A DNA stretch of 63,323 bases from a virus, in IMG/VR virus record IMGVR_UViG_3300047457_000456, positions 1-63,323 of that record; one strand, given 5' to 3'. A model generated the notes under the pieces. That model was not told the DNA's origin and searched no databases. It saw nothing but the letters and a program-made list of their open reading frames with translations. Numbering within the stretch: position 1 is the first letter of the stretch; every line of letters starts with the position of its first letter. Positions 1 to 63,323 of the stretch are shown here, piece after piece. A program made the position numbers and the translations under genes.

Positions 1-13
1 GGCTTGCCGGGTG
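1..13. repeat. Terminal direct repeat, left copy
   Basis: The first 13 bases (ggcttgccgggtg) are identical to the last 13 at 63311-63323. This is the usual sign of a contig that closes into a circle, either because the molecule is circular or because the phage genome is circularly permuted. It is too short to be read as a natural long terminal repeat. Confidence 0.8.
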
Positions 14-36
14 GGGTTGGCTGGGTATCCGGGGGG
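9..36 (+). other. G-quadruplex-compatible G-run cluster
   Basis: Runs of three or more G at 9-11, 13-16, 23-25 and 31-36 are separated by loops of 1, 6 and 5 nt, which meets the canonical four-run definition. Across the circular junction a second set (GGGGGG, GGGG, GGG, GGGG from about 63301 to 16) also fits. The rest of the genome has ordinary composition, so the concentration at the non-coding junction stands out. Function is unknown. Confidence 0.5.
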
Positions 37-367
37 TGTCTAGGTGGGCGACGGGTCGCATAAGGCTCCCTCTGTATTATTAGGCATGGTTAGGCGATGT
101 CTACCATGTCCTTTGGCTGCCAGCCACGCTGTATCATCCTGAACTGAGCACGGCGATTCTAGTCCGTGAACCGAGCGAGTCGGATACACCCTAATCAACA
201 GTTTGAGCGATACTCCACAACCCTGTGTCGATGTTCTGTGGTTGGTAGCCAAGTTTCTAATCCTAGATAGTCAATCTCCTATTCCCGGAGGTGCGGATGG
301 TTTATTCTGTCCGTGCCATTCCGGGGTATCCCTGTCGGTGCCACCAATGTCATATGACCTGCGGTGT

Positions 368-384
368 CATGGTTCGACTCCATG
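368..384 (+). other. Isolated tRNA T-arm-like hairpin
   Basis: CATGG, TTCGACT, CCATG form a 5-bp stem closing a 7-nt loop that fits the tRNA T-loop rule TTCRANY. The matching acceptor and anticodon arms of a full tRNA cannot be built around it. It resembles the T-arms of the four minihelices at 1067-2436, but no acceptor-like stem is clear here. It sits in the leader upstream of the first gene. Confidence 0.45.
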
Positions 385-395
385 TAAGGGGTATA

Positions 396-412
396 CCCCA
401 CGCTAAGTGGGG
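396..412 (+). other. Leader hairpin CCCCAC/GTGGGG
   Basis: A 6-bp perfect stem with a GCTAA loop follows the T-arm-like hairpin and precedes the pseudoknot at 417-442. The order T-arm, then CCCC/GGGG hairpin, is the same as in the leaders at 1067-1122 and 1536-1589. No T-run follows, so it is not an obvious terminator. Confidence 0.45.
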
Positions 413-416
413 ACAC

Positions 417-442
417 GTGGGGTGCGCCTACATATCACGCAC
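417..442 (+). promoter_or_regulatory. Leader pseudoknot element 1
   Basis: Stem 1 pairs GTGG(G) at 417-421 with (C)CTAC at 427-431. Its loop carries GTGCG (422-426), complementary to CGCAC (438-442), so the two stems interleave as an H-type pseudoknot. The ribosome binding site AGGAG and ATG 461 follow at once. Stem 2 is the same as in the elements at 5184, 6145 and 6699, while stem 1 differs in sequence. Confidence 0.5.
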
Positions 443-460
443 ATTTCATAGGAGTCTAAA

Positions 461-820
461 ATGACTACACAAACTCTTCTCGCCGCTTCCATCGACCGCA
501 TCGTCCTCGGACGAGAGAAGGTCAAGTTCGGAACGGTTTACACCCTCCTCTACACGACGGCTAAGGCCATCGAGGGTGGCCGTATCGAAGACGTTAAGCG
601 TGCAAACGCTCTCATTGAGCGTTCTATCGCTGACGGAAGCATCGAACTCCTCTGCACCGACGAGCAGATGGAAATGCTTGAGTGGGGATTGGACCAGCTC
701 GCTAAGTTCACAACTGGCGAATGCATGGCCATCAAGGAGCGCAAGCAACTGGATGCGGTTGCTCTGCGTGTTGCTGACTTCAACCGTAAGGTTGCCCAGT
801 CGGCACAGTACGAGTTCTAA
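461..820 (+). CDS. Hypothetical early protein, 119 aa
   Basis: This is the first gene of the plus-strand early cluster. ATG 461 is preceded by AGGAG at good spacing and by the pseudoknot leader. The product is soluble and probably mostly helical, with charged segments (GREKVKF, IEDVKRANALIERS) and a single TM-free chain. No family is recognised. Being first in the transcript, it is probably expressed very early. Its codons are richer in C and G at third positions than those of the next genes. Confidence 0.75.
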   Translation: MTTQTLLAASIDRIVLGREKVKFGTVYTLLYTTAKAIEGGRIEDVKRANALIERSIADGSIELLCTDEQMEMLEWGLDQLAKFTTGECMAIKERKQLDAVALRVADFNRKVAQSAQYEF

Positions 821-848
821 GAACTCACGATTGACAATCTGGGAGTTT

Positions 849-872
849 GGTGCATCTCCGGCAAAATGCACC
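849..872 (+). promoter_or_regulatory. Leader hairpin GGTGCAT/ATGCACC
   Basis: A perfect 7-bp stem with a 10-nt loop lies between the stop at 820 and the AAGGAG of the next gene. There is no T-run, so it is more likely a processing, stability or translation element than a terminator. It occupies the same position as the repeated RNA elements of the neighbouring leaders. Confidence 0.5.
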
Positions 873-900
873 ACTATCTAGTTCCAAGGAGAAACGACAA

Positions 901-1071
901 ATGGTAAGCAAGCAACTGTATCTCGCCCTCTGCATTAAGATGCGCCTTCAATCGGCGCATTTCCAGATCAAACTGGACAACAATGGTGAGACACCAAGTT
1001 GGTATGTCCGCCGTATCCTCTTCCTAAACCGGGTAATCCGCAAGGAAGAGGCCAAAGCGTTTGGCCGGTAG
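901..1071 (+). CDS. Hypothetical small basic protein, 56 aa
   Basis: ATG 901 has AAGGAG about 8 nt upstream; the open frame extends further 5' but without a better start. The product is short and basic (RRILFLNRVIRKEE), with no membrane segment or recognised family. Its TAG stop lies inside the 5' acceptor-like strand of the tRNA-like minihelix at 1067-1107, so gene end and RNA element are interlocked. Confidence 0.6.
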   Translation: MVSKQLYLALCIKMRLQSAHFQIKLDNNGETPSWYVRRILFLNRVIRKEEAKAFGR

Positions 1072-1107
1072 GCTGGTGCCTTGTAGGGGTTCGATTCCCC
1101 TACTACC
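1067..1107 (+). ncRNA. tRNA-like minihelix, copy A
   Basis: GGTAG (1067-1071) pairs with CTACC (1103-1107). Just inside the 3' strand is a T-arm with stem AGGGG/CCCCT and loop TTCGATT, identical to a canonical tRNA T-loop. D and anticodon arms are replaced by an 11-nt linker (gctggtgcctt). TTTTT, a CCC/GGG hairpin and an AGGAG ribosome binding site follow. The element repeats at 1536, 2094 and 2394. It could be a processing signal recognised by tRNA enzymes; function is inferred only. Confidence 0.65.
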
Positions 1108-1141
1108 TTTTTCCCAATAGGGATGTTTGAAGGAGAAACCG

Positions 1142-1537
1142 ATGAATACTCATCAATTGGCAATGCTGAGGACCTTGGCCCTGATGTCTAAGGAAGAGCT
1201 TAGTAAGCTCAACATCAAAGGTCGTGACATCCACGACGTGACACGGAAGGTCACCTATCGTGACCAGAAGGGTGTCGAGACGGACTTCCTCGTTGACCTC
1301 AAATTCGCAATGAGGCATCACCGAGACCCCGAATGGAAGGGCTATTTAGTTGCACCATCGACGTGCGACAACCCTAGCTGTCCATTCCATACGGGACGCA
1401 CATTCGTGTACGTCTTTGATTACAAGGGATGGGGGAAGACGGAATGGATGTGGGATGCCCCCGATGGTGAGGGGGTTGACAGTGGTTGCGGAGACCACTC
1501 TTGGCTGACCGACGACATGAAGGTCGAGGTCAAGTAG
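1142..1537 (+). CDS. Hypothetical early protein with Cys/His cluster, 131 aa
   Basis: ATG 1142 follows AAGGAG at normal spacing. The protein starts helical, then has a beta-rich, aromatic C-terminal half. Residues around CDNPSCPFH, with a later CGDH, could bind a metal, but the spacing matches no family I can name. It lies between two tRNA-like elements: copy A forms its leader, and copy B begins at its TAG stop. Confidence 0.7.
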   Translation: MNTHQLAMLRTLALMSKEELSKLNIKGRDIHDVTRKVTYRDQKGVETDFLVDLKFAMRHHRDPEWKGYLVAPSTCDNPSCPFHTGRTFVYVFDYKGWGKTEWMWDAPDGEGVDSGCGDHSWLTDDMKVEVK

Positions 1538-1575
1538 ATAGACTGGGAAACCGGGGTTCGATTCCCCGGCTATCT
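1536..1575 (+). ncRNA. tRNA-like minihelix, copy B
   Basis: AGATAG (1536-1541) pairs with CTATCT (1570-1575). The T-arm CCGGGG/CCCCGG with loop TTCGATT (1551-1569) stacks directly on the acceptor-like stem, as in a tRNA. Relative to copies A, C and D the acceptor has an A-T pair in place of G-C (GATAG/CTATC against GGTAG/CTACC), a compensatory change. The linker is only 9 nt. A CCCC/GGGG hairpin and GAGGAG follow. Confidence 0.7.
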
Positions 1576-1609
1576 TTCCCCAACAGGGGTTTGTTTGAGG
1601 AGAAAGACA

Positions 1610-2098
1610 ATGATTACATTGATGTTTGACCACCCGACATTGGAAGCCACCATCAACGCAGGAATCACCACGTTCTGCCAGCGTGGCAACATCGCCATGC
1701 CGAAGAACGGCGATACCGTTGCATTGGCGTATGCCATTGCAAAAGATGTGCGCCCATATGGAATGATGTTCACTCACCAGATCCACCTTACGGACGATTT
1801 ATTTATTCAGCCGAAACACATTGACGACGAGCGCCACACATGTGAGTGGCTCGTATACCGTCACTGCCGAGTGGTGATTGACGGAGTTACAGTGGACGCA
1901 CCTGTCCACGTGGCCAACTTTGGCTGGTCGTCTGATTCATACAAACATGAGCCAGCCGAATATGGCAAGTATTGCTATCTAGCTGTCATGAGGGGGAATG
2001 AGAATACCCCCACGTGGGAGCAGATGTACTACGACCGAGAGTTGTTCTATGTAGAGTTTGAACGACAGAACATTGAGAAGATCAACGCTGGACGGTAG
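1610..2098 (+). CDS. Hypothetical early protein, 162 aa
   Basis: ATG 1610 follows GAGGAGAAAGACA and is preferred to the upstream in-frame codon at 1595, which lies in the leader. The product is soluble, with many His and aromatic residues and no recognised motif. It sits between tRNA-like copies B and C; its TAG stop forms part of the acceptor-like strand of copy C. Confidence 0.7.
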   Translation: MITLMFDHPTLEATINAGITTFCQRGNIAMPKNGDTVALAYAIAKDVRPYGMMFTHQIHLTDDLFIQPKHIDDERHTCEWLVYRHCRVVIDGVTVDAPVHVANFGWSSDSYKHEPAEYGKYCYLAVMRGNENTPTWEQMYYDRELFYVEFERQNIEKINAGR

Positions 2099-2135
2099 AG
2101 CTGGTGCTAAGCCGGGGTTCGATTCCACGGCTACC
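2094..2135 (+). ncRNA. tRNA-like minihelix, copy C
   Basis: GGTAG (2094-2098) pairs with CTACC (2131-2135). The T-arm (2111-2131) has the invariant loop TTCGATT but one G-A mismatch in its stem (GCCGGGG against CCACGGC). The linker agctggtgctaag is close to that of copies A and D. A CCCC/GGGG hairpin (2139-2150) and AAGGAG follow. Confidence 0.65.
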
Positions 2136-2176
2136 TTTCCCCAATAGGGGTTTGTTTGAGAAGGAGAATGGGAACT

Positions 2177-2395
2177 ATGTTTGAAGGATGGTTTACAGCT
2201 CACGGCTTCACATGTCGATGGTGGCCAGCAGAACACAACAACACATGGATATGCATTTCGACCAGCAATGGTCTCAATAAGCAGAAGGTGTACGTTGTTT
2301 CGCAGTCTCAACTGCGAGACAGGCTGTCTGATGCAGCCAAGACCTTGCCAAATGGCGAGGTCATAATCCCGCAAATCAAAATGATTGGCAACTAG
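2177..2395 (+). CDS. Hypothetical small early protein, 72 aa
   Basis: ATG 2177 (MFEGWF) is chosen because AAGGAG at about 2160 is well spaced for it; ATG 2168 lies too close to that site. The product is a small, Trp-rich soluble protein of unknown function. Its stop codon is part of tRNA-like copy D. Confidence 0.6.
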   Translation: MFEGWFTAHGFTCRWWPAEHNNTWICISTSNGLNKQKVYVVSQSQLRDRLSDAAKTLPNGEVIIPQIKMIGN

Positions 2396-2436
2396 GTAGG
2401 CTGGTGCTAGGCTGGGGTTCGATTCCCCAGCTACCT
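2394..2436 (+). ncRNA. tRNA-like minihelix, copy D
   Basis: AGGTAG (2394-2399) pairs with CTACCT (2431-2436). The T-arm CTGGGG/CCCCAG with loop TTCGATT (2412-2430) stacks on it. The linker is gctggtgctagg. The following hairpin is CTCC/GGAG here rather than CCCC/GGGG, again keeping pairing while changing sequence. AAGGAG and ATG 2473 follow. Confidence 0.7.
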
Positions 2437-2472
2437 TTTCTCCCTAGTGGAGAAGTTTGAAGGAGAAAGACA

Positions 2473-2652
2473 ATGACGGAAAGAGAAAAAAGAATAGCTG
2501 CAATCAATGCAAAAATGCCAGAAGGCCAACAACTGCCAGCTGATTATTGCGTGGCAGATACGGTGGCTATGGTCATTAACTTGTTGCTTGCAAGCCTCGT
2601 CGTTGGCACGATTATGTATGACATGATCGTCACACTTATGTCGAAAGGGTAA
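2473..2652 (+). CDS. Small membrane protein, 59 aa
   Basis: ATG 2473 has AAGGAG upstream. A charged N-terminus (MTEREKRIAA) is followed by one hydrophobic segment at about residues 33-55 (VAMVINLLLASLVVGTIMY). The product is probably a single-pass inner-membrane protein of unknown role. It is the first of three consecutive small membrane-protein genes. Confidence 0.6.
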   Translation: MTEREKRIAAINAKMPEGQQLPADYCVADTVAMVINLLLASLVVGTIMYDMIVTLMSKG

Positions 2653-2656
2653 TCTA

Positions 2657-2842
2657 ATGCAGAATCTCGTAAATCGTAATCGTAAATTGGTTGATGCCAA
2701 CACTGGCCTCACCATGCTCTGCGTGGCACTGGCAATCATGTGCCTCGCATGTTTCACGCAGAACATCAAGCTGCGTGAGAAGAACGCACACCTTGATGAC
2801 AGAATCGCTAACGCAGAGGCAGTCTGCGGACAGAAGTTCTAA
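2657..2842 (+). CDS. Small membrane protein, 61 aa
   Basis: ATG 2657 lies 4 nt after the previous stop, with AAAGGG as ribosome binding site. One hydrophobic segment lies at about residues 17-34 (LTMLCVALAIMCLACF), followed by a charged, possibly coiled-coil tail. The function is unknown; the gene is co-transcribed with the flanking small membrane proteins. Confidence 0.6.
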   Translation: MQNLVNRNRKLVDANTGLTMLCVALAIMCLACFTQNIKLREKNAHLDDRIANAEAVCGQKF

Positions 2843-2848
2843 TCACTA

Positions 2849-2873
2849 TGGGGGATGCGCATCCTACACGCAT
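2849..2873 (+). promoter_or_regulatory. Leader pseudoknot-like element 2a
   Basis: ATGCG (2855-2859) can pair with CGCAT (2869-2873). TGGGG (2849-2853) can pair with TCCTA (2862-2866) through two G-T pairs, giving interleaved stems; a competing palindrome GGATGCGCATCC is also present. The ATGCG/CGCAT stem covaries with GTGCG/CGCAC of the other elements. About 35 nt around it are repeated almost exactly at 3037-3071. AAAGGAG follows. Confidence 0.45.
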
Positions 2874-2895
2874 ACTAGAAAGGAGATTAAATAGC

Positions 2896-3036
2896 ATGAA
2901 TATTCAAGACATCATTGCCACTGTCTGCTTAGTGCCAGTTGCCTTTGTTGCTATTGGGTCAGCAATATGTTTGCTCTGTATGCCTTTTCACTACCTTTCA
3001 GATTATATGCATTTAATCTGTAGGAAAAAGTCTTAG
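2896..3036 (+). CDS. Small membrane protein, 46 aa
   Basis: ATG 2896 is favoured because AAAGGAGAT lies 11 nt upstream; the longer open frame would run through the repeated RNA element. One long hydrophobic segment spans about residues 5-30 (IIATVCLVPVAFVAIGSA), with a basic C-terminus (CRKKS). Its role is unknown. Confidence 0.6.
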   Translation: MNIQDIIATVCLVPVAFVAIGSAICLLCMPFHYLSDYMHLICRKKS

Positions 3037-3042
3037 TCACTA

Positions 3043-3067
3043 TGGGGGATGCGCATCCTACACGCAT
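3043..3067 (+). promoter_or_regulatory. Leader pseudoknot-like element 2b
   Basis: This is a near-exact second copy of the element at 2849-2873, with the same ATGCG/CGCAT pairing (3049-3053 with 3063-3067) and the same flanks. AAAGGAGATAGAG and ATG 3086 follow. Two identical leaders 194 bp apart imply duplication or selection on the RNA. Confidence 0.45.
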
Positions 3068-3085
3068 ACTACAAAGGAGATAGAG

Positions 3086-3301
3086 ATGAAGAAAGAACAA
3101 GAAGCCCACGACAAGGCATTGCAAGCCATGCATGAGTTCTTCTGGAACCGCAAGCCTACCGATCCGTTGGTAGAAACCATGCGTAGACAGAAGGAACTGG
3201 TTGAAGCATGGCATCAGGCCGAGAAGGCATACAAAGCAGCATACGCAGAAGCTATGCGTAAGAAGTTCCTCGACTTAGGAGATACAAATGAAGCAGTATG
3301 A
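3086..3301 (+). CDS. Hypothetical charged helical protein, 71 aa
   Basis: ATG 3086 follows AAAGGAG. The product is rich in Lys, Glu and Ala, with heptad-like spacing (TMRRQKELVEAWHQAEKAYK), so it is probably helical or a coiled coil. It overlaps the next gene by 14 nt, suggesting translational coupling. No family is recognised. Confidence 0.65.
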   Translation: MKKEQEAHDKALQAMHEFFWNRKPTDPLVETMRRQKELVEAWHQAEKAYKAAYAEAMRKKFLDLGDTNEAV

Positions 3302-3707
3302 ATGTGGTTTCGGTAACAAGCGTGTTGATATAGGATTTCACACGTACTACGCAGTGTGTGCTGACACACCTGAAGCAATCAGCTACAAACTTGATCTACT
3401 CAAAGACAGCTTACGGCATCGATTTGAGTTTACGCATCAAGATACAGGAGCACTTTGGTCTTTTGATGTAAAGAAGATACATGTGTACACAGTCACCAAA
3501 AAGTACAGTCTGAATCGTGGGTCAATCAAAGAATGTCTGTCTGTACCACCTGACATTTCTTTCAGTATCGCTCTCGAAGGCAGGTGCGCCCTGCATACAG
3601 AGGGCAAGGCAAGTTGTCCCGATGATGCTTGCCAATACTTAAGGGCAGCTCTTGATAGGGCTATCCCTGAATCAATCGGAATAAACTTTTTTGAGGTAAT
3701 CAAATGA
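3288..3707 (+). CDS. Hypothetical early protein, 139 aa
   Basis: ATG 3288 lies inside the end of the previous gene and has TTAGGAG upstream. The product is soluble and mixed alpha/beta, with a late Cys pair (SCPDDAC). Function is not recognised. It overlaps the next gene by 4 nt (ATGA), as in a tightly packed operon. Confidence 0.7.
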   Translation: MKQYECGFGNKRVDIGFHTYYAVCADTPEAISYKLDLLKDSLRHRFEFTHQDTGALWSFDVKKIHVYTVTKKYSLNRGSIKECLSVPPDISFSIALEGRCALHTEGKASCPDDACQYLRAALDRAIPESIGINFFEVIK

Positions 3708-4027
3708 ACACACAACCAATCTACACAGCTAAAGAACTCGCACAGATCGAGAAGATTCGTCAACGTGCTATCGATCGGGCTAACCGAAAGCCTAAGCCTA
3801 AGATCTTCACGACTCGCCTAAACAAGTCCGAATACAAGTACCTTGTGTCGGCTGTTGGGCGTGACATCCTGTGCAAGGCTGTAGATACTACACAAGCACA
3901 GACCTACACATCAGAAGCTGCTGCTGAGAAGATGCTATTGGCTCTGGCTGTAAGCCCACAAGAGCATGGTGTACTACTACGCTTTGCCAAAATGGTAGCC
4001 GACAAGAAGGCACAACTCAGCCAGTAG
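3704..4027 (+). CDS. Hypothetical early protein, 107 aa
   Basis: It starts in an ATGA overlap with the previous gene. The product is basic and helical, with a Lys/Arg-rich segment (RANRKPKPKIFTTRLNKSEY) that could contact nucleic acid. It ends just before a terminator-like hairpin at 4041-4072, so it is probably the last gene of the first early segment. Confidence 0.7.
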   Translation: MNTQPIYTAKELAQIEKIRQRAIDRANRKPKPKIFTTRLNKSEYKYLVSAVGRDILCKAVDTTQAQTYTSEAAAEKMLLALAVSPQEHGVLLRFAKMVADKKAQLSQ

Positions 4028-4040
4028 GGGTGTAAATAAA

Positions 4041-4072
4041 GAGGGGTGTAAAATTTATACCCCTCAATTTTT
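4041..4072 (+). terminator. Rho-independent terminator
   Basis: GAGGGGT (4041-4047) pairs with ACCCCTC (4059-4065); three further A-T pairs and a G-T extend it inward to about 11 bp, and AATTTTT follows. It lies directly after the gene ending at 4027. A related hairpin follows at 4082-4105, and a partial third copy of aggggtgtaaa precedes it. Confidence 0.7.
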
Positions 4073-4081
4073 ACTAGGGGG

Positions 4082-4105
4082 GAGGGTGTAAAATTTACTA
4101 CCCTC
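4082..4105 (+). promoter_or_regulatory. Second related hairpin after the terminator
   Basis: GAGGGT pairs with ACCCTC, enclosing GTAAA/TTTAC. It shares the core gggtgtaaaattta with the terminator at 4041-4072 but has no T-run after it, so it may be a 5' leader structure or a decayed duplicate of the terminator. Confidence 0.5.
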
Positions 4106-4141
4106 ATTACATTGAAGGAAAAGCAATAAGGAACTATAGTA

Positions 4142-4369
4142 ATGGCACGTGAGAAGAAGGTAGAGAGAGATATCCGCATTGAGTATCCATCAAGGAAGAC
4201 AACGGATGATTCATACAAAGCCAAGTGGGGCGTGTATGAGTACATTGTCAAGGAAGATGGCACTGTAGACCGCAGGTTCCTGCAAGACTTTGATTACCGT
4301 GACATGGCAGTCGAGGCTTACCCTGAAGCCACATTCAAGCCGAGCGGATATGTGAACCCAGAACTATGA
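4142..4369 (+). CDS. Hypothetical early protein, 75 aa
   Basis: The start is ATG 4142; the ribosome binding site is weak (AAGGAACTATAGTA). The product is a small, charged, tyrosine-rich soluble protein of unknown function. It is first after the terminator pair and overlaps the next gene by 4 nt (ATGA). Confidence 0.65.
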   Translation: MAREKKVERDIRIEYPSRKTTDDSYKAKWGVYEYIVKEDGTVDRRFLQDFDYRDMAVEAYPEATFKPSGYVNPEL

Positions 4370-4686
4370 GATTCCAAGTAGGCTCGCGAGTACGTAATGT
4401 ACGACGACCAGATGTGATTGGTGTGGTGACATCACTTGATGCACCCGCCAATCAGTGGAAGGTGCGACCAGAAGACTTTCGCATCACCGTCAAGTACCCA
4501 CGGGTAACTAAGACGAGCAATGGCAAGTGGAAAGGAGGCGAACTGGACGAGTTGCCAGCTGACCTTCTCCTCACAGGAGAAAAGCCACATGAGGCATACA
4601 CAGAACTACTCAAGAAGAATGCCTACGGTGTTGTAGCAAACATCGGGGCATGGGACAAGAAGAAAGCTAACGAGAGAAAGACATGA
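4366..4686 (+). CDS. Hypothetical protein with SH3/KOW-like start, 106 aa
   Basis: It starts by ATGA overlap. The N-terminus (VGSRVRNVRRPDVIGVVTSL) has the pattern of a small SH3-like or KOW-like barrel: a polar strand, a basic turn, then GxV strands. That suggests nucleic-acid or protein binding. This rests on pattern only. It overlaps the next tiny membrane-protein gene by 4 nt. Confidence 0.65.
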   Translation: MRFQVGSRVRNVRRPDVIGVVTSLDAPANQWKVRPEDFRITVKYPRVTKTSNGKWKGGELDELPADLLLTGEKPHEAYTELLKKNAYGVVANIGAWDKKKANERKT

Positions 4687-4799
4687 CAGCGATAGTAATA
4701 TGCTCATGCATAGCCATCCTTTCAATCATCGGTTTGATCGGATGGTTTTTTAATTCAATAGAAGAAGCACAGAAAAGGATAGACGACAGAGATGAATAA
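4683..4799 (+). CDS. Tiny membrane protein, 38 aa
   Basis: ATG 4683 overlaps the previous stop (ATGA), and the frame ends at 4799, inside the start of the next gene (4792). Residues 3-23 are hydrophobic (AIVICSCIAILSIIGLIGWF), followed by a charged tail. The overlaps on both sides support it as a real gene. Function is unknown. Confidence 0.6.
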   Translation: MTAIVICSCIAILSIIGLIGWFFNSIEEAQKRIDDRDE

Positions 4800-5178
4800 C
4801 ATTATCGAGCCACACATTCTCGCAACTCAAGTTCTCCGCGCTTACAGTAAGCACGAAGAGATCACTAACATCGAGTTCCACAATGACTTCAACATGCGGT
4901 CTAAGCACCGCTGTAACCTCAATGGGACAATCAACATCACACTTATCATGCAGTATGAACGCATGACTAACGCCGTATACAGGCTCAACCTTTCCATCCA
5001 CGACAAGACGTGGCGCATCAAGAGTGACGGTTACATCAAAGATGTCAACGTTGCATACGACCAATCATGCCCGGATTGCCAGCCAACATACATGATGATG
5101 CGAATGTACGCTGAGACATTCGTAGATACTGTACTCAAGCTCAAGACCGTTGAAGGTCATGGGTTCCTCGTAGACTAA
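4792..5178 (+). CDS. Hypothetical early protein, 128 aa
   Basis: ATG 4792 overlaps the end of the tiny membrane-protein gene. The product is soluble and beta-rich with a CPDC pair near residue 90; no family is recognised. It is followed by the first of three near-identical pseudoknot leaders. Confidence 0.7.
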   Translation: MNNIIEPHILATQVLRAYSKHEEITNIEFHNDFNMRSKHRCNLNGTINITLIMQYERMTNAVYRLNLSIHDKTWRIKSDGYIKDVNVAYDQSCPDCQPTYMMMRMYAETFVDTVLKLKTVEGHGFLVD

Positions 5179-5183
5179 TCACT

Positions 5184-5213
5184 ACTGAGGGGTGCGTCTC
5201 AGTGACAACGCAC
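5184..5213 (+). promoter_or_regulatory. Leader pseudoknot element 3a
   Basis: Stem 1 is ACTGAG (5184-5189) with CTCAGT (5198-5203). Loop bases GTGCGT (5192-5197) pair with ACGCAC (5208-5213). This is an H-type pseudoknot with loops of 2, 0 and 4 nt. Relative to copies 3b and 3c the stem 1 pair C-G is replaced by G-C. The ribosome binding region and ATG 5230 follow directly. Confidence 0.7.
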
Positions 5214-5229
5214 AAGAAAGAGAAAACAA

Positions 5230-5538
5230 ATGCTTACACACTACCTTAACCTCATCCTTAACTACGCCTATCGTCGCATCCATCCCGGCGGTGCGTTTGA
5301 GGCATTCATCAAGCAACAGCCTGATGCCATTTACAGACTGGATAAAGATGCACAGCGCAACCTTGCAGAGATCTGGAAGTTTGCATATCAGCATCTTGAC
5401 CACAGTTCATGGGGCGCACAAGGCTTTGAGAACTGGGTGGCAGGTACACCTACAGAAGCAGAGCTTACAGACTACTACAAATACTACAACGACTTAATCA
5501 AAACAGATTGGACACAGGTGGATACAAGTCATGGCTAA
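5230..5538 (+). CDS. Hypothetical early protein, 102 aa
   Basis: ATG 5230 lies 16 nt after the pseudoknot, with an A-rich, weak ribosome binding site (AAGAAAGAGAAAACAA). The product is soluble, helical and aromatic (YYKYYNDLIK). Unknown function. It overlaps the next gene by 8 nt. Confidence 0.7.
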   Translation: MLTHYLNLILNYAYRRIHPGGAFEAFIKQQPDAIYRLDKDAQRNLAEIWKFAYQHLDHSSWGAQGFENWVAGTPTEAELTDYYKYYNDLIKTDWTQVDTSHG

Positions 5539-5803
5539 CTACCCGTATATTTACACTTGCCAGTGTTATGACTTTGAGGGTCGAGAATTCGGCCCTCCTA
5601 TTGTTTGGAGAACTGCAGCATGGGCTAAAACGTGGTCTCGATACAGAGTTATTATTCAAGAAGAAACCACACCCGTAATGAATGTACGGATAACACGTAG
5701 AAGGAATGGAGCATACATCGATGAGCCGTTCATGCTAGTCTGGTTTGATAACAAAACTGGACAACCAACACAGACACGAAAGAAGGAACATTTAATCAAA
5801 TGA
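5531..5803 (+). CDS. Hypothetical early protein, 90 aa
   Basis: ATG 5531 overlaps the previous gene. The product is beta-rich and basic (RITRRRNG), with two aromatic strands. No recognised family. It overlaps the next gene by 4 nt. Confidence 0.65.
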   Translation: MANYPYIYTCQCYDFEGREFGPPIVWRTAAWAKTWSRYRVIIQEETTPVMNVRITRRRNGAYIDEPFMLVWFDNKTGQPTQTRKKEHLIK

Positions 5804-6138
5804 TTTACACAGAACGAGAAATAGTAACCACGTTGTATGACATCCAACGTGCTATACAAAAAATCGATCCAGTGATGTTTGGATGCCTTAACGAAGATCA
5901 TATTCTTAAGATCATGCAGAGTTCGCTTGGTCGCAAAATCAAAATAGATAAAGAGTTATACGGCACAGTTATGTTTCTTAATGAAGTCATAGTCCTGTTG
6001 TACAACGCTAAACAGAAAGACATACCAGAAGATCTGAATGTCTATCTTGAAACATGGAGATTAGCAATCTATCCCCTGTTCAAACATTATGTTGAAGAAC
6101 GTGCTGGCCGATTCATCTTTGTTCGCGTAAAGAAATAA
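5800..6138 (+). CDS. Hypothetical early protein, 112 aa
   Basis: It starts in an ATGA overlap. The product is helical and has no Cys cluster or membrane segment. Unknown function. It is last in its small operon before pseudoknot leader 3b. Confidence 0.65.
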   Translation: MIYTEREIVTTLYDIQRAIQKIDPVMFGCLNEDHILKIMQSSLGRKIKIDKELYGTVMFLNEVIVLLYNAKQKDIPEDLNVYLETWRLAIYPLFKHYVEERAGRFIFVRVKK

Positions 6139-6144
6139 CTAGAT

Positions 6145-6173
6145 GTGAGGGGTGCGTCTCACTAACAACGCAC
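6145..6173 (+). promoter_or_regulatory. Leader pseudoknot element 3b
   Basis: Stem 1 is GTGAG (6145-6149) with CTCAC (6158-6162). GTGCGT (6152-6157) pairs with ACGCAC (6168-6173). Loops are 2, 0 and 5 nt. It has the same layout as copies 3a and 3c and lies just upstream of ATG 6189. Confidence 0.7.
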
Positions 6174-6188
6174 AGAAAGAGAAACAAA

Positions 6189-6692
6189 ATGTCAACAATT
6201 AATATTCACTCCGATTACTTCAAGTCTAGCTTGCTCGCCCTCAAGGGCAAGATCGATGATGGCATTGCAAGGTCATATGATTACTACCAAGTTTGTTATC
6301 ATGACGACACTCAGTTCATTAACAATCACAGAATCAATGCTGCATATCGGTTGCGCTTTAATGCCGCAAGTGTAGACGATAATGGCGTTATGACAATGCT
6401 TGATAAACCAGTAGCGTTGATAACTGCTGAACTTGAGTATCGTGAGTCAAAAGATAGTACTGATAGTTGTGCATCAAAGAAGAAGGCATACGATGTCATA
6501 CTTCCTGATGGCACACTGGAAGAACAAATAGATTACGCCATTGAGGTATTCAAGACCGTGATTACTGAGAATCAGATACCACAAATCCCACTGGACTTTT
6601 GGAGGTTTGCATCGGAAGGTATGGCAAAGTGGGAAAAGGCATACGAAGTCACACTCAAGGCTCATCAACTAACTCTGTCCGCTAAGGACTAA
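6189..6692 (+). CDS. Hypothetical early protein, 167 aa
   Basis: ATG 6189 follows AAAGAGAAACAAA and pseudoknot 3b. The product is soluble and mixed alpha/beta. No motif is recognised. It stands as a single gene between two pseudoknot leaders (3b and 3c). Confidence 0.7.
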   Translation: MSTINIHSDYFKSSLLALKGKIDDGIARSYDYYQVCYHDDTQFINNHRINAAYRLRFNAASVDDNGVMTMLDKPVALITAELEYRESKDSTDSCASKKKAYDVILPDGTLEEQIDYAIEVFKTVITENQIPQIPLDFWRFASEGMAKWEKAYEVTLKAHQLTLSAKD

Positions 6693-6698
6693 CTGGAT

Positions 6699-6727
6699 GT
6701 GAGGGGTGCGTCTCACCGACAACGCAC
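6699..6727 (+). promoter_or_regulatory. Leader pseudoknot element 3c
   Basis: Stem 1 is GTGAG (6699-6703) with CTCAC (6712-6716). GTGCGT (6706-6711) pairs with ACGCAC (6722-6727). The single-stranded linker differs from copy 3b (CGACA against TAACA) while both stems are kept, which points to selection for structure. ATG 6750 follows. Confidence 0.7.
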
Positions 6728-6749
6728 AACCACACACTAAGGAAACACT

Positions 6750-7013
6750 ATGAAGTACACAATACACACATTTCGTTCTCTCGTTGACGAGATGATGATT
6801 GATCACGTTGGATTAACAACCAATGACCTACCAGACGTAAGCCTGTGGGATTACTTTGATCCAGATGAAGACTATACACAAGAAGAAATATCTGAAGCTG
6901 CAATGCAAGCTGTCATGGCAGTACTTGAAGAGGGAGATTGTCCACAAGACATCATCGACTCTATTGTTTCCGCTGTTACAAGCATGGAAGCACGAACACT
7001 GAGAGGAATATAA
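6750..7013 (+). CDS. Hypothetical acidic early protein, 87 aa
   Basis: ATG 6750 has CTAAGGAAACACT upstream. The protein is strongly acidic in the middle (DYFDPDEDYTQEEISEAAMQ) and helical. Small acidic early phage proteins often inhibit host enzymes or mimic DNA; here that is only an inference from composition. Confidence 0.65.
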   Translation: MKYTIHTFRSLVDEMMIDHVGLTTNDLPDVSLWDYFDPDEDYTQEEISEAAMQAVMAVLEEGDCPQDIIDSIVSAVTSMEARTLRGI

Positions 7014-7019
7014 ATAACA

Positions 7020-7487
7020 ATGCCACTTACATACGACACAACTAACTGCCACCCATTAGTTCGCGAAGAACTTGCTGGCATCACAGAATCAATCATCTTT
7101 ATAACCATGAATACAAGACATGGATGGGAGTTGAACAAAAAGACAATGCCCGTTTTCATTCGCAGGTTCAATCTCTTAAATAAAACATGGAGGTATTTAT
7201 GTATGGCTGACACAACGCATATGCGACGAACACATGACCGTATATGGCTTGACAAGTTTGGACTGCAATGGATTGGCGATGAGTATCCTCACCTTGTTCT
7301 GACTGAAGACTCAGTGCAGACGTATTGGTTCGGACTCAAAACTAATTGTGGTCAAGACACAGATGCAAAATGGAACAAGAACTTCTTGGAGAACCAATAT
7401 CGTGAGTCTTTTGAGCAGAGTCCGTTTTATCTGCGATACAGAACGATTGAACAAGTAAAGGATTTATTCAATGAGCTTTGTATTTAG
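7020..7487 (+). CDS. Hypothetical early protein, 155 aa
   Basis: ATG 7020 lies 6 nt after the previous stop. The product is Trp-rich and soluble, with a THMRRTHDR segment; no family is recognised. It overlaps the next gene by 17 nt. Confidence 0.65.
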   Translation: MPLTYDTTNCHPLVREELAGITESIIFITMNTRHGWELNKKTMPVFIRRFNLLNKTWRYLCMADTTHMRRTHDRIWLDKFGLQWIGDEYPHLVLTEDSVQTYWFGLKTNCGQDTDAKWNKNFLENQYRESFEQSPFYLRYRTIEQVKDLFNELCI

Positions 7488-7788
7488 GCCTATTGTGTAC
7501 ACATTCTGGAGCACGTTCGGGGATAACACCCCGAACGACTTCATCGCTCGTTATATCGAACCAAGGTATGGCAATGCTGACGGTGTAGCAATACGCCGTA
7601 GACTTGCCCGTGAGATTGGTTGTACTGGACTACGGCGTGGTGTTGAGTACTACGTCACTGATGTCTATCACAGCATGTTCAGTGAACGTCACTGCATGGT
7701 GGGTTTTGCTGAAGTGCTTGCACCTATAACCGTTGAGTCCAAGAAAGAAGCACAAGAAATCTGTGCAAATATGGAGTTAAAGCAATGA
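7471..7788 (+). CDS. Hypothetical early protein, 105 aa
   Basis: ATG 7471 lies inside the previous gene (AAAGGATTTATTC upstream). The product is soluble and has an Arg-rich stretch (IRRRLAREIGCTGLRRG). Function is unknown. It overlaps the next gene by 4 nt. Confidence 0.65.
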   Translation: MSFVFRPIVYTFWSTFGDNTPNDFIARYIEPRYGNADGVAIRRRLAREIGCTGLRRGVEYYVTDVYHSMFSERHCMVGFAEVLAPITVESKKEAQEICANMELKQ

Positions 7789-8168
7789 GTGAATGGTTCA
7801 GTCTAGAAGACCGCAACTATCAGAACGACCACCGTGTACGCGGTGGTCGTGATCGTTGGTGGATTGCAATTGATGAACGCAAGATGCTAGTGAGGCACAA
7901 GTATGACAGTAAAAACAATAAACAAGTTTGGTACAAGTTTAAATATGAAGCTTGTGATACATGTGATGGCAAAGGTCATCATGTTAATCCTTCTGTTGAC
8001 TGCGACGGTCTAACAGCTGAGGATATGTATTATGGCGGTTACGAAGAAGATTATTTTTCTGGCGTGTACGACGTTGCTTGCTACAAATGCCATGGTGAAC
8101 GAGTCATGCCAGTAAAGTTCGGAAAAGCAATATACAAAAAATCAAATGAGGAGAATCGTTATGAGTGA
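7785..8168 (+). CDS. Zinc-ribbon-type conserved phage protein, 127 aa
   Basis: Two Cys pairs, CDTCDGKGHHVNPSVDCDG and CYKCHGERV, frame a conserved core containing GLTAEDMY and DYFSGVYDV. DnaJ-like CxxCxG spacing with this acidic insert is seen in a family of small phage and bacterial proteins of unknown role. It probably binds zinc and may contact protein or nucleic acid. It starts in an ATGA overlap and overlaps the next gene by 8 nt. Confidence 0.75.
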   Translation: MSEWFSLEDRNYQNDHRVRGGRDRWWIAIDERKMLVRHKYDSKNNKQVWYKFKYEACDTCDGKGHHVNPSVDCDGLTAEDMYYGGYEEDYFSGVYDVACYKCHGERVMPVKFGKAIYKKSNEENRYE

Positions 8169-8559
8169 TGACATATTTTTAAAAGCATGGAATGAATGCA
8201 TTGAAGATAGTGAGGTAGCACAAGAGTGCTACCTTTCTCTTTATCAATGCGAATCTTACTACGGTGGACCAGAGGAAGGAGGATGGTGGGGTTATCTACA
8301 CATACTAAAAGAGTATTGCAAATGTTCATCATATGCACAAGCAGAAATGTTAATGGGAAAATTACAAAATTACTGCAAAGAACTTACAGAAGAAGCAAAG
8401 AAAGCTGATGGAGGAGATTGTCTGCGTCACATGGAACGCGCTGATCGGCGTGGTGAAGACGTTAGTGATGACGGATATGACGGACCATCAACGTATTACA
8501 TGACAATAGAATCGATGCCGGGGCAAAACCAAATCACAGAAAAGAGTCATTATGAATAA
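8161..8559 (+). CDS. Hypothetical acidic early protein, 132 aa
   Basis: ATG 8161 is chosen because GAGGAG lies 7 nt upstream; the frame opens earlier, at 8146. The product is acidic, with several Cys and a WWGYLHILKEY segment. No family is recognised. It overlaps the next gene by 8 nt. Confidence 0.65.
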   Translation: MSDDIFLKAWNECIEDSEVAQECYLSLYQCESYYGGPEEGGWWGYLHILKEYCKCSSYAQAEMLMGKLQNYCKELTEEAKKADGGDCLRHMERADRRGEDVSDDGYDGPSTYYMTIESMPGQNQITEKSHYE

Positions 8560-8932
8560 AAGATACAAAGAAGAGTATTACCATGCAGCTGCTGAGTTTA
8601 TTATGCAGACTGCAGCAACCATCTGGGAATTACAGTGGCACAACAGCGAGTGGAAAGACTGTCCTGTCAATGCACACCGCACATACAGTATCGATGTACT
8701 CGACGAGGTAGATCCACATTACACGTGGACATTTCGCATTGAATGTGGTTTTGCACTGGACTGCGTGGGCAAAAAGTGTGAGGGCGAATGCGATGACCTT
8801 AGCACCGTCGGTGTAAACATTGGCTGGGATGGAATTAGCGAAGAGGAGGCGCATTACATATGTGACATTATAGACAAAGACGATAACAAATACAGTAAAT
8901 ATTGGTTTTGGAATGACGGAGTAACTAAATGA
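8552..8932 (+). CDS. Hypothetical early protein, 126 aa
   Basis: ATG 8552 overlaps the previous gene. The product is Trp- and Cys-containing (CVGKKCEGECDD may bind a metal), with an acidic C-terminal part. The function is unknown. It overlaps the next gene by 4 nt. Confidence 0.65.
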   Translation: MNKRYKEEYYHAAAEFIMQTAATIWELQWHNSEWKDCPVNAHRTYSIDVLDEVDPHYTWTFRIECGFALDCVGKKCEGECDDLSTVGVNIGWDGISEEEAHYICDIIDKDDNKYSKYWFWNDGVTK

Positions 8933-9183
8933 GTACATACAATGGCTGGACTAATCACGCAACATGGTTGTTTTATCTACATCATCAGGAGGATGTAGAG
9001 AACTGGTATCGGGAACAGGACGAAGGCATTAAGCTGTATCCCGGTGAGTTGCAAGCATACTTTGAGGAGATCTACTTAGAATTAATTAATGGTGTCAACA
9101 ATATTTACATTACTGACATCGTAAATCACGAGCTACGTGATGTCGATTGGGCAGAGATACTTAAGACAGTAACAGAGGAGTAA
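8929..9183 (+). CDS. DUF7249-like conserved phage protein, 84 aa
   Basis: The N-terminus YNGWTNHATWLFYLHHQED matches the pattern NGWTNxxTWxxxL found at the start of a widespread small phage protein family (DUF7249-like, from memory). Function is unknown. It is co-transcribed with its neighbours, starting by ATGA overlap, with the next gene 3 nt downstream. Confidence 0.65.
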   Translation: MSTYNGWTNHATWLFYLHHQEDVENWYREQDEGIKLYPGELQAYFEEIYLELINGVNNIYITDIVNHELRDVDWAEILKTVTEE

Positions 9184-9185
9184 CA

Positions 9186-10079
9186 ATGACAGCAAGAGAA
9201 TACCTAAACAAGTTTGGGCTGGATGCAAATCCAGCCCTTTTTACTAACGTAACCAATGGCAAAGACATGAAGCCCAAGTACAACTCGTACTGCTTTTATG
9301 ACGGGGCATCGCAGCTTGATAGGCGACATCCTATCATCGCTGTAATGTCCAATTGCCAATACAACCCAGAGGATTACAACATCAAGACTGGTGATATGCT
9401 GCAGACCTACATCATCATGCGTAACATTCACCCTCAGCATGCCATTGACTTTATGATTGATGACTGCATTTGTGGTCAATGCATACATCGAAAGAGTTGG
9501 AAGGTACACATTGTCAATGGCAAGCGTAAGCTTGTACGTACTTGTTATGTCAACATTGGCAAGGGTGTCACTGCAATTTGGGAATCATTCCAGAAAGGTA
9601 AGATACCAATTGTGTCTAGTACTGTTGCTGCAACAATACAAGTTGTTGCTGGCAAGCAGACTCGTATGGGTTCATATGGTGATCCTGTAGCCGTGCCATT
9701 CCCAATATGGGGTGACCTATTACGTTACAGTCTAGGTCATCGTGGTTATACACATCAATGGCGTAGCAAACTAGCTCAACCATTCAAGGGCATACTCCAA
9801 GCATCATGTGATAGTTACACTGATCAAGAAGATGCAGAGCGAGCTGGATGGGGTACGTTCACTGTGCTGCCTCAACATGACTACGTCAATCGTAGGCATG
9901 TAGCGTACAGCAAGGGCATGAAGCAATGCCCTAGTGATCCATTCATCAATGAGATGCGAGCGTATCGCAATATGCTACCGATGCATACAACCTGTGTTGG
10001 TTGTCCTGCATCTCTTCAATGTGATGGCGACAGTCATGTTGTCATCCGTGCCCATGGCAGTGCAGCTGCTTGGGTTTAA
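9186..10079 (+). CDS. Conserved Cys-rich phage protein (DUF7227-like), 297 aa
   Basis: This is the largest early product. It has scattered Cys motifs (DDCICGQCIH, TTCVGCPASLQC) and a conserved middle with RMGSYGDPVAVPFPIW and HRGYTHQWR. That combination recalls a phage family annotated DUF7227, with Cys-bound metal and unknown biochemistry. The C-terminal CxxCP...C could hold a zinc site. The assignment is from memory of the pattern and needs a profile search. Confidence 0.7.
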   Translation: MTAREYLNKFGLDANPALFTNVTNGKDMKPKYNSYCFYDGASQLDRRHPIIAVMSNCQYNPEDYNIKTGDMLQTYIIMRNIHPQHAIDFMIDDCICGQCIHRKSWKVHIVNGKRKLVRTCYVNIGKGVTAIWESFQKGKIPIVSSTVAATIQVVAGKQTRMGSYGDPVAVPFPIWGDLLRYSLGHRGYTHQWRSKLAQPFKGILQASCDSYTDQEDAERAGWGTFTVLPQHDYVNRRHVAYSKGMKQCPSDPFINEMRAYRNMLPMHTTCVGCPASLQCDGDSHVVIRAHGSAAAWV

Positions 10080-10112
10080 TTAAACAAACAAATAAACACG
10101 AGGTAACACAAT

Positions 10113-10535
10113 ATGTTTTATTCAGTATGCGAAGAAGAAGAATGGTCAACTGACCATTACGATTATGCACGTGACCAGCACTACACAGAAGACGGGGAGT
10201 TCCTCTCCCCGTGCGTTGGTGTAGAGTTGATGTCGCGTGTAGGCAAGATGATATTTACAGATGTCAGCGTTGTCTACGAAGACAGGCGTGTCATTGAGTT
10301 CATTGATGAGGCTGTCAAACAGATGAAGATTGACAGACCAACAAGCGATGAGATCGAGAAGTTCTGTGCTCTCGTTTCGTCTACATACCATGAGTCAGAC
10401 ATTGACGAGTTCAATAACGCAATGTTTGAGTTTATATATGACTGCACATACAGCGAGTGGACAGACATGTACAGTGGGCAAGACTTGTACGATGATTGCT
10501 CACTACTACAACCATATGGATGGGGAGAAGACTGA
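10113..10535 (+). CDS. Hypothetical acidic early protein, 140 aa
   Basis: ATG 10113 has GAGGTAACACAAT upstream. The protein is acidic throughout, aromatic at its N-terminus and helical in the middle. No family is recognised. Its stop overlaps the next start (TGATG). Confidence 0.65.
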   Translation: MFYSVCEEEEWSTDHYDYARDQHYTEDGEFLSPCVGVELMSRVGKMIFTDVSVVYEDRRVIEFIDEAVKQMKIDRPTSDEIEKFCALVSSTYHESDIDEFNNAMFEFIYDCTYSEWTDMYSGQDLYDDCSLLQPYGWGED

Positions 10536-10852
10536 TGACAGAAGAAAATTGGGATGATCATAATATAGCATTTGAAATCGCGCTACGTAAACTCCGGGAG
10601 GACTTCCCGGAGTTTTATGTTGAAGCATGGGGTCCGTGGGATTACTGTGTTGGTTTCAACAACGATGAGTTTCATAGTCATGACGAATTAGAAGCTCAGA
10701 TAATGGACGACATAGATATGTGGCCAAATGTAGTTGAGATACTACACGACACATTCGACGCTAATTACGGAACCAATTGGGACAGGCTGCGTAGTGCAGT
10801 AATCGAAGCAAGACGTACAGTACAGGAGTTAAAAAACAATGCAAGCAAGTGA
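10535..10852 (+). CDS. Hypothetical acidic early protein, 105 aa
   Basis: ATG 10535 overlaps the previous stop by one base (TGATG), and this start fits better than the upstream in-frame ATG at 10496. The product is acidic and soluble, with a WGPWDYCVGF segment. Unknown function. It overlaps the next gene by 14 nt. Confidence 0.65.
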   Translation: MTEENWDDHNIAFEIALRKLREDFPEFYVEAWGPWDYCVGFNNDEFHSHDELEAQIMDDIDMWPNVVEILHDTFDANYGTNWDRLRSAVIEARRTVQELKNNASK

Positions 10853-11168
10853 CACACACATTAAGTGGATAGTAGGCGATATTAATCGAGAGTTTTGGTA
10901 TGACCAGATTTATGAAGGCGCACGTCATTGCGAATGGATTAATAGTTGGACTATCAATTGGCTTGGCAACGCAAAAGATTATTTCCATGTTGACATTCAA
11001 GATGATGAAGGCAAAATGCACTGCGTTTCGTCAGTAGATGTATTGTTGTGGTTGCGAAAAGCATGGATGCTTGGAGATCGCTCGTTTGAGGAGGAGCAAG
11101 ATGTAGATCAAGACGTTATTGACACAATGCTACAAGAGATATGTTTCGGTGAATTAGTTTACGGATAA
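10839..11168 (+). CDS. Hypothetical early protein, 109 aa
   Basis: ATG 10839 lies inside the previous gene (CAGGAGTTAAAAAACA upstream). The product is Trp-rich and acidic at its C-terminus (EEEQDVDQDVID). Unknown function. Confidence 0.65.
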   Translation: MQASDTHIKWIVGDINREFWYDQIYEGARHCEWINSWTINWLGNAKDYFHVDIQDDEGKMHCVSSVDVLLWLRKAWMLGDRSFEEEQDVDQDVIDTMLQEICFGELVYG

Positions 11169-11179
11169 GGAATAACACA

Positions 11180-11677
11180 ATGCCTAATTGGTGTATGAAT
11201 GAACTGACAATCACTGGCCCCGCAGACAAAGTGTCTGCTTGGGCTGAGTTACACACAACTAAATATGAGACAAGCACATCAGTACTGGACTTCAACAAGT
11301 CTGTGCCTGAGCCACTAGATGAGAATGGTAATGGCAATGTTGATTGGCAGTATAACAACTGGGGCACTAAGTGGGGAGCTTGCGACACATGCTACTTAGA
11401 CTTCAAAGAAGGTCACATTGTTATTGGTTTTGATACAGCATGGGGTCCAGCTGACACATGGCTACACACTATGTCAGATATGTTTCCCGACCTTGAGTTT
11501 CATTGTCGGTATGCAGAACCCGGCATGATGTTTGCTGGTGATATCTATGCAGGGTCAAGAGGATACAGTCACGAGCAACGCTCCGGTGATGACCTTGAAG
11601 ATGATGACCTACATCTTATGGGAGCAGAGACCTGCAATGAGTGCCAGAATTGGGAACACAAGTGTACCTGTGAGTAG
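11180..11677 (+). CDS. Api92-like ferredoxin-fold protein (DUF1281-like), 165 aa
   Basis: The start MPNWCMNELTITGP, the central WGTKWGA and the later FDTAWGPADTW match the Api92/DUF1281-like family, whose members begin MPNWxxNxLxIxG and carry WGTKW. The fold is ferredoxin-like; the biochemical role is unknown. The acidic C-terminus ends with CNECQNWEHKCTC, a possible zinc site not typical of shorter members. It is the last gene of the early cluster; a new promoter follows at once. Confidence 0.8.
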   Translation: MPNWCMNELTITGPADKVSAWAELHTTKYETSTSVLDFNKSVPEPLDENGNGNVDWQYNNWGTKWGACDTCYLDFKEGHIVIGFDTAWGPADTWLHTMSDMFPDLEFHCRYAEPGMMFAGDIYAGSRGYSHEQRSGDDLEDDDLHLMGAETCNECQNWEHKCTCE

Positions 11678-11700
11678 ATTACCTACGGTATAATCAATAG
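11671..11700 (+). promoter_or_regulatory. Phage promoter/operator motif, site 1 (plus)
   Basis: ATTACCTACGGTATAAT contains a -10 box TATAAT at 11689-11694, directly abutted by the palindromic TACC-TAC-GGTA (11680-11690). No good -35 box lies 17 nt upstream. The predicted start, near 11701, comes just before a terminator. The motif recurs at five other gene boundaries, always at the same distance from the -10 box. Confidence 0.7.
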
Positions 11701-11757
11701 GGGAACTTACCATATTTGTGGAGCGTGAACTGCATTTCAGGCTCCACAAACTTTTTT
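11701..11757 (+). ncRNA. Candidate small RNA or attenuator, about 57 nt
   Basis: The promoter at 11671-11700 predicts transcription from about 11701. A strong terminator ends at 11757, so the default product would be about 57 nt with one large hairpin. The next gene starts at 11771 with its own AAGGAG. Either this is a free small RNA or it is a leader whose terminator controls the replication operon. Confidence 0.45.
11715..11757 (+). terminator. Strong Rho-independent terminator
   Basis: TTTGTGGAGC (11715-11724) pairs perfectly with GCTCCACAAA (11741-11750), 10 bp, followed by CTTTTTT. It separates the early cluster from the replication genes, and it lies only about 15 nt after the predicted start of the site 1 promoter. 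Confidence 0.8.
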
Positions 11758-11770
11758 ACTAAGGAGATAC

Positions 11771-12178
11771 ATGTTAGAAACTTTATCAAAGCTTGTTGAT
11801 GCAATGTCAGAGACAAGCGAATACCGCAATGGATGGAAGCAGATCGAGACTACTATTGGTGTTAATGGCATCGTCACGCTGAACTGGCCAAAGCTTAAGC
11901 TTAAAATCATCTCATTCAAAATGCCAGACAACTGGAATGGATCTATAGAAGATGCTGAGGCTATCATTACAATCGACACGTTGTACTACACAGATGACAC
12001 TGAGTCAGAGATTGTGTGGAGAACTAATAGTAATCATGTTCAGCATGAGTGGGACAAACTAGTAAGAGCGCGTGTTTCAGATATTGTTGATAGATTTTTT
12101 GATGGTTCATGGACACCACCATGGAAATGCGGGTTCTGTTCGAGCCGTCATGCTGGCAAGCTCAAGCCTAAGTTCTGA
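11771..12178 (+). CDS. Hypothetical protein, 135 aa
   Basis: The ribosome binding site AAGGAGATAC precedes the start. The N-terminal half is beta-rich. The C-terminus has CGFCSSRHAGKLKPKF, a possible half zinc knuckle with a basic tail. No family is recognised. This is the first gene after the site 1 promoter-terminator unit, and its stop overlaps the next start. Confidence 0.65.
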   Translation: MLETLSKLVDAMSETSEYRNGWKQIETTIGVNGIVTLNWPKLKLKIISFKMPDNWNGSIEDAEAIITIDTLYYTDDTESEIVWRTNSNHVQHEWDKLVRARVSDIVDRFFDGSWTPPWKCGFCSSRHAGKLKPKF

Positions 12179-12759
12179 TGTCTCGATCAACAGCTAAAGC
12201 AAACAGGCCTGTACTTTATGAGTTAGAGTATGGGCCAAACTCTTTGTATATTCGCAGCAGTGAAACAGCAATCGCTATATACAAAGAATGGGTGGCTCAA
12301 GCAATTACTCGTAAAGCTACATGCAAACTTACTTTGTATGCCTTACTTAGCCCAACGACTGCCAAAATGTACAGCACTACACAACTAAGCCTGTTGTTAA
12401 ATGGTGGATGGGAGTCTGCTAAGATGCAACATTACACAATACAAGATGGCAATGTTGTAGATTTCTACATTGGCAAGAGAGCATATAGGTATGAGTATGG
12501 TCATTACAAATACAGAAAAACAAGGAGGATGAATAAAGATTTTGCAGAGGTATTTAGTTTGTTTTGCTCAGACAAAAGTCTGGTTGAATCTTGTATAAGA
12601 TCTCCTAACTACGGCATCTTTTATGGTGCGCTTACATTGGAGAATCAAACAGATGAAATGCAAAGAATCAAAAAATACTCAAGACAACTCTACAATTTGT
12701 GCAATAGGACTGGGAAGTATATTGAATCCAAAACCCCTATACCAATGCGGGTGCGATAA
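12178..12759 (+). CDS. Hypothetical basic protein, 193 aa
   Basis: The start overlaps the previous stop (TGATG). The product is basic and tyrosine-rich, with a KYRKTRRMNKDF segment suggesting nucleic-acid contact. No recognised domain. It lies at the head of the replication and recombination block. Confidence 0.65.
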   Translation: MSRSTAKANRPVLYELEYGPNSLYIRSSETAIAIYKEWVAQAITRKATCKLTLYALLSPTTAKMYSTTQLSLLLNGGWESAKMQHYTIQDGNVVDFYIGKRAYRYEYGHYKYRKTRRMNKDFAEVFSLFCSDKSLVESCIRSPNYGIFYGALTLENQTDEMQRIKKYSRQLYNLCNRTGKYIESKTPIPMRVR

Positions 12760-12859
12760 CTGTAAATGTTCCTATCAACTGTACAAAACATTAGGTGCGT
12801 TTGTGCGTTTAGGCATTAAGCTTCTTGGGTACATCATTATTATATGGCTGTACAAATAA
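12656..12859 (+). CDS. Possible small Cys-rich membrane protein, 67 aa
   Basis: It overlaps the 3' end of the previous gene in another frame but fills the otherwise empty stretch 12760-12843. GGAGAATCAAACAG before ATG 12656 is a plausible ribosome binding site. The product has a Cys cluster (CGCDNCKC) and ends in a hydrophobic segment (LGYIIIIWLYK). It may be real or a chance frame; the overlap of more than 100 nt lowers confidence. Confidence 0.45.
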   Translation, partial: KCKESKNTQDNSTICAIGLGSILNPKPLYQCGCDNCKCSYQLYKTLGAFVRLGIKLLGYIIIIWLYK

Positions 12860-13248
12860 CAGAAAAAGACCTACAGAAACAAGTGCTTTCCGTGCTTATC
12901 AATCTTGGATATCACGTCTTTGAAACTGGTAAAGCTCGGTCACTACAGAAATGTAAATCATGTGGGTCAAAGCAATACGCAACAGGATGGCAGGGAAATA
13001 CTCCCGGCCTTCCTGATTTGTACATTCATAGTAAACAATGGCATCGCGGTACAGCAGTAGCCATTGAACTTAAAACTGAGAAAGGAGCGGTTAGAGATAC
13101 ACAGAAGACATTAAATGATTTAGGATACACGTTCATATGCAGGTCAGTTGGATGCGTATTGAGGTCAATACTCTCCATTGAAATGCAGATGAACAATGAC
13201 GCAAAGGTTGATCAATTAAAAAAGGTAATAGATATAAATGGATTTTGA
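12844..13248 (+). CDS. VRR-NUC-type nuclease, 134 aa
   Basis: A PD-(D/E)xK nuclease core is visible: GLPDLYI with Asp58, then AIELKTEKG with Glu75 and Lys77, then Gln87. A Cys pair (CKSCG) is inserted before the catalytic Asp. VRR-NUC proteins in phages act on branched or broken DNA and sit beside recombination genes, as here (annealing protein and Gam-like gene downstream). Length is typical for stand-alone phage members. It overlaps the next gene by 11 nt. Confidence 0.8.
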   Translation: MAVQITEKDLQKQVLSVLINLGYHVFETGKARSLQKCKSCGSKQYATGWQGNTPGLPDLYIHSKQWHRGTAVAIELKTEKGAVRDTQKTLNDLGYTFICRSVGCVLRSILSIEMQMNNDAKVDQLKKVIDINGF

Positions 13249-13903
13249 CGTATGTCGTTTAGACAACACTGACTACATCTTCAAGCAGAACCACTGTGAC
13301 TTGCTTTACGTTGGTGTTATTGAGGTTAATGAGTCAGACCAGTATGCAATACTTACAAATTCATATTGGAAATACTTGTTTGTTGGCGACAATGAGCAAT
13401 CAATACTAGATGACATGAACAAGTATGGTGTTCCTATTGTTCCTCAGAAATACCAACAGATTCCTCTTGTCCAAGTTATGCGGACATGGCGATCTGTTGT
13501 ATATCGTGGACATAGGTTACTTGTACTTGGATGTAATGATGACATGGCTAGTTCATTTCTGGCTTATCCATCTGGACCAATCTATCCGTCGGTTCATCAA
13601 GGTGTTTTGTATGTTCGCATGCAACCCGGAGATGACGCATCTATCTACATACATAATGGGCATCCATTAGTAGCTGGATCGTATGATGATTTGATTGCTC
13701 AGACAATTCAAATTAGCCACGACATTGCGCTTGGTATTTACAATGGCACACACGAGGTTGTTGCCGTTGATCTTTATCGATTCTGGAAACGTCACAAGAC
13801 GGCTATCTATTTCGATAATGTATTAGACTTAGTGCTCAGCATAAAGAACAGTGCTGCGTACCGAGAGATTCAAAACAAGAAAGAGAAAGAGAAAGATGTT
13901 TAA
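13238..13903 (+). CDS. Hypothetical protein, 221 aa
   Basis: It starts inside the end of the nuclease gene. The product is mixed alpha/beta and ends in a charged tail (REIQNKKEKEKDV). No family is recognised. Its position between a nuclease and an annealing protein suggests a DNA metabolism role, but nothing in the sequence proves it. Confidence 0.65.
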   Translation: MDFDVCRLDNTDYIFKQNHCDLLYVGVIEVNESDQYAILTNSYWKYLFVGDNEQSILDDMNKYGVPIVPQKYQQIPLVQVMRTWRSVVYRGHRLLVLGCNDDMASSFLAYPSGPIYPSVHQGVLYVRMQPGDDASIYIHNGHPLVAGSYDDLIAQTIQISHDIALGIYNGTHEVVAVDLYRFWKRHKTAIYFDNVLDLVLSIKNSAAYREIQNKKEKEKDV

Positions 13904-14501
13904 TCCTAGAGACCATTTCCTAAACCTTAAAGGCAAACAGTACTTGCCTGTCGCTCCACGTATTGCATGGTTCCGAGAGGACCATGCAGACTGGACAATC
14001 AATACATATCCAGTCCCAGAACTATCTGGTTCTGATTATGTTACGTTTGCGGCAGAGATACTTGATGGTGAGGGGAGACTAATTGCCAAAGCACACAAAA
14101 CAGAACACGAAAAACATTTCCCTGACTTCCGCGAGAAGGCAGAGACAGGTGCTATTGGACGTGCTCTTGCACTATGCGGATACGGTACGCTGTTTGCTCA
14201 GGAACTAGAAGAACCAGTTACACCAGCTGGTGACATACGTATCGTTGATGCACCACAACAAGCTAAAGCATCTACACTTACTGCTGGCAAACAGTTTGCC
14301 TTTGAGTGTAAGCGGATATGGGGAAAGGACATTACACCAGCAGACATGAAGCGTGTGTTTGAACGACTTGCTGGACATACCAATACTACAGAAGAAAACT
14401 TAAAGTTAGTTATTGAAGTACTACAAGGATTCAATAAACCAGAAGAAGCAGAAGCTGTATTCTTAGCAATAGAGGAAGAGGGACTTAATGGACACGACTA
14501 A
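13896..14501 (+). CDS. Single-strand annealing protein-like (ERF/RAD52-type), 201 aa
   Basis: ATG 13896 follows GAAAGAGAAAG and overlaps the previous stop. The core has a conserved strand-helix pattern: LPVAPRIAWFREDHADW, YVTFAAEIL, then AETGAIGRALALCGYG. The GAIGRAL signature is shared by phage annealing proteins of the ERF/RAD52 type, which bind single-stranded DNA and pair complementary strands. A helical C-terminal domain follows. The flanking VRR-NUC and Gam-like genes support a recombination module. The exact subfamily cannot be fixed by eye. Confidence 0.65.
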   Translation: MFNPRDHFLNLKGKQYLPVAPRIAWFREDHADWTINTYPVPELSGSDYVTFAAEILDGEGRLIAKAHKTEHEKHFPDFREKAETGAIGRALALCGYGTLFAQELEEPVTPAGDIRIVDAPQQAKASTLTAGKQFAFECKRIWGKDITPADMKRVFERLAGHTNTTEENLKLVIEVLQGFNKPEEAEAVFLAIEEEGLNGHD

Positions 14502-15051
14502 GTTTGATATTATCGGCGATAGTTATTGGGACAAGGAGACCGGCGAGTATGCCGGTCCCATTGATGGCTGGCTTGGGGATGAACTTAAAACAGAAGATGA
14601 CGTTCTTTTAGCAATGCAGCGTTTGCTAAAATACGAGACCGAACTTAAGGCTGAGCAACTTGCTATGCAGTCTGTAGTTGATCGATGCAAGCAGATGGTC
14701 AAGGATAAAGAGCGTAAAGTTCAATGGCTACAAGCTCGATATGGTGCGCAGATTGCTGACTTTGCTAAGAAGCAACTCGTTGGTAAAGCTAAGACATGGA
14801 AATGTCCTTGGGGTCAAGTTGCTTTCCGTAACTCGCAACCAACATTTACAATACACGATGAAGAAAAAGCAGCACTTGTTATTCCAATAGACACTGGTGC
14901 TGTACAAGTGGCATACAAGTTATACAAAAGCAAGATACCGAAAGAGGTCCAGCTTACTCTTGTTGAGCAGTACCCGGACATATTCTCTGTAACAGAAGCT
15001 ACAGAGAATGTATCTATTAAGGCATTGACAGCAAGCGATACCGAGGAGTAA
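14488..15051 (+). CDS. Gam-like host-nuclease inhibitor/Gp157-like protein, 187 aa
   Basis: A long N-terminal helix or coiled coil (about residues 35-95, LLKYETELKAEQLAMQS) is followed by a small beta domain with the pattern CPWGQVAFRNSQPTFTIHDE. This architecture fits phage Gam/Gp157-like proteins, which bind DNA ends and block host exonucleases. It directly follows the annealing protein gene with a 14-nt overlap, the usual partner arrangement. Ku-like or RecBCD-inhibiting activity is inferred from family, not shown. Confidence 0.65.
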   Translation: MDTTKFDIIGDSYWDKETGEYAGPIDGWLGDELKTEDDVLLAMQRLLKYETELKAEQLAMQSVVDRCKQMVKDKERKVQWLQARYGAQIADFAKKQLVGKAKTWKCPWGQVAFRNSQPTFTIHDEEKAALVIPIDTGAVQVAYKLYKSKIPKEVQLTLVEQYPDIFSVTEATENVSIKALTASDTEE

Positions 15052-15105
15052 GATTGCAGTGCCCCTGAAACTATATCAACACAGGGGAAAACAACTACCA
15101 AATGG

Positions 15106-15140
15106 GAGGTCACGGAAATCAACGCCGTGGCCTCTTTGTT
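15106..15140 (+). terminator. Hairpin with short T-run (terminator or attenuator)
   Basis: GAGGTCACGG (15106-15115) pairs with CCGTGGCCTC (15125-15134) with one G-T pair, followed by TTTGTT. An upstream hairpin, CCCCTG/CAGGGG (15062-15087), could be an alternative. Together they fill the 106-nt gap between two genes of the same strand, so this may be a partial terminator inside the operon. Confidence 0.5.
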
Positions 15141-15157
15141 CCCAATAAGGATTGAGA

Positions 15158-15769
15158 ATGAGCGATCAATTAGTTTACATAAACAACATCTCCAACTCAG
15201 TAAACATCTCAGAAGTTGGAATGTTGTTTAGTTCAGACCTTGAATATGATGAGTGGTATCGGTTGATGCAAACTCTTGGTCGATTAGAGACTGCATTTCA
15301 GTTTGCAATAGGTGATGCTTTGAACTATGGAATGGCAAAGTATGGAGAGAAATACTCAAATGCTATTGATGCAACAGGATTTGCTTATCAATCTCTAGCT
15401 AACTGGACGTGGGTTAGTAAGAGCGTTCCAATTGAGAATCGCGTATCTGGATTGTCATGGTCGCATCATCGAGCAGTGGCGACTTGTCATCAATCAGAAC
15501 AACAATCACTACTGTTGTCTGCACAAGCACGAGGTATCAGTGCATCAGATTTGTTGGCTGAGATACAGGGTGAGACTGAAGAAAAGAAACCAGCTAAATC
15601 AATTACAGTCCCACCCGGCTGGACTGTTGATGATGTAAACAAGGCGCTGGAAATTATAAGTAGTTCAGCAATACCTGTCCAAGACGTGTATGACGCTGGA
15701 TTATCTACATTGATGAAGGAGGATGTTGAAAGAATAAGATATTGCGATCAATGCCCATACAACAACTAG
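15158..15769 (+). CDS. Conserved phage protein, possible DNA-binding regulator, 203 aa
   Basis: ATG 15158 follows AAGGATTGAGA. Conserved-looking stretches include WYRLMQTLGRLETAFQFAIG, YGEKYSNAIDATGF and LSWSHHRAVA. The same order (GDxLNYG, EKY, TGF, LSWSHH) occurs in a phage family often placed with ParB-like regulators, but I cannot name it securely. The C-terminus has a CDQC pair. It sits just upstream of the winged-helix replication protein. Confidence 0.6.
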   Translation: MSDQLVYINNISNSVNISEVGMLFSSDLEYDEWYRLMQTLGRLETAFQFAIGDALNYGMAKYGEKYSNAIDATGFAYQSLANWTWVSKSVPIENRVSGLSWSHHRAVATCHQSEQQSLLLSAQARGISASDLLAEIQGETEEKKPAKSITVPPGWTVDDVNKALEIISSSAIPVQDVYDAGLSTLMKEDVERIRYCDQCPYNN

Positions 15770-15778
15770 GAGAGAGAG

Positions 15779-16501
15779 ATGATTTCAATATTCAATGGTG
15801 TGCAACACACACTTGGTGGGGCACGTGACACTACATACATTCAAGTGCAGAGAGTCTTGCGCGATTACATGCACAACTTTACGCCGAGCGGATTTGTTGT
15901 GTTCATGGCTATCTGTTTGTTCATAGACAAAGACAACTACTGTTGGCCAAGCATAGGCAAACTTACAGAATGCACTGGCTTATCAGAGTCAACTGTTAGG
16001 TCTTCAATCAAACATCTGTGCTCGATGAGGATTGACGGACATGTAATCCTTGAGGTTACAAGCCGTACTTCTCCCAACGGGAGAACAAGTTCAAACGGAT
16101 ACCGGATATTCCCCGGTGTTGCAAATGAGCCGAAACCACATGATGTAAAGGTTACGTTGATTAAGCAAGAACGAAAGGAAACAGCAAAGGAAGATGACCC
16201 AGCATTCATCTTGTACAAGCAGTTCAAGATAGCTAGATATAAATTGCCAACACTTGAGTTGTTAAATATTACAGATAAAGAATGGAAAGATGTGCGACTT
16301 ATTGTGTGGCAAATGCACAAAGCCGGAGTAACAAGTGATGATGTATATGTTCGCACTAAAGAGTTGTTAGGTAAGTGGAAGCCAGAAATGGTAACGGTAC
16401 GGTCACTATGGAAACACTGGGATACGCATGCTAAACCAGTGGTTATTTCCGACAACATAAAGAAGAAAGTAGAGGCGTGGTTCGATGACGACGACAGATA
16501 A
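15779..16501 (+). CDS. Winged-helix replication protein, 240 aa
   Basis: The N-terminal 100 residues form a clear helix-turn-helix/winged-helix unit: WPSIGKLTECTGLSESTVRS, then IKHL and a beta wing (SPNGRTSSNGYRIF). Phage replication initiators and organisers of the DnaD or O-type have this start. The C-terminal half is helical and may contact the loader. The order winged-helix protein, small loader-like protein, DnaB supports a role in origin recognition or helicase delivery. Confidence 0.75.
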   Translation: MISIFNGVQHTLGGARDTTYIQVQRVLRDYMHNFTPSGFVVFMAICLFIDKDNYCWPSIGKLTECTGLSESTVRSSIKHLCSMRIDGHVILEVTSRTSPNGRTSSNGYRIFPGVANEPKPHDVKVTLIKQERKETAKEDDPAFILYKQFKIARYKLPTLELLNITDKEWKDVRLIVWQMHKAGVTSDDVYVRTKELLGKWKPEMVTVRSLWKHWDTHAKPVVISDNIKKKVEAWFDDDDR

Positions 16502-16919
16502 ATTACTAGCAATCCTGTCACAACTACCAAGTTCAATTCCTTGGAATGAAACAAGCGAGACTGTTTACCGTGTAGCCATTCACGGATTAACAGATGACGA
16601 CATTAAGCGTGGGATGCAACGAATACTTACACGTTCTAAGTTCAGGCCTACACCTTCAGAGGTTCTGCTTAGCGTCGCTATTGAAAAGTATGGCGATTAT
16701 CAGCCTCAAGGTGTAACAAATGAGATCAGCGATGCGATTAGAGTAGGTACTCCAGTAAATAAGTTACACCCCACAGTCCAGCTTGTTATTCACAAGACAG
16801 GTGGCATGAAGGCATGGCGAGTTGAGCCACCAGTCAAAGGCCAACAACTCGCAGAGATTACACATGATGTATTACTAACTAGATTGACGGAGTATATGAG
16901 TGAGCAACGAGGTAGCTAG
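16485..16919 (+). CDS. Helicase loader-like protein, 144 aa
   Basis: It overlaps the winged-helix gene by 17 nt and the DnaB gene by 20 nt. The product is a small helical protein with the pattern LLAILSQLPSS, GLTDDDIKRGMQRIL and FRPTPSEVL. The last motif (RPTPxE) is typical of phage helicase loaders or replisome organisers that bind DnaB. The assignment rests on this motif and on position. Confidence 0.65.
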   Translation: MTTTDKLLAILSQLPSSIPWNETSETVYRVAIHGLTDDDIKRGMQRILTRSKFRPTPSEVLLSVAIEKYGDYQPQGVTNEISDAIRVGTPVNKLHPTVQLVIHKTGGMKAWRVEPPVKGQQLAEITHDVLLTRLTEYMSEQRGS

Positions 16920-18282
16920 AAGCTTAGGCTTTAACATTGAGATTCCAGCGGATGTTATGAGTGAGCAATCACTCATAGCATCTATTCTTTTAGGTGGGAA
17001 TAAGTTATACAAATCCATGCAACGCATAGACAAGTCAATGTTCTATCGTGTTGCCCACAGCCTTATATGGGATGCATATGGTGCCATTGATAAAGCTGGC
17101 ATGGAGATTGATATCGTTACGGTTAACGAGGAGTTAGTAAAGCGTAATGCACTTGAAGCATGTGGTGGACTTAGCTACATCATGCAGTGTGCTGAACTAC
17201 TACCAACAACGGGACACTGCAACAGTTATGCCGATCTTGTATGGGAATACCACAAGCGTAGAGAGATTATCTTTGCGTCAGAGTATGCAAGTAAGCGAGC
17301 ATCCATTGGTGATGAAAGCACAGAAAATATAATCACTGATTTAAATAAATCTGTTACATTCATCCAATCCGGAAAGGCTGTAGACGATTTATCTGCATTA
17401 ATTTCTGACATTACAGACGAGGCTATTCATAGGACTGAAGACAAAATAGACTTCAGTGTTTCTAGTGGATTCATAGAGGTTGATAGTATTACTGGTGGCT
17501 GGCGTGACGGAGAGTTGATAATTGTCGGTGGTCGCCCATCAATGGGTAAGTCCAGTCTCGGTCTTCAGTATGCATGGAATGCAGCTCTGGCATTACGCAA
17601 GGAAGAGAAGCGTACCGGGGTTCTGATAGTTAGTGCAGAAATGTCTAAGGCTATGGTCACTGCTAGGATGCTAAGCATATACAGCGGTGTTGATAGTCAA
17701 GCTATTCAGTCAAAGAAGTTATCTAATCATGATAAGGACAGCCTGTCTGTCATAGCTAGAACTGCAAAGAGTTTAACCATACAAGTTGTTGCTGATCAAA
17801 CGGTTACACTGCAGTCAATCAGGGAAGCAGCGAACAGCATGAAGAAGACTGCTGAGGTTGGCGTGATTGTAGTGGATTACCTGCAGATGATAACTATGCC
17901 ATCCAATGTCAAGTCAGAGAATAGAACTAGGGACATCGGCGTAATCAGCCGTGGGTTGAAGGATATTGCCCGTGAGTTCAACTGTCCCGTGATCGCTCTG
18001 TCTTCACTATCTCGTGCAGTAGAGCAACGTCAGGACAAGCGACCTATGATGTCAGACTTACGTGAATCTGGCGACATTGAATCAGATGCAGACGTAATCC
18101 AGTTTATCTATAGAGCTGGATACTACGAGAAGAAGCAAGCCGATGACCACATGGATGATATTGACAAGGCAGAAATTATAACAGCCAAAAATCGTAATGG
18201 TAGAACGGGCGTATCACTGCTCAACTTTGAGAGTAAGTACGCCCGGTTTACAGACTTTAGTTCAGACGACCTGTTTCTTTAA
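16900..18282 (+). CDS. dnaB: Replicative DNA helicase, DnaB family, 460 aa
   Basis: The GTG start at 16900 has GACGGAG about 8 nt upstream. The N-terminal domain (residues 1-110, EQSLIASILLGG) fits DnaB. The RecA-like domain has Walker A GGRPSMGKSS (Lys217), a Walker B strand VIVVDYLQM (Asp326) and the DnaB signature LSRAVEQRQDKRPMMSDLRE, with an arginine-finger region near the C-terminus. Length is typical. It unwinds DNA at the phage fork. No phage polymerase or primase is visible, so host enzymes probably complete the replisome. It ends overlapping the convergent lysin gene by 21 bp. Confidence 0.95.
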   Translation: MSNEVARSLGFNIEIPADVMSEQSLIASILLGGNKLYKSMQRIDKSMFYRVAHSLIWDAYGAIDKAGMEIDIVTVNEELVKRNALEACGGLSYIMQCAELLPTTGHCNSYADLVWEYHKRREIIFASEYASKRASIGDESTENIITDLNKSVTFIQSGKAVDDLSALISDITDEAIHRTEDKIDFSVSSGFIEVDSITGGWRDGELIIVGGRPSMGKSSLGLQYAWNAALALRKEEKRTGVLIVSAEMSKAMVTARMLSIYSGVDSQAIQSKKLSNHDKDSLSVIARTAKSLTIQVVADQTVTLQSIREAANSMKKTAEVGVIVVDYLQMITMPSNVKSENRTRDIGVISRGLKDIAREFNCPVIALSSLSRAVEQRQDKRPMMSDLRESGDIESDADVIQFIYRAGYYEKKQADDHMDDIDKAEIITAKNRNGRTGVSLLNFESKYARFTDFSSDDLFL

Positions 18283-19047
18283 GTAGACTTTCTTTTGGTC
18301 ACTATTGACGATGCAATCAAAACCAAGGCTCCGAGCAACATCTCGGACAGGCGCATATGATTTGCCATCTCGTAGAATACATTGAACGGCCAGTACTTCA
18401 CCGTTAAGTACTGGCCCATCTTCCCAAGCCAATACAAAGTTATCCCCAAGGACAAGCCGAACAAAGTCTCTGACAGGAGCATACGTCTTGCCATTTTGTA
18501 ATAACGCGACAATGTGATTTTCTCCATTGACAATCTTCCAGTCCTGTCCAGACTGGATTAACGACCAAGGGCGGATGAAGTAAACTAAATCCTTCTTTCT
18601 ATTTCCAAATAAAGGTCTGTGTGCAACCTCATAACCATTCCTGCTACCATCATTGTTGCTATTGCCTTCAATAGATTTCCAAATACCGTTTTCATCTGCA
18701 CCTTCAACAACACCAATGTGAAACGCATCTTGCTGTCCATTACTTAACGTCTTGACTAAAATCATTAAGTCGCCAGCCTGTGGAGATCGATGTAATACAC
18801 CATTTCTTTTTGCAACCGCAAGCCACACATCACAGTCCGCGCTGAAACAGAGTGGCCAATCCAAGCCACTCTTGGTTTCCCATTCAAGCGCAATACCACT
18901 AACAAATGATGCGCACCAGAAACTACCAATCGGCGCATTGACATTTGTATTCCACCTGTCAATCAGTGGACCACGATTACTTCCAATTGGTTGTTCTTCA
19001 GTACCTATGTACTTTCTGGCTATGTCTACAAAAAGTTCTTTGCTCAC
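18262..19047 (-). CDS. CHAP-domain endolysin with stalk-like C-terminal domain, 261 aa
   Basis: Residues 1-155 form a CHAP peptidase: FWCASFVSG with catalytic Cys45, AFHIGVVEG with His110, and SIEGNSN supplying the third residue. Such enzymes cleave peptidoglycan peptides or amide bonds. About residues 180-261 contain two copies of GKxYAPVRD, the signature of copper-amine-oxidase N-terminal-like stalk domains, which probably bind the cell wall. There is no signal peptide, so release would need a holin (candidates at 43466 and 43737). Its start overlaps the end of the giant virion gene, placing it last in the late operon. Confidence 0.88.
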   Translation of the reverse strand: MSKELFVDIARKYIGTEEQPIGSNRGPLIDRWNTNVNAPIGSFWCASFVSGIALEWETKSGLDWPLCFSADCDVWLAVAKRNGVLHRSPQAGDLMILVKTLSNGQQDAFHIGVVEGADENGIWKSIEGNSNNDGSRNGYEVAHRPLFGNRKKDLVYFIRPWSLIQSGQDWKIVNGENHIVALLQNGKTYAPVRDFVRLVLGDNFVLAWEDGPVLNGEVLAVQCILRDGKSYAPVRDVARSLGFDCIVNSDQKKVYLKKQVV

Positions 19048-22000
19048 TATTTATTCACTCCACCTTCTCCAAAACCAGTTAGTACACCGCTGACACCAGA
19101 GTCACCAAGTACATCAATAATATTTCTATACTTAGCACTCTTCCTCATTTCTTTTAACTTACTTCTATTCGTCCCGCCGTCTGACCTTGCGTCTAACCAA
19201 GCCTTCTCATATTGATCAGTTACATTTAAGTTAAGTCCAATCAAGTTAGCAGCTGCAAGTGCTGGCATGGATTCATAGTTTTTATCATCAATAAAGTACA
19301 ACTCTTCTCCCATAATAGCCCTCTGAAGATCAATGTCGTCTTCAATAGAATTCATCTGAGATAACTCGTTAATGGTAAACACAAGCTCTGTTGCAAAGCG
19401 TGATATTTCAGGTGGAGACATACGCAATATCTCACCAACAAGTGGTATGTTTCCATAACTTTCTAAAGCCTTCTTGCGCATTTCTCGGTAGCCTAAACTA
19501 TTTTCAAATGCAGCTCTACCTATATAGTCTTTGCCAGAAATTCCAGTTTTTAACAAACTCAGCAATGGACTCATTGCATTCTCTACATATTGAGTTAGAT
19601 ACCATTGCATAGTAGTGGCTATACCAGCATCACCAATCTTTGTTGGCCTAAGTGTTTGTCTAGTCATGCGACCCAATGCACCCGGCATAGATGAAGAATA
19701 TGTTTTTCCTTTATGTTCAAATGTCATCATTCCACTTAATGCGTCAGTTGCAGTATCTGCAATAAACTTAAACTTGTCAGGTTTTTCGTCTGAGTCTTCA
19801 AGTACAGTTGCAACTGCTTTACCAAATGCTAAAAGCTTTAACAAACGCCAGCCAAGTGGACCAACAAGTGACGATGCAAAACCAGTGTAGAACTTACGTT
19901 TAATATAGGCATTTGCGTAACCACTAAATTCTGGCGACCCCATTAATACACGTTGTTCTGTCTGAGTGTTAATGCGAGTATTAGAACCAGATAACTCAAA
20001 ACCCTTATTAACTAATTGTTTAGCTCCTAACAAAATGTGGCCAACACCCGGAGTTAATACCATTCGAGTTTTTGTATATGGCGCAGAAAAGAATAACTTT
20101 GAGAATGCTGACTGCACTTTGTTTAGCTGATCACTATTACTAAACTGACCTTGATCATTACCGCCAAGTAAGTTTACTGACCAAGCTATATCTTTCAGTA
20201 ATCGTTGTTGGAATTGCTCCTGTGTACCAACAAAGTCAGCAGGTCTTCCAACTTTAATTACATTTTGATATTCATCTTGGAACGCCATGATTTTTGCAAG
20301 GTCCTTGTAAATCACGTTGGTTCGTTCAAAAGCTGACAATCCCGGCGCAATCTTTTTGAATACTGCGGTAATGTGACCTTCACCAAGCATGTCATCAAAT
20401 CGTGAGTTTAAAGGTATATCTTCCTTACGGATGTCTGGATTTTCACCCAACGCTTCCTTGAATAAATTAAAGTGTTTTAGATAATCAAGGCTTAAACCAT
20501 ATGCTTGCATATCTTCAAGTGATAAGTCAGGCACAAAGTTTAGTACAGTCTCTATAGCAAGATGTACAGCCTTATCACCAAATGCTGTATCTCCAGCTTG
20601 CGCTAAAGCATGCCTTGGATTAGCAATAGATTGCTTTAAACTTGGAAGGTTTGGAGCCATTCCGATTATTGAAAGTGCAACACTACTCATCATTGGTGGC
20701 CGTTTACCAGACGCTAATGACATAAAGTCACCTAACCAGTTAGCATTCAAGTAGCTTTGGTTTGCCATAGCTGATAAGTCGCGTGATAACTTTGCAATGC
20801 GAACAAGAGAGTCAATCTCAAGCAAGCCTTGACCAATGCCATTTGCAGCAACCTGTGCTCCTTTGCCAAGTTTTGTAATAGTTTTTGCTGCATTACTGCC
20901 AGCTTTAATATTCTTTGCCCCATTTGCATCTACAGATACTTCAATGCGATCTGGGTCCATCGATGGGTCTTCATCTAGTAAGTTAGCAAAATCTACGTCT
21001 GGATCTGGTTCCATTGCTTCTTTGACAAGTTGCCCGATGTCATCTGGGTTAGGATTATTACGCAACATTTCAATATCGCGTTGACTAAATCCGTTGGAGA
21101 ATAACGTTAATCCCCATGTTTCATCTGCATCATCAAGTTTAGAGGCGATAGTTCTGCCCTTACTCAATACCTTTCCGTTAGCGCCTTTACGCTCTTGTCC
21201 TGTTACTGTACGTAACTTTTCTGCAATCGGTGCATTCTCATTCATTGCTTTCTTTACAAGTATCTTAGCAATGTGAACTTCAGGTAATGATATGCCAGCT
21301 GCGTTTGATTGATCAGACGCAAGTAGTCCACCAAGACCTAACTTTCGGTTCATGACTGCATCTTCCGTAAATGGAATACCTCGATCACGAATACGCCAAG
21401 CATCTTGGTTTTTATCCCAAAGAACCTCAAGCGTTCTAAGCGTAACTAATTCACCCGGAACAGGATTTTTAAATGCTGACAAAATGTCATTTAAGTTCCT
21501 GAACTTAGATGGCATATCGACCTTGCCTCCAACATATTCATTTCTATGTGGTAGTGCAATGGTTATGATTTGACTATCAGGCTGATTAGGATCTTGTGTG
21601 CTTTTCATTGCAGCAGATAAGGCAGTCAGTGATTCGGAACCACCAACTAGCAAGTTTGTTTTTGGGTCTAAGAAGTCTTTTGGCAATATAGAATGTGGCT
21701 TAGTTGTGTCCTGTGGACTCAAGTAAACATATGTTTCCGTTGGATAGTATTCTCCATCTTGTGTTTGAGATACTGCACCAAACAAACGTTCGTCATCTGA
21801 TAATTGACCATACTTACCAGCACTGTCCGAAATCATAGCAGTTGCTTTAAAAAGACTTGTTCCAGTTTCAGACGTTTTTGATAATGGCCTATCACTGAAA
21901 ACCCACGATCCATCAACTTGATTGCGCTCAGCTAGTACAACGCGTCCATCATCTGGATTAACTGCGTAGTATGGTTTTAAACCTTCTGGTTTTTTAACAG

Positions 22001-25000
22001 TTGCTAATGCTGCACGTTGTTCTGGGCTAAGATTGGCATCAGAAACCTCGCTGATAATTAACCAAGGAGTTGTCCCGCGCTTTTGTGTTACATCAACAAG
22101 TTCATACTTTCTCCATTCACGTAATGCACGAGCACGGAATGCAGCATCAGCATTCATTCTTTGAGCAAATGAAACAAAGTCTTTGTATACGGAGGAGTCT
22201 TGACCTAAAGGATTCTGTAACTTTGTAAGCAAATCAGTCATTGACGTAACGCCAGTTTGCTGACCTAAGTCAATATAACGTTTCATGATGTGAGACAAGA
22301 TTATGTTTTGATTACGGACGTTAGCTAAGTTAGTATCATCCGACTCAGTAAGTCTTGACAGGTAATCAAATATTTGCCGACCGTCAATAGGACCATTAAT
22401 GGTTTCTGAATATCCAAACGGAAGGTTGTTCTGTAATAGTTCTTTAATAGCTGCAAAGTTATCAATGACTTTGAATACTCTATTACCTGAAGTAACAACA
22501 CCTTCTTTTCGATAATCAATACTACGAGATTGAAGTAATGCATCAAGATCAGCAGCATCAACACCAAGTGCAATCATTCTGTTTGTAAAATCTTGGATTC
22601 CCCTTGACTCACGCGCAGCTTTACTCATCAGCGCTAATCCATTAGCTACATTGCCATTGCCTAAACCGTCAGCTAAAAGTAATAAATCTCCAGCAATTTG
22701 CTGTCTAAAACCAATTCGTACATCACTTTGCCCATTGCCAACTAAGTAAATATCTGGTGTTGAAAGATATCCATTACTGTCTTTACGACCATAGAAAGTA
22801 GCGTTGGTTTTATTTGAGCCACCAGATAAAGCCATTCCATCTGCACTTCCACCAAATAGGCTAAGGCGTAAATTATTAAATGTATTCTGCAAAGCTATAA
22901 ACTGAGGTCTAACATCTGCACCTTGCGCATCTTTCAATCCTTCAATTAAAGCATTGCCCCACTCTAACTCGTTTGTAATTCCATCTTTATATATTTGCTG
23001 TCGTGCATTTACACCAGATGCTTCGACTGCAGGATCATTGAAATCCTCTGGGTCAAACCCCTTTGATGCTGCACGTGGTTTCCCACCAAGTACATTATCC
23101 ATATCGACAATGTCTGAGTTTAATGTAGCCGCAAGCATTGCTTCTGCAGTCGCAACCTCATCATATGCTGAGCGTCCAGCAAGCGCGTCAACCATCTTTC
23201 GTGTGCCACCGTAAAGTGAATAGATGATTGCTGATGATTGTTTTGAAAAAGCTTCATTGCTATATCCAGAAACACGTGTTCCAAATCCAGCCAAAGCTTC
23301 TGGTTTCAGCAAGAACTTATAGACTTTGTCTCCATCTTTCATTGATACGACATATGCAAAGTTGCCTTTGTTCATATCAACATTTCGAGTCACAACTTTT
23401 CCATCTTCAAGAACGCGATATTTAAGCTGAACTCCATTGTCAACAACTTGTTCTACAGCTGAATAGTTTATGTTCTGCACATTTGAAATGTCCGTAATTT
23501 TTGTTGGACTTGCCTCAACTAATCGTACATTTCTAACTGCTGTTTGATATTTGCTCGGTGGAGCATAAACCAATTCTTCAACTTCAACAGAAACATCTCT
23601 GTAACTCTTGCCGAATGCCCTGTTAAAGATAGATGCAAATCGTGTTCCGCTTACATCAATACGATCTGTTTTAGTAAGGGAGCCAGCGGTTTTAAATTGA
23701 CCATTAGCTTCCGTTAATGGAGTTAGATATTTAGACATTTCTGTCTCATCACCAACTGCAAGACGTATTAACCAACCCTTTTCTAAGGGCTGATGTGACA
23801 CCCTGCCTTTGTCATCTCTTCCATAGAACGAATCTCCACCTAAAGTCCATCGTGCTATAACGTTTGATCGCGTTACATCAACAGCTCCGTAATCAAGAGT
23901 CTCGTTCATAAATCGTATTGCAGCACCAAGCCTGTTGCCAAAACTACGGAATGCAGATGATGCAGCTGCACTATAAGCCCAGTTATCTGTACCAGCAAAA
24001 ACTTGCGGTGAAGACAACGCCATATTGGTAAGGTACGCAACAACAATTTCGTTAATTACAGGGTCAGAATACGTAACACTGTCTCTATCAGCAATGTCTA
24101 CCTCATAACGTAATTCGTAATCGGACTTTGACATTGTCTCCTTTGCCTCTGCAACAACAGCAGCTTCATCCTTAAGTGCTTTGTATGCTCTACGGATTGC
24201 GCCGTCTTTACCTTGGCTTTTTAATTTATAGTTTTCAGTAGCCCATGCCAAAGCGTTATTGGCAAGCTCATACTTCTGTTTCCAAGGCATTGTGTGATAA
24301 ACACCATGGGTTACTTCGTGAGCAAGTGCAAACGCATTACGTCCAGCATTAGAAGTTCTATTTAAGTGTAGAACCATATTAACAACGTTACGGCTTACAT
24401 CTTCTGAAATAGGATGAACCCTATGTATAAATGCCTCAGCTCCACGAATATTTGACCCAACAGTAAAATCCGCTGGATTTACTCCACTAGAAAGTAGACG
24501 AGCATTCAATGTGTAAAAATCATTTGTAAGCTGTGCAAGTCTGTGGGTCTGTAAAAACTCAGACAGATTATCACCAAATGCTCCATTAATTCCTGAGAAC
24601 AAACGCTTTACAATTGATTTTGGATTACCCTTGCCGTCAAACTCAAGGAGTGTATGGTTTGCTTTAACGTAATCAATTATCTGATCAATGATTGCTGCAT
24701 CATTAGGGTTTGTCGCAGAATCACGAACAGCTTTTAAAACACGGGCGTAAAAATCACCAGCTTCTACATTACCAAACTGGAGTTCGTGATCCATGACACG
24801 CATTGCATAACTACGTGCATTCATATCCCACAACAACGCTAAGTCTTCAGCCATAGATGACACAAGCGCACGTGCTTGATCACTTGCATTGGATGCAAGG
24901 CCAAGTGTTTTCTTAAATACCTGTGCCATGCCAACGCGGTTAGTTGCTCCCCACTTTGTAAGAACAACCTCACCATCTGGTCCAACTCGCCATGTCTCTC

Positions 25001-28000
25001 TGTCTCCGGATATACGTGCAGAATCTGCAATGCTTCCTTCTAAGAATGCAGCTCCACCTCTTGCTTTACCGGGCAATGGCAGAATAAAGTCGAGTGCTGA
25101 AATGTTTGTATTGCCATACTGACGTAACCACTGCGCTGTTTCGCGTAAGCTCTTACGCATTGCTACTACATCTTCTTTAGATACAGTGGCAGGTGGGCGT
25201 TTAGTATCAACATTATCTACTGCAATTTCCGCAAGCTTTGTAATAGCTTCCTGCATCTCAGCAAAATCACTACGTCTTGTTTGTGGGGCTGGGCGTTCGT
25301 TTCCTAATCCAGTTTCGTTATCAGCCAATACGGCTTCAGTGCCACCATCAATTTTTTCTAAAACACTCATCCGCTTGGCTTGATTAGCGTTGACCATTTC
25401 AAAAGTTTTCTTTGCTTGATCTCTTGCTGTTTCAGCAAGTGCAGCAACAGATTCATTTTTCATTGCGTCAGATTTAAACACGTTAGTTAAATCTTCAATG
25501 AAAGTCGCCATAAACTCGCCAAAGCCATTTTGCTCTAACTCTTGGGCGTATTTATCTCTGTTACTTACCAACATCTCTTGTAGTTCAGTGTTGTTAAAGT
25601 AATCAGGAACTTCCTCTAAAACATCAAACCATTCATTAAAACTAGCCAATCCAGTATCTGTATCAAGGTTATCTGTTCTAGCTGACCGCATTGATGCTAT
25701 CTGTGCAGTAACACCACGAGCTAAAGCATCGGCAGCATTTTGTAAGTCTGTAAGGTTACGTAATTTATTTGTTTTTGCAAAGTCAATCAAGTCTTTCAGT
25801 GATAGGTCACCAGATATCTTGTTTGTTTCTGTTAGATAGGTTCCAATCTGTTCTCTTGCACCATCAGATAATCCACCAAGTAATCTGTTTACAAACTGTA
25901 TCCTCTCTGCTTCAGGTAAGTTGTCAACAAAATACTTAACTGCTTGGCTATCAATTGTTGCTGGGTCACGGTCAGCCGAATATGTATTGGCAGAATCAAC
26001 AAGCATACGCTGAGCTACCTTAGCTCGGCTATCTACTGTTGTTCGCACAATATCCATATAGGAACCAGACTTTATTGCTGGCATACTCTTGAATGTGGGT
26101 TCACCAGCAATAGCCTTAATGGCAGTGTTGAACGTTTCAATGCTTTGATTCATCTCAGACTTAGGATCAAAGAACTGTTCTGATTCTGTAAGTCGCACTA
26201 ATAAATCAAGCTGCTGGTCGGTTGATAACTTAGATACATACTTCCACGCATTATCATTTTGTTTTGGAAGACGTTGCAAGATGGCACTAAGACCGACATC
26301 GATAGAACCCATTTGCTTTACGCGTAAAATAATACGCTCAGCTATTGGCTTCTGTACATCTGGTGCTAATCCAGCATATGACCTAGTGTTCTTAAGAACA
26401 TTTCCTACATGTGTTTCTAACTTGCCAGTCTTCCATGTACGTAAGGCATAGTTGGCAACTGTATTGATATCAGAAAGCGTTAACTCTCTTTGTATCTGTG
26501 TTCGTGGCACAGGGTTAGAGAATAAAATTTCAGATGCGTCATCAGCAATGAAACCAATTTCACCTGCAGTTAACCACCGTCGCAATCCATTGATGGCCTC
26601 ATTCTGCCTAATGACCGACGATGTATTAGTAACATCCGTTGCTGGTTCTGATAATACTGCTTGAACGATATGATCGTGACTATCAAGAGTGGAGTTCTGC
26701 AAAGCAGTAAAGATAATGTCCCCGTATTGGCGTGGAGTTAATCTTCTGCGTTCTTGAATGCGACGCAATATGACAGATGCTTCTTCTGCTGAATTGACAC
26801 GAGTCAGCTTATCAGCACTTGATGCAGCAAATACTTCATCAATATCAGCAATCTGAGATAAGAACTCATTTGCTTTCTGTTGTTCAGTACGTTCTTTACT
26901 GCGAGCTTCATCAGCTGCTCGCATTTCTTCGTTAGCTTTTCGTTGTTCCGCAGTCTGTCTTTTAAATGGGCCAGCAGTAGCTAACGCTTCATCATCTAGG
27001 TTAGCTAAATTAAAAACGTCATCTGTACTAAGCCGTTGTACATCTGCTGGTACTAATAGGCTGCTATGAATTAACGACGTAGGATCATCAAATCGACCAG
27101 CAAGTTTTACACCAACACCGTTCTCACTAACTGATACAACTACAGCACGTTTTGACTCTTCACGCAGAGGAGTTACACGTTTAAGGTCAGTGCCTTCCTG
27201 ATATGAACGAATAAGAACTACATCACCAACTTTAATTGGTTGTTCCATGCCTAAGTAATTTATAGTAGGCTCATCGCTTCCTTGTTTATTTAACTTTAAA
27301 ATGTAATTTCTAATTTTGTCTTCATATTTTTTACGTAAGTCGTCTGGATTTGGCGCTCTCTTACCTTGTTCTGGAATTAATTCTGAGTTGTAATTTTCGC
27401 GTAATCGTTTAATAGCTTTTTGATCAACGTCAGTTAAATGAATACGAACTAATGACGTAACATCTTTTTTATTCAGAAGCACATCTAAGTAATCAGGAAT
27501 AGTATTGCGAGCTTGATCTAATAATGTAGCACTCCAGCCATAAATACGGGCACTACTACTAAGTCCAGTAAGTGGCTCAAGTGGTTTATCTCGCATAATA
27601 GCACCAGCTCTTGATGCTTTTATCTGTCGAATAACTGCACCTGATGGTAGCTGGAACCAAGTAAAGTCGCCTTCTTGTCCTAAGTAACGTGCGTTGAATT
27701 GCTTGCCATTAATATTGACACTCTGTGGGAAGTCTCGAACATCTGCTCGTTTTTGCGCAGCATCAAGAAGAACTGCGTCAACTCTGTCTTGAAGTGGATT
27801 TCCTCCAGCTGTCATCGCTGATTCCACTTCTTGTAATATTCTAGTGCCTAACTCGCTCTTAGGTAAAATTTTCTGCAGTGGCTCTCGGCCAAGTAAAACA
27901 GTACGCGCAGTAGATGGGTCTTGGCTACCAATTGGCTGCGCCATAACATAAACGCCACCAACATCAAAACCCTTCACCGAATAACGCATACCAGCTTTCA

Positions 28001-30272
28001 CATCATTCCACGTAAGTTGTTTATTAAATCCCTTAATTGTCTTAGGTATTAACTCAACATCAACACTAGTCTTTTTAATACCTGACGTAGTTGCGTCAAT
28101 TGTAACTGCAGCTTCTGCATCAACATCAGTAATGTCAATGGCAAATAACAATTCCGGATCAAGGCCAATTCGTCTGATGTTTCCATTTTCATCTTCAGTT
28201 ATGACTTCAGGAATCTGTAATCGCTGAACACGCCTATTTGCTTCATCAAGTACATCATCTTTAGACGGACTAGTGGCCTTAATCATTTGAGCCATAATCG
28301 TCTTGACATTATCGCGAGCTAAATTCTTTTCAGTGACACGGCTGTATTTTTCCATGCCAGACTTGGCTAAGATGTTATGCATAGCCTCATCATGTTTATT
28401 AGGTACAGGCATGCCAGCAGTATCTTGCTCGTCTGTGTCAAATCGTTTGGTACTTTGAATTTGTTTAATTAATTGAGGATCCCAAATTGGAGGTATCTTA
28501 CCCATTTGCTGATACGTTGGATTACCCTCAGCGTCAAATGCAAATGGTAACTCCGCGTCCGCATTGAATTTGCTTTTTTGATAATCCTCGAATGTAACAC
28601 CAGAGCGTGGATCCCAATCTGCTTTAGGAGCAGTCAACTTTTGTAATACTGTTATGTCGGAAGCAGAGGAAATTGGGCGACCAACGTTTTTCTCAAACCA
28701 CAAATTTAAATACGCAATAGCTTCGTCTTTGCTAAGTCCAGTTCTGTCTTGAACTGTTTTAAGTATTGGCAAATCGGTATATAACCCATCTAACGCAGCA
28801 TTATAAACTTTTTTAGCAGTGTAAATAGACTGAGCTTGCGCTGATAATTCTGGAAAAGCATTTGCAGCTTTGGCAATAATACTATTTTCAGCTGGCTTTA
28901 AAATTGCAGCACCAGCTAATACCTGTAACCATTCACCAGCATCAGGGGCTTCGTAACCTTCACCTGTTTTTGGATCGTATGGTTTGTATTTTGCCATTCC
29001 AGCTTTAACAACAGTCGGAACAGTGTTATATAAAGCCCACCCAATGTTTGACGGGACTTGACCTGATGTGTCCATTGCGTCAAGAGTTGATTTGACTGCA
29101 GACTTAAATGACTGTGTGACCGCAGAAGATGCAGGTAAACCAACCTGTGTAGCTGTAGCTTTTGCTGCAATTTGATTAGCTTTAATATTACGAATAGCAT
29201 CACGCCCCTGCTTTAAAGCAGCAACACCTTCGTTTAAAAAACCTTTAGTTCCAAATGCGCCAGCCTGAAATACGTTTCCAACTACGTTGACACCAGCGCG
29301 AGTAACTGGAGCTTTTTGTCTAGATACAGATTCTGCTTCTAAAAGTCTTTGTTTTAATGGGGAATCAGGTTGCCACGCTAATCCTGCTGATAGCGGATCA
29401 AACAAGTTATAACGCTGATCTTTTGTAAGCGTACTTGCAATCCCGCCAACAACTGGCATTGATTGAACAAGGCCACTTCCAAGAACTGGTTTTATGCCTA
29501 ACTTTGCAAAACGCTTAGAGGCAACACCACCAACACCACCTAAACCTAGCATGGTCAACGGATTAACCGCAACGTCAACTAAACCTGCGCCAAGTTCGGA
29601 TCCAACTGCTTCTGACTCTGTCTCTGGAGCTTGTATGTTTTTAGCCACATCTTCAACTGGTACATACTCAGTTGGCGCTGGGGTCATATCATCTGGATCA
29701 CGTATACCAAATGGTGCAATGACTTGTTGATCTTTAGGGAATAAGTTAGTAGGTGTAGCAACTCCCTTGATAGTTTTAGTTGGACCAAGAGCCTGTACTT
29801 TTATCCCAGTATTGACAAGACCTTTACCTAATCCAGACCAAATTTCAGAGCCTAATTCAGGTACTGCTTTAAATCCTTCAATAATTGGATTAGCAGGAGC
29901 TTGCGCCATAGCTGTCTTGGCAGTTTGCCGTCGTAGATTTAATGATTCAAGAACATTTTCAACGTCACTAGATGGCTTATAGATTCCCTGCTGAACAAAC
30001 TCAATGTGAGTAAGTGGCTTACCATTAGGCTTAGTTAATGCAATGCCGTTACGCGTAACAGGTGTGCGAGATAGAGATGTAAGAGCTTTCTGATAATCAG
30101 CTAATCGTTCTGCATATCCACGGTCGTCAATAAGTCCACTTTTACGAGCTTCATTTAAGACAGTAGGAGTGTTATTAACGATGGATGCCATCTGCCGTAT
30201 GCCCTTACGTTTGAGCTTACGAGCAGTATCATAGTTAGCCAACCATCGTTTGAGATTAGGGTCTACTGCCAT
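19047..30272 (-). CDS. Giant virion/polyvalent-type protein with HEVTH metallopeptidase motif, 3741 aa
   Basis: This single frame fills almost 18% of the genome. Residues 1985-1989 read HEVTH, within FALAHEVTHGVYHT, the zinc site of a gluzincin-type peptidase; INEIVVAYL about 95 residues later could supply the third ligand. Long stretches are Ala/Gln-rich and helical. A hydrophobic region lies near residues 3460-3490 (SSLVGPLGWRLLKLLAFGKA). Huge multidomain proteins at this place in short-tailed phages are usually packaged and ejected with the DNA, and peptidase domains are common in the so-called polyvalent proteins. Neither packaging nor activity is proven here. It is the last large late gene before the lysin. 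Confidence 0.75.
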   Translation of the reverse strand: MAVDPNLKRWLANYDTARKLKRKGIRQMASIVNNTPTVLNEARKSGLIDDRGYAERLADYQKALTSLSRTPVTRNGIALTKPNGKPLTHIEFVQQGIYKPSSDVENVLESLNLRRQTAKTAMAQAPANPIIEGFKAVPELGSEIWSGLGKGLVNTGIKVQALGPTKTIKGVATPTNLFPKDQQVIAPFGIRDPDDMTPAPTEYVPVEDVAKNIQAPETESEAVGSELGAGLVDVAVNPLTMLGLGGVGGVASKRFAKLGIKPVLGSGLVQSMPVVGGIASTLTKDQRYNLFDPLSAGLAWQPDSPLKQRLLEAESVSRQKAPVTRAGVNVVGNVFQAGAFGTKGFLNEGVAALKQGRDAIRNIKANQIAAKATATQVGLPASSAVTQSFKSAVKSTLDAMDTSGQVPSNIGWALYNTVPTVVKAGMAKYKPYDPKTGEGYEAPDAGEWLQVLAGAAILKPAENSIIAKAANAFPELSAQAQSIYTAKKVYNAALDGLYTDLPILKTVQDRTGLSKDEAIAYLNLWFEKNVGRPISSASDITVLQKLTAPKADWDPRSGVTFEDYQKSKFNADAELPFAFDAEGNPTYQQMGKIPPIWDPQLIKQIQSTKRFDTDEQDTAGMPVPNKHDEAMHNILAKSGMEKYSRVTEKNLARDNVKTIMAQMIKATSPSKDDVLDEANRRVQRLQIPEVITEDENGNIRRIGLDPELLFAIDITDVDAEAAVTIDATTSGIKKTSVDVELIPKTIKGFNKQLTWNDVKAGMRYSVKGFDVGGVYVMAQPIGSQDPSTARTVLLGREPLQKILPKSELGTRILQEVESAMTAGGNPLQDRVDAVLLDAAQKRADVRDFPQSVNINGKQFNARYLGQEGDFTWFQLPSGAVIRQIKASRAGAIMRDKPLEPLTGLSSSARIYGWSATLLDQARNTIPDYLDVLLNKKDVTSLVRIHLTDVDQKAIKRLRENYNSELIPEQGKRAPNPDDLRKKYEDKIRNYILKLNKQGSDEPTINYLGMEQPIKVGDVVLIRSYQEGTDLKRVTPLREESKRAVVVSVSENGVGVKLAGRFDDPTSLIHSSLLVPADVQRLSTDDVFNLANLDDEALATAGPFKRQTAEQRKANEEMRAADEARSKERTEQQKANEFLSQIADIDEVFAASSADKLTRVNSAEEASVILRRIQERRRLTPRQYGDIIFTALQNSTLDSHDHIVQAVLSEPATDVTNTSSVIRQNEAINGLRRWLTAGEIGFIADDASEILFSNPVPRTQIQRELTLSDINTVANYALRTWKTGKLETHVGNVLKNTRSYAGLAPDVQKPIAERIILRVKQMGSIDVGLSAILQRLPKQNDNAWKYVSKLSTDQQLDLLVRLTESEQFFDPKSEMNQSIETFNTAIKAIAGEPTFKSMPAIKSGSYMDIVRTTVDSRAKVAQRMLVDSANTYSADRDPATIDSQAVKYFVDNLPEAERIQFVNRLLGGLSDGAREQIGTYLTETNKISGDLSLKDLIDFAKTNKLRNLTDLQNAADALARGVTAQIASMRSARTDNLDTDTGLASFNEWFDVLEEVPDYFNNTELQEMLVSNRDKYAQELEQNGFGEFMATFIEDLTNVFKSDAMKNESVAALAETARDQAKKTFEMVNANQAKRMSVLEKIDGGTEAVLADNETGLGNERPAPQTRRSDFAEMQEAITKLAEIAVDNVDTKRPPATVSKEDVVAMRKSLRETAQWLRQYGNTNISALDFILPLPGKARGGAAFLEGSIADSARISGDRETWRVGPDGEVVLTKWGATNRVGMAQVFKKTLGLASNASDQARALVSSMAEDLALLWDMNARSYAMRVMDHELQFGNVEAGDFYARVLKAVRDSATNPNDAAIIDQIIDYVKANHTLLEFDGKGNPKSIVKRLFSGINGAFGDNLSEFLQTHRLAQLTNDFYTLNARLLSSGVNPADFTVGSNIRGAEAFIHRVHPISEDVSRNVVNMVLHLNRTSNAGRNAFALAHEVTHGVYHTMPWKQKYELANNALAWATENYKLKSQGKDGAIRRAYKALKDEAAVVAEAKETMSKSDYELRYEVDIADRDSVTYSDPVINEIVVAYLTNMALSSPQVFAGTDNWAYSAAASSAFRSFGNRLGAAIRFMNETLDYGAVDVTRSNVIARWTLGGDSFYGRDDKGRVSHQPLEKGWLIRLAVGDETEMSKYLTPLTEANGQFKTAGSLTKTDRIDVSGTRFASIFNRAFGKSYRDVSVEVEELVYAPPSKYQTAVRNVRLVEASPTKITDISNVQNINYSAVEQVVDNGVQLKYRVLEDGKVVTRNVDMNKGNFAYVVSMKDGDKVYKFLLKPEALAGFGTRVSGYSNEAFSKQSSAIIYSLYGGTRKMVDALAGRSAYDEVATAEAMLAATLNSDIVDMDNVLGGKPRAASKGFDPEDFNDPAVEASGVNARQQIYKDGITNELEWGNALIEGLKDAQGADVRPQFIALQNTFNNLRLSLFGGSADGMALSGGSNKTNATFYGRKDSNGYLSTPDIYLVGNGQSDVRIGFRQQIAGDLLLLADGLGNGNVANGLALMSKAARESRGIQDFTNRMIALGVDAADLDALLQSRSIDYRKEGVVTSGNRVFKVIDNFAAIKELLQNNLPFGYSETINGPIDGRQIFDYLSRLTESDDTNLANVRNQNIILSHIMKRYIDLGQQTGVTSMTDLLTKLQNPLGQDSSVYKDFVSFAQRMNADAAFRARALREWRKYELVDVTQKRGTTPWLIISEVSDANLSPEQRAALATVKKPEGLKPYYAVNPDDGRVVLAERNQVDGSWVFSDRPLSKTSETGTSLFKATAMISDSAGKYGQLSDDERLFGAVSQTQDGEYYPTETYVYLSPQDTTKPHSILPKDFLDPKTNLLVGGSESLTALSAAMKSTQDPNQPDSQIITIALPHRNEYVGGKVDMPSKFRNLNDILSAFKNPVPGELVTLRTLEVLWDKNQDAWRIRDRGIPFTEDAVMNRKLGLGGLLASDQSNAAGISLPEVHIAKILVKKAMNENAPIAEKLRTVTGQERKGANGKVLSKGRTIASKLDDADETWGLTLFSNGFSQRDIEMLRNNPNPDDIGQLVKEAMEPDPDVDFANLLDEDPSMDPDRIEVSVDANGAKNIKAGSNAAKTITKLGKGAQVAANGIGQGLLEIDSLVRIAKLSRDLSAMANQSYLNANWLGDFMSLASGKRPPMMSSVALSIIGMAPNLPSLKQSIANPRHALAQAGDTAFGDKAVHLAIETVLNFVPDLSLEDMQAYGLSLDYLKHFNLFKEALGENPDIRKEDIPLNSRFDDMLGEGHITAVFKKIAPGLSAFERTNVIYKDLAKIMAFQDEYQNVIKVGRPADFVGTQEQFQQRLLKDIAWSVNLLGGNDQGQFSNSDQLNKVQSAFSKLFFSAPYTKTRMVLTPGVGHILLGAKQLVNKGFELSGSNTRINTQTEQRVLMGSPEFSGYANAYIKRKFYTGFASSLVGPLGWRLLKLLAFGKAVATVLEDSDEKPDKFKFIADTATDALSGMMTFEHKGKTYSSSMPGALGRMTRQTLRPTKIGDAGIATTMQWYLTQYVENAMSPLLSLLKTGISGKDYIGRAAFENSLGYREMRKKALESYGNIPLVGEILRMSPPEISRFATELVFTINELSQMNSIEDDIDLQRAIMGEELYFIDDKNYESMPALAAANLIGLNLNVTDQYEKAWLDARSDGGTNRSKLKEMRKSAKYRNIIDVLGDSGVSGVLTGFGEGGVNK

Positions 30273-30290
30273 GTATCAAAACTCCATTTA

Positions 30291-32144
30291 TTAAAAACCA
30301 GACGGTGGATCATCTATGCCCGGTGTCGGACTTGCTTCAGGTGACTCATTATTATACGGAATAAAATCTCCAGCCTGTGGGCCAACATTTGCCCTTAACC
30401 GCATAGCAATAATAGGGTTTCTAACAGATGACACTGGATCAAATGAAATAAACGCAGAATAGAATTTACCGGGATCAGGTACTAGTTTACGCAACGAACT
30501 TTGTTGTGACAATATTTTAGCTCTTATCTGTCGTGCTTCGTCAACTATCTGTTGTTGTTTATATGTTTCCGTTGCCGAATTGCCAGCCCATTCTTTCCAT
30601 TTGACAGGATAATCTTTTTTAGTTTTTCGTAGCGCTGTTTCGTTTTCCTGTATAAGCTTGTCTAATTCAATAAGTTCACCTCTACCAAATTGCGTTACAG
30701 CAGATACGCGTCCACCTATTCCTTTAAACGGATCTACTGTTTTATTTCCGCGAGATCCACCACTTTGATAGTATGCAATCTTAGCCTTAAGTTCACTAAT
30801 AGTAAGTGGTCGGTATGTCTTCTTGTATGCTGCTTCCTCCTTAGCCTCAACTAAGGCAGCTTTCTTTGTTTCTGCATCCATTAATGCTGTGCGTAATGCT
30901 GTCGGAACATCAGCCTTATCACCAATTGATCCAAGTAACATGCTTTCCGTAGATGCAAGAATAGACGCTGCTGATTCAGGACTAGAAATTGCAAGTTGCC
31001 TAGCATATCTATCAGTAAATCTTTTAAACACATTTGGATCTGATATATACCGATAATATTTTTCATTAAAATTAGCATCTAATGGATCAACATTAAAAGT
31101 ACGCGTTACGTAATCTTCATATGCAGTAAGCATCTTTCCTGCAGCTTCTTGTTCATCAGCAGTCAAGAACATATCAGGGGATTCTGGATAAACTCTTTGC
31201 CGTACTCCACGCGGAGGTAAAACAGGTGGTTTATACGGAGGAGGTAATGGTTTGCCGTCTTTGCCAAGCATTACTTTTCCGTTTTTATCTACTCTTATAG
31301 TCTGACTAAGCGGATAATCATTTGGGTTTCTACTTGGTGGTTTAACTGCTCCAATGCCAGCAGAAGCAGTTACACCTACACCTAATGAAGCAGGTGCCAG
31401 TAAACGTAATGGATCAATGCCAGCTGGCTCGGCTGCAGCCACTTGTGTTGCTGGTGCAACTGGACCAGCTTGCATGCCAACTTTTGTTGGTTCTTCACCC
31501 GGAGGAGGTGGAGGTGGAGCTGGCTTAGTACCTTTACTCCCAGCTTGTGCATCTTTCAGCGCCTTAATAGCATCTGCCTGTGATAGCGGAGCTGTAAATT
31601 CTATAGGCGCACCAAATATTGTTTCGTCAAATCCATACGATGGATCTACATACTTCAATAATGTTTTTTGCTTTGCTAATTCTTGTTCATATTCTGTCTG
31701 AGCTTTAGTGAGATCGTTAGTAATTTTTAAGTAATCAGCACGGCTGTATGCTGCTGGACGCGACTTAGCTGTGTTATAGGCTGTCTGGGCTGCAGTATAT
31801 GCTGATTTAGCTTTAGCAACAGGATCTAAAAATCCTTTTGCAGCATCAGTTTTTGCGCCAGACAACTGCAAGTCTTGTATTCTTTTTGCTCGTTCTTCGG
31901 CAGCCTTTGCTCTTTCGTTAGCTTCCTTTTCTAAATCAAATCGAACACCAGCTCGCTCTGCTTCTTTTCTCTGAATACCTAATTGCTCACCTTGTAATTG
32001 ACGAGCATTAATAAGAGCCTCATTTTCACGAGCCTGATTCATTTGTTGCATACGCATCTGCTGGACTTGTTGTTGTGCTTGCTGTTGTGGAGTAAGTAGC
32101 GATTGCATTCCAGCGATAAACGCTTGTGGGTTAAATCTTGCCAT
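30291..32144 (-). CDS. Large virion-associated protein, Gln-rich, 617 aa
   Basis: The N-terminus (QSLLTPQQQAQQQVQQMRMQ) and the next 150 residues are Gln/Ala/Lys-rich and probably coiled coil. A Pro-rich linker (KPAPPPPPPGEEPTKVG) and another around PPPYKPPVLPPRG divide it into domains. No catalytic motif is seen. The neighbours are a smaller internal-type protein and the giant protein. This pattern fits the ejection proteins of short-tailed phages. Confidence 0.65.
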   Translation of the reverse strand: MARFNPQAFIAGMQSLLTPQQQAQQQVQQMRMQQMNQARENEALINARQLQGEQLGIQRKEAERAGVRFDLEKEANERAKAAEERAKRIQDLQLSGAKTDAAKGFLDPVAKAKSAYTAAQTAYNTAKSRPAAYSRADYLKITNDLTKAQTEYEQELAKQKTLLKYVDPSYGFDETIFGAPIEFTAPLSQADAIKALKDAQAGSKGTKPAPPPPPPGEEPTKVGMQAGPVAPATQVAAAEPAGIDPLRLLAPASLGVGVTASAGIGAVKPPSRNPNDYPLSQTIRVDKNGKVMLGKDGKPLPPPYKPPVLPPRGVRQRVYPESPDMFLTADEQEAAGKMLTAYEDYVTRTFNVDPLDANFNEKYYRYISDPNVFKRFTDRYARQLAISSPESAASILASTESMLLGSIGDKADVPTALRTALMDAETKKAALVEAKEEAAYKKTYRPLTISELKAKIAYYQSGGSRGNKTVDPFKGIGGRVSAVTQFGRGELIELDKLIQENETALRKTKKDYPVKWKEWAGNSATETYKQQQIVDEARQIRAKILSQQSSLRKLVPDPGKFYSAFISFDPVSSVRNPIIAMRLRANVGPQAGDFIPYNNESPEASPTPGIDDPPSGF

Positions 32145-32146
32145 TA

Positions 32147-32980
32147 TTATTTCACCTTAAACTGCCCTTGCGGACTTTGGAACAATGCACCATTCCTACT
32201 TCCACCAGTCTGAGGGATATAGCCAATAGCACCAATACTTCCAAGCCTACTCAAGAAGTCACTGTTAGATTTTTCCTGAGCTGCAAGTTGTTTATTAATT
32301 GCACGTTCGCCAGCTTTCTGGCCAAAGTATCCACCGACTGCCTGCCCAAGTCCTGCAGTTAATGCAGTCTGCTCATCTTCTGCTTGCTGATTGAATGCAT
32401 TCATCTGGTTCATAATGTTCATTCGATTAGCAAAGTTTTGATCTTGACCACCCATAGCAGACTGTTGAAGATTAAGGCCTTGGCCATACATTCCACCAGC
32501 AAGCTGTTGCGCTGCAGCAAGACGACCCGGCTGTTGCAACTCGTAGTTACTTGCAAACTGTCCAATGTTTCCAGCAATAGCGTTATCTACAGACCGCTGT
32601 GCTGCACCCGACATACCAGCTTCAATACCACCACCAAGTCCTCGTGCGTTAGCTGCACGTGTAGCAGCTGCCGATGCAGCATCTCCTTGCTGTTGTAATA
32701 TGGAAGACGCAGCACCTGTACCTCTAAAAATATCTGTTGCTGTTAATGGTTTGTTTGCTGCCTCAATAGACATGTCTGTCATCTTCTGCATAGTAGGAGC
32801 ATAGCGATTAGCCATGTCCTCACCACGCTTAAGCATTGAGTCATAGTAACGATCACGTGATCGCGACCTATTTAATGCAGCATACTGCTCGGCTTCAAAT
32901 GGATTGCGACGCTTTTTAACTAATCCACCTAAAAACTGTGAACCTACGTTTGCGATAAGACCTAGTGTTGCGGGATCCAT
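32147..32980 (-). CDS. Internal virion/DNA-ejection-like protein, 277 aa
   Basis: It starts MDPATLGLIANVGSQFLGGL, a hydrophobic Gly-rich opening common in internal virion proteins. It is Ala/Gly/Gln-rich, with repeated helical stretches (AASAAATRAANARGLGGG) and an NQMNAFNQQAEDEQ segment. This composition and its place before two larger internal-type proteins suggest an ejected pore or core protein (like P22 gp7/gp16 or T7 internal proteins by role). No direct homology is claimed. Confidence 0.65.
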   Translation of the reverse strand: MDPATLGLIANVGSQFLGGLVKKRRNPFEAEQYAALNRSRSRDRYYDSMLKRGEDMANRYAPTMQKMTDMSIEAANKPLTATDIFRGTGAASSILQQQGDAASAAATRAANARGLGGGIEAGMSGAAQRSVDNAIAGNIGQFASNYELQQPGRLAAAQQLAGGMYGQGLNLQQSAMGGQDQNFANRMNIMNQMNAFNQQAEDEQTALTAGLGQAVGGYFGQKAGERAINKQLAAQEKSNSDFLSRLGSIGAIGYIPQTGGSRNGALFQSPQGQFKVK

Positions 32981-32995
32981 AGTACCTCCAGTTTA

Positions 32996-33457
32996 CTACA
33001 CAACGGGCTTTGCCAACATGGCAATCCATCGTGGTTGTTTATTGACATCTAATACTGCTAAGAAACGGACTGTTTCCCATTGTTTAGTTAATCCAGTCCA
33101 TGTAGTGTAGTAGTTAATTAAGTCTGATCCAGTTGGTGTAAAGGTAATTGCATTAACTGTAGCATCTACCTTAATACACTCAACAGAACGACCAATACAA
33201 CTAGCTGCCGTTGGTAATGTAATTACAAATGCTGCTGTATTTGCATCACACAATATAATTGCAGGACTTGTTGGCACAGTCATCGCTGCTGTAGCAAAGT
33301 AAGTCCCTGTATAACTTGCTGTATATGGTACAGTTTCTGTCCCACGAAAGTTCTGAGTTACAGTACCAACGGAAGTCTTTCCCGGTCCACGTAATTTTCT
33401 GTCCGGGGGTAAACTGTTGCCTCCTTCAATTGGAGAAAATCCAGAAATAATTGGCAT
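32996..33457 (-). CDS. Fibre- or decoration-like beta protein, 153 aa
   Basis: The C-terminal 100 residues have the pattern of trimeric fibre tips: ILCDANTAAFVITLPTAASC followed by alternating Thr/Val strands. Similar segments end tail fibres and spikes of many phages. It lies between the large nozzle-like protein and the internal proteins, so it is probably a minor tail component. Confidence 0.6.
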   Translation of the reverse strand: MPIISGFSPIEGGNSLPPDRKLRGPGKTSVGTVTQNFRGTETVPYTASYTGTYFATAAMTVPTSPAIILCDANTAAFVITLPTAASCIGRSVECIKVDATVNAITFTPTGSDLINYYTTWTGLTKQWETVRFLAVLDVNKQPRWIAMLAKPVV

Positions 33458-33459
33458 AC

Positions 33460-36400
33460 TTAACTCCTTGGCGTGTTACCTTCAGTTGTTGTTACATGGA
33501 AGCCATGTATCAAAAATGGAATTTGAGATGCACCACTAAGTTCTACGTTAAACGTTTGCCTATCTGCAGTGCGCGATATTTGCCGCAAAGACACAACTTT
33601 TTCAGAATTGGCTGGCCATACATAAGAAGAGCCAGTAGTGTAGTCGTTCATGCCTCTTAGTAACCAGTTGACATTTAGAGTTGAACTTGCATGTTGGTTT
33701 TCAATGTGTAAGTTTAAGCTGTGAATCTTGTTGGCACTATAGTACATACTGCCTTCAGCAAATGTTTGGCCATAAGCTCGCGATATGACATTCCATTGAA
33801 TATTAGTTAGCGTCCTAGATCCATTAGCTGCACTATAAGTGCCATCTGCAAATCCTTGGAATCGATACAATCGACCATCTCGTCCACCAGCATATAACTC
33901 TTGTGTGTCATCTGCAGCCTCTACTGACACAATGCTTGTAAATGCAGTTGGATTCGTCCAGTTGACCCATCCATTATTTCGTGTATCAAATACGTAACAC
34001 CTAGTACATGTCTGAGATGATGTTTCAGAAACAGTTGGAGCTAACACCATAAGTCGTCGATCGTGCTCATGAAAGACAATGTCAGCATATGCTTGTGGGT
34101 TAATGTAGTTAGCATATCCAGCTGGGGTAAAGTCTTGGCTACGCATATTGAGTAGCCCTTCTAAAGGTAAACCAATTGGGGATAACTTAGTACCAGTCAT
34201 TTCCGCAATACCTGAACTAGTGGTCAACATTAACCGCCCATTGACAGTACACGTTCCTCGCTTGGCTACTAATCCATTTCCTTGACCTTGCAGATATCCT
34301 TGACTTGCAAAGTTAGTTGGATCATCTCCAGTAAGTAAATACAAGCTATGCTCACGCATGATTGCTAATGCGTTAGCTGTGCTTGTGTCACGCATTAATC
34401 CATCACCAGCAATTGGAACCATAGCTTGAATAACTTCTTCGTCATTCTTACTGCTGATAGTAAAACTAGCTCCTTTTATTGATGCCTCAACATCTTCTGG
34501 TAGTACAAGTTCAGTTGTATATAAGCCGTACTCATTACTCCTGTCTAATAACCAAGAAGCGTAAATGGTATTTTCTTTTACAGCAAACAGTCTATTATTG
34601 AATGAAGCTAATACAGAACATCCTACAGGGAATTGATCTCGTCCAGTTTTAAATCTATGACCACGAGTCCCAGCTCCATTATCAAACAATAATGCGGAGT
34701 CCTGCACTTGATCAACAAACGTAATCTCACGTGTCACAGAATCAGTTATAGATGCGGTAGCCCCCGTCCATTTAGTTCCGTCAGTGTACGCATTGCCTGT
34801 ATCTAAATCAATTACAGCAACAAGTCGTGGAATATTGTCACCAAACAACACGTTCTTGCGATAAATAAGTGCGTACTTATATTCACAGTTAGTAACAGGT
34901 CTTCTTAGGTCAGCTGTATGCAGGCGTAATGTAACTTGATTTACAGCTGCGGTTATAGTGACATCAGCACTAAACTGCGTTGGGGCTGTCTCAAATCCGT
35001 TATTTCCCGGAAACTCAGGTGCAGTACTCCATGCGTTACCAGTAGTTGCCGTTGGTGCGCTTGGTAAAGTGTATGGCTTCCAAAGCGTGTACATGTATGA
35101 GTACTTGCTATTCGGAGTTAATGCACCCTGCCTTGTAACTTCTCCAAAGCTGATAAACCATTCATCTGTTCTGATGTCAGTTAGATCAAAGTCAACTCTA
35201 AAGTACAGATATCTGACATCCTTGCGGAATGCCTGAGATATAGGAAACAATTGGAATGTCAAGTAACCTTTATCTTTGTCGTATGTACATTGACCAGTCC
35301 ACTCTGTCTTACTACCATTTCTCATTCCTAGACTAAATGGTGGAACGCTTGCATTAATAGACTCTGGGAATGATGCCCGAATACTTAATGATTCAGATTC
35401 AGTAAATTGATAATTTGCCCCAAGGTCAATCTTGATATATTCGTTAGCTAGATATTGAGCATAGTTCTCAACTGGCGCTAAGGCATTAAAAGTCGTGTTC
35501 TCCTGTTTAGCTACGAGCTTTGCTAACTTGTTAGGGTCATCTTGTTGAGACGCTACAGCAACAGTACTGTTAATAGCGTGTAGAGAAACATCTTCAAGTA
35601 AAACATAACTGTCGCCACCACGATGAAATGCTGTGCTGATACGTACCTGCAATCCTGTAAGGATCTTGTCGTATTCTCTAAAATCAACAAGTACCTCAAA
35701 CCGCTGCCAGTCATTAGCTGTTCGAGCAGCGCCGGGTTGACAGTTGTAATAAACCTCCGCACCAGATATTAGGTTAGTTCCAGCAAACGCCGTAGTCGCT
35801 GTTTCCTTCATTCCCTGAATGCGCACATCCATGCTGTTACCGCTAATAAAATTGGTAAGGTCGTCTTCATTCCAAAGGTACAGCGTTAACACGTACATGC
35901 CGCAGTTTCTAATTACTTTGTATGTTTGATTAGATGTTGCGCCAGAAAGAGAAACCACAGATCCGACTAACGTACTATCAGTAGTAATCTTAAACTGCGT
36001 AGCGGAAACTACAGTGTGAACGTAATAAATGACTGTTGTTGATAATCCACCAACAGCAGCCGAGAACATAACCTTTTGACCACGACTTAATCCATGGCCT
36101 CCGGTGACAACGAATGTATCTAATGCGCCAGCAATAACAGAGTATGTAATCAACTCGCTATCGTCTGTAAGATTTATATTACGAACATCAATATCCTGAA
36201 AAACAAAATCTTGTATTTGATCTAACTTAAGACACCTCTGCGTGGCTTGTCCATCACGAGTGATAATCATGTCCTGTGGGTTTTTTGCTGAACTTGCAAA
36301 TACATTAAATGTGTTGCTACCAACAGTCTTTGTACCACTGGTTATATATTGAACATCGGCAGTGTTGTAGTTCCATTGTCCAAATCCAGATGCTGTAGAA

Positions 36401-37095
36401 GATGAAAAATTTCCATTGGTTATTAAAGTCCCAAACAGTGTTGCACTTAATGAACTAAATCCGGACGTTTGAATTGGCGCAGTGTTTGTGTTGCTAATTT
36501 GCGGGTCACTCATGACGCGCAATGGGCTGGTTGTAGCAAGTGGCTTAATATCTTTAAGTTGAGTGTTTGCTAGAACTGGAATTTGTTCTGCCTCTACAGA
36601 AGATCCGTTCATACGTACACGGAACATAGGATTGGAAGCACCACTAACACCATAGATGTATTGTCCGTGTTTCACCATACGAACGTTATTGGCATTACCA
36701 ATGTTTATTGGAGATCCAGTCCACCTATCGTTTAACACAACTGGCTGATTGGCGGTTGTGAGTGGAGTAGATGTATACGCTGATGTGTCGTATGCATACA
36801 CGTTAGACCCACTGGCAAAAATTAAACGACTTGCTTGACCACTGTCTTTTAAAACAGACAACTCTCGTATAAGGTTGCCCGTTGAGTAGTTATAATCTGG
36901 ACCAGACGGATTGAACCAAACGCTTAGCCATCCATTTCGTGGACGCAAAACATTTCCGTAAACAAATAAATTCTGCAATGACTGAAAGAAGTTTTGCTCT
37001 AACTTGTTTGACCTATTGTAAGTGTCAATCCCCGTAAAGGATCTATCTCCAATTGTAAATGCCTGTTGATTGTTTGATACTTGTCGTAATGCCAT
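33460..37095 (-). CDS. Tail nozzle/hub protein, beta-propeller type, 1211 aa
   Basis: ATG 37095 is preferred because it overlaps the previous stop (TAATG) and GAGGTGG lies about 12 nt upstream. The N-terminal 180 residues and the C-terminal 400 have propeller-like strands (LIFASGSNVYAYDT, ALAIMREHSLYLLTGDD, RRLMVLAPTVSET, YAGGRDGRLYRFQG) as in P22 gp10 or T7 gp12-type tail proteins. A carbohydrate-binding-like beta insert fills the middle (about 270-720). It is probably the nozzle closing the short tail. Confidence 0.7.
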   Translation of the reverse strand: MALRQVSNNQQAFTIGDRSFTGIDTYNRSNKLEQNFFQSLQNLFVYGNVLRPRNGWLSVWFNPSGPDYNYSTGNLIRELSVLKDSGQASRLIFASGSNVYAYDTSAYTSTPLTTANQPVVLNDRWTGSPINIGNANNVRMVKHGQYIYGVSGASNPMFRVRMNGSSVEAEQIPVLANTQLKDIKPLATTSPLRVMSDPQISNTNTAPIQTSGFSSLSATLFGTLITNGNFSSSTASGFGQWNYNTADVQYITSGTKTVGSNTFNVFASSAKNPQDMIITRDGQATQRCLKLDQIQDFVFQDIDVRNINLTDDSELITYSVIAGALDTFVVTGGHGLSRGQKVMFSAAVGGLSTTVIYYVHTVVSATQFKITTDSTLVGSVVSLSGATSNQTYKVIRNCGMYVLTLYLWNEDDLTNFISGNSMDVRIQGMKETATTAFAGTNLISGAEVYYNCQPGAARTANDWQRFEVLVDFREYDKILTGLQVRISTAFHRGGDSYVLLEDVSLHAINSTVAVASQQDDPNKLAKLVAKQENTTFNALAPVENYAQYLANEYIKIDLGANYQFTESESLSIRASFPESINASVPPFSLGMRNGSKTEWTGQCTYDKDKGYLTFQLFPISQAFRKDVRYLYFRVDFDLTDIRTDEWFISFGEVTRQGALTPNSKYSYMYTLWKPYTLPSAPTATTGNAWSTAPEFPGNNGFETAPTQFSADVTITAAVNQVTLRLHTADLRRPVTNCEYKYALIYRKNVLFGDNIPRLVAVIDLDTGNAYTDGTKWTGATASITDSVTREITFVDQVQDSALLFDNGAGTRGHRFKTGRDQFPVGCSVLASFNNRLFAVKENTIYASWLLDRSNEYGLYTTELVLPEDVEASIKGASFTISSKNDEEVIQAMVPIAGDGLMRDTSTANALAIMREHSLYLLTGDDPTNFASQGYLQGQGNGLVAKRGTCTVNGRLMLTTSSGIAEMTGTKLSPIGLPLEGLLNMRSQDFTPAGYANYINPQAYADIVFHEHDRRLMVLAPTVSETSSQTCTRCYVFDTRNNGWVNWTNPTAFTSIVSVEAADDTQELYAGGRDGRLYRFQGFADGTYSAANGSRTLTNIQWNVISRAYGQTFAEGSMYYSANKIHSLNLHIENQHASSTLNVNWLLRGMNDYTTGSSYVWPANSEKVVSLRQISRTADRQTFNVELSGASQIPFLIHGFHVTTTEGNTPRS

Positions 37096-38441
37096 TATGA
37101 ACATCCACCTCTCGTAAATGTATTTACAAGACTAGCTTCCTTATTATATGTTGTTACAAGAGAAGGATTAACTACATATGCCACACACTGCTGTTCATCT
37201 ACTTGATACAACTCTGTAACAACAGCGCCAAGTGATAGCGATTGTGCTAGTAGATGCATGCGGAAAACTGGAAGTGTAAATGGTACGTTATACTGTCCAA
37301 CACCTGTAGTTGAAACGGAGCATATTTGAGTATCAGCAACGTCCCAGTTACAAGTTGTTTGATCATCATATAAATAATCAGGACATGGACACAGTCCGGG
37401 AATGTACCCATTAGCAGAAAGACTTGCTATACCATGTATGTTTGCAAATAAAGGTTGTGTTGGTGTATTAGGAGTGAAAGGATAATTATCTATCCGTGCA
37501 ACACCAACGATGCTTGAGGTGCGTACAAAAGAAACACCTGCTTGTATAGACGCTACACCAAGAATAGAACTATTTAAATATAAAGGATTAGCTACGGTAC
37601 CAGATGACGCTAACTGCGCTATGCCAACTATAGAAGATTGTAACTGGGTTGACGTTTGCGCCGTAACCGTTGCAATGCCATTTATTGATGACTGAACTTG
37701 GGTTGACCGCAATGCACTCAGAGATGCAATGCCATTAATAGCCGATTGCGCCTGTGTAGACGTAACTGCGGTAAGTTGTGCTATTCCTGCAATGTTTGAC
37801 GCAGCCGGTATAGCAGATGCTGTAGTACCAGTAGCTGAAAGGTTAGCTATACCAATGAGTTGACTGGTAATAGAATATTGTGGTGTTGCCGAAATACTGG
37901 CAATGCCAGTCATAGAAGATGCAGCACTACCAGTAGCCGTTGCCACTACCGTTGCAATGCCTTGTATGTCAGACGTAATGCTATACGTTGGAGCTGCAGT
38001 TAAACCAGCAATACCAGTAAGTTGTGACGACCTGTTAAATTGTATTGACGACTGCAGAGATGCAATGCCATTTATGTCCGCTGATCTAGGAAAGGATACA
38101 GACGTATCAACTTGTGCAATGCCAAGTATTTGTGCAGTTCTTGGGAATGATGGATTAGCAGTTAAACTGGCAATGCCAATACTAGAGACTTGACCAACAA
38201 ATGCAGACGATGCAGAAAGTTGCGCAACACCAGCTATATCGGATGATCTAACAAAGGATATGTTAGACGTAACATTTGCAATGCCATTTACTGATGCGCT
38301 TGCTTGTATGGATGGTAATGCCGTAAGCGTAGCAATACCAGTAAGACTTGCTGCTCCAGCGGTTGGTGCCAGTGAAGGTGCAGCAAGTCTTGCAGCAATA
38401 AAGGCTACTGTTATATAGCCAGCGCCAAGTGGTAGTGCCAT
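37095..38441 (-). CDS. 18-residue-repeat tail/fibre protein, 448 aa
   Basis: From about residue 30 to 340 the chain consists of about 17 repeats of 18 residues with the consensus xSSxIxGIAxLxAxxSFx (for example RSADINGIASLQSSIQFN). The regular small/hydrophobic spacing suggests a beta-solenoid or fibre shaft. A non-repeated C-terminal part with several Cys (PGLCPCPDYLYDDQTTCNW) follows. It lies just after the fibre cassettes and before the nozzle gene, so a tail spike or fibre role is likely. Its exact partner is unknown. Confidence 0.7.
   Translation of the reverse strand: MALPLGAGYITVAFIAARLAAPSLAPTAGAASLTGIATLTALPSIQASASVNGIANVTSNISFVRSSDIAGVAQLSASSAFVGQVSSIGIASLTANPSFPRTAQILGIAQVDTSVSFPRSADINGIASLQSSIQFNRSSQLTGIAGLTAAPTYSITSDIQGIATVVATATGSAASSMTGIASISATPQYSITSQLIGIANLSATGTTASAIPAASNIAGIAQLTAVTSTQAQSAINGIASLSALRSTQVQSSINGIATVTAQTSTQLQSSIVGIAQLASSGTVANPLYLNSSILGVASIQAGVSFVRTSSIVGVARIDNYPFTPNTPTQPLFANIHGIASLSANGYIPGLCPCPDYLYDDQTTCNWDVADTQICSVSTTGVGQYNVPFTLPVFRMHLLAQSLSLGAVVTELYQVDEQQCVAYVVNPSLVTTYNKEASLVNTFTRGGCS
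37400..38360 (-). repeat. 54-bp coding repeats (GIA units)
   Basis: The DNA encodes about 17 consecutive 18-residue units marked by GIA or GVA. Most units are exactly 54 bp; three are longer, with inserted residues (such as GTTASAI and FTPNTPTQPLF). The units differ at many silent and amino-acid positions, so this is an old, diverged array rather than a recent slippage product. Confidence 0.75.
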
Positions 38442-38445
38442 TACA

Positions 38446-38910
38446 TTAGTTTAAGGTAACAGAAATTGCACCTGCAGCAAACGTAATAGATTGACCAGCA
38501 GTTAAAGTAACTGATCCACCTGTAAGGTCCCCATAATACAAAGCCGTCGATTCAAGAGATGACCCCACAGTTGATCCAGTACAAATAGCAATGCCAACAA
38601 TTCCAGTATGCGTTGCTGTAGCAGTAAATGTAATTGCTTGTGCATTTACTAAAGCTGCTCCAGCACTAGAAGCAGTGTTTGTACCAGCGGTTGTTGAAAA
38701 TTGCTGGCCAGCTGTACCATTAAACTGAGGTCGTCCACTAACACCAGTGTAACTACCACCAGCAGCCAACTCAGTAATTGATGCATCATCAGTCGAGTTA
38801 GTTAAAAATGCTAAATACAATGTAGTAGCACCTTTTGCTGTAAATGCTGCTCCACGCAATGTGGAATTTAATATCTCAGATTCGAGAGTATTTGTGAATG
38901 CCTTCGACAT
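38446..38910 (-). CDS. Minor tail/fibre-type beta protein, 154 aa
   Basis: A helical N-terminus (TNTLESEILNSTLRG) is followed by Thr/Ala/Gly-rich beta strands (LYLAFLTNSTDD, GIVGIAICTG, LTAGQSITFAAGAISVTLN). This is the pattern of small phage tail or head-fibre proteins of about 150 residues whose strands end with AGxISVTL. It sits between the fibre cassette and the repeat protein. Confidence 0.65.
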   Translation of the reverse strand: MSKAFTNTLESEILNSTLRGAAFTAKGATTLYLAFLTNSTDDASITELAAGGSYTGVSGRPQFNGTAGQQFSTTAGTNTASSAGAALVNAQAITFTATATHTGIVGIAICTGSTVGSSLESTALYYGDLTGGSVTLTAGQSITFAAGAISVTLN

Positions 38911-38911
38911 A

Positions 38912-39838
38912 TTACGTACCTACCTTTACAATCGGATCAGCGCTAACACTTGTTGTGATCGCTTGAGACCATATAACAGATGTGTCCGCTTCATTGTACA
39001 CATCAACCTGCGTTCCAGAACTTGCATCAACTTTATTGCGCAAGATGCGTAACGCATTTCGTACCGTCCTGCCACTTGATGTGGTGGACACTTCATTACC
39101 AGAACTGTCTAGATTACGCGCGAGAATAGCATCTGCTATCTCGGCTGTAGCACTAGCAGCTAATTCATCTGATCCAATAGCATCTGTCGCTATGGCTGCA
39201 GCGTTTATTGCGCCAGCAGCAAACGAACCTGAAGTAATACCACCGGACGCTACAGATCCAACGGATCCAGTTACGTTGCCACTTACGTTTCCTGTAACGG
39301 ATCCAACTGAACCAGTGACGTTACCGGAAACGTTTCCTGTGACACTACCTACTGACCCAGATACGGATGTAATTGTCTGACCTGTAGAAATAGTAGTAGC
39401 TGATAAGTTAAGTGTAGTGGTAGGTGAGGATACGTTTGCCCAGTCAATGCCAGCATTTCCAGCTGCACTAACATCAAGCGTAGTAGCATGAGTAGTTGGA
39501 TACAAGCAAGCTTGATCTCTCATTGTAAAACGCCCGACACATGAACCTACAACGCTAACTGAGTCAACCGTCCCAGTTGTAATGACGCACTCGTACGATG
39601 AACCATCAACATAGAACGCACCTGTGGTTGCTATAGAAACAAAGTTAAGCCCTGTCACGCCATCGTAGTTTGTAGTTAATGTGACTCCAGCAGTGTCTTG
39701 CGTCAGGTTGTTGTCCTTATACACAGACACAACTGGTGTACCTGCAAGCGCAAACGGCGCACCTGTAGATGGACGAAACGTCGTAAACATAAACGTGATG
39801 GTGTCGTTCTTGCCATAGTCGCCGATATATTTACTCAT
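38912..39838 (-). CDS. Fibre protein with GNVT/GSVG shaft, cassette copy 2, 308 aa
   Basis: Domains in order: N-terminal beta domain (1-115), a four-residue-period shaft (about 155-195, units GNVT, GSVG, GNVS), then a C-terminal attachment domain (SSGRTVRNALRILRNKV). The same N- and C-terminal domains occur in the 311-residue protein at 41180-42115, which lacks the shaft. It is co-transcribed with, and overlaps by 4 nt, the 363-residue protein. It is probably a tail fibre; the shaft repeats are typical of such proteins. Confidence 0.7.
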   Translation of the reverse strand: MSKYIGDYGKNDTITFMFTTFRPSTGAPFALAGTPVVSVYKDNNLTQDTAGVTLTTNYDGVTGLNFVSIATTGAFYVDGSSYECVITTGTVDSVSVVGSCVGRFTMRDQACLYPTTHATTLDVSAAGNAGIDWANVSSPTTTLNLSATTISTGQTITSVSGSVGSVTGNVSGNVTGSVGSVTGNVSGNVTGSVGSVASGGITSGSFAAGAINAAAIATDAIGSDELAASATAEIADAILARNLDSSGNEVSTTSSGRTVRNALRILRNKVDASSGTQVDVYNEADTSVIWSQAITTSVSADPIVKVGT

Positions 39839-40926
39839 CGTACATACCCCGCTAACGGATTAGCTGCTAAACCACCACCACCTGTTGGTGCGGTAATGTC
39901 AATTATCAATGCTTGCATAGCCCACAGTCGCGTATTTGTTTCAGTCCATGCACCTGCTCCAGTTCGCTCTGTTGCAGATATATCCGCAGCATCACCAATG
40001 AAACATATTCTGTCTGCTGCTGTATCTAAATCCCATGCATAAGTAACACCAGTGGCAGTTGCTGTTGTAGGTGCAATTGCAATTCGATAATAACTACCAG
40101 CGTTTAATGTAGCTAAAGTTGCGTCTTCCCAATATATAAGAGAAGGATAAACAGTACCCATAGACACTTCGTCTTTATCAACAATTGCTTCTTGTAATAC
40201 GGTTGTGCCATCAGTGTCATACAATCGCAATCGCCAGTCACCAGATGTGAGCTGCCCAGCAATCCTTACACCCTGTATTTTAAATGTTGAACACACCCCG
40301 GACGGAATACGAAAGTACAGTCCATATTCGTTTGGCGAACTACCTGTACCTGCACTTCTAGTTGTGATCGTCTTTATAGGATTGCCATAAGTTCGAGTTG
40401 CCGTATTAATTATAAATACTGGATTTTGGTTTGTTGACTTCACTCCATTGTCATTAACGTATGGTCCACGATGACCATAGGCAACATTAGCAATAGTTCT
40501 ACTTACGTTTAAAAAATCGCCAGCATCCCATCCAGCACCACCACCACCACCAGAAACTGGTTGTAACACCATAGCGACAACTTGACCACGTGTTAGTGTT
40601 ACCGATGTCGGCAATGTAGCAGTTACGAATGCGCCGTTATTAGCAGAGGTAACCGTCAATGCTTGGTAATTAGATACACCGCCTATCCATGTACCATTGT
40701 GTATACCAGTAGCAGCATCAACATCTTGCAATCCTACGCGTAATGCATCGGGATTACCTGTCACTGTTAGTTGTCGGAATTTAACCGATGTAACAGTCAT
40801 AGGCTCTTCGGCGCGAAACACATAAGAAACACTATCAGTTGTTGCGTCTATCGTTGCAGTTTGAAATGCTGGCGCACCACCGTTTGGAACAGGTATGTCT
40901 GGATATGAAAATTGAAACGCAGCCAT
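39835..40926 (-). CDS. Tail/receptor-type beta protein, cassette copy 2, 363 aa
   Basis: It is paralogous to the 365-residue protein at 42112-43209. Shared stretches include ATRTYGNPIKTIT against ATKTYGYPTQTQT, FRIPSGVCSTFKIQGVRI against FTIPTSMGATCKLNGVLI, and AWTETNTRLWAM against TWTESETFRWVM. The fold looks like two beta-sandwich domains; a Gly-rich turn (VSGGGGGAG) lies near residue 128. The role is probably receptor binding or fibre attachment, by position only. Confidence 0.7.
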   Translation of the reverse strand: MAAFQFSYPDIPVPNGGAPAFQTATIDATTDSVSYVFRAEEPMTVTSVKFRQLTVTGNPDALRVGLQDVDAATGIHNGTWIGGVSNYQALTVTSANNGAFVTATLPTSVTLTRGQVVAMVLQPVSGGGGGAGWDAGDFLNVSRTIANVAYGHRGPYVNDNGVKSTNQNPVFIINTATRTYGNPIKTITTRSAGTGSSPNEYGLYFRIPSGVCSTFKIQGVRIAGQLTSGDWRLRLYDTDGTTVLQEAIVDKDEVSMGTVYPSLIYWEDATLATLNAGSYYRIAIAPTTATATGVTYAWDLDTAADRICFIGDAADISATERTGAGAWTETNTRLWAMQALIIDITAPTGGGGLAANPLAGYVR

Positions 40927-41177
40927 TAACTCACCTTAACCACGTTACCTGATGATTCATTGATGTCAAATGTTGCTACAGCAGTCTCATTGTTAAACTT
41001 GCGTACAGCAGTGACGCGACGCAATGATTCTATTGCAACAATATCAATATATTGATCGCTACAATAACTTAGAAAAGAGTCTTCGTCTGAAAACTCAATG
41101 CCAGACCCATCACTGAAAGTAAGAATCCAAACACCATCAACGTTCTGTCCTGCAAAGGTGCATTCTAGTTGAACCAT
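40926..41177 (-). CDS. Small cassette protein, copy 2, 83 aa
   Basis: It is paralogous to the 86-residue product at 43206-43466: EFSDEDSFLSYC against VFENEDSFQRYC, then IESLRR against IESLLR. It may be an assembly helper for the adjacent fibre pair, since each cassette begins with one. The function is unknown. Its stop overlaps the start of the 363-residue gene. Confidence 0.65.
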   Translation of the reverse strand: MVQLECTFAGQNVDGVWILTFSDGSGIEFSDEDSFLSYCSDQYIDIVAIESLRRVTAVRKFNNETAVATFDINESSGNVVKVS

Positions 41178-41179
41178 TA

Positions 41180-42115
41180 TTATGAACCTCCATCAGGATT
41201 TACTGTCACATTAGCTGTATTACTTACAGTGCCTTCCCACGCAGCATCCGCATCATTCTCTTTGTATACAGCTATTGTGCCATTATTTACGACTACTTTG
41301 TTACGCATTGCACGTAACGCAGATCGTACTGTTCTTTCATTAAATACATCGACACTACTAGCACTGCTGTCTAACACTCTGTTAAGTAGCCCATCAGCCA
41401 TTTCCGCAATACCGTGTACGTGATATGGAAGAATTACAAATTCATCTCCAGTTTGCGGATAGTTAGTAAAGTCTGTCTCTACAGTAATTACCCCACCAGA
41501 TTGCGTGTACTGTAATACAGGTTTTGATTCACCCGTTAAAGTGCCAGTCAAAAACAGTAGCGTCTGATTATTAAAGGCCTCGTCTATATTGGTGAGGTTT
41601 GTACTAAAAGTTGTTGGTGTTGGTAATAACGTTGCTGTAACTTGCCCATCAGTTACATAGTTTGCTTTACGCAAGATGTCCATCAATTTACCAAACGTGC
41701 CAGCGGTAGTATGAGCAGCATATGCCTCATCCCACACGGAATCAGCAATTGCGTTACGCATAATCAACGCTGGGCTTCTATTCTCTATACTAAACTGAAA
41801 TAGAGGTACGTTGACAGTTTGCGTGTCTACAACTGCGCCAAACAGCACGACGACATAATCATTGCCAGCTGCATAGAATCCTGCATCAGTATTGTTACTA
41901 AGGTCAATAGATACGGCGTTTAAACCTGTAACACTGTCGAATCCACTTGTGTCTGTAATACCAGCAGTGGATGTGCGTTCAGTTACAGACGTATTCTTGT
42001 ACACGCGGATTGAACCAGCAGTAGTTCGGTTTACTGATGCACCAGCAGAAGCGTTAGTCCCAAAGAAATAACGTACAGTTGAATTGACTACAAAGTCACC
42101 AATGTATGGAATCAA
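41180..42115 (-). CDS. Fibre-type protein, cassette copy 1, 311 aa
   Basis: The TTG start at 42115 is chosen because it overlaps the previous stop, follows GGGAGG at good spacing and begins with IPYIGDF, matching the KYIGDYG start of the paralogue. N-terminal beta domain and C-terminal domain (VFNERTVRSALRAMRNKV) match the 308-residue protein. The middle has different beta strands instead of the GNVT shaft. The longer open frame to 42202 would run through the upstream gene. Confidence 0.65.
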   Translation of the reverse strand: MIPYIGDFVVNSTVRYFFGTNASAGASVNRTTAGSIRVYKNTSVTERTSTAGITDTSGFDSVTGLNAVSIDLSNNTDAGFYAAGNDYVVVLFGAVVDTQTVNVPLFQFSIENRSPALIMRNAIADSVWDEAYAAHTTAGTFGKLMDILRKANYVTDGQVTATLLPTPTTFSTNLTNIDEAFNNQTLLFLTGTLTGESKPVLQYTQSGGVITVETDFTNYPQTGDEFVILPYHVHGIAEMADGLLNRVLDSSASSVDVFNERTVRSALRAMRNKVVVNNGTIAVYKENDADAAWEGTVSNTANVTVNPDGGS

Positions 42116-43209
42116 TTGACTAACCTCCCGCCAACCACTGGGCCACCACCAGACGATCCTACTGTTGGAGTAAACTCTGTAACATCTAATCCCATAACCC
42201 ATCTAAATGTTTCAGACTCAGTCCACGTGTTTGCTGTAAGGTCACCATCTACACCTGCTGTTGGCATATCAGCTAAGCATTGAGCATCCTGCGCTCTAGC
42301 AAATGTAATACGCGATAAAGACAATGGGTTGCCAGAATTCTGAAATCCTACTAGATATTTTATGCCTGTCGTTAATGTTTGCGGTGAATTAAAAGGAAAA
42401 TACACCTGTCCGTTATCGTAAAACATTGCACGATTCCATGATGGTGTTCCGCCATCAGCTAACACTCTAGTTGTTATTATTGATGGCGGGTATGACGTTG
42501 CATTGTAAAGGCGCATATCTGCTGTTACAAAGTTGCCAGTATTGTCAGATGATAAGGGGATTAAAACGCCGTTTAACTTGCACGTAGCCCCCATTGATGT
42601 TGGTATGGTAAATGAGTTGCCAGCAAACATATTGGTCTGAAAACCGCCTACGTTATTTACAGTCTGAGTCTGCGTTGGGTAACCATACGTTTTTGTTGCT
42701 GAAGCTATGCCCCATCGAAATGCTGATCTGTTTGCCGTGCCACCCAAGTTAGAAAATGAAAACGGCAAACCAGAGATTGATAATGGGTCTCTTTTGTTTT
42801 GATCATGCACTTGTGCTACAGACAATCCACCAGACCATGTGCCATACGTTTCAATACCAATAGCATAAGTATTTCCACGCGTAATTGTTTGCGGTGTTGT
42901 TAAATTCCACCACGTAAATGTAGGTGCGGATATTCCCGGAGTAGTACTAATGTCGTTTGCATCGGTATACGTTTTTGTTGTTGGTGGATTTGGCATAAAA
43001 TACCCCTTAACGTACTGCCACATTGCAATTCGTATTGGAGGCGTTCCACTTGAACTAGTTACACACATTCCAAATTGTGTAATAGTCATATCTTCTTCTG
43101 CAGTAAATACCTGCATAATATATTGCCCAGTCCCACTAAAAGCCCAGTTAGCATAACTGAATGCCTGTTGAAACCCAGCGGTGAATCTACCAAGATTATT
43201 AAGTATCAC
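42112..43209 (-). CDS. Tail/receptor-type beta protein, cassette copy 1, 365 aa
   Basis: This is the paralogue of the 363-residue protein (39835-40926), with similar layout but well diverged. It is beta-rich, with a Gly-rich C-terminal tail (GSSGGGPVVGGRLVN) like the GGGGLAANPLAGYVR tail of the copy. Probably a receptor-contacting or fibre-joining protein. It starts by ATGA overlap with the 86-residue gene. Confidence 0.7.
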   Translation of the reverse strand: MILNNLGRFTAGFQQAFSYANWAFSGTGQYIMQVFTAEEDMTITQFGMCVTSSSGTPPIRIAMWQYVKGYFMPNPPTTKTYTDANDISTTPGISAPTFTWWNLTTPQTITRGNTYAIGIETYGTWSGGLSVAQVHDQNKRDPLSISGLPFSFSNLGGTANRSAFRWGIASATKTYGYPTQTQTVNNVGGFQTNMFAGNSFTIPTSMGATCKLNGVLIPLSSDNTGNFVTADMRLYNATSYPPSIITTRVLADGGTPSWNRAMFYDNGQVYFPFNSPQTLTTGIKYLVGFQNSGNPLSLSRITFARAQDAQCLADMPTAGVDGDLTANTWTESETFRWVMGLDVTEFTPTVGSSGGGPVVGGRLVN

Positions 43210-43466
43210 GTTACGACCACCCAGTTATTATCTGGATCACTAATAGACAACGATGCTGTTTTGCCAGCAACGCGCTGCTCTGAATAATCCATCAATAACA
43301 ACGTACGCAATAGTGATTCAATTTCTGAGGACATCACATAGCAATATCTTTGAAACGAATCTTCATTTTCAAATACTAATGACTCGGATCCGTTCCACCA
43401 AATAACAATACGTCCATCTGGTAGTTCTTCTGCGTTTAATATCTGTGCTGATGCTGAATACGTCAT
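43206..43466 (-). CDS. Small cassette protein, copy 1, 86 aa
   Basis: It shares ENEDSFQRYC and IESLL with the 83-residue product at 40926-41177. It opens the first of two tandem three-gene cassettes. The product is beta-strand-rich at its start (DGRIVIWWNGSESLVF). Its function is unknown. Confidence 0.65.
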   Translation of the reverse strand: MTYSASAQILNAEELPDGRIVIWWNGSESLVFENEDSFQRYCYVMSSEIESLLRTLLLMDYSEQRVAGKTASLSISDPDNNWVVVT

Positions 43467-43744
43467 TACACTTCAATCTTTTTAATTAACTTTTCAGCTA
43501 TAGCATTTACTAGTTGAACAGATCTAAGACCTAAAATCCCAACTGCAAATGCAACGCCTACAACTTGATCTGGCGTATTCCATCCTACTTGCTTAGCAAT
43601 AATTGGAGTTAAATAAACCGCTGAGAAGGTGCCAGCAACAACACCAGATAAACCATGCCAAATATTTTTGACTTTAGTTTTATCCCACCAGTCTGTACCT
43701 GCAACCGCTCCAACAGCACCTGCAATAAGTTGCTCTTTATCCAT
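43466..43744 (-). CDS. Holin-like small membrane protein, 92 aa
   Basis: ATG 43744 has GAGGG 6 nt upstream and is preferred to the upstream GTG at 43765. Two hydrophobic segments (about residues 5-16 and 31-47; LSGVVAGTFSAVYLTPIIA) and a third near 58-75, with a Lys-rich end (EKLIKKIEV), fit a holin or related membrane protein. It overlaps the preceding membrane-protein gene by 8 nt. The pair could form a holin system for the lysin at 18262, although it lies among fibre genes. Confidence 0.6.
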   Translation of the reverse strand: MDKEQLIAGAVGAVAGTDWWDKTKVKNIWHGLSGVVAGTFSAVYLTPIIAKQVGWNTPDQVVGVAFAVGILGLRSVQLVNAIAEKLIKKIEV

Positions 43745-44033
43745 CGATGTCCCTCGTCGTTTCACTGACTTTTCTCACCTCCGGTAATTTTAATGAAAAA
43801 ACTGGGAGGTTGCTATCTTGTCGCATGAAGAAGGCAATCAACGCAGTTGTCATTGCTGGTATACCAGCCCTTATACCTTCTATGCTACTTAAAAGTAGTG
43901 CACGAGTCACCGTCCCATAAGACGCTGTGTCAGGAACATGTTGCGCTTTCCAAGCTGCATCAAACTCAGGAGCAGCGCTGGCAGTAAATGCAGCAAGTGC
44001 AATTAGTATCAATCTGCCCCATGAGACATTCAT
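43737..44033 (-). CDS. Small membrane protein, possible holin partner, 98 aa
   Basis: The N-terminal hydrophobic segment (WGRLILIALAAFTASAA) looks like a signal or membrane anchor. A second hydrophobic stretch lies at about residues 55-69 (GIRAGIPAMTTALIAFFMR), followed by a charged tail. It could work with the next gene in lysis. There is no further evidence. Confidence 0.55.
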   Translation of the reverse strand: MNVSWGRLILIALAAFTASAAPEFDAAWKAQHVPDTASYGTVTRALLLSSIEGIRAGIPAMTTALIAFFMRQDSNLPVFSLKLPEVRKVSETTRDIDG

Positions 44034-44728
44034 TACTTGCCTCCACCTGCATTTACAGGCGGTATTGCAAACGGACCACCCGGTGCCTTATACGATGTAT
44101 CTAGTTGCGCCCAAAGAGTCATACGCGTAATGTCATACCAGTCTTTCCAGAATGCACGACCAACTAACGATGGGTCGTCATAGTTTTTCATTGCAAGCTT
44201 AGCTGCTACATATGACGGTATTGCCTTAAGTAAAATGTCATCTGGAGCAAAACTAAAAGCCCCAGATCCAGCAGTAATAGGTGAAGCAGTAACAGCCCCA
44301 ACAACATCAACTGAAACAGCAACCGTAGGCTTTGGATATAAACCAATTTGATATGGACCATTACGATACCAGTGAGTTGGTGTTCCATTTGTAATTAAAT
44401 ATGCCTGATTAAACGCTGATAGCTCTTGTTCACCACAGTGTATTAATAATGATCCACCTATAGATGCTATTTGTGGATACCACAAGGCAGTCCCAGCAAA
44501 CGAATTAACTCGACTAGTGGTTGAACTAAAAGTGTGTGTTCCCTGTTCATAACAACAGGTTCGTGTCATTTCATCTGCTGCTTCATTAATGTAGTCAAGT
44601 ATTGTGTTTTCGGAAGAAACTGTTGCTGCTCCGCCGACACCACTGGCTAGTTCACCAACTACACTAGCATTTGTTTCGTTAAGGAGTTTGAGTGTTTCGT
44701 CACGTAATACTGAAAACCCTAATGGCAT
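44033..44728 (-). CDS. Head-tail adaptor-like protein 2, 231 aa
   Basis: Helical N-terminal region (LRDETLKLLNETNASV, ILDYINEAADEMTRTCC), central beta region (YQIGLYPKPTVAVSVDVVG) and a helical end (LKAIPSYVAAKLAMKNYDD). This arrangement matches phage adaptors such as T7 gp11 or P22 gp4 by position and secondary structure. Its gene follows a second adaptor-like gene directly, and the two overlap by one base. Confidence 0.65.
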   Translation of the reverse strand: MPLGFSVLRDETLKLLNETNASVVGELASGVGGAATVSSENTILDYINEAADEMTRTCCYEQGTHTFSSTTSRVNSFAGTALWYPQIASIGGSLLIHCGEQELSAFNQAYLITNGTPTHWYRNGPYQIGLYPKPTVAVSVDVVGAVTASPITAGSGAFSFAPDDILLKAIPSYVAAKLAMKNYDDPSLVGRAFWKDWYDITRMTLWAQLDTSYKAPGGPFAIPPVNAGGGK

Positions 44729-45375
44729 TAGACTGTCCTCCGTGCATAAATTGCTGCATTGGATTCGACATGACCTAATCTATCTAGATACTCATTCTTA
44801 TAAATTGTCATTCCATCAATATCTCGCAACTGCATTGCGCGTAAATAAAGAACGTTATAGACAAGGCAATCATGAGACATCTCTGGAAGAGGACATTCAG
44901 ATGCATCTGTGTTTGGCAATGGGTTTCCATTAGTGTCGTAATGCCAGATATCTCCGGGCTGTGCGTAACCCTCTATTAATAAAGCATTGGTAACAGATTG
45001 ACTTGGCGGAGGAAGTAAAACAATTTTATTCATTCCGTGAACAGCACAGTATTCAGGAACATATTCTGCTTGTTGGTTTCTGTAATCTTCTAATATCTGA
45101 TCACTGAATGAAACAATTTTGATTGGCGTATAATCACCAGCTTCATCTTTGATTTGGATAACTCTAATTTTATAAATGTCAGGGGAACAATAATCACTTG
45201 TTCCCCCGACGGTAGATAAATAACGTCGCCCTACTAAACAATCAGTTTTTCGAGCAATGTCATTTGCAGCTTCAATGATTAAGTAATCTAGGCCAAACGG
45301 ATCTCGGTCATGATCACTACCAAAATAGTGGCGACCAAGCATTCTGACCCTTTGTTTAATTTGACCTAGATTCAT
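44728..45375 (-). CDS. Head-tail adaptor-like protein 1, 215 aa
   Basis: The layout is the same as in its neighbour: N-terminal helices (IKQRVRMLGRHYFG, LIIEAANDIARKTDCL), a beta core (GMNKIVLLPPPSQ) and C-terminal helices (LVYNVLYLRAMQLRDID). The VLLPPP element corresponds to GLYPKP in the next protein. It lies right after the capsid genes. It probably binds the portal and joins head to tail. Confidence 0.65.
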   Translation of the reverse strand: MNLGQIKQRVRMLGRHYFGSDHDRDPFGLDYLIIEAANDIARKTDCLVGRRYLSTVGGTSDYCSPDIYKIRVIQIKDEAGDYTPIKIVSFSDQILEDYRNQQAEYVPEYCAVHGMNKIVLLPPPSQSVTNALLIEGYAQPGDIWHYDTNGNPLPNTDASECPLPEMSHDCLVYNVLYLRAMQLRDIDGMTIYKNEYLDRLGHVESNAAIYARRTV

Positions 45376-45385
45376 AACTTAATCC

Positions 45386-46237
45386 TTAAACAACTGCACC
45401 AAGACGGGCGTTTGCAATGTATGCATCACGAATAATAATGATGCCTCCTGCAGATCCGTTGCTTGTACATGCTAAGCGCAAGTATGGACGAGCTGTTGGT
45501 GCAATTGGAATTGTAAACTGACGGCCAAGGTCAGATGTACGTACCTTAGTAAACTGCATGGTTGCAGTTCCGTTAGATGCATATGTTCCAGATACCAATT
45601 GTGAGTTATTCAAAATTGGTAGTGGCTGACCACTATATGGACGCAACGTAAATGTTGTAGCAGATGGAACTGAAGCAACTTCAACAACCTGCCCAACAAC
45701 TGGTGCAGCAAGGAAGTTTGCAGGTCCATAGGTACCCGTGCCTATGTTGTTAACATACAAAATGTCACCAACTGCAAAGCTGTGCGCACCACTAGTAAAT
45801 ACACCAGCTGTAGTAGCAGCAGAAGTAGTTACAGCAGCACCTGCAGCAACAGTAGTTGTTGGTACGTTAGTATCAGCAGTTCCAACAGTAACCCAGTTTG
45901 TCAAGTCACTTGATGCCTGAACGCTAAATGTTTGTGATGTAACAGTTGCACAAATTGTTGCATCAACGATAGCAAATAGATCGTTACGCGAACTTTGTCC
46001 GGGAAGAACAATACCGCCAACATCAGGAGTGTCTTCAGCATACTGTGGGCGACCAACAATTGCCGTCTTGCTCCAACCGCCGTAAGCAAGTGGGCAGGAT
46101 ACAACTGATGTTGCTGAAGCACCCGGAGTAAATCCGCCATAATAACTTACAACAGAAGCACCCGGCGATGCAGCAATAGTAGATGCACCTAATGTACCTG
46201 CTCCAAAAAGGAACGATAATTTCATATCTCTAGCCAT
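45386..46237 (-). CDS. Capsid decoration/cement-like protein, 283 aa
   Basis: GGAGG precedes ATG 46237. The beta-rich protein has a typical cement-protein core (AIVDATICATVTSQTFSVQA; the strand YLRLACTSNGSAGG near the end), interrupted by an Ala/Thr/Val-rich insert (TTTVAAGAAVTTSAATTAG) that may be an extra surface domain. The gene directly follows the major capsid gene, the usual place for such proteins. The Bbp16-like family is the closest match I can suggest. Confidence 0.65.
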   Translation of the reverse strand: MARDMKLSFLFGAGTLGASTIAASPGASVVSYYGGFTPGASATSVVSCPLAYGGWSKTAIVGRPQYAEDTPDVGGIVLPGQSSRNDLFAIVDATICATVTSQTFSVQASSDLTNWVTVGTADTNVPTTTVAAGAAVTTSAATTAGVFTSGAHSFAVGDILYVNNIGTGTYGPANFLAAPVVGQVVEVASVPSATTFTLRPYSGQPLPILNNSQLVSGTYASNGTATMQFTKVRTSDLGRQFTIPIAPTARPYLRLACTSNGSAGGIIIIRDAYIANARLGAVV

Positions 46238-46248
46238 AATAATCCTCC

Positions 46249-47313
46249 TTACGCGATCTTAACCGCAAGGCGACCAATTGAGCGAGTGTTCTGTGCCATG
46301 AGACCACAACCCCACTCAAACAGAACATTGTGCATAACGCCATTTTCCTGCGACTTACCAAGGTAGTCAGGCTTCAATGGCTTTGGCTGCCAGCCTTCAA
46401 GGTAACCCTTGCCGTATCGAACAGCGTAAATAGTTGTGGCATTAGCTACAGATGCGGTAGTTGCATCTGGAAGAACCCACGAAACAGTTACGTTTGTTGG
46501 AATAACTGGAGTTAATCCATCTGACTTACGTCCAACGACACGGACCTTAGCGTTTTTAAACTGCTCTACAGGACGATCAAAGTTGTCCTGTGTAACATCA
46601 AATCCAGAACCAAGTCCCATTACGCGAATAGCCATTTCAAAATGACGCTTCGTTTGCTCATTCATGTAGAGAACAATGCCATCTCCATCTGGGGAAGACA
46701 TGTTATCGAACAAGTTCTGGATATCGTGCATTAAGCGGTTAGCTGCACCAGAACCAGCAGTAGCAGTGCTTGCTGCAAGGATGTTTGCAAACGACAGGTC
46801 TGCACTCGATGCAATATTCATATCAGATGCAATATCAAACTGTGCCCAGTTATCAAGACGGTACTTGAGTCCGGGGAAACAGTCAGACGAGTTACCAGCA
46901 ACCAACGACGTTGGGTCATTGTTTAAGAATTTATCGTTAAAGTCATATGCAAAGCCTTCCATAAACATCTGGACTTGTGCATCAACTGGATCGACAATTG
47001 CGTCTGGCTGATCAAGGAGAACATGGTCAACTGTAATCATGTTACGCATGATGAACATCTGCTCTTCATACGACTTTGGCTTACCCTTGATTGCTTGTGG
47101 CTGGGAGTTAATACCCGTCCACGTAGGAAGAGGAATACCAGAGTTTGTATAGCGCAGACCAATCTGGCGCAACGATGGAGATGTGTAGAACGGGATGTCC
47201 TTGACTGCGTTCCACGTTTGATGAAGAGATTTGGTGATCTCCTTGACCATAGGATCGTTCGATAAGATCGCCTGATCTGCAAGGGTCAAAGCACCGTTAA
47301 AGTCAATAGCCAT
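46249..47313 (-). CDS. Major capsid protein, 354 aa
   Basis: It has AAAGGAGGCC before the start and follows the scaffold gene. Length and order (portal, scaffold, capsid, cement, adaptors) fit an HK97-fold major capsid protein. Visible features are an N-terminal arm (1-80), a long helix region (LMHDIQNLFDNMSSPDGD) and a conserved-looking end (YAVRYGKGYLEGWQPKPL) typical of capsid proteins of short-tailed phages. No residue-level proof of the fold is possible by eye. Confidence 0.8.
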   Translation of the reverse strand: MAIDFNGALTLADQAILSNDPMVKEITKSLHQTWNAVKDIPFYTSPSLRQIGLRYTNSGIPLPTWTGINSQPQAIKGKPKSYEEQMFIMRNMITVDHVLLDQPDAIVDPVDAQVQMFMEGFAYDFNDKFLNNDPTSLVAGNSSDCFPGLKYRLDNWAQFDIASDMNIASSADLSFANILAASTATAGSGAANRLMHDIQNLFDNMSSPDGDGIVLYMNEQTKRHFEMAIRVMGLGSGFDVTQDNFDRPVEQFKNAKVRVVGRKSDGLTPVIPTNVTVSWVLPDATTASVANATTIYAVRYGKGYLEGWQPKPLKPDYLGKSQENGVMHNVLFEWGCGLMAQNTRSIGRLAVKIA

Positions 47314-47325
47314 TTAAGGCCTCCT

Positions 47326-48207
47326 TTATCGAATACCAAGCATTCTTGAGAATATGCCACTTGAACTCTGTCGAACAGGTTCAGTTGGTCGGACTACGGG
47401 TTGAGCTGAATCAGCTGTACTAATTGGAGTAGGCGCACGACGCTGTTTGGCAACCATTTCTGCCAGCTCAGGCACCATGCTTTCAATTAGGCCTTCGACT
47501 TGGTTATGTACATGCTCGGCTGCTTCTCGTGGAGACATACCTGCATTCATCAGGTTATCTACCATCTGCATTGCTCTACGAGCATATGGGAATTCTGTAA
47601 GAGCAGCATTGCGCTGCTGTTGCATTAAAACCCCATTGACTTGCTGGTTTAGTTTGTCGTATCTATATTTCGTAATTTCAGCTTCAGCTTGTGCTTCAGC
47701 GAGTTGTGGATCAAGATACTGATCGGTTTGTGCAGCTAACCATTTGTCGCGAATCTGTTGTTCGTACTGTTGTTCTTGTTGTGCCTCTAAAGCTTTTCGT
47801 ACATCTTCAGCTGAGTTAAAACCATTTTCCTCAAACTGTCGAATAACATCTGCCCATTGGTCAAACTTAGATTGAACTTCGCGTCCAACTTTGGCTTGCT
47901 CATTAACTTCCCTGAATCTTTCGTAAGGAACAGCTTCAGGCTCAGTCCTACCTAGATTATCCATCAGTCGCTGGCGAACTTCTTCTTCAGCGCTGTACAG
48001 ATCTAAAGCAGCATTCCACTCTTCGTCATAACCGTCGTCACCATCGGCTTCTGCGTATGTTTCACCTTCAGAATCGTTTAACGCCCATTCCTGATTATCG
48101 CCAGTGGCGGCCTGACGTACATGATCAACTAGTGCAGAACCAACGCTTGTTTCGCCCGTCGCCGCTGCTGGTGAGTCAGCGGTTCGCATCACCATCTCTT
48201 CGGACAT
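47326..48207 (-). CDS. Scaffold-like protein, 293 aa
   Basis: Acidic, helical and Gln/Glu-rich (LEAQQEQQYEQQIRDKW, AQAEAEITKYRYDKL), with a disordered acidic N-terminus and a basic C-terminal end (SSGIFSRMLGIR). This is the expected composition of a scaffolding protein lying between portal and capsid genes. It probably guides procapsid assembly and is then lost. Confidence 0.7.
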   Translation of the reverse strand: MSEEMVMRTADSPAAATGETSVGSALVDHVRQAATGDNQEWALNDSEGETYAEADGDDGYDEEWNAALDLYSAEEEVRQRLMDNLGRTEPEAVPYERFREVNEQAKVGREVQSKFDQWADVIRQFEENGFNSAEDVRKALEAQQEQQYEQQIRDKWLAAQTDQYLDPQLAEAQAEAEITKYRYDKLNQQVNGVLMQQQRNAALTEFPYARRAMQMVDNLMNAGMSPREAAEHVHNQVEGLIESMVPELAEMVAKQRRAPTPISTADSAQPVVRPTEPVRQSSSGIFSRMLGIR

Positions 48208-50574
48208 TTACAATATACCCTCATCTTCTTGCATTGTGCCAACATCTTGCATAGGCATAGCTTCTTCCATTGGCATTTGACCTCCTTGTTGTCGTTGCAT
48301 AATTGCTTGACGTGCAGCATCTGGATTAAACATTTCCTCTTCAGGTTGTTCCATTTCCATTTCTGGCATAGGAGGTCGTAGCTGTGGTTCAGCCATACCC
48401 ATCATCCCACTCGTGCTATCTAAACCAGATGGCATTTCACCTGATTCATCTTGCGACTCAAGACCAGCCTTGGCTGTTAGCAGAGTAATTTCTGCTTCAA
48501 GCTTTGCCTGTATCTCTGCACGTTTCTTCGCAATATCGATTTCAGCCTTTGCCTGTTCAGCTTCAATATCAAATGATGGTTGCTGTTTCTGCTGAGACTG
48601 CGCTTGCATTTGCATTTGCGCTTGCATCATTTCTTGTTGCTGCATCTGCGCTTGCTTAATTTTGTTTTGTTGTTCCTCTAAATGATTAAGTATTTTAGAG
48701 GCTTCCGGCATATTTACTAATTCAATAAATAACCTATTTGTATCTGGATCTGCTGGGTCACCAAATACACCCATTTGCCGTAGGGTTGCATATTTTTGTA
48801 ATCTAGCTTCTGGGCCATCATCCATTGCAGATCCCGGTACATATACAATCCTAAATTGACCACCGTTGCGAATAGCATCAAAGCGCATAACGCCTTGCTT
48901 AAGCTGATCGCTAGGAGCACCTTCTTCCTGCATGTTTCCTACAAATGGAACAATGGCAAATTGCTGTACAAGAGAAACTTCCCACTCTTTAATTTTGTAG
49001 TTGCTGATTTCAATGTCAGCTCTTACATACGAGTGTTGAGTGTTATCTGCCTTTTGTAATAATCGAACAGCTTCTGCTGGTGTACCTGCTTGAGCCATAC
49101 CTTGGCTAACATCATGCAATCCAGCTACGTCTGCCATATCTTTTTCAATAAACTGAAGGACAGGAAATATGTCACTACCTACGCCGGGTGCTCTAACAAT
49201 TTGTGGTGGTTGTGATCCACGGTCGTAGTAAATTTTTCGATAGACTCGATTTGCGTCATCGACAGTGTCACTTTTATTGTCAAATGCATCAGCGCCAATT
49301 TTACTTAAACGCTCAACCATGATGTAGTCTTTTTGTCCCTCAAATTGTTCAAGGAGCTTTGACCACAATCTGTTGTACATCAACTGTAATTGCGTAAGGT
49401 CAAAACCTAAACTGTATCCATATGGAGTACCAGCTCTTGGTTGCCATCGTAGTGGAATAAATGGAAATGAGTCACGCTTTTCATATGGCCATATACCAGC
49501 ATAGAGTAACTGACTATTTGTGGAAACTATGTAACGACCTTTAGGATAAAGAGCACTAGGCTTTTCCCAATATTCGTACACAGTTGCAGCATGTTTTCTT
49601 GCATCGTAACTTGACTGTCTTGCTGGTGTTGGATTTGTGTATCCGAATCCGCTTCCTGCTGCGCCATCAAGATAATTGTCCACATAACTAGCATTGTGTC
49701 CGGTGAGTGCATCTGCTTTTACTCGCTTTCCGATATCACCGTATGAGTCAACAAACCAACTCAACGGCTTAACCATTGCATGAATGAGCCAGCGCACGTC
49801 ATCGTCTTGCTTAGCTGTAGGGTCTAGATAAACATCAAATGCTGGAAGAATCTGTTCTACAACATCACCAGCATCAAACTGCTTGTGACCTATTACTTCC
49901 TTACCAGACACATCGTAAAGTGGAACAACCTGACTTTTATTACTATCCCAAAATATTTTTAAGTAACTAGTCCCACATACACAAGCCCATCGAACACGTT
50001 CTTTTAACTGCGTTTCTCGTCCAAACTTTTTAGCGTAATGTTTAATGATAAAGTTTGCCTCATCTGCTGCCATCCTATCGCGATCGCTTTCAGATAGAGG
50101 GACAGCACTAGCATCCGGACTGCCTTGAGTTAGCTTTCCTACAACACCGTCAATAAGTGGACGCATCTTATTTACTACAACATATCGTGTAGGTTCTTTA
50201 TGATTCTGCAACTTAACAAGATTGCGAGCATTGCTATTAATTCTAAACCACTGCCGTCCTTCAAAGAATGCAACGGAAAGTGCCCACTCGGTTTCCATTT
50301 CCTGCCTTGCACGTTGAGCAGTTTCAAATTGACCTTTGACAAAATCGCAAACTTTCATTGCCTCAGCTGGTGTTTCAGCAGGTAATACTTGCCAATCTTT
50401 TTCTTCTTGATCTAACTCAAGGTTTTCTGATTCATTTAACCGAGGGTCGCTAAGTTTCAATGCTCCAATAGTGCCCTCGTGCTCTGGCACCTTAAATGCT
50501 GTCATTGACGCATTAGGCGCACCACCTCGCAGCATGTTTGCCAACTTACTAGGATTGATCATCGGTTTTCTCAT
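48208..50574 (-). CDS. Portal protein, P22-type, 788 aa
   Basis: Characteristic segments include WACVCGTSYLKIFWD, FDVYLDPTA, KDYIMVERLSKIG and LQKADNTQHSYVRADIE, in the order found in P22-like portals. The C-terminus is a long Gln/Met/Glu helix (MQQQEMMQAQMQMQAQSQQK), like the barrel or crown of large portals. It forms the DNA channel of the head. Its start overlaps the end of the 45-residue gene by 4 nt. Confidence 0.9.
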   Translation of the reverse strand: MRKPMINPSKLANMLRGGAPNASMTAFKVPEHEGTIGALKLSDPRLNESENLELDQEEKDWQVLPAETPAEAMKVCDFVKGQFETAQRARQEMETEWALSVAFFEGRQWFRINSNARNLVKLQNHKEPTRYVVVNKMRPLIDGVVGKLTQGSPDASAVPLSESDRDRMAADEANFIIKHYAKKFGRETQLKERVRWACVCGTSYLKIFWDSNKSQVVPLYDVSGKEVIGHKQFDAGDVVEQILPAFDVYLDPTAKQDDDVRWLIHAMVKPLSWFVDSYGDIGKRVKADALTGHNASYVDNYLDGAAGSGFGYTNPTPARQSSYDARKHAATVYEYWEKPSALYPKGRYIVSTNSQLLYAGIWPYEKRDSFPFIPLRWQPRAGTPYGYSLGFDLTQLQLMYNRLWSKLLEQFEGQKDYIMVERLSKIGADAFDNKSDTVDDANRVYRKIYYDRGSQPPQIVRAPGVGSDIFPVLQFIEKDMADVAGLHDVSQGMAQAGTPAEAVRLLQKADNTQHSYVRADIEISNYKIKEWEVSLVQQFAIVPFVGNMQEEGAPSDQLKQGVMRFDAIRNGGQFRIVYVPGSAMDDGPEARLQKYATLRQMGVFGDPADPDTNRLFIELVNMPEASKILNHLEEQQNKIKQAQMQQQEMMQAQMQMQAQSQQKQQPSFDIEAEQAKAEIDIAKKRAEIQAKLEAEITLLTAKAGLESQDESGEMPSGLDSTSGMMGMAEPQLRPPMPEMEMEQPEEEMFNPDAARQAIMQRQQGGQMPMEEAMPMQDVGTMQEDEGIL

Positions 50575-50708
50575 AGCCAGTCACCTGTCTTCTTTATTTC
50601 GTTTAAGATTTTCTCAGCTCTCTGGTTTTTAAGTTCTTTTAAAACCTCAGTCATCCATACAAGCATAAGTATCCCAAATAAAGCTTCAGCTACATCACGA
50701 ACACTCAT
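50571..50708 (-). CDS. Tiny conserved-position membrane protein between terminase and portal, 45 aa
   Basis: ATG 50708 overlaps the terminase stop (TAATG), and the TGA at 50573-50571 overlaps the portal start (ATGA), so it is translationally coupled on both sides. The product has a hydrophobic part at residues 8-19 (EALFGILMLVWM) followed by a charged helix (EVLKELKNQRAEKILNEIKK). No function is known. Perfect fitting into a 134-nt gap argues that it is real. Confidence 0.7.
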   Translation of the reverse strand: MSVRDVAEALFGILMLVWMTEVLKELKNQRAEKILNEIKKTGDWL

Positions 50709-52447
50709 TAGATCCAGTCCTTTTGTTGCCTATTATTTAACCAACTAGGCATGTTCTCACTATTACGAATACGTTCAGATCTAACCTCTGGACATTCTAC
50801 TGGATATTTACGCCACATAGCCCCATACCGCATACTATCAATCGCGTGGTCATTCTTAGTACCATTGTCAATCTCATCTGGATCTCTTGGTGATGCCATT
50901 GTTTTCTCTAACTGTTTAATTATGTTTGGGCATTTACTACGTACTATCTGTAACTTTGGCCTACGTTTACCACCAACAAATTCAGATGCATCTAGCATTT
51001 CTTTCATCTGCGCCCATCCAGCTTTTCTATCTTTAACAGCACGTACACAGGGTAGGCCCATATTCCACCAGACCTCAACTGGATATTCACCAATACGTTC
51101 TTCTATTTTTGCTGGAGGAAATGTATTAGCCCAGTCAAATGCTATTGCTTCAAGTTTAGTAGCCCATTGATTACGGTCTTTTGATAAACACGTGGCTAAA
51201 TCAAACTGCTCAAGCATTTGAACTACATGATTTGCCTGACTAGAACTTACATGACCAGCTTCGTACCACTCAGATAATACGTATACGTTTTCTCTTTCAT
51301 CAGACGCAAAAAGTAATGTACAGGCGGGTGCACCAGTACCATAGTCGTGGCTCGCCCAGAATCTCCACCATGGCTGTATTTCTACATGGTCAACTACATG
51401 CCATGGGTTACCTTCATTGTCAATTTCTCTGAACTGAGGGAAGAATCTACCTCCTACGCCAACCTCATGTTGACACTCACGTAGGAAAGACGTTAATCCA
51501 AATGTGTCAATTTCATCTTGACAAACTTCTATGCTCTTATGTTTCCATGCTGGAGTACCACCAGTGATCTTATAACCAACTCTTCCGTTGTCTCGTTCAC
51601 AAGGTTCGTATTTTAAATCCCAAATAGCTGGCACCTTTGGAGACTGAATACGATTCTGCAACATATCAATTTCGCCAGATAGTGTTCGTGTCATTACACT
51701 ATTGCTATGAATAGCGTTCTGCACAAATATGACCGCACAATCAATACTCCTAGCAGGAAGAATAGTTGCGGTCATTGTCTTAATCTTTTTCTCGACACGA
51801 TCAACAGAGTCATCTAATTCGTCTATGTCATCAAAGATAATAATGTCTGGGCGTAAGTGATCTAGCTTAACACCACGAGCGCCTGTGTCGAGACCAAATG
51901 CAAGGACATTAAATCCATTTGCTGTTCGTAATTTACTTGCGCTCCAACCTTTTGAAAAACCATATTGGTTTACAGCTCGCTCAATACCACATTTTTCCAT
52001 AGCACTAGCAATGTCATTGACGTGTCTATTTGCAGCATCTTGAGTGTGACAAACATACAATGCAAATCGCCTTGTAGCTTTTACTGCTAATCTAGAAATG
52101 ATAAGTTCAACTGTAGTTGATTTACCACCACCACGAAACCAACACTCGATTAATGCTGGAGCAGATGCACCGGGCTTAAGTTTTTCTGCCCATTCCCATG
52201 CACGTATATGATGCTCTGCTAAATCAGCGTTAGCTGCATGTCTAGCATAAGAACGTAACCATTGTTTGTAATCTAATTCCGAACCATTAATTGGTATTGC
52301 TTTACCACTATCAAAGTCACCTAGTTGAAGTGTTGTGTCAAGTTCATCTTCTAATGCTTGCAGTAAACTTACTGACAATGACTTGCCAGATTGTATAAAT
52401 GGTTTTAATTTTCGAGGAGTTAGTGATTTGCCAATACTAGCTTTCAT
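50708..52447 (-). CDS. terL: Terminase large subunit, 579 aa
   Basis: ATPase domain: Walker A RGGGKST with Lys109, and Walker B IIIFDDID with Asp206-Asp207. Nuclease domain: FWASHDYGTG with Asp368, a middle acidic site (AIAFDWANT), and a final Asp near residues 543-550 (KNDHAIDSMRYG). It cuts and pumps phage DNA into the procapsid through the portal. It overlaps the small-subunit-like gene by 11 nt. Length is in the normal range. Confidence 0.93.
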   Translation of the reverse strand: MKASIGKSLTPRKLKPFIQSGKSLSVSLLQALEDELDTTLQLGDFDSGKAIPINGSELDYKQWLRSYARHAANADLAEHHIRAWEWAEKLKPGASAPALIECWFRGGGKSTTVELIISRLAVKATRRFALYVCHTQDAANRHVNDIASAMEKCGIERAVNQYGFSKGWSASKLRTANGFNVLAFGLDTGARGVKLDHLRPDIIIFDDIDELDDSVDRVEKKIKTMTATILPARSIDCAVIFVQNAIHSNSVMTRTLSGEIDMLQNRIQSPKVPAIWDLKYEPCERDNGRVGYKITGGTPAWKHKSIEVCQDEIDTFGLTSFLRECQHEVGVGGRFFPQFREIDNEGNPWHVVDHVEIQPWWRFWASHDYGTGAPACTLLFASDERENVYVLSEWYEAGHVSSSQANHVVQMLEQFDLATCLSKDRNQWATKLEAIAFDWANTFPPAKIEERIGEYPVEVWWNMGLPCVRAVKDRKAGWAQMKEMLDASEFVGGKRRPKLQIVRSKCPNIIKQLEKTMASPRDPDEIDNGTKNDHAIDSMRYGAMWRKYPVECPEVRSERIRNSENMPSWLNNRQQKDWI

Positions 52448-53153
52448 CTATAACCTCCGCATCGATAACGTCTTCTTCCTGATACTGTTTTAATAGTTTG
52501 CTGATTCCAGACTTAATTGCATTCATCTCTTCAGCATCTTTAACACTCTTTTTAATTACATCTAAGACTTGCATAATCAGGCTGTATGCTTGATCAACTT
52601 CAAGAATATACGATTTACTTTGGAGCATTTTCTGTTCAGTCTCCACAATAAATGTTCTTTGTCTAATTAAATCAATAAGGCTATCAGAAGCTTTTGTAGC
52701 ATCAGCACCAGCTGTGACGCTAGAATCCAGTGCATCAATTAACTTGCCAACCTCTTCAAAGTTACTGCTTTTCCATTCAGATTTAAGTGTCTTTACAAGA
52801 CCTTTTATTTCTATATAATGCTCAGTTGTAATACCTTCATTGATTGCTTCTGCACGTAAGTCAAGTAATGCCGTGATATACGCTGCATCATCTTTAAGCG
52901 ACCAGAGTTCTGGATCATCTCTTAACTCGCGTATACGTGTTAATAATTTAGGGGCTACAGATGAAAACCTCTCTCGATTCATCCCATGTAGACCAGTTTT
53001 AAATGTTGGTGAGTTTATATTTCTTGTAGCTTTAGAAACGTGAAATCCACATAAGGTGTGCCCTTCCATTGCGTTTCTTTTACACTGGTGTCTTTCTCCA
53101 TGCCGGGTAAAAGTCGCAATGCATCTTTGATTTACCTTCTGTAATTCATTCAT
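52437..53153 (-). CDS. Terminase small subunit-like DNA-binding protein, 238 aa
   Basis: The N-terminus has a small zinc-type motif (RCIATFTRHGERHQCKRNA, then LCGFH), found in several phage proteins beside terminases. The rest is long helices that could oligomerise (LDLRAEAINEG, EQKMLQSKSY). Position directly before the large subunit supports a packaging-recognition role. The promoter/operator site 5 lies so close that ATG 53153 would be at or within two bases of the RNA start, that is, a leaderless message. Confidence 0.65.
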   Translation of the reverse strand: MNELQKVNQRCIATFTRHGERHQCKRNAMEGHTLCGFHVSKATRNINSPTFKTGLHGMNRERFSSVAPKLLTRIRELRDDPELWSLKDDAAYITALLDLRAEAINEGITTEHYIEIKGLVKTLKSEWKSSNFEEVGKLIDALDSSVTAGADATKASDSLIDLIRQRTFIVETEQKMLQSKSYILEVDQAYSLIMQVLDVIKKSVKDAEEMNAIKSGISKLLKQYQEEDVIDAEVIDES

Positions 53154-53185
53154 ACTTTAGCATACTGTAAGTAATTACTTTTTAA
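53151..53185 (-). promoter_or_regulatory. Phage promoter/operator motif, site 5 (minus)
   Basis: In the minus sense, ATTACTTACAGTATGCT gives a -10 box TATGCT (53164-53159) abutted by TAC-TTACA-GTA (53173-53163). A weak -35 (ATTAAA) lies 17 nt upstream. Only five bases separate the -10 box from ATG 53153, so the message should be leaderless. It would drive the terminase and all late structural genes. Confidence 0.65.
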
Positions 53186-53753
53186 TAGGCTGTTTTTTTG
53201 GCTGTATGTTATTTTGCTGTGGTTTTCCAGTAAATAAGTCAGCTAATGCATGTATAGCTGGGGTTGCGTATTTAACTGGCGTATTTATGATTTCGCCAAA
53301 TTTTGAAACACCACTCATTCCTTTTTCATACATCGGATTTTCTATAATCTGTTTTGCAATAGGTCTTAACAGTGGGCCATACATTTGTAACCACATTGCT
53401 CTGTTACGTGCATCAGTTGTGTTATTTATAAACGAGTCATCATCCTCAATTTGTTTTCTTAATTCGTGATCACCAAAAGCATTATATAAGCTGTCAATGC
53501 CAAGATTTACCAATGGTGCAGCAGCCCCAGTAGATTTCGCAGTTAAATAATCTTGCAGTGCATTTCCACCAATTTGCGACAAACCATACGTAACCGCTTT
53601 TTCTCTATCTGTTGGATCATCAGATGCTAACCCACGTAATGTTGCATCAATGCCACCAACATATGGCATCACTCCCATCAGGTTTGCTGCTAATGGGAGT
53701 TTCTTTCTAATTGTTTTACTTAAAGTAGATTTACTTTTTTGCTGCATTTTCAT
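53175..53753 (-). CDS. Hypothetical late protein, 192 aa
   Basis: The protein is basic at both ends (KSKSTLSKTIRKKLPLAANL; QNNIQPKKQPIKK) with a helical middle that contains Gly and Pro breaks. It resembles small internal or ejected virion proteins in composition. It overlaps the 1405-residue gene by 23 nt. Function is not recognised. Confidence 0.6.
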   Translation of the reverse strand: MKMQQKSKSTLSKTIRKKLPLAANLMGVMPYVGGIDATLRGLASDDPTDREKAVTYGLSQIGGNALQDYLTAKSTGAAAPLVNLGIDSLYNAFGDHELRKQIEDDDSFINNTTDARNRAMWLQMYGPLLRPIAKQIIENPMYEKGMSGVSKFGEIINTPVKYATPAIHALADLFTGKPQQNNIQPKKQPIKK

Positions 53754-56700
53754 TTCTCACTTGTTCAGATAGATTACTTCTAACTCGATCTCCAAATACT
53801 CCAGCAGCTGCTGGAATCATTAACATGCCGGGCTTTTTGATTCTGGCAAGTAATCCTTTACCTTTTGCTGCCTGAGCCATATCTCCAATAACGACACCCT
53901 TAGTACGTTTTGGTGACGGCATAGCAGGAGTAGCACCTGCCAGTAAGGATGATCGACCAACTTTAGCTAAGTCAAATTTACTACCAGCTTCAAACCGCAA
54001 GAATGCTAGAGCTGTATCTAAGGCAGCTCTGCTTCCTTCAAATCTAGGACTACGTGTTAATTGATCTATTGTCCTACCAGAAGCAAGTTCTTCGGCAACA
54101 AATCGAATGTCATTTGCTTCCTTAGAAGACACATGTTCTGATCTGCGAGTACTGGCATTCCATTTATCAATATCTGAACGAACTTTCGCAACCCATTCTT
54201 CTGGTTTGAGTTCACCCATAAATTGCTGTGGTACGTAATTGCTACCAGTTGTTTGTCCTGTACCAGTAACAAAACCCTTTCCACGAGGCCCTTTACCTGA
54301 TCCAAGTGGAGTTCCTTTTGGTGTAGTTTCGCCAGTTTCCTCTTGTCGTTCGACATTCTTAATTGCAAGTTCAGCTGTTGGATTTTGGCGACCACGGTTT
54401 TTTGCTGGAGGTTTAGGAATACTTTTTTCAAGTGCTACAGAAACAGCTCTTTGTAGTGATGTTACTTTTCTAATTGCATCTTCAGGCGATGTTGAATTTG
54501 CAATAATAGAAAGTAATCCTCTTTGTCGTGTTGGGTCTTTTAAAAAGTCACTTAAGAGTTCAGCTTGCAATTTAGCTTTTACTTCACCAGAAACATCACG
54601 GGCTTCAATTGCATTGAATTTCTTTTTAAAATCTGGGTTCCAGAATAAAAAGTCTTTACTGTTTGGTCCTAGGCGTTCTGCCATAACATCAATCGCTTGC
54701 CTAGCAACATCAAATAATGCATCTTCACTCATTGTCTGAGCACGAGCAGAACCAGATGCGCCGGATAATTGCTTAGGTAATACTTTACCTTCGCGTAAAC
54801 CTTTGGCAATACCATCAATACCGGCAACTAAACCACCTGTAATACCTTTGGTTGAAACTCCTGATCCAATTAAAGCTTTTGATTGTTCTGGAATGGCTCT
54901 CAAGATGCCTATTAATTCTTTAAAATCAACATCTTCACTTGCTTTGCCATACTCAATCATATTTGCTGCCTGATTTACACCAAGCCCACGTATAGCTCTT
55001 CGTACTGACGTGCCAGCTAACTCATCTGTTAACTGCTGTCGCCCATATGCAACACCAAGTCGTGCAGCGTCTTTAACAAATTTAGCCCATGCTTCTGGAT
55101 TTTTGTTTATTTTCTCCATTAATCCTTCTGGTGAATAAATCTCATAATTTATAGGGCCAGAAGGTAACGTTTTTGCTGGAGTGTAACCGCGAGGACTATC
55201 TTTTCCTACGGTTCCATCTGCGTTTACCATATACGGAGAAACGCCAAACATTTTATAACCACGAACAAAACTTAAAACAGTATCTGGAATATCAACATCC
55301 ATTTCTGTTGCTTTTGACTGTTTAATTAATTCGCCCTGTGTATCTAATAGTAATCTGCGTTGTTTTAAACGTTCTGGAAGACCTTTATTGGATACCTCAG
55401 TTGATGTTGATCCAACATTACCTCCACGCATTCGTTTGAATACTTGAAGAAGTTGCGACTCCTTTGGGGCAAGTCCCATTAGGTCTGTCCAGAATCTAGG
55501 AGTTGATGAGCCGGGATGAGATGCTACTGCAAGCAACTGCTGTTTAAAATCATACGGTGCTTGTTTATTTGCATTGCCTATTTCTGGATTGGCTGCTGCA
55601 AGTGCTTTAAACTTACCAGAAACATAATCTTCAATCTTTTGTGTTTTCAGTTGTCCAATTGCATCATCTAGTAAAAATTCACCTTCTAATCCTGTTGGTG
55701 CAATTTTTATATTTCCTTGTTTATCAACTGAAACCTTTGCTCTAGTTAAACGCGCAAGATTACGCACAAGCGTTTCTTGCAATATACCAGTGCGTTCGTA
55801 GTCACGGGGATATGCTTTGCCCGTTGCTGGGTCAACATCTAACGCCACTGGCTTTCCAGTTGCAGGATCAATTTCTTCTCGCTTAAATGGGCTACGAGCA
55901 ATAGTCTTACCAACGGTTGCTGGAAGCATTAACTTTAACTGATCTGGTGTCGCGTATGGGGATATTTTTTTTGCAAATACACCCCAGTCAGGTGGAGTTT
56001 GCAATAACGCAGCTGTTGCTTGTTTAACACGAGCTTCAAAAGCACGAGCAGATGCTGAATTTGGATCTTTGTCAGTGCCACTACCGAACCAATCCAATTT
56101 TGTAATTTGCTCTACGGCATTTGCTACATCAAGTCTTTGTGCTGCTGCTACAGCTGGTCCGGAAATAGGTTTTCCAGAAACCGGATCAATTAAAGCACCG
56201 CCTTTACCAACTTGCGTACCTGTTTTCATTGATTCCATTAACTTAATGGCACTTTGATTTCCGGAACCAAGTGTCTGGGACAACAAACCTTTTTTTGCTA
56301 AATCTCCAACATTCTCTTCTATTACCGTCATGAATGGTGACTTAGCTTTAAATAATGCTTCTACTAAACCAAGGACTGCTTGTTGCTTTCCACCAATTGC
56401 TGTGCCAGCATATTTTTTATCAAAGTCTTCGCCGATACGTTTAAGTACAATGCCTCTGGCTGCCCCAATTACTTGCTGTTTAAATTTATTTGTTACATCT
56501 TGTACTGTTACGCGACCTTCTTCGGCCCATGCTTCCAGATCTTTATTGGCTACTTTTAAATTTTTCCACTCATCATATGTATTTCCATTTTGTAACCAAG
56601 CGGGTAATCCAAGTCGCATTAAGTTTGCGAGGGTATCCTGCCCTTTTAATTTAGATGTAAGTTGTTTACCAGCACCATAATTACCAGCACTACGTAAAAC

Positions 56701-57948
56701 GTCATCAAACATTTCTTGTGCTTTAGTTAGATATTGATCCTGAATATCTTTAGGCACACCATTGGAAGGATCTGACAAAAGTCCATTTAATGTAACTAAA
56801 TTACCAAATCCATCTGCAATTGCAGTTCGTGTTGCTCCACTTGCACTGCTGTAAACTTGCGCTACACCTTCAAGATAACGTGCTGCATCTACAGCAAATT
56901 GAGCATCTTGTTTAGTACCACCTAGTCCACCCGCAGTTCTAGTAATAACGTTCGTGCGGTCAATTGACGGTTTATTTAAGTATGTTCGCAAAAACGAACC
57001 AGCTGATTGATTACCAATAGATCTCGCAATAATTCCAAGTAATGCTGGACTACCCTTTTGTGTGCGAGATATGTCAATTGTAGATTCTAAACTTTTGGCA
57101 CCACCTACGTTGCCTGACTCTACAACATCAAACTTTCCTCTTTGCTCACCCGATGCTCGTTGCGCAATTACTTCAGATAGAAGTTTGTCATACGCAGCAG
57201 AAGCTTTTGCTGGTGCTTCACGAGTACCTGCAATCTTCGACTTAATGTCTTCAATGACTACATCAACTGGCCTACCAGTTCGTTCAGCAATACTTGTAAT
57301 CTGTGGTGTAGCGCGTTCAATGAACGCATCGATATCCATTGACCCTGAAAATGATGATGTTCCACTTACGGCTGGTCTTGTATTACCACCAGCTTTGCCA
57401 CCAGTACGTACCTTTTGAACTGGTGTATAAATATTAGGGGAGACTGTTTCACCAGTTGCTGTTAATCCACGCGTTACCAGATCTTCTGTGTCAACCTGCC
57501 CAATACGTTGTTGTTCTTGTCGGTCTTCTATTTTTTCGGCTTGAAATGCTTTTGGGCCAGGCATTGATGGTGTGGTAGCTTTTAAAAACTCAAACGGGTC
57601 TACAGAAGTAGTTGCAAATTTAGCAATACCAAGCCTTTGGAATATAGGCATGGCAATCTTGTTGACTTCTTCTTTTGGTGCTCCAGATGCTATTAAATCC
57701 CTTAATTGTTTTTCTTCGTCTGGATTCTTTCCTAATACGTTGTCTATGCGGGCTTTTACTAGGCGAGGCACACCTCCCGGAGATACGTTAATATCACCCT
57801 TCATTTGTGGGTCAACGGCTGGCGCAGGAGGAATTGGTCTAGTACTAGCAGCTGGTGTAGGAGCACCCTGACCAGCCATAGCTTGATCAACCTTTTGCTT
57901 ATCTGTATCTGCTGGATTACCTAGTAATAACGAACGAAATGATGCCAT
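53731..57948 (-). CDS. Large unrecognised protein, probably virion-associated, 1405 aa
   Basis: The N-terminus is Pro/Ala-rich and disordered (TPAASTRPIPPAPAVDP). The rest is helical, with many short loops. A basic, Gly/Pro-rich segment lies near residues 1195-1220, and there is a short hydrophobic C-terminal stretch (KKPGMLMIPAAAGVFG). No catalytic motif is clear. Size, composition and late orientation suggest a second large ejected protein. It is unusual in lying upstream of the terminase. Confidence 0.6.
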   Translation of the reverse strand: MASFRSLLLGNPADTDKQKVDQAMAGQGAPTPAASTRPIPPAPAVDPQMKGDINVSPGGVPRLVKARIDNVLGKNPDEEKQLRDLIASGAPKEEVNKIAMPIFQRLGIAKFATTSVDPFEFLKATTPSMPGPKAFQAEKIEDRQEQQRIGQVDTEDLVTRGLTATGETVSPNIYTPVQKVRTGGKAGGNTRPAVSGTSSFSGSMDIDAFIERATPQITSIAERTGRPVDVVIEDIKSKIAGTREAPAKASAAYDKLLSEVIAQRASGEQRGKFDVVESGNVGGAKSLESTIDISRTQKGSPALLGIIARSIGNQSAGSFLRTYLNKPSIDRTNVITRTAGGLGGTKQDAQFAVDAARYLEGVAQVYSSASGATRTAIADGFGNLVTLNGLLSDPSNGVPKDIQDQYLTKAQEMFDDVLRSAGNYGAGKQLTSKLKGQDTLANLMRLGLPAWLQNGNTYDEWKNLKVANKDLEAWAEEGRVTVQDVTNKFKQQVIGAARGIVLKRIGEDFDKKYAGTAIGGKQQAVLGLVEALFKAKSPFMTVIEENVGDLAKKGLLSQTLGSGNQSAIKLMESMKTGTQVGKGGALIDPVSGKPISGPAVAAAQRLDVANAVEQITKLDWFGSGTDKDPNSASARAFEARVKQATAALLQTPPDWGVFAKKISPYATPDQLKLMLPATVGKTIARSPFKREEIDPATGKPVALDVDPATGKAYPRDYERTGILQETLVRNLARLTRAKVSVDKQGNIKIAPTGLEGEFLLDDAIGQLKTQKIEDYVSGKFKALAAANPEIGNANKQAPYDFKQQLLAVASHPGSSTPRFWTDLMGLAPKESQLLQVFKRMRGGNVGSTSTEVSNKGLPERLKQRRLLLDTQGELIKQSKATEMDVDIPDTVLSFVRGYKMFGVSPYMVNADGTVGKDSPRGYTPAKTLPSGPINYEIYSPEGLMEKINKNPEAWAKFVKDAARLGVAYGRQQLTDELAGTSVRRAIRGLGVNQAANMIEYGKASEDVDFKELIGILRAIPEQSKALIGSGVSTKGITGGLVAGIDGIAKGLREGKVLPKQLSGASGSARAQTMSEDALFDVARQAIDVMAERLGPNSKDFLFWNPDFKKKFNAIEARDVSGEVKAKLQAELLSDFLKDPTRQRGLLSIIANSTSPEDAIRKVTSLQRAVSVALEKSIPKPPAKNRGRQNPTAELAIKNVERQEETGETTPKGTPLGSGKGPRGKGFVTGTGQTTGSNYVPQQFMGELKPEEWVAKVRSDIDKWNASTRRSEHVSSKEANDIRFVAEELASGRTIDQLTRSPRFEGSRAALDTALAFLRFEAGSKFDLAKVGRSSLLAGATPAMPSPKRTKGVVIGDMAQAAKGKGLLARIKKPGMLMIPAAAGVFGDRVRSNLSEQVRNENAAKK

Positions 57949-57962
57949 GACTTACTCCACTG

Positions 57963-58124
57963 TTACTTTACTCGTAAAAGCCTTGGGTTAGCTTTCTTTG
58001 CTTTGGCCGATGCTTTACGTGTAGCAGAAGCCAAGATGGCACCAGCAGCTTTGCTACTGATGCCTTGTTTCTTTGCAATGCTATTTTGCACTGCTTTAAA
58101 TCCCGGATGAAATTTACTGTTCAT
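57963..58124 (-). CDS. Small basic conserved phage protein, 53 aa
   Basis: ATG 58124 overlaps the previous stop (TAATG). The product FHPGFKAVQNSIAKKQGIS, then AGAILASATRKAS and ending KKANPRLLRVK, matches a recurring pattern of small basic phage proteins (FxxVQxxIAxxxGIS...AGAILAxAxRKAS). They may bind DNA in the head. It was too short for a 60-residue cut-off but is a convincing gene. Confidence 0.75.
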   Translation of the reverse strand: MNSKFHPGFKAVQNSIAKKQGISSKAAGAILASATRKASAKAKKANPRLLRVK

Positions 58125-58402
58125 TACTTTCTTTTAATACCAAGCATTTGTCTCATTGACGATGGCTTCTTGTAGCCCGGCATCAATTCACGTGGAACTC
58201 GATCGCCTGTTTTTAAACCGATTGCCGACGCACCCGTTGTTGGCTCTGCTGATGATGGCTTTGGAGCTGGCTTAGCTTTTGGTTTTTGCTTTGGGCTACC
58301 ATATCCCATTTCCGCATATGGGACCTTGTCACCAGTTTTCAAACCAAGTGCAGCAGCACCAGTTGTAGGATCCGATGTCGAACTCTTTTTACCTTTTTGC
58401 AT
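58124..58402 (-). CDS. Small basic protein with internal duplication, 92 aa
   Basis: Two similar halves: DPTTGAAALGLKTGDKVP (about 11-28) and EPTTGASAIGLKTGDRVP (about 53-70), joined by a Lys/Pro-rich linker. The basic C-terminus (MRQMLGIKRK) fits nucleic-acid or virion binding. Unknown function. It overlaps the next small basic gene. Confidence 0.65.
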   Translation of the reverse strand: MQKGKKSSTSDPTTGAAALGLKTGDKVPYAEMGYGSPKQKPKAKPAPKPSSAEPTTGASAIGLKTGDRVPRELMPGYKKPSSMRQMLGIKRK

Positions 58403-58414
58403 TACAAGCCTCCA

Positions 58415-58663
58415 CTAACAATTCCACGCACGTAAAGATTTATTGATTCTGCTATTTGGATCGTTAGCCGTTTTAGCAGATGTGCGACTACGTTTCATGC
58501 CCTCCATGCGAGCACAAAATGATTTACGCCTACCAGCATCTTTAGCCGTCTTTGGATTTGGAGCTGGTGGTTTTAAGTTAGAACCTGTAGTGCGGTTAAA
58601 GTGCGCTCGTCCAGCAGCATTTAATCCACCTTTAGGGTTTTGATACTTTTTTATAACGCCCAT
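58415..58663 (-). CDS. Small basic protein, DUF6321-like, 82 aa
   Basis: GGLNAAGRAHFNRTTGSNLK near the start and RRKSFCARMEGM in the middle, ending KSLRAWNC, match the pattern of a small basic phage/bacterial family that I recall as DUF6321. It is probably a virion or DNA-associated protein. Upstream on its strand, TTGACT and TAACTT 18 nt apart could be a promoter. Confidence 0.7.
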   Translation of the reverse strand: MGVIKKYQNPKGGLNAAGRAHFNRTTGSNLKPPAPNPKTAKDAGRRKSFCARMEGMKRSRTSAKTANDPNSRINKSLRAWNC

Positions 58664-58714
58664 GTAGTACCGCCAATGTTCACAAGTTAATGCATAATAC
58701 TATAACTAGTCAAC

Positions 58715-58743
58715 ACTAACATTACTTACAGTACAATGTAAAC
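58715..58743 (+). promoter_or_regulatory. Phage promoter/operator motif, site 6 (plus)
   Basis: ATTACTTACAGTACAAT gives a -10 box TACAAT (58732-58737) abutted by TACTTACAGTA (58723-58733). ATG 58744 lies six bases after the -10 box, so the message should be leaderless. The region also holds the divergent promoter of the minus-strand gene at 58663, so this site may control both directions. Confidence 0.65.
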
Positions 58744-58950
58744 ATGCATCAATTGACCAAACGCGAAAAAGAGGTCATTATTGCAATAGGCAATAAAATG
58801 ACCTCTAAACAAATAGCTACCACATTGGATTTAAGTCCACGCACAATCCATGCCTATCTAGAGAATATCTATTGGAAGCTTGGGGTTAGTGGGCCAAGGG
58901 CTAGATATGAAGCATATGCAGTAGCTCTTAAGAACAATTTACTAGACTAA
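58744..58950 (+). CDS. LuxR/GerE-type HTH regulator, 68 aa
   Basis: The whole protein is one GerE-type helix-turn-helix: LTKREKEVIIAIG, then TSKQIATTLDLSPRTIHAYL and YWKLGV. There is no receiver or ligand domain. Such single-domain proteins dimerise on short palindromes. Its own promoter contains the TAC-N5-GTA motif, so it is the natural candidate to bind all six sites. It is transcribed from an apparently leaderless RNA and ends overlapping the SSB gene by 4 nt. Whether it activates or represses is unknown. Confidence 0.85.
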   Translation: MHQLTKREKEVIIAIGNKMTSKQIATTLDLSPRTIHAYLENIYWKLGVSGPRARYEAYAVALKNNLLD

Positions 58951-59342
58951 TCTGCAAACGGATCATCAATGTCATCTACCTGCAATGCGCCAGCAGGGCG
59001 TGGATTAGGTGGTGTTACTTGTGCATCTTGCTCCTTGCGTGAGTCAAGTAACGTCCATTGATCAATAAGAACTTTTAACCCCTGTCGCTTTACACCATCT
59101 TTATCTGTGTAGTTATCAATCTGTATCTTGCCTGTGATTGCAATAAGGCGACCCTTCTGCGCGTATGTACTTAATGCATCAGCCGTCTGTCCAAATGCTG
59201 TACAACTAAAGAAATCTGTTTCTTTCTCGCGTCCCTTGCGATCCACAGCAATGCGAATATTGCACAATCCCTTACCGTTGCTAGATTGTTTATGCTCCGG
59301 ATCTGCAACAAGACGGCCAATTAATGTAACATGATTCAACAT
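58947..59342 (-). CDS. ssb: Single-stranded DNA-binding protein, 131 aa
   Basis: ATG 59342 has GGAG at good spacing and starts MLNHVTLIGRL, the typical SSB opening; the open frame further upstream runs through the promoter. OB-fold strands are visible (LCNIRIAVDRKG, TDFFSCTAFGQTADAL, KGRLIAITGKIQIDNY). The C-terminal tip is acidic (DDIDDPFAD), as in SSBs that recruit partners. It covers single strands at the phage fork. Confidence 0.92.
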   Translation of the reverse strand: MLNHVTLIGRLVADPEHKQSSNGKGLCNIRIAVDRKGREKETDFFSCTAFGQTADALSTYAQKGRLIAITGKIQIDNYTDKDGVKRQGLKVLIDQWTLLDSRKEQDAQVTPPNPRPAGALQVDDIDDPFAD

Positions 59343-59360
59343 ATTGTTTTCTCCGTATGC

Positions 59361-59385
59361 ATTATACCGTAGGTAATACACAGGA
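59361..59385 (-). promoter_or_regulatory. Phage promoter/operator motif, site 2 (minus)
   Basis: In the minus sense, ATTACCTACGGTATAAT gives TATAAT (59366-59361) abutted by TACCTACGGTA (59375-59365). The predicted start near 59354 leaves a 12-nt leader with GGAG before the SSB ATG. No good -35 box is present. A plus-strand gene begins on the other side, so the palindrome may act both ways. Confidence 0.7.
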
Positions 59386-59393
59386 GGTGTACA

Positions 59394-59603
59394 TTGAGCA
59401 TTGTTTCTGCGTTTCTTAAGAAGTTGTCTGGTGGTGCTGTCCCTGAGATTGATCTATCTAAGTACCCACTTGCCCAGTTAATTATTGAGGGGCAGTTTAA
59501 AAGCCTTGTTAAAAATCTGTCTGATGACGACTTGTCTCAAGCATTTTCAATGATTGCCATTGAGCTGCGTCGTCGCAAGCGTGAGTCTAAAACAAAAGTA
59601 TAA
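59394..59603 (+). CDS. Hypothetical small protein, 69 aa
   Basis: The start is TTG 59394, preceded by AGGAGG at ideal spacing. The protein is helical (IDLSKYPLAQLIIEG, DDLSQAFSMIAIELRRRKR) with a basic end. No family is recognised. It is one of three plus-strand genes inserted in a minus-strand region and is transcribed divergently from SSB. Confidence 0.65.
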   Translation: MSIVSAFLKKLSGGAVPEIDLSKYPLAQLIIEGQFKSLVKNLSDDDLSQAFSMIAIELRRRKRESKTKV

Positions 59604-59621
59604 TCGCAATGGAGGTGTGTT

Positions 59622-59771
59622 ATGTTACGACAAATGATTGAACAAGGTATGTATAAGGGTAAGACCAAGATGAAGCAGGGAATGTCCAAGGGTATGAAGA
59701 AGGGCAAGTCAGTTCCTCGCAAAGAAGAAAAAGCTTGCCCGTATTGCAAATCTAAACCTTGCAAGTGCTAG
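59622..59771 (+). CDS. Small Lys-rich protein with Cys knuckle, 49 aa
   Basis: GGAGGTGTGTT precedes ATG 59622. A Lys/Met/Gly-rich body (MKQGMSKGMKKGKS) ends in CPYCKSKPCKC, a likely zinc knuckle. It may bind nucleic acid. It overlaps the convergent DUF3310-like gene by 4 nt. Confidence 0.6.
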   Translation: MLRQMIEQGMYKGKTKMKQGMSKGMKKGKSVPRKEEKACPYCKSKPCKC

Positions 59772-60043
59772 TGACTAGCGTCAATTTCTAACGGCGTTAT
59801 TTCACTTGATAGAAGCCCAGATGCAAATTCCTGTAACTTCTGGGCTTTATGTCTATCTTTAAACAATGCTGCTCCAAGAAACCATATTGCTTTGAGTATG
59901 TCATTGTTATATGTGTTACCCGGCTTATCTCCAGCTCGTTCAATATACTTGACTGCTGAGAACTCTTCTGGTGTAAGATCCCATTCCCATGCAACCTCAA
60001 TTGCTTGAATGCGGTGCTTGCCATAATGCCTATTATCAATCAC
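59768..60043 (-). CDS. DUF3310-like nucleotide-metabolism protein, 91 aa
   Basis: IDNRHYGKHRIQAIEVAW and FSAVKYIERAGDKPGN followed by DILKAIWFL match the DUF3310 pattern (HY...ie...aiKYi.R.G.K...D..KA). Phage members lie with nucleotide genes; T7 gp1.7, a nucleotide kinase, is usually cited for this group, though I cannot confirm activity here. The next gene upstream is dUTPase, with a one-base overlap. Confidence 0.75.
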   Translation of the reverse strand: MIDNRHYGKHRIQAIEVAWEWDLTPEEFSAVKYIERAGDKPGNTYNNDILKAIWFLGAALFKDRHKAQKLQEFASGLLSSEITPLEIDASH

Positions 60044-60516
60044 TAATAATCACCAGTGCTTCCAAATCCACCTGCGCCACGTTGCTTAGGCGCAGTGTCT
60101 ACATCAAATAAAGTTCCTGTACGTACATCTACAGGCTGAACAATAGCCACAGGAGCAAGTACTAGTTGAGCAATCGCCATTCCATTCAGGACAATAAATT
60201 CTTCCTGCGATGCGTTTTGTAGGATTACTTTGATGTTCCCTTGGTAGTCACGATCAATAGTTCCGGGTGAATTAAGTACAAATAACCCGTATTTGTACGC
60301 CATTCCAGAGCGTGATCGCACTTGCGCTTCATATCCTTCCGGGATTTTAATTGCCCATCCAGTGTCAATCAGTGCTCTTGCACCCGGTTTAATTACAACG
60401 CGCTTGTCAATGTAGGCCTTCAGGTCTAACCCACTGGACAAATCTGTTTTACGAATAGGAAGTACGCCTTCTCCTTCTTTTCCATTCCAAATAAACTCAA
60501 CTTGCAGCATTCGCAC
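60043..60516 (-). CDS. dut: dUTPase, trimeric type, 157 aa
   Basis: All five motifs are present: GLDLKA (29-34), RSRSGMA (67-73), GTIDRDYQG (85-93), GMAIAQL (112-118) and RGAGGFGSTG (146-155). It converts dUTP to dUMP, keeping uracil out of DNA and supplying ThyX, encoded nearby. The longest start is GTG 60516; ATG 60510, two codons later, is equally possible. Confidence 0.93.
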   Translation of the reverse strand: MRMLQVEFIWNGKEGEGVLPIRKTDLSSGLDLKAYIDKRVVIKPGARALIDTGWAIKIPEGYEAQVRSRSGMAYKYGLFVLNSPGTIDRDYQGNIKVILQNASQEEFIVLNGMAIAQLVLAPVAIVQPVDVRTGTLFDVDTAPKQRGAGGFGSTGDY

Positions 60517-60748
60517 TGCTCATTTCTTCAAGTTTTTCAACAAGCTCGCCAATAACGTGGTTTTGAAAGTCAATAAACCACTTGTTTGGAACCTTAACTC
60601 CGGATCGCATGGCTGTTGTCAGGTAAGAAATTGCTCCAATGTTCTCACACGTTGTTGTTGTTCCGTTTTTATCTGTAATTACGTAGCCTTTTGAAGGTGT
60701 AAGCTCTACAGAAACATCACTATCGCGACCAATACGCAGCATATACAT
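60497..60748 (-). CDS. Hypothetical protein, 83 aa
   Basis: It lies between ThyX and dUTPase genes and overlaps the latter. The product is mixed beta and alpha (GYVITDKNGTTTT, then FIDFQNHVIGELVEKLEEM). No family is recognised; a role in nucleotide metabolism is suggested only by neighbours. Confidence 0.6.
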   Translation of the reverse strand: MYMLRIGRDSDVSVELTPSKGYVITDKNGTTTTCENIGAISYLTTAMRSGVKVPNKWFIDFQNHVIGELVEKLEEMSSANAAS

Positions 60749-60753
60749 GTTAA

Positions 60754-61413
60754 TTACTCTAACCCTTTCACTTCATCATCTGTCATGTGGTACTTTTCAA
60801 ACGCACCAGTAGTCACAGGTAGTACTTCTTTCAGTACGTTCCAGCAATCTGTGGCAATTTCCCTGTGTTCTGCCTGTGTGTGTGGTGTCATGCGCACTCT
60901 ACAGTAATGCATCCAGTCACGCACGGTGCCCTTCATATACAGTCGAGTTCCTACACACATGGGTAATATCAACCTAGCAGACTCTAGGGCAACGCCGCTA
61001 TCTACAAGGTCCTGATATGTACGCACTGAGTAAAGAACGGATGCCAATGCCTTGTTATCCATAGAAAATTGCATTTCAGGGTCTGTGTAAGGCAAACTAC
61101 TTTGCCTATTGCTGGCACCCTTCTTACGCATCTTTGGTAAATCCATTTCAATCTTAGATGGATCAGCATAACGTTGGCTGAATTCTTGAAAATGAAAGCT
61201 TCTATGGCGAAGTATTTGAGCTGACACAGCTCTGGACGTATAAATCTCCATAACTACGTCAACCATTTCAAACACAGACCAGTGTCCATGTTTCATGCAG
61301 TAGGTTAATAACCGCTCATACTCTGGATTGTCTTGATTGTCAGAGGATACACGTGCAACGTGAATCATAAACTGTTCTGCATCGGGCTGAATATACTTAA
61401 GTGTTGCTGCCAT
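60754..61413 (-). CDS. thyX: Flavin-dependent thymidylate synthase, 219 aa
   Basis: ATG 61413 has AGAAGAG upstream. The open frame reaches 61581, but that part covers the tRNA gene. The ThyX motif appears as RHRSFHFQEFSQRY (69-82); the later RDWMHYCRVRMTPHTQAEHR matches the substrate-binding C-terminal part. It makes dTMP from dUMP with FAD and methylene-tetrahydrofolate, replacing ThyA. It lies 11 nt after the tRNA and probably shares its transcript. Confidence 0.93.
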   Translation of the reverse strand: MAATLKYIQPDAEQFMIHVARVSSDNQDNPEYERLLTYCMKHGHWSVFEMVDVVMEIYTSRAVSAQILRHRSFHFQEFSQRYADPSKIEMDLPKMRKKGASNRQSSLPYTDPEMQFSMDNKALASVLYSVRTYQDLVDSGVALESARLILPMCVGTRLYMKGTVRDWMHYCRVRMTPHTQAEHREIATDCWNVLKEVLPVTTGAFEKYHMTDDEVKGLE

Positions 61414-61424
61414 CTCTTCTCCCA

Positions 61425-61505
61425 TACCCCAGACGGGACTCGAACCCGTACACCTTGCGGTAACAGATTTTAAGTCTGTCGTGTCTACCATTCCACCACC
61501 GGGGC
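61425..61505 (-). tRNA. tRNA-Leu (anticodon TAA)
   Basis: Acceptor 61505-61499 (GCCCCGG) pairs with CTGGGGT, with two G-T pairs; discriminator A 61425. D-stem GTG/CAC, anticodon stem ACAGA/TCTGT with loop CTTAAAA (anticodon TAA), a short variable stem ACC/GGT, and T-arm ACGGG/CCCGT with loop TTCGAGT. CCA is not encoded. It may boost reading of UUA codons. The predicted RNA start of promoter site 3 falls at about its first base. Confidence 0.9.
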
Positions 61506-61535
61506 CTGACCTATTATACCGTAGGTAATTATGAT
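61506..61535 (-). promoter_or_regulatory. Phage promoter/operator motif, site 3 (minus)
   Basis: In the minus sense, ATTACCTACGGTATAAT gives TATAAT (61518-61513) abutted by TACCTACGGTA (61527-61517). The predicted start is about 61506, at most two bases before the tRNA. It would drive tRNA-Leu, thyX, the 83-residue gene, dut and the DUF3310-like gene. Confidence 0.7.
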
Positions 61536-61540
61536 AGAAT

Positions 61541-61642
61541 ATGGGCAAGACGCGATGAAAACTTAAAAGTCCGCCCATCATGCCTAGAGAATTTTAAGTC
61601 GAGCGAATTATAAGCCCCTTCACAGAGGGGTTTATTCTTTTT
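61541..61642 (+). ncRNA. Candidate plus-strand non-coding RNA with pseudoknot and terminator
   Basis: ATGGGC (61541-61546) pairs with GCCCAT (61573-61578), and ACTTAAAA (61561-61568) pairs with TTTTAAGT (61592-61599); the two stems interleave. A hairpin CCCCT/AGGGG (61615-61630) followed by tttattctttttt acts as a plus-strand terminator. A weak promoter (CTGACC, 18 nt, TATGAT) would start RNA near 61541. No reading frame explains the stretch. The RNA would be about 100 nt. Confidence 0.4.
61610..61635. terminator. Bidirectional terminator-like hairpin
   Basis: CCCCT/AGGGG with four outer A-T pairs (ATAA/TTAT) and one G-T mismatch. In the plus sense a T-rich tract follows; in the minus sense it overlaps the stop codon of the 73-residue gene and is followed by TTATAATT. 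It separates that gene from promoter site 3. Confidence 0.5.
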
Positions 61643-61853
61643 TGACTTCTTCTATTTCAATGTTAGGTAATTTACTGAGTTGCCATAGTGTGTAGTACTT
61701 AGCAAACTCAGCCTTTTCCATACCTTCTGGATCTACGTCTTTAATGCGTAGCCATTCACGCATTTCCCTATAGCGTATATACGCCATAAGGGTCTCATAC
61801 ACATAGATGCATGCTGACGTAGCTGCAATGCCAAGTAGAAATCCATAGATCAA
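61632..61853 (-). CDS. Small membrane protein, 73 aa
   Basis: An N-terminal membrane segment (residues 2-20, IYGFLLGIAATSACIYVY) is followed by a charged cytoplasmic part (EMREWLRIKDVDPEGMEK). Unknown function. It overlaps the SNase-like gene by 4 nt. Confidence 0.65.
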   Translation of the reverse strand: MIYGFLLGIAATSACIYVYETLMAYIRYREMREWLRIKDVDPEGMEKAEFAKYYTLWQLSKLPNIEIEEVKKE

Positions 61854-62233
61854 TCTGTAACCTCTGCTACTGCAGTCACTTTTTTGCGCTTAGTACCACC
61901 AAAGTATTCGTAAGATCCCATTGTTTTCATTACTTCTACATTTAGCGTTGATGGAGACCTGTCTGTTTTTACGTGTACTAATCGTCGTCCGTACTTATCT
62001 GCTTTTTGTAGTACTTGAATGCTAAATCGTTCAGCTGTATTTTGCCTTGATGTAAACCATTCTTTTGCTGTTTCCGCAGCTGCCTTACCTTCTTCAGTGT
62101 TTTTCTCTGGTGTATCCACGCCAAAGAGACGACAGTGCTGATCCACAAGCCAGATACCAAAGCCAAGATCAATATCGCAAACGAAAGTATCTCCGTCGAT
62201 GAGTCGCTTAAAACGAATGCCATATTCATACAT
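61850..62233 (-). CDS. SNase-like (thermonuclease) nuclease, 127 aa
   Basis: OB-fold nuclease of the staphylococcal type: DGDT (13-16), CRLFGVDTPEKN with Arg35, Asp40 and Glu43, and YGRRLVHV supplying the second Arg. It has no signal peptide, so it would act inside the cell or virion, perhaps on host DNA. Length matches the catalytic core only. Confidence 0.82.
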   Translation of the reverse strand: MYEYGIRFKRLIDGDTFVCDIDLGFGIWLVDQHCRLFGVDTPEKNTEEGKAAAETAKEWFTSRQNTAERFSIQVLQKADKYGRRLVHVKTDRSPSTLNVEVMKTMGSYEYFGGTKRKKVTAVAEVTD

Positions 62234-62619
62234 TAACGATGCCTAGCCGCCTTCTTTGCAATAGTTTTAGGTTGTGCTACGAACTGTTTACCTGCGCGGT
62301 TACCAGCTGCTTTTGCTCTATTGGTGGCTGCTACCTCGCCCTTTGTTAATGAACCCCAAGCCTTATCTGGTAAGTACCGCTTCTTGCCTTCACTGGGAGT
62401 GCCATCACTAGTACGCCACTTTTGGTCTGTCCATTTAGCTAGACTATTATCACTAGTCTTAGGGCCAACATATGTGCCACCAGATTTCTTGTATTGCTGT
62501 GTAGCAAGCTGTGCTTTACGAGCAGACCATTCGCCGGGATCGCCACCTTTAGTCCCAGCTTTTACACTAGCGACGATGCGTTTCCATTTAGCTGGATCTC
62601 TTTTGGTTGCTGTAGCCAT
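62233..62619 (-). CDS. Small basic protein, DUF5872-like, 128 aa
   Basis: Lys/Arg-rich throughout. The middle and end (KKRYLPDKAWGSLTKGEVAA, then TNRAKAAGNRAGKQFVAQP and KKAARHR) match the DUF5872 pattern known from phages and large viruses. It probably binds DNA. Its start lies 6 nt after a TATAAT and just past a strong terminator. Confidence 0.8.
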   Translation of the reverse strand: MATATKRDPAKWKRIVASVKAGTKGGDPGEWSARKAQLATQQYKKSGGTYVGPKTSDNSLAKWTDQKWRTSDGTPSEGKKRYLPDKAWGSLTKGEVAATNRAKAAGNRAGKQFVAQPKTIAKKAARHR

Positions 62620-62725
62620 ACGCCATTATAACCAAAAAAAGCCAACGTAGGAGTCGTTGGCTTTCTTTGTATGCAGAGTTTGCGTATGTCGGGCAGTAAG
62701 CTGGAGTCTTCTGCTTTCTATACAT
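62588..62725 (-). CDS. Possible 45-residue frame running through a terminator
   Basis: ATG 62725 has AAAGGTGAGC upstream, a good ribosome binding site. The frame passes through the terminator at 62634-62661 and overlaps the start of the DUF5872-like gene. The product is basic, with a hydrophobic stretch (LLRWLFLVIMAYGY). It may be a leader peptide that lets ribosomes disrupt the terminator, or it may be a chance frame. Confidence 0.3.
   Translation of the reverse strand: MYRKQKTPAYCPTYANSAYKESQRLLRWLFLVIMAYGYSNQKRSS
62634..62661 (-). terminator. Strong terminator (minus sense)
   Basis: GCCAACG (62661-62655 in the minus sense) pairs with CGTTGGC (62647-62641), 7 bp with a 7-nt loop, followed by seven T. 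It ends the operon from 63048. In the plus sense it is followed by ttcttt, so it may work both ways. Confidence 0.8.
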
Positions 62726-62766
62726 GCTCACCTTTCAGTGGCACGTTAGTATAACATATTACTGTC

Positions 62767-63048
62767 CTACTTTTTCTTGGCCTTTGCAGCAGCTTGTCGC
62801 CTATTATATTGATAAGTGTTTTCATTTTCCTTGTACGCTGCAAATCCTTGTGGATCATAATTTCCACCAAGCGCTGTATGCCCATATGCATTTTGCTTAT
62901 ACTGTTTGTCTGCTGCATCAATCTTCTTGCGCAGCTCTGATGTTCGGTCAATACTTTTCATAAGACCAGCAACTTGGTCACGGCCATAAGCCTTTTTACT
63001 ACCTGTGGCCATTTGTTTCTGCAAATCAGCGATATTGTCTTTTGGCAT
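62767..63048 (-). CDS. Small basic helical protein, 93 aa
   Basis: ATG 63048 has GAGGTAAACGTT upstream; the frame continues 11 codons further without a better start. The product is Lys/Gln/Ala-rich and helical, ending KAKKK. It may be a virion or DNA-associated protein. It is the first gene after promoter site 4 and a long structured leader. Confidence 0.65.
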   Translation of the reverse strand: MPKDNIADLQKQMATGSKKAYGRDQVAGLMKSIDRTSELRKKIDAADKQYKQNAYGHTALGGNYDPQGFAAYKENENTYQYNRRQAAAKAKKK

Positions 63049-63171
63049 AACGTTTACCTCAGCGTAAGTGTACACCAACATAGCATGGCAAAGCCACCGT
63101 ACCGGAGAAAGAGAAAGGACGATACGGCGGCTTCACACCTGCCGAACGTTTGCATGCATAGCAGGTACAAG

Positions 63172-63201
63172 GATACTACCGTAAGTAATAGTATGTGTCA
63201 A
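63172..63201 (-). promoter_or_regulatory. Phage promoter/operator motif, site 4 (minus)
   Basis: In the minus sense TTGACA (63201-63196), a 17-nt spacer and TAGTAT (63178-63173) form a near-consensus promoter. ATTACTTACGGTA (TAC-TTACG-GTA at 63187-63177) fills the spacer and enters the -10 box. Only this copy has a perfect -35 box. It drives the rightmost minus-strand operon. Confidence 0.75.
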
Positions 63202-63310
63202 GACGAGCTGTAGTAGGTGGGGAGATTATTTCTGTGTCGGGAGAAGTTATTTGGAAGAAAGAGTTTATGGGTAGTGGTGGCCCCAACGGGTCGGATAGGA
63301 GGGGGGCAGG

Positions 63311-63323
63311 GGCTTGCCGGGTG
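63311..63323. repeat. Terminal direct repeat, right copy
   Basis: These 13 bases repeat positions 1-13 exactly, supporting a closed circle of about 63,310 bp. Confidence 0.8.

What the first reader, a model, noticed from the sequence alone, without database searches (positions are those of the whole stretch)
1067..2436. Four tRNA-like minihelices in early-gene leaders, with compensatory changes
At 1067-1107, 1536-1575, 2094-2135 and 2394-2436 an acceptor-like stem encloses a T-arm whose 7-nt loop is always TTCGATT, a perfect tRNA T-loop. D and anticodon arms are replaced by a 9-13 nt linker. Three copies pair GGTAG/CTACC and one GATAG/CTATC, and T-stems also change in pairs. Each element begins at or inside a TAG stop and is followed by a small hairpin and a ribosome binding site. 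Known: T-arm plus acceptor minihelices can be substrates for RNase P and tRNA 3' processing. Inference: the phage uses them to cut or protect its early mRNA.
Basis: partly seen in the sequence, partly recalled or inferred. Interest (0 to 1): 0.87.

Follow-up and report, generated by a model that had tools for sequence, protein, structure and literature searches.

The report
Anticodon-less mini-tRNAs between phage genes
The window carries four copies of a tiny RNA that imitates the amino-acid end and elbow of a transfer RNA but has no anticodon; the same element turns up between genes in dozens of otherwise dissimilar bacterial and archaeal viruses, probably so that the host's tRNA-trimming enzymes cut the viral messenger RNA there.

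Summary
Confirmed and larger than claimed. All four elements exist at the stated places; a structural descriptor finds four on the + strand, none on the - strand, against 0.1 expected. The 9-13 nt "linker" usually holds CUGGUG(C), like a shrunken D-loop that could dock on the T-loop. Relatives occur in IMG/VR and named phages, including Synechococcus phages Syn5, S-TIP28 and S-TIP37 (major-capsid-gene leader) and a methanogen-virus-like contig with 13 T-arm hairpins in 1.3 kb. Across 51 sequences, 179 cells show two-sided compensatory changes, against 48 in shuffles. No Rfam family matches; nearest is a sub-threshold resemblance to human mascRNA/menRNA, tRNA mimics cut by RNase P and RNase Z. 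Elements lie on the coding strand between genes; in about 20 loci the upstream stop codon lies inside the acceptor strand. LUZ100, RHEph01 and NATL1A-7 have whole tRNAs where Syn5 has the mini-tRNA; in LUZ100 a mapped RNA 3' end falls about 2 nt before it. Best reading: mRNA punctuation by host tRNA-maturation enzymes. Cleavage of a mini-tRNA is inferred, not shown; 5' cutting in the window would sever stop codons, so 3' cutting by tRNase Z is favoured there.

The parts
1067..1107 (+). mini-tRNA copy 1: acceptor GGTAG/CTACC, D-like GGCUGGUGCC, T-arm TAGGGG-TTCGATT-CCCCTA
   Evidence: (41.6 bits with R1, which does not contain it)
1536..1575 (+). mini-tRNA copy 2: acceptor AGATAG/CTATCT, short linker ACTGGGAAA, T-arm CCGGGG-TTCGATT-CCCCGG
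   Evidence: (38.2 bits with R1)
2094..2135 (+). mini-tRNA copy 3: GGTAG/CTACC, linker AGCTGGTGCTAAG, T-arm with one mismatch
2394..2436 (+). mini-tRNA copy 4: AGGTAG/CTACCT, linker GCTGGTGCTAGG, T-arm CTGGGG-TTCGATT-CCCCAG
   Evidence: (47.5 bits with R1); sub-threshold full-length match to mascRNA-menRNA RF01684
1069..1071 (+). TAG stop of upstream ORF, inside the acceptor strand of copy 1
1535..1537 (+). TAG stop of upstream ORF, across the start of copy 2
2096..2098 (+). TAG stop of upstream ORF, inside copy 3
2393..2395 (+). TAG stop of upstream ORF, across the start of copy 4
1112..1123 (+). hairpin TCCC-AATA-GGGA directly 3' of copy 1
   Evidence: hairpin position is recurrent
1578..1589 (+). 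hairpin CCCC-AACA-GGGG directly 3' of copy 2
2139..2150 (+). hairpin CCCC-AATA-GGGG directly 3' of copy 3
2437..2455 (+). hairpin TTTCTCC-CTAGT-GGAGAAG directly 3' of copy 4
1130..1135 (+). ribosome-binding site AAGGAG for the ORF starting at ATG 1142
   Evidence: read from the sequence
1597..1602 (+). ribosome-binding site GAGGAG for the ORF starting at ATG 1610
   Evidence: read from the sequence
2161..2166 (+). ribosome-binding site AAGGAG for the ORF starting at ATG 2177 (or 2168)
   Evidence: read from the sequence
2460..2465 (+). ribosome-binding site AAGGAG for the ORF starting at ATG 2473
   Evidence: read from the sequence
834..900 (+). sister leader without a mini-tRNA: the upstream stretch to CACCACTATCTAG is identical in L037, L075 and L015, which carry mini-tRNA plus hairpin directly after it; the window goes straight to TTCCAAGGAGAAA
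   Evidence: alignment A7

Best explanation
The element is a minimal, anticodon-less tRNA mimic built into polycistronic viral mRNA between two cistrons. The acceptor and T-stems stack into a mostly 11-12 bp helix; the 7-nt T-loop and the D-loop-like UGG in the linker together imitate the tRNA elbow. Host tRNA-maturation enzymes that read that shape, RNase P (5' side) and tRNase Z (3' side), cut the viral transcript at its borders, as tRNAs punctuate mitochondrial transcripts and as RNase P and RNase Z release mascRNA from MALAT1. The downstream mRNA would then start with a short 5' hairpin and its ribosome-binding site. Where the upstream stop codon lies inside the acceptor strand (this window), a 3' cut by tRNase Z that leaves the mini-tRNA as a structured 3' cap on the upstream mRNA is the likelier form; where the element lies 75-260 nt after the stop (cyanophage capsid leaders) a 5' cut is unproblematic. 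Shown: structure by covariation, spread, intergenic same-strand placement, downstream hairpin, full tRNAs at the equivalent place in relatives. Inferred: docking of the linker GG on the T-loop, recognition by RNase P or tRNase Z, cutting, and the benefit.
For: Covariation: alignment A6 (51 distinct) 95.1% of cells paired against 62.8% in shuffles, 179 two-sided changes against 47.7, covariation score 0.78 against 0.17 and at most 0.17 for slid versions; A4 similar. Acceptor pairing: 38 of 56 distinct IMG/VR pattern hits exceed the 95% null (2.8 expected). CUGGUG recurs in hits found without asking for GTG (L199 twice, L182, L230, L202). Placement: between genes on the coding strand, stop codon 0-5 nt into the element in about 20 loci; hairpin of 5 bp or more within 6 nt downstream in 35 of 53, background 31%. 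Copies come and go as a unit and number 1-7 per record. Capsid leader: Syn5, S-TIP28 and S-TIP37 have the mini-tRNA; NATL1A-7 has tRNA-Gly, LUZ100 and RHEph01 tRNA-Asn there. LUZ100 terminator T14: calibrated on intrinsic terminators, the mapped 3' end is about 20828, tRNA-Asn starts at 20831 (data of PMC10134795). No CCA follows any of 52 elements (sequences). Elbow plus acceptor is what RNase P, RNase Z and CCA-adding enzymes read (PMC4810234); T-loop plus two D-loop Gs is the core of mascRNA mimicry (PMC11693755); phage RNAs (M3, C4, T4 gene 32 mRNA) are reported RNase P substrates (PMC11143913).
Against: No RNA-end data for any mini-tRNA. A 5' cut in the window and in about 20 relatives would sever or remove the upstream stop codon, giving nonstop mRNA. 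There is no clear preference for U at -1, G at +1 or a purine discriminator. Stem lengths vary (9-15 bp). The LUZ100 3' end also follows a terminator-like hairpin (GCTCCGT..ACGGAGC-TTTC), so it may not be an RNase P product, and it concerns a whole tRNA.
Confidence: 0.55

Rival explanations
1. Uncut structural element: the mini-tRNA stays in the mRNA as a stable insulator between cistrons (3'-to-5' exonuclease block, translation-coupling or start-site insulator), or binds a tRNA-modifying protein such as TruB or the T-loop methyltransferases.
For: Stop codon inside the acceptor strand means a terminating ribosome would unfold it, a natural coupling switch. The loop fits the T-arm consensus; TruB works on T-arm minihelices (PMC4810234). 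Variable stem length is tolerated by a mere stabiliser.
Against: A stabiliser would not need the T-loop or a D-loop-like GG. Full tRNAs at the same place in relatives point to the tRNA-processing pathway.
Confidence: 0.22
2. Decoy or mature small RNA: the released or embedded mini-tRNAs titrate a tRNA-binding host factor or a tRNA-targeting defence nuclease; the cuts in mRNA are a by-product.
For: The L028 contig has 13 T-arm hairpins in 1.3 kb of apparently non-coding sequence, an arrangement that suggests mass production of mimics.
Against: Most phages have only 1-4 copies, at gene borders, too few for titration; the missing anticodon would spare anticodon nucleases.
Confidence: 0.1
3. Transcription terminators or attenuators.
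For: In the window, T-runs follow the GC-rich stem (CTACCTTTTT, CTATCTTT).
Against: Relatives lack the T-run (CTACCTATTG, CATCAGACTTGCC, CCGCCGTATAGCC) while keeping the stem and T-loop; termination would not conserve a T-loop or UGG.
Confidence: 0.06
4. Degenerate tRNA genes or integration-site remnants.
For: Phages pick up tRNA fragments; some related phages carry attachment-type tRNA-Leu.
Against: Fragments would not keep pairing through 179 two-sided changes, would not be multicopy at gene starts, and would match real tRNA acceptors.
Confidence: 0.03

Closest known systems
mascRNA / menRNA (Rfam RF01684), tRNA-like RNAs at the 3' end of MALAT1 and MENbeta
   Same: Acceptor plus T-arm, T-loop docking on two Gs of a tiny D-loop, no functional anticodon; reported to be processed by RNase P and RNase Z (PMC11693755).
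   Different: mascRNA keeps an anticodon-equivalent stem and is 57-58 nt from vertebrate non-coding RNA; the phage element is 40-47 nt, lacks that stem and lies between protein-coding genes. Score 16 bits against a gathering score of 42.5: not a member.
tRNA punctuation of mitochondrial transcripts
   Same: tRNA-shaped elements between cistrons that let RNase P and RNase Z release mRNAs (general knowledge).
   Different: Those are whole tRNAs used in translation; here the decoding half is absent.
Viral tRNA-like structures of plant RNA viruses (such as TYMV)
   Same: A virus mimics the tRNA elbow; the TYMV structure is a substrate for RNase P (PMC4810234, PMC11143913).
   Different: Those sit at the 3' end of RNA genomes and use pseudoknots; these are internal, multicopy elements of dsDNA-virus mRNAs.
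Phage RNAs cut by RNase P (M3 RNA, C4 antisense RNA, T4 gene 32 mRNA)
   Same: Phage transcripts as RNase P substrates (PMC11143913).
   Different: Single cases in particular phages, not a recurrent covarying module; no sequence relation was tested.
Full tRNA-Asn (LUZ100, RHEph01) or tRNA-Gly (NATL1A-7) in the capsid-gene leader
   Same: Same gene position as the Syn5 mini-tRNA.
   Different: Complete cloverleaf with anticodon; found by ARAGORN and not matched significantly by the mini-tRNA model.

Membership tests
Canonical tRNA (RF00005) | Four-arm cloverleaf with anticodon arm, detected by tRNA finders | tested here: not met
   ARAGORN and Rfam find only tRNA-Leu in the window and nothing at mini-tRNAs elsewhere
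Canonical tRNA (RF00005) | Acceptor stacked on T-arm with 7-nt T-loop | tested here: met
   secondary structure by covariation; stacking itself is inferred
mascRNA-menRNA (RF01684) | Score above the gathering threshold | tested here: not met
   16 bits against 42.5
mascRNA-menRNA (RF01684) | T-loop plus two D-loop Gs with a shortened D-arm | tested here: inconclusive
   CTGG or another GG in nearly all linkers; docking in 3D not testable here
mascRNA-menRNA (RF01684) | Anticodon-equivalent stem | tested here: not met
   linker 9-14 nt, no such stem
RNase P / tRNase Z substrate | Cleavage at the acceptor borders | not testable with these tools
   no RNA-end data for a mini-tRNA; only a full-tRNA parallel in LUZ100
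RNase P / tRNase Z substrate | tRNase Z substrates are CCA-less | tested here: met
   none of the 52 downstream sequences starts with NCCA
Rho-independent terminator | GC-rich stem followed by a U-run | tested here: not met
   U-run absent in most relatives
Any Rfam 15 family | Gathering-score match at the element | tested here: not met

The most novel reading that the evidence does not exclude
A widespread, recurrently evolving class of viral mRNA elements in bacterial and archaeal viruses, anticodon-less mini-tRNAs, that hijack the universal tRNA end-processing machinery to cut and cap viral mRNAs between genes, playing the role that RNase III sites play in T7.
Probability: 0.5. Interest if true: 0.92.

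Novelty: new variant of a known kind. Interest (0 to 1): 0.82.

Why it matters
tRNA mimicry is known from plant RNA viruses and from a few eukaryotic non-coding RNAs; it is not known (in the literature I could search) as a general mRNA-processing device of DNA phages. If right, host enzymes that cells can hardly dispense with are used by many viruses to shape their mRNAs, and phage genome annotation misses a common functional element, because tRNA finders and Rfam do not see it. The element marks operon borders, including the leader of the major capsid gene in cultivable cyanophages (Syn5, S-TIP37), so the idea is directly testable in existing infection systems. It would also be a natural minimal substrate for RNase P and tRNase Z studies.

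Tried and rejected
Window bases 1-8000 against named phages: no DNA match. Portal-protein relatives gave only partly overlapping contigs; element-bearing parts were reached by pattern and by whole-record search. Single-sequence folding was uninformative. One alignment (A3) held a 14th sequence I had typed in error that is not from any data; it was discarded and rebuilt as A4, and no result rests on A3. A null made by swapping acceptor strands between loci was too strict because many share GGTAG; it was replaced by upstream sequence of the same locus. A broader pattern mostly found tmRNA and tRNA 3' ends. A pattern scan of 85,000 bacterial and archaeal genomes gave 27 hits, none with a well-paired acceptor, so the element looks virus-specific, though lytic phages would be absent there anyway. 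About 12-18 of the IMG/VR pattern hits are probably chance (L012, L026, L060, L061, L072 and others). The T-loop-like hairpin at 369-383 has no acceptor and is not counted. Ten literature searches found no description of this element; subscription papers and preprints were not searchable, so novelty is provisional.

Full report
WHAT IS THERE. Each is an acceptor-like stem (GGTAG/CTACC or GATAG/CTATC), a linker of 9-13 nt containing CTGG (CTGGTGC in three copies), and a T-arm with loop TTCGATT. A short hairpin, a ribosome-binding site and an ATG follow. The stop codon TAG of the upstream ORF lies inside or across the 5' start in all four. A descriptor finds exactly these four on the + strand, none on the - strand, and 0.1 per random window. 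ARAGORN and Rfam 15 see nothing there; the window's only recognised RNA is a tRNA-Leu at 61425-61505 on the - strand.

RELATIVES. A pattern taken from the linker and T-arm hit 64 stretches of IMG/VR. In 38 of 56 distinct hits the sequence upstream pairs with the sequence after the T-arm better than the 95% null level; 2.8 are expected. The paired acceptors differ widely: ACGGCGG/CCGCCGT, GGAGGGG/CCCCTCC, TCCCCCG/CGGGGGA, TGGTCATG/CGTGACCA, TCTGAT/ATCAGA, ACGACT/AGTCGT, GACAG/CTGTC. A covariance model from 13 sequences (R1) recovered the other window copies and many others. The 52-sequence alignment A6 has 95% of cells paired, 179 two-sided changes against 48 in shuffles, and a covariation score of 0.78 against 0.17, with slid registers at 0.04 to 0.17. 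That is decisive for a conserved RNA structure. A6 was fitted to the R1 structure, so its counts lean that way, but the independently aligned A4 gives the same picture (39 two-sided cells against 11). The letters CTGGTGC and GGTTCGATTCC were in the search pattern and so cannot be called conserved from that set. In hits found without asking for GTG, however, CTGGTG recurs (L199 twice, L182, L230, L202), and among relatives found by gene or model the linker nearly always holds GG.

SPREAD. Named carriers are Synechococcus phages Syn5 (EF372997, 19841-19883), S-TIP28 (MZ803112, 21097-21139) and S-TIP37 (MH540083, 20517-20559). Other carriers are T7-like contigs with a major head protein gene next downstream, a T7-like contig with a primase/helicase related to those of LUZ100 and RHEph01 (L021), contigs with the element in front of a small-terminase gene (L020) or a tail-assembly-chaperone gene (L022), and a contig whose protein matches only methanogen viruses (L028). 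The haloarchaeal virus His2 has a weaker candidate (27.9 bits). Records have 1 to 7 model hits. In L028, 13 T-arm-like hairpins lie on one strand within 1.3 kb and none on the other strand; some are linker-less 12-13 bp minihelices with loop TGCAAAT. In 85,000 bacterial and archaeal genomes the pattern has 27 hits, none with a well-paired acceptor.

CONTEXT. Elements lie between genes on the coding strand; the downstream ORF usually begins 15-60 nt after the element, farther in the cyanophage capsid leaders. In about 20 loci the upstream stop codon ends 0-5 nt inside the acceptor strand. A hairpin of at least 5 bp begins within 6 nt downstream in 35 of 53, against 31% of background windows. 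A sister leader shows the element as a unit: after an identical upstream stretch, L037, L075 and L015 have mini-tRNA plus hairpin, while the window at about 882 goes straight to the ribosome-binding site.

THE CAPSID LEADER. In T7-like cyanophages the leader of the major capsid gene usually holds some T-arm-like hairpin, but its build varies. It is a mini-tRNA in Syn5, S-TIP28 and S-TIP37; a full tRNA-Gly in NATL1A-7; T-arms with loops TGCGAGT, TGCAAAT or TTCGACT in P-SSP7 and P-SSP2, S-CBP42 and S-CBP2. SS120-1 and S-CBP1 have a different loop; the Roseobacter phage CRP-125 showed none. LUZ100 and RHEph01 have a full tRNA-Asn there. The LUZ100 record, annotated from a published long-read map (PMC10134795), puts 'terminator' T14 at 20769-20868. 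Calibrating on its intrinsic terminators places the RNA 3' end near 20828, two nt before the tRNA's first base at 20831. RNase P cutting would produce about that, although a terminator-like hairpin also lies there.

MECHANISM. What is kept is what RNase P, tRNase Z and CCA-adding enzymes read: stacked acceptor and T-stem plus an elbow (PMC4810234). What is lost is the anticodon arm, read in decoding. No encoded CCA follows, as expected of tRNase Z substrates. The closest working parallel is mascRNA/menRNA, where T-loop plus two D-loop Gs support the fold and RNase P and RNase Z do the cutting (PMC11693755); Rfam's model for it aligns over its full length to copy 4, far below threshold. I therefore infer mRNA punctuation by host tRNA-maturation enzymes. 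The main difficulty is that a 5' cut in the window would remove or split the upstream stop codon. Either translation and cutting compete, or the 3' cut dominates and the element stays as a 3' cap. Which is true is open.

STATUS. Structure, spread and placement are shown. Recognition and cutting are inferred. No earlier description was found in the searchable literature, which excludes subscription papers and preprints.

Noticed in passing
L028 1566-2823 (-), contig IMGVR_UViG_3300031998_000241: Thirteen T-arm-like hairpins in 1.3 kb of apparently non-coding DNA, all on one strand, in a probable methanogen virus with an integrase and a DNA helicase; several are followed by their own small hairpin.
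   Followed up: partly
L147-L156, 5' leaders of the major capsid gene: T7-like cyanophages carry varied T-arm-like hairpins or whole tRNAs at this spot; SS120-1 and S-CBP1 share instead an identical 15-nt loop CACCTCAGAGTCGGA on different stems, possibly another RNA motif.
   Followed up: partly
L016 1158-1234 (-) with 771-813 and 395-435 (-): A RAGATH-1 hammerhead ribozyme lies a few hundred nt upstream of two mini-tRNAs on the same strand: possibly two kinds of RNA-cutting module in one phage operon.
   Followed up: no
L034 3580-3633 (+): Glutamine-II riboswitch match about 200 nt upstream of a mini-tRNA and the capsid gene of a cyanophage-like contig.
   Followed up: no
window 340-430 (+): Conserved leader with a T-arm-like hairpin CATGG-TTCGACT-CCATG (369-383) and two further hairpins; near-identical in L075; no acceptor stem.
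   Followed up: partly
L141 (LUZ100) 20769-20906; L143 (RHEph01) 23441-23514: tRNA-Asn(GTT) in the capsid leader; in LUZ100 an experimentally mapped RNA 3' end lies about 2 nt upstream of it. Several of the window's relatives (L013, L025, L063, L073) also carry tRNA-Asn(GTT).
   Followed up: partly
L083 1491-1527 (+), His2 virus 7626-7657: A weaker mini-tRNA candidate (27.9 bits; GTAG/CTAC acceptor, linker without GG) directly before ORF 23 of a haloarchaeal virus.
   Followed up: no
window 2840-2890 and 3030-3085 (+): A second, different repeated leader (TCACTATGGGGGATGCGCATCCTACACGCATACTA..AAAGGAGAT) precedes two neighbouring small genes; 86% identical over 65 nt.
   Followed up: no
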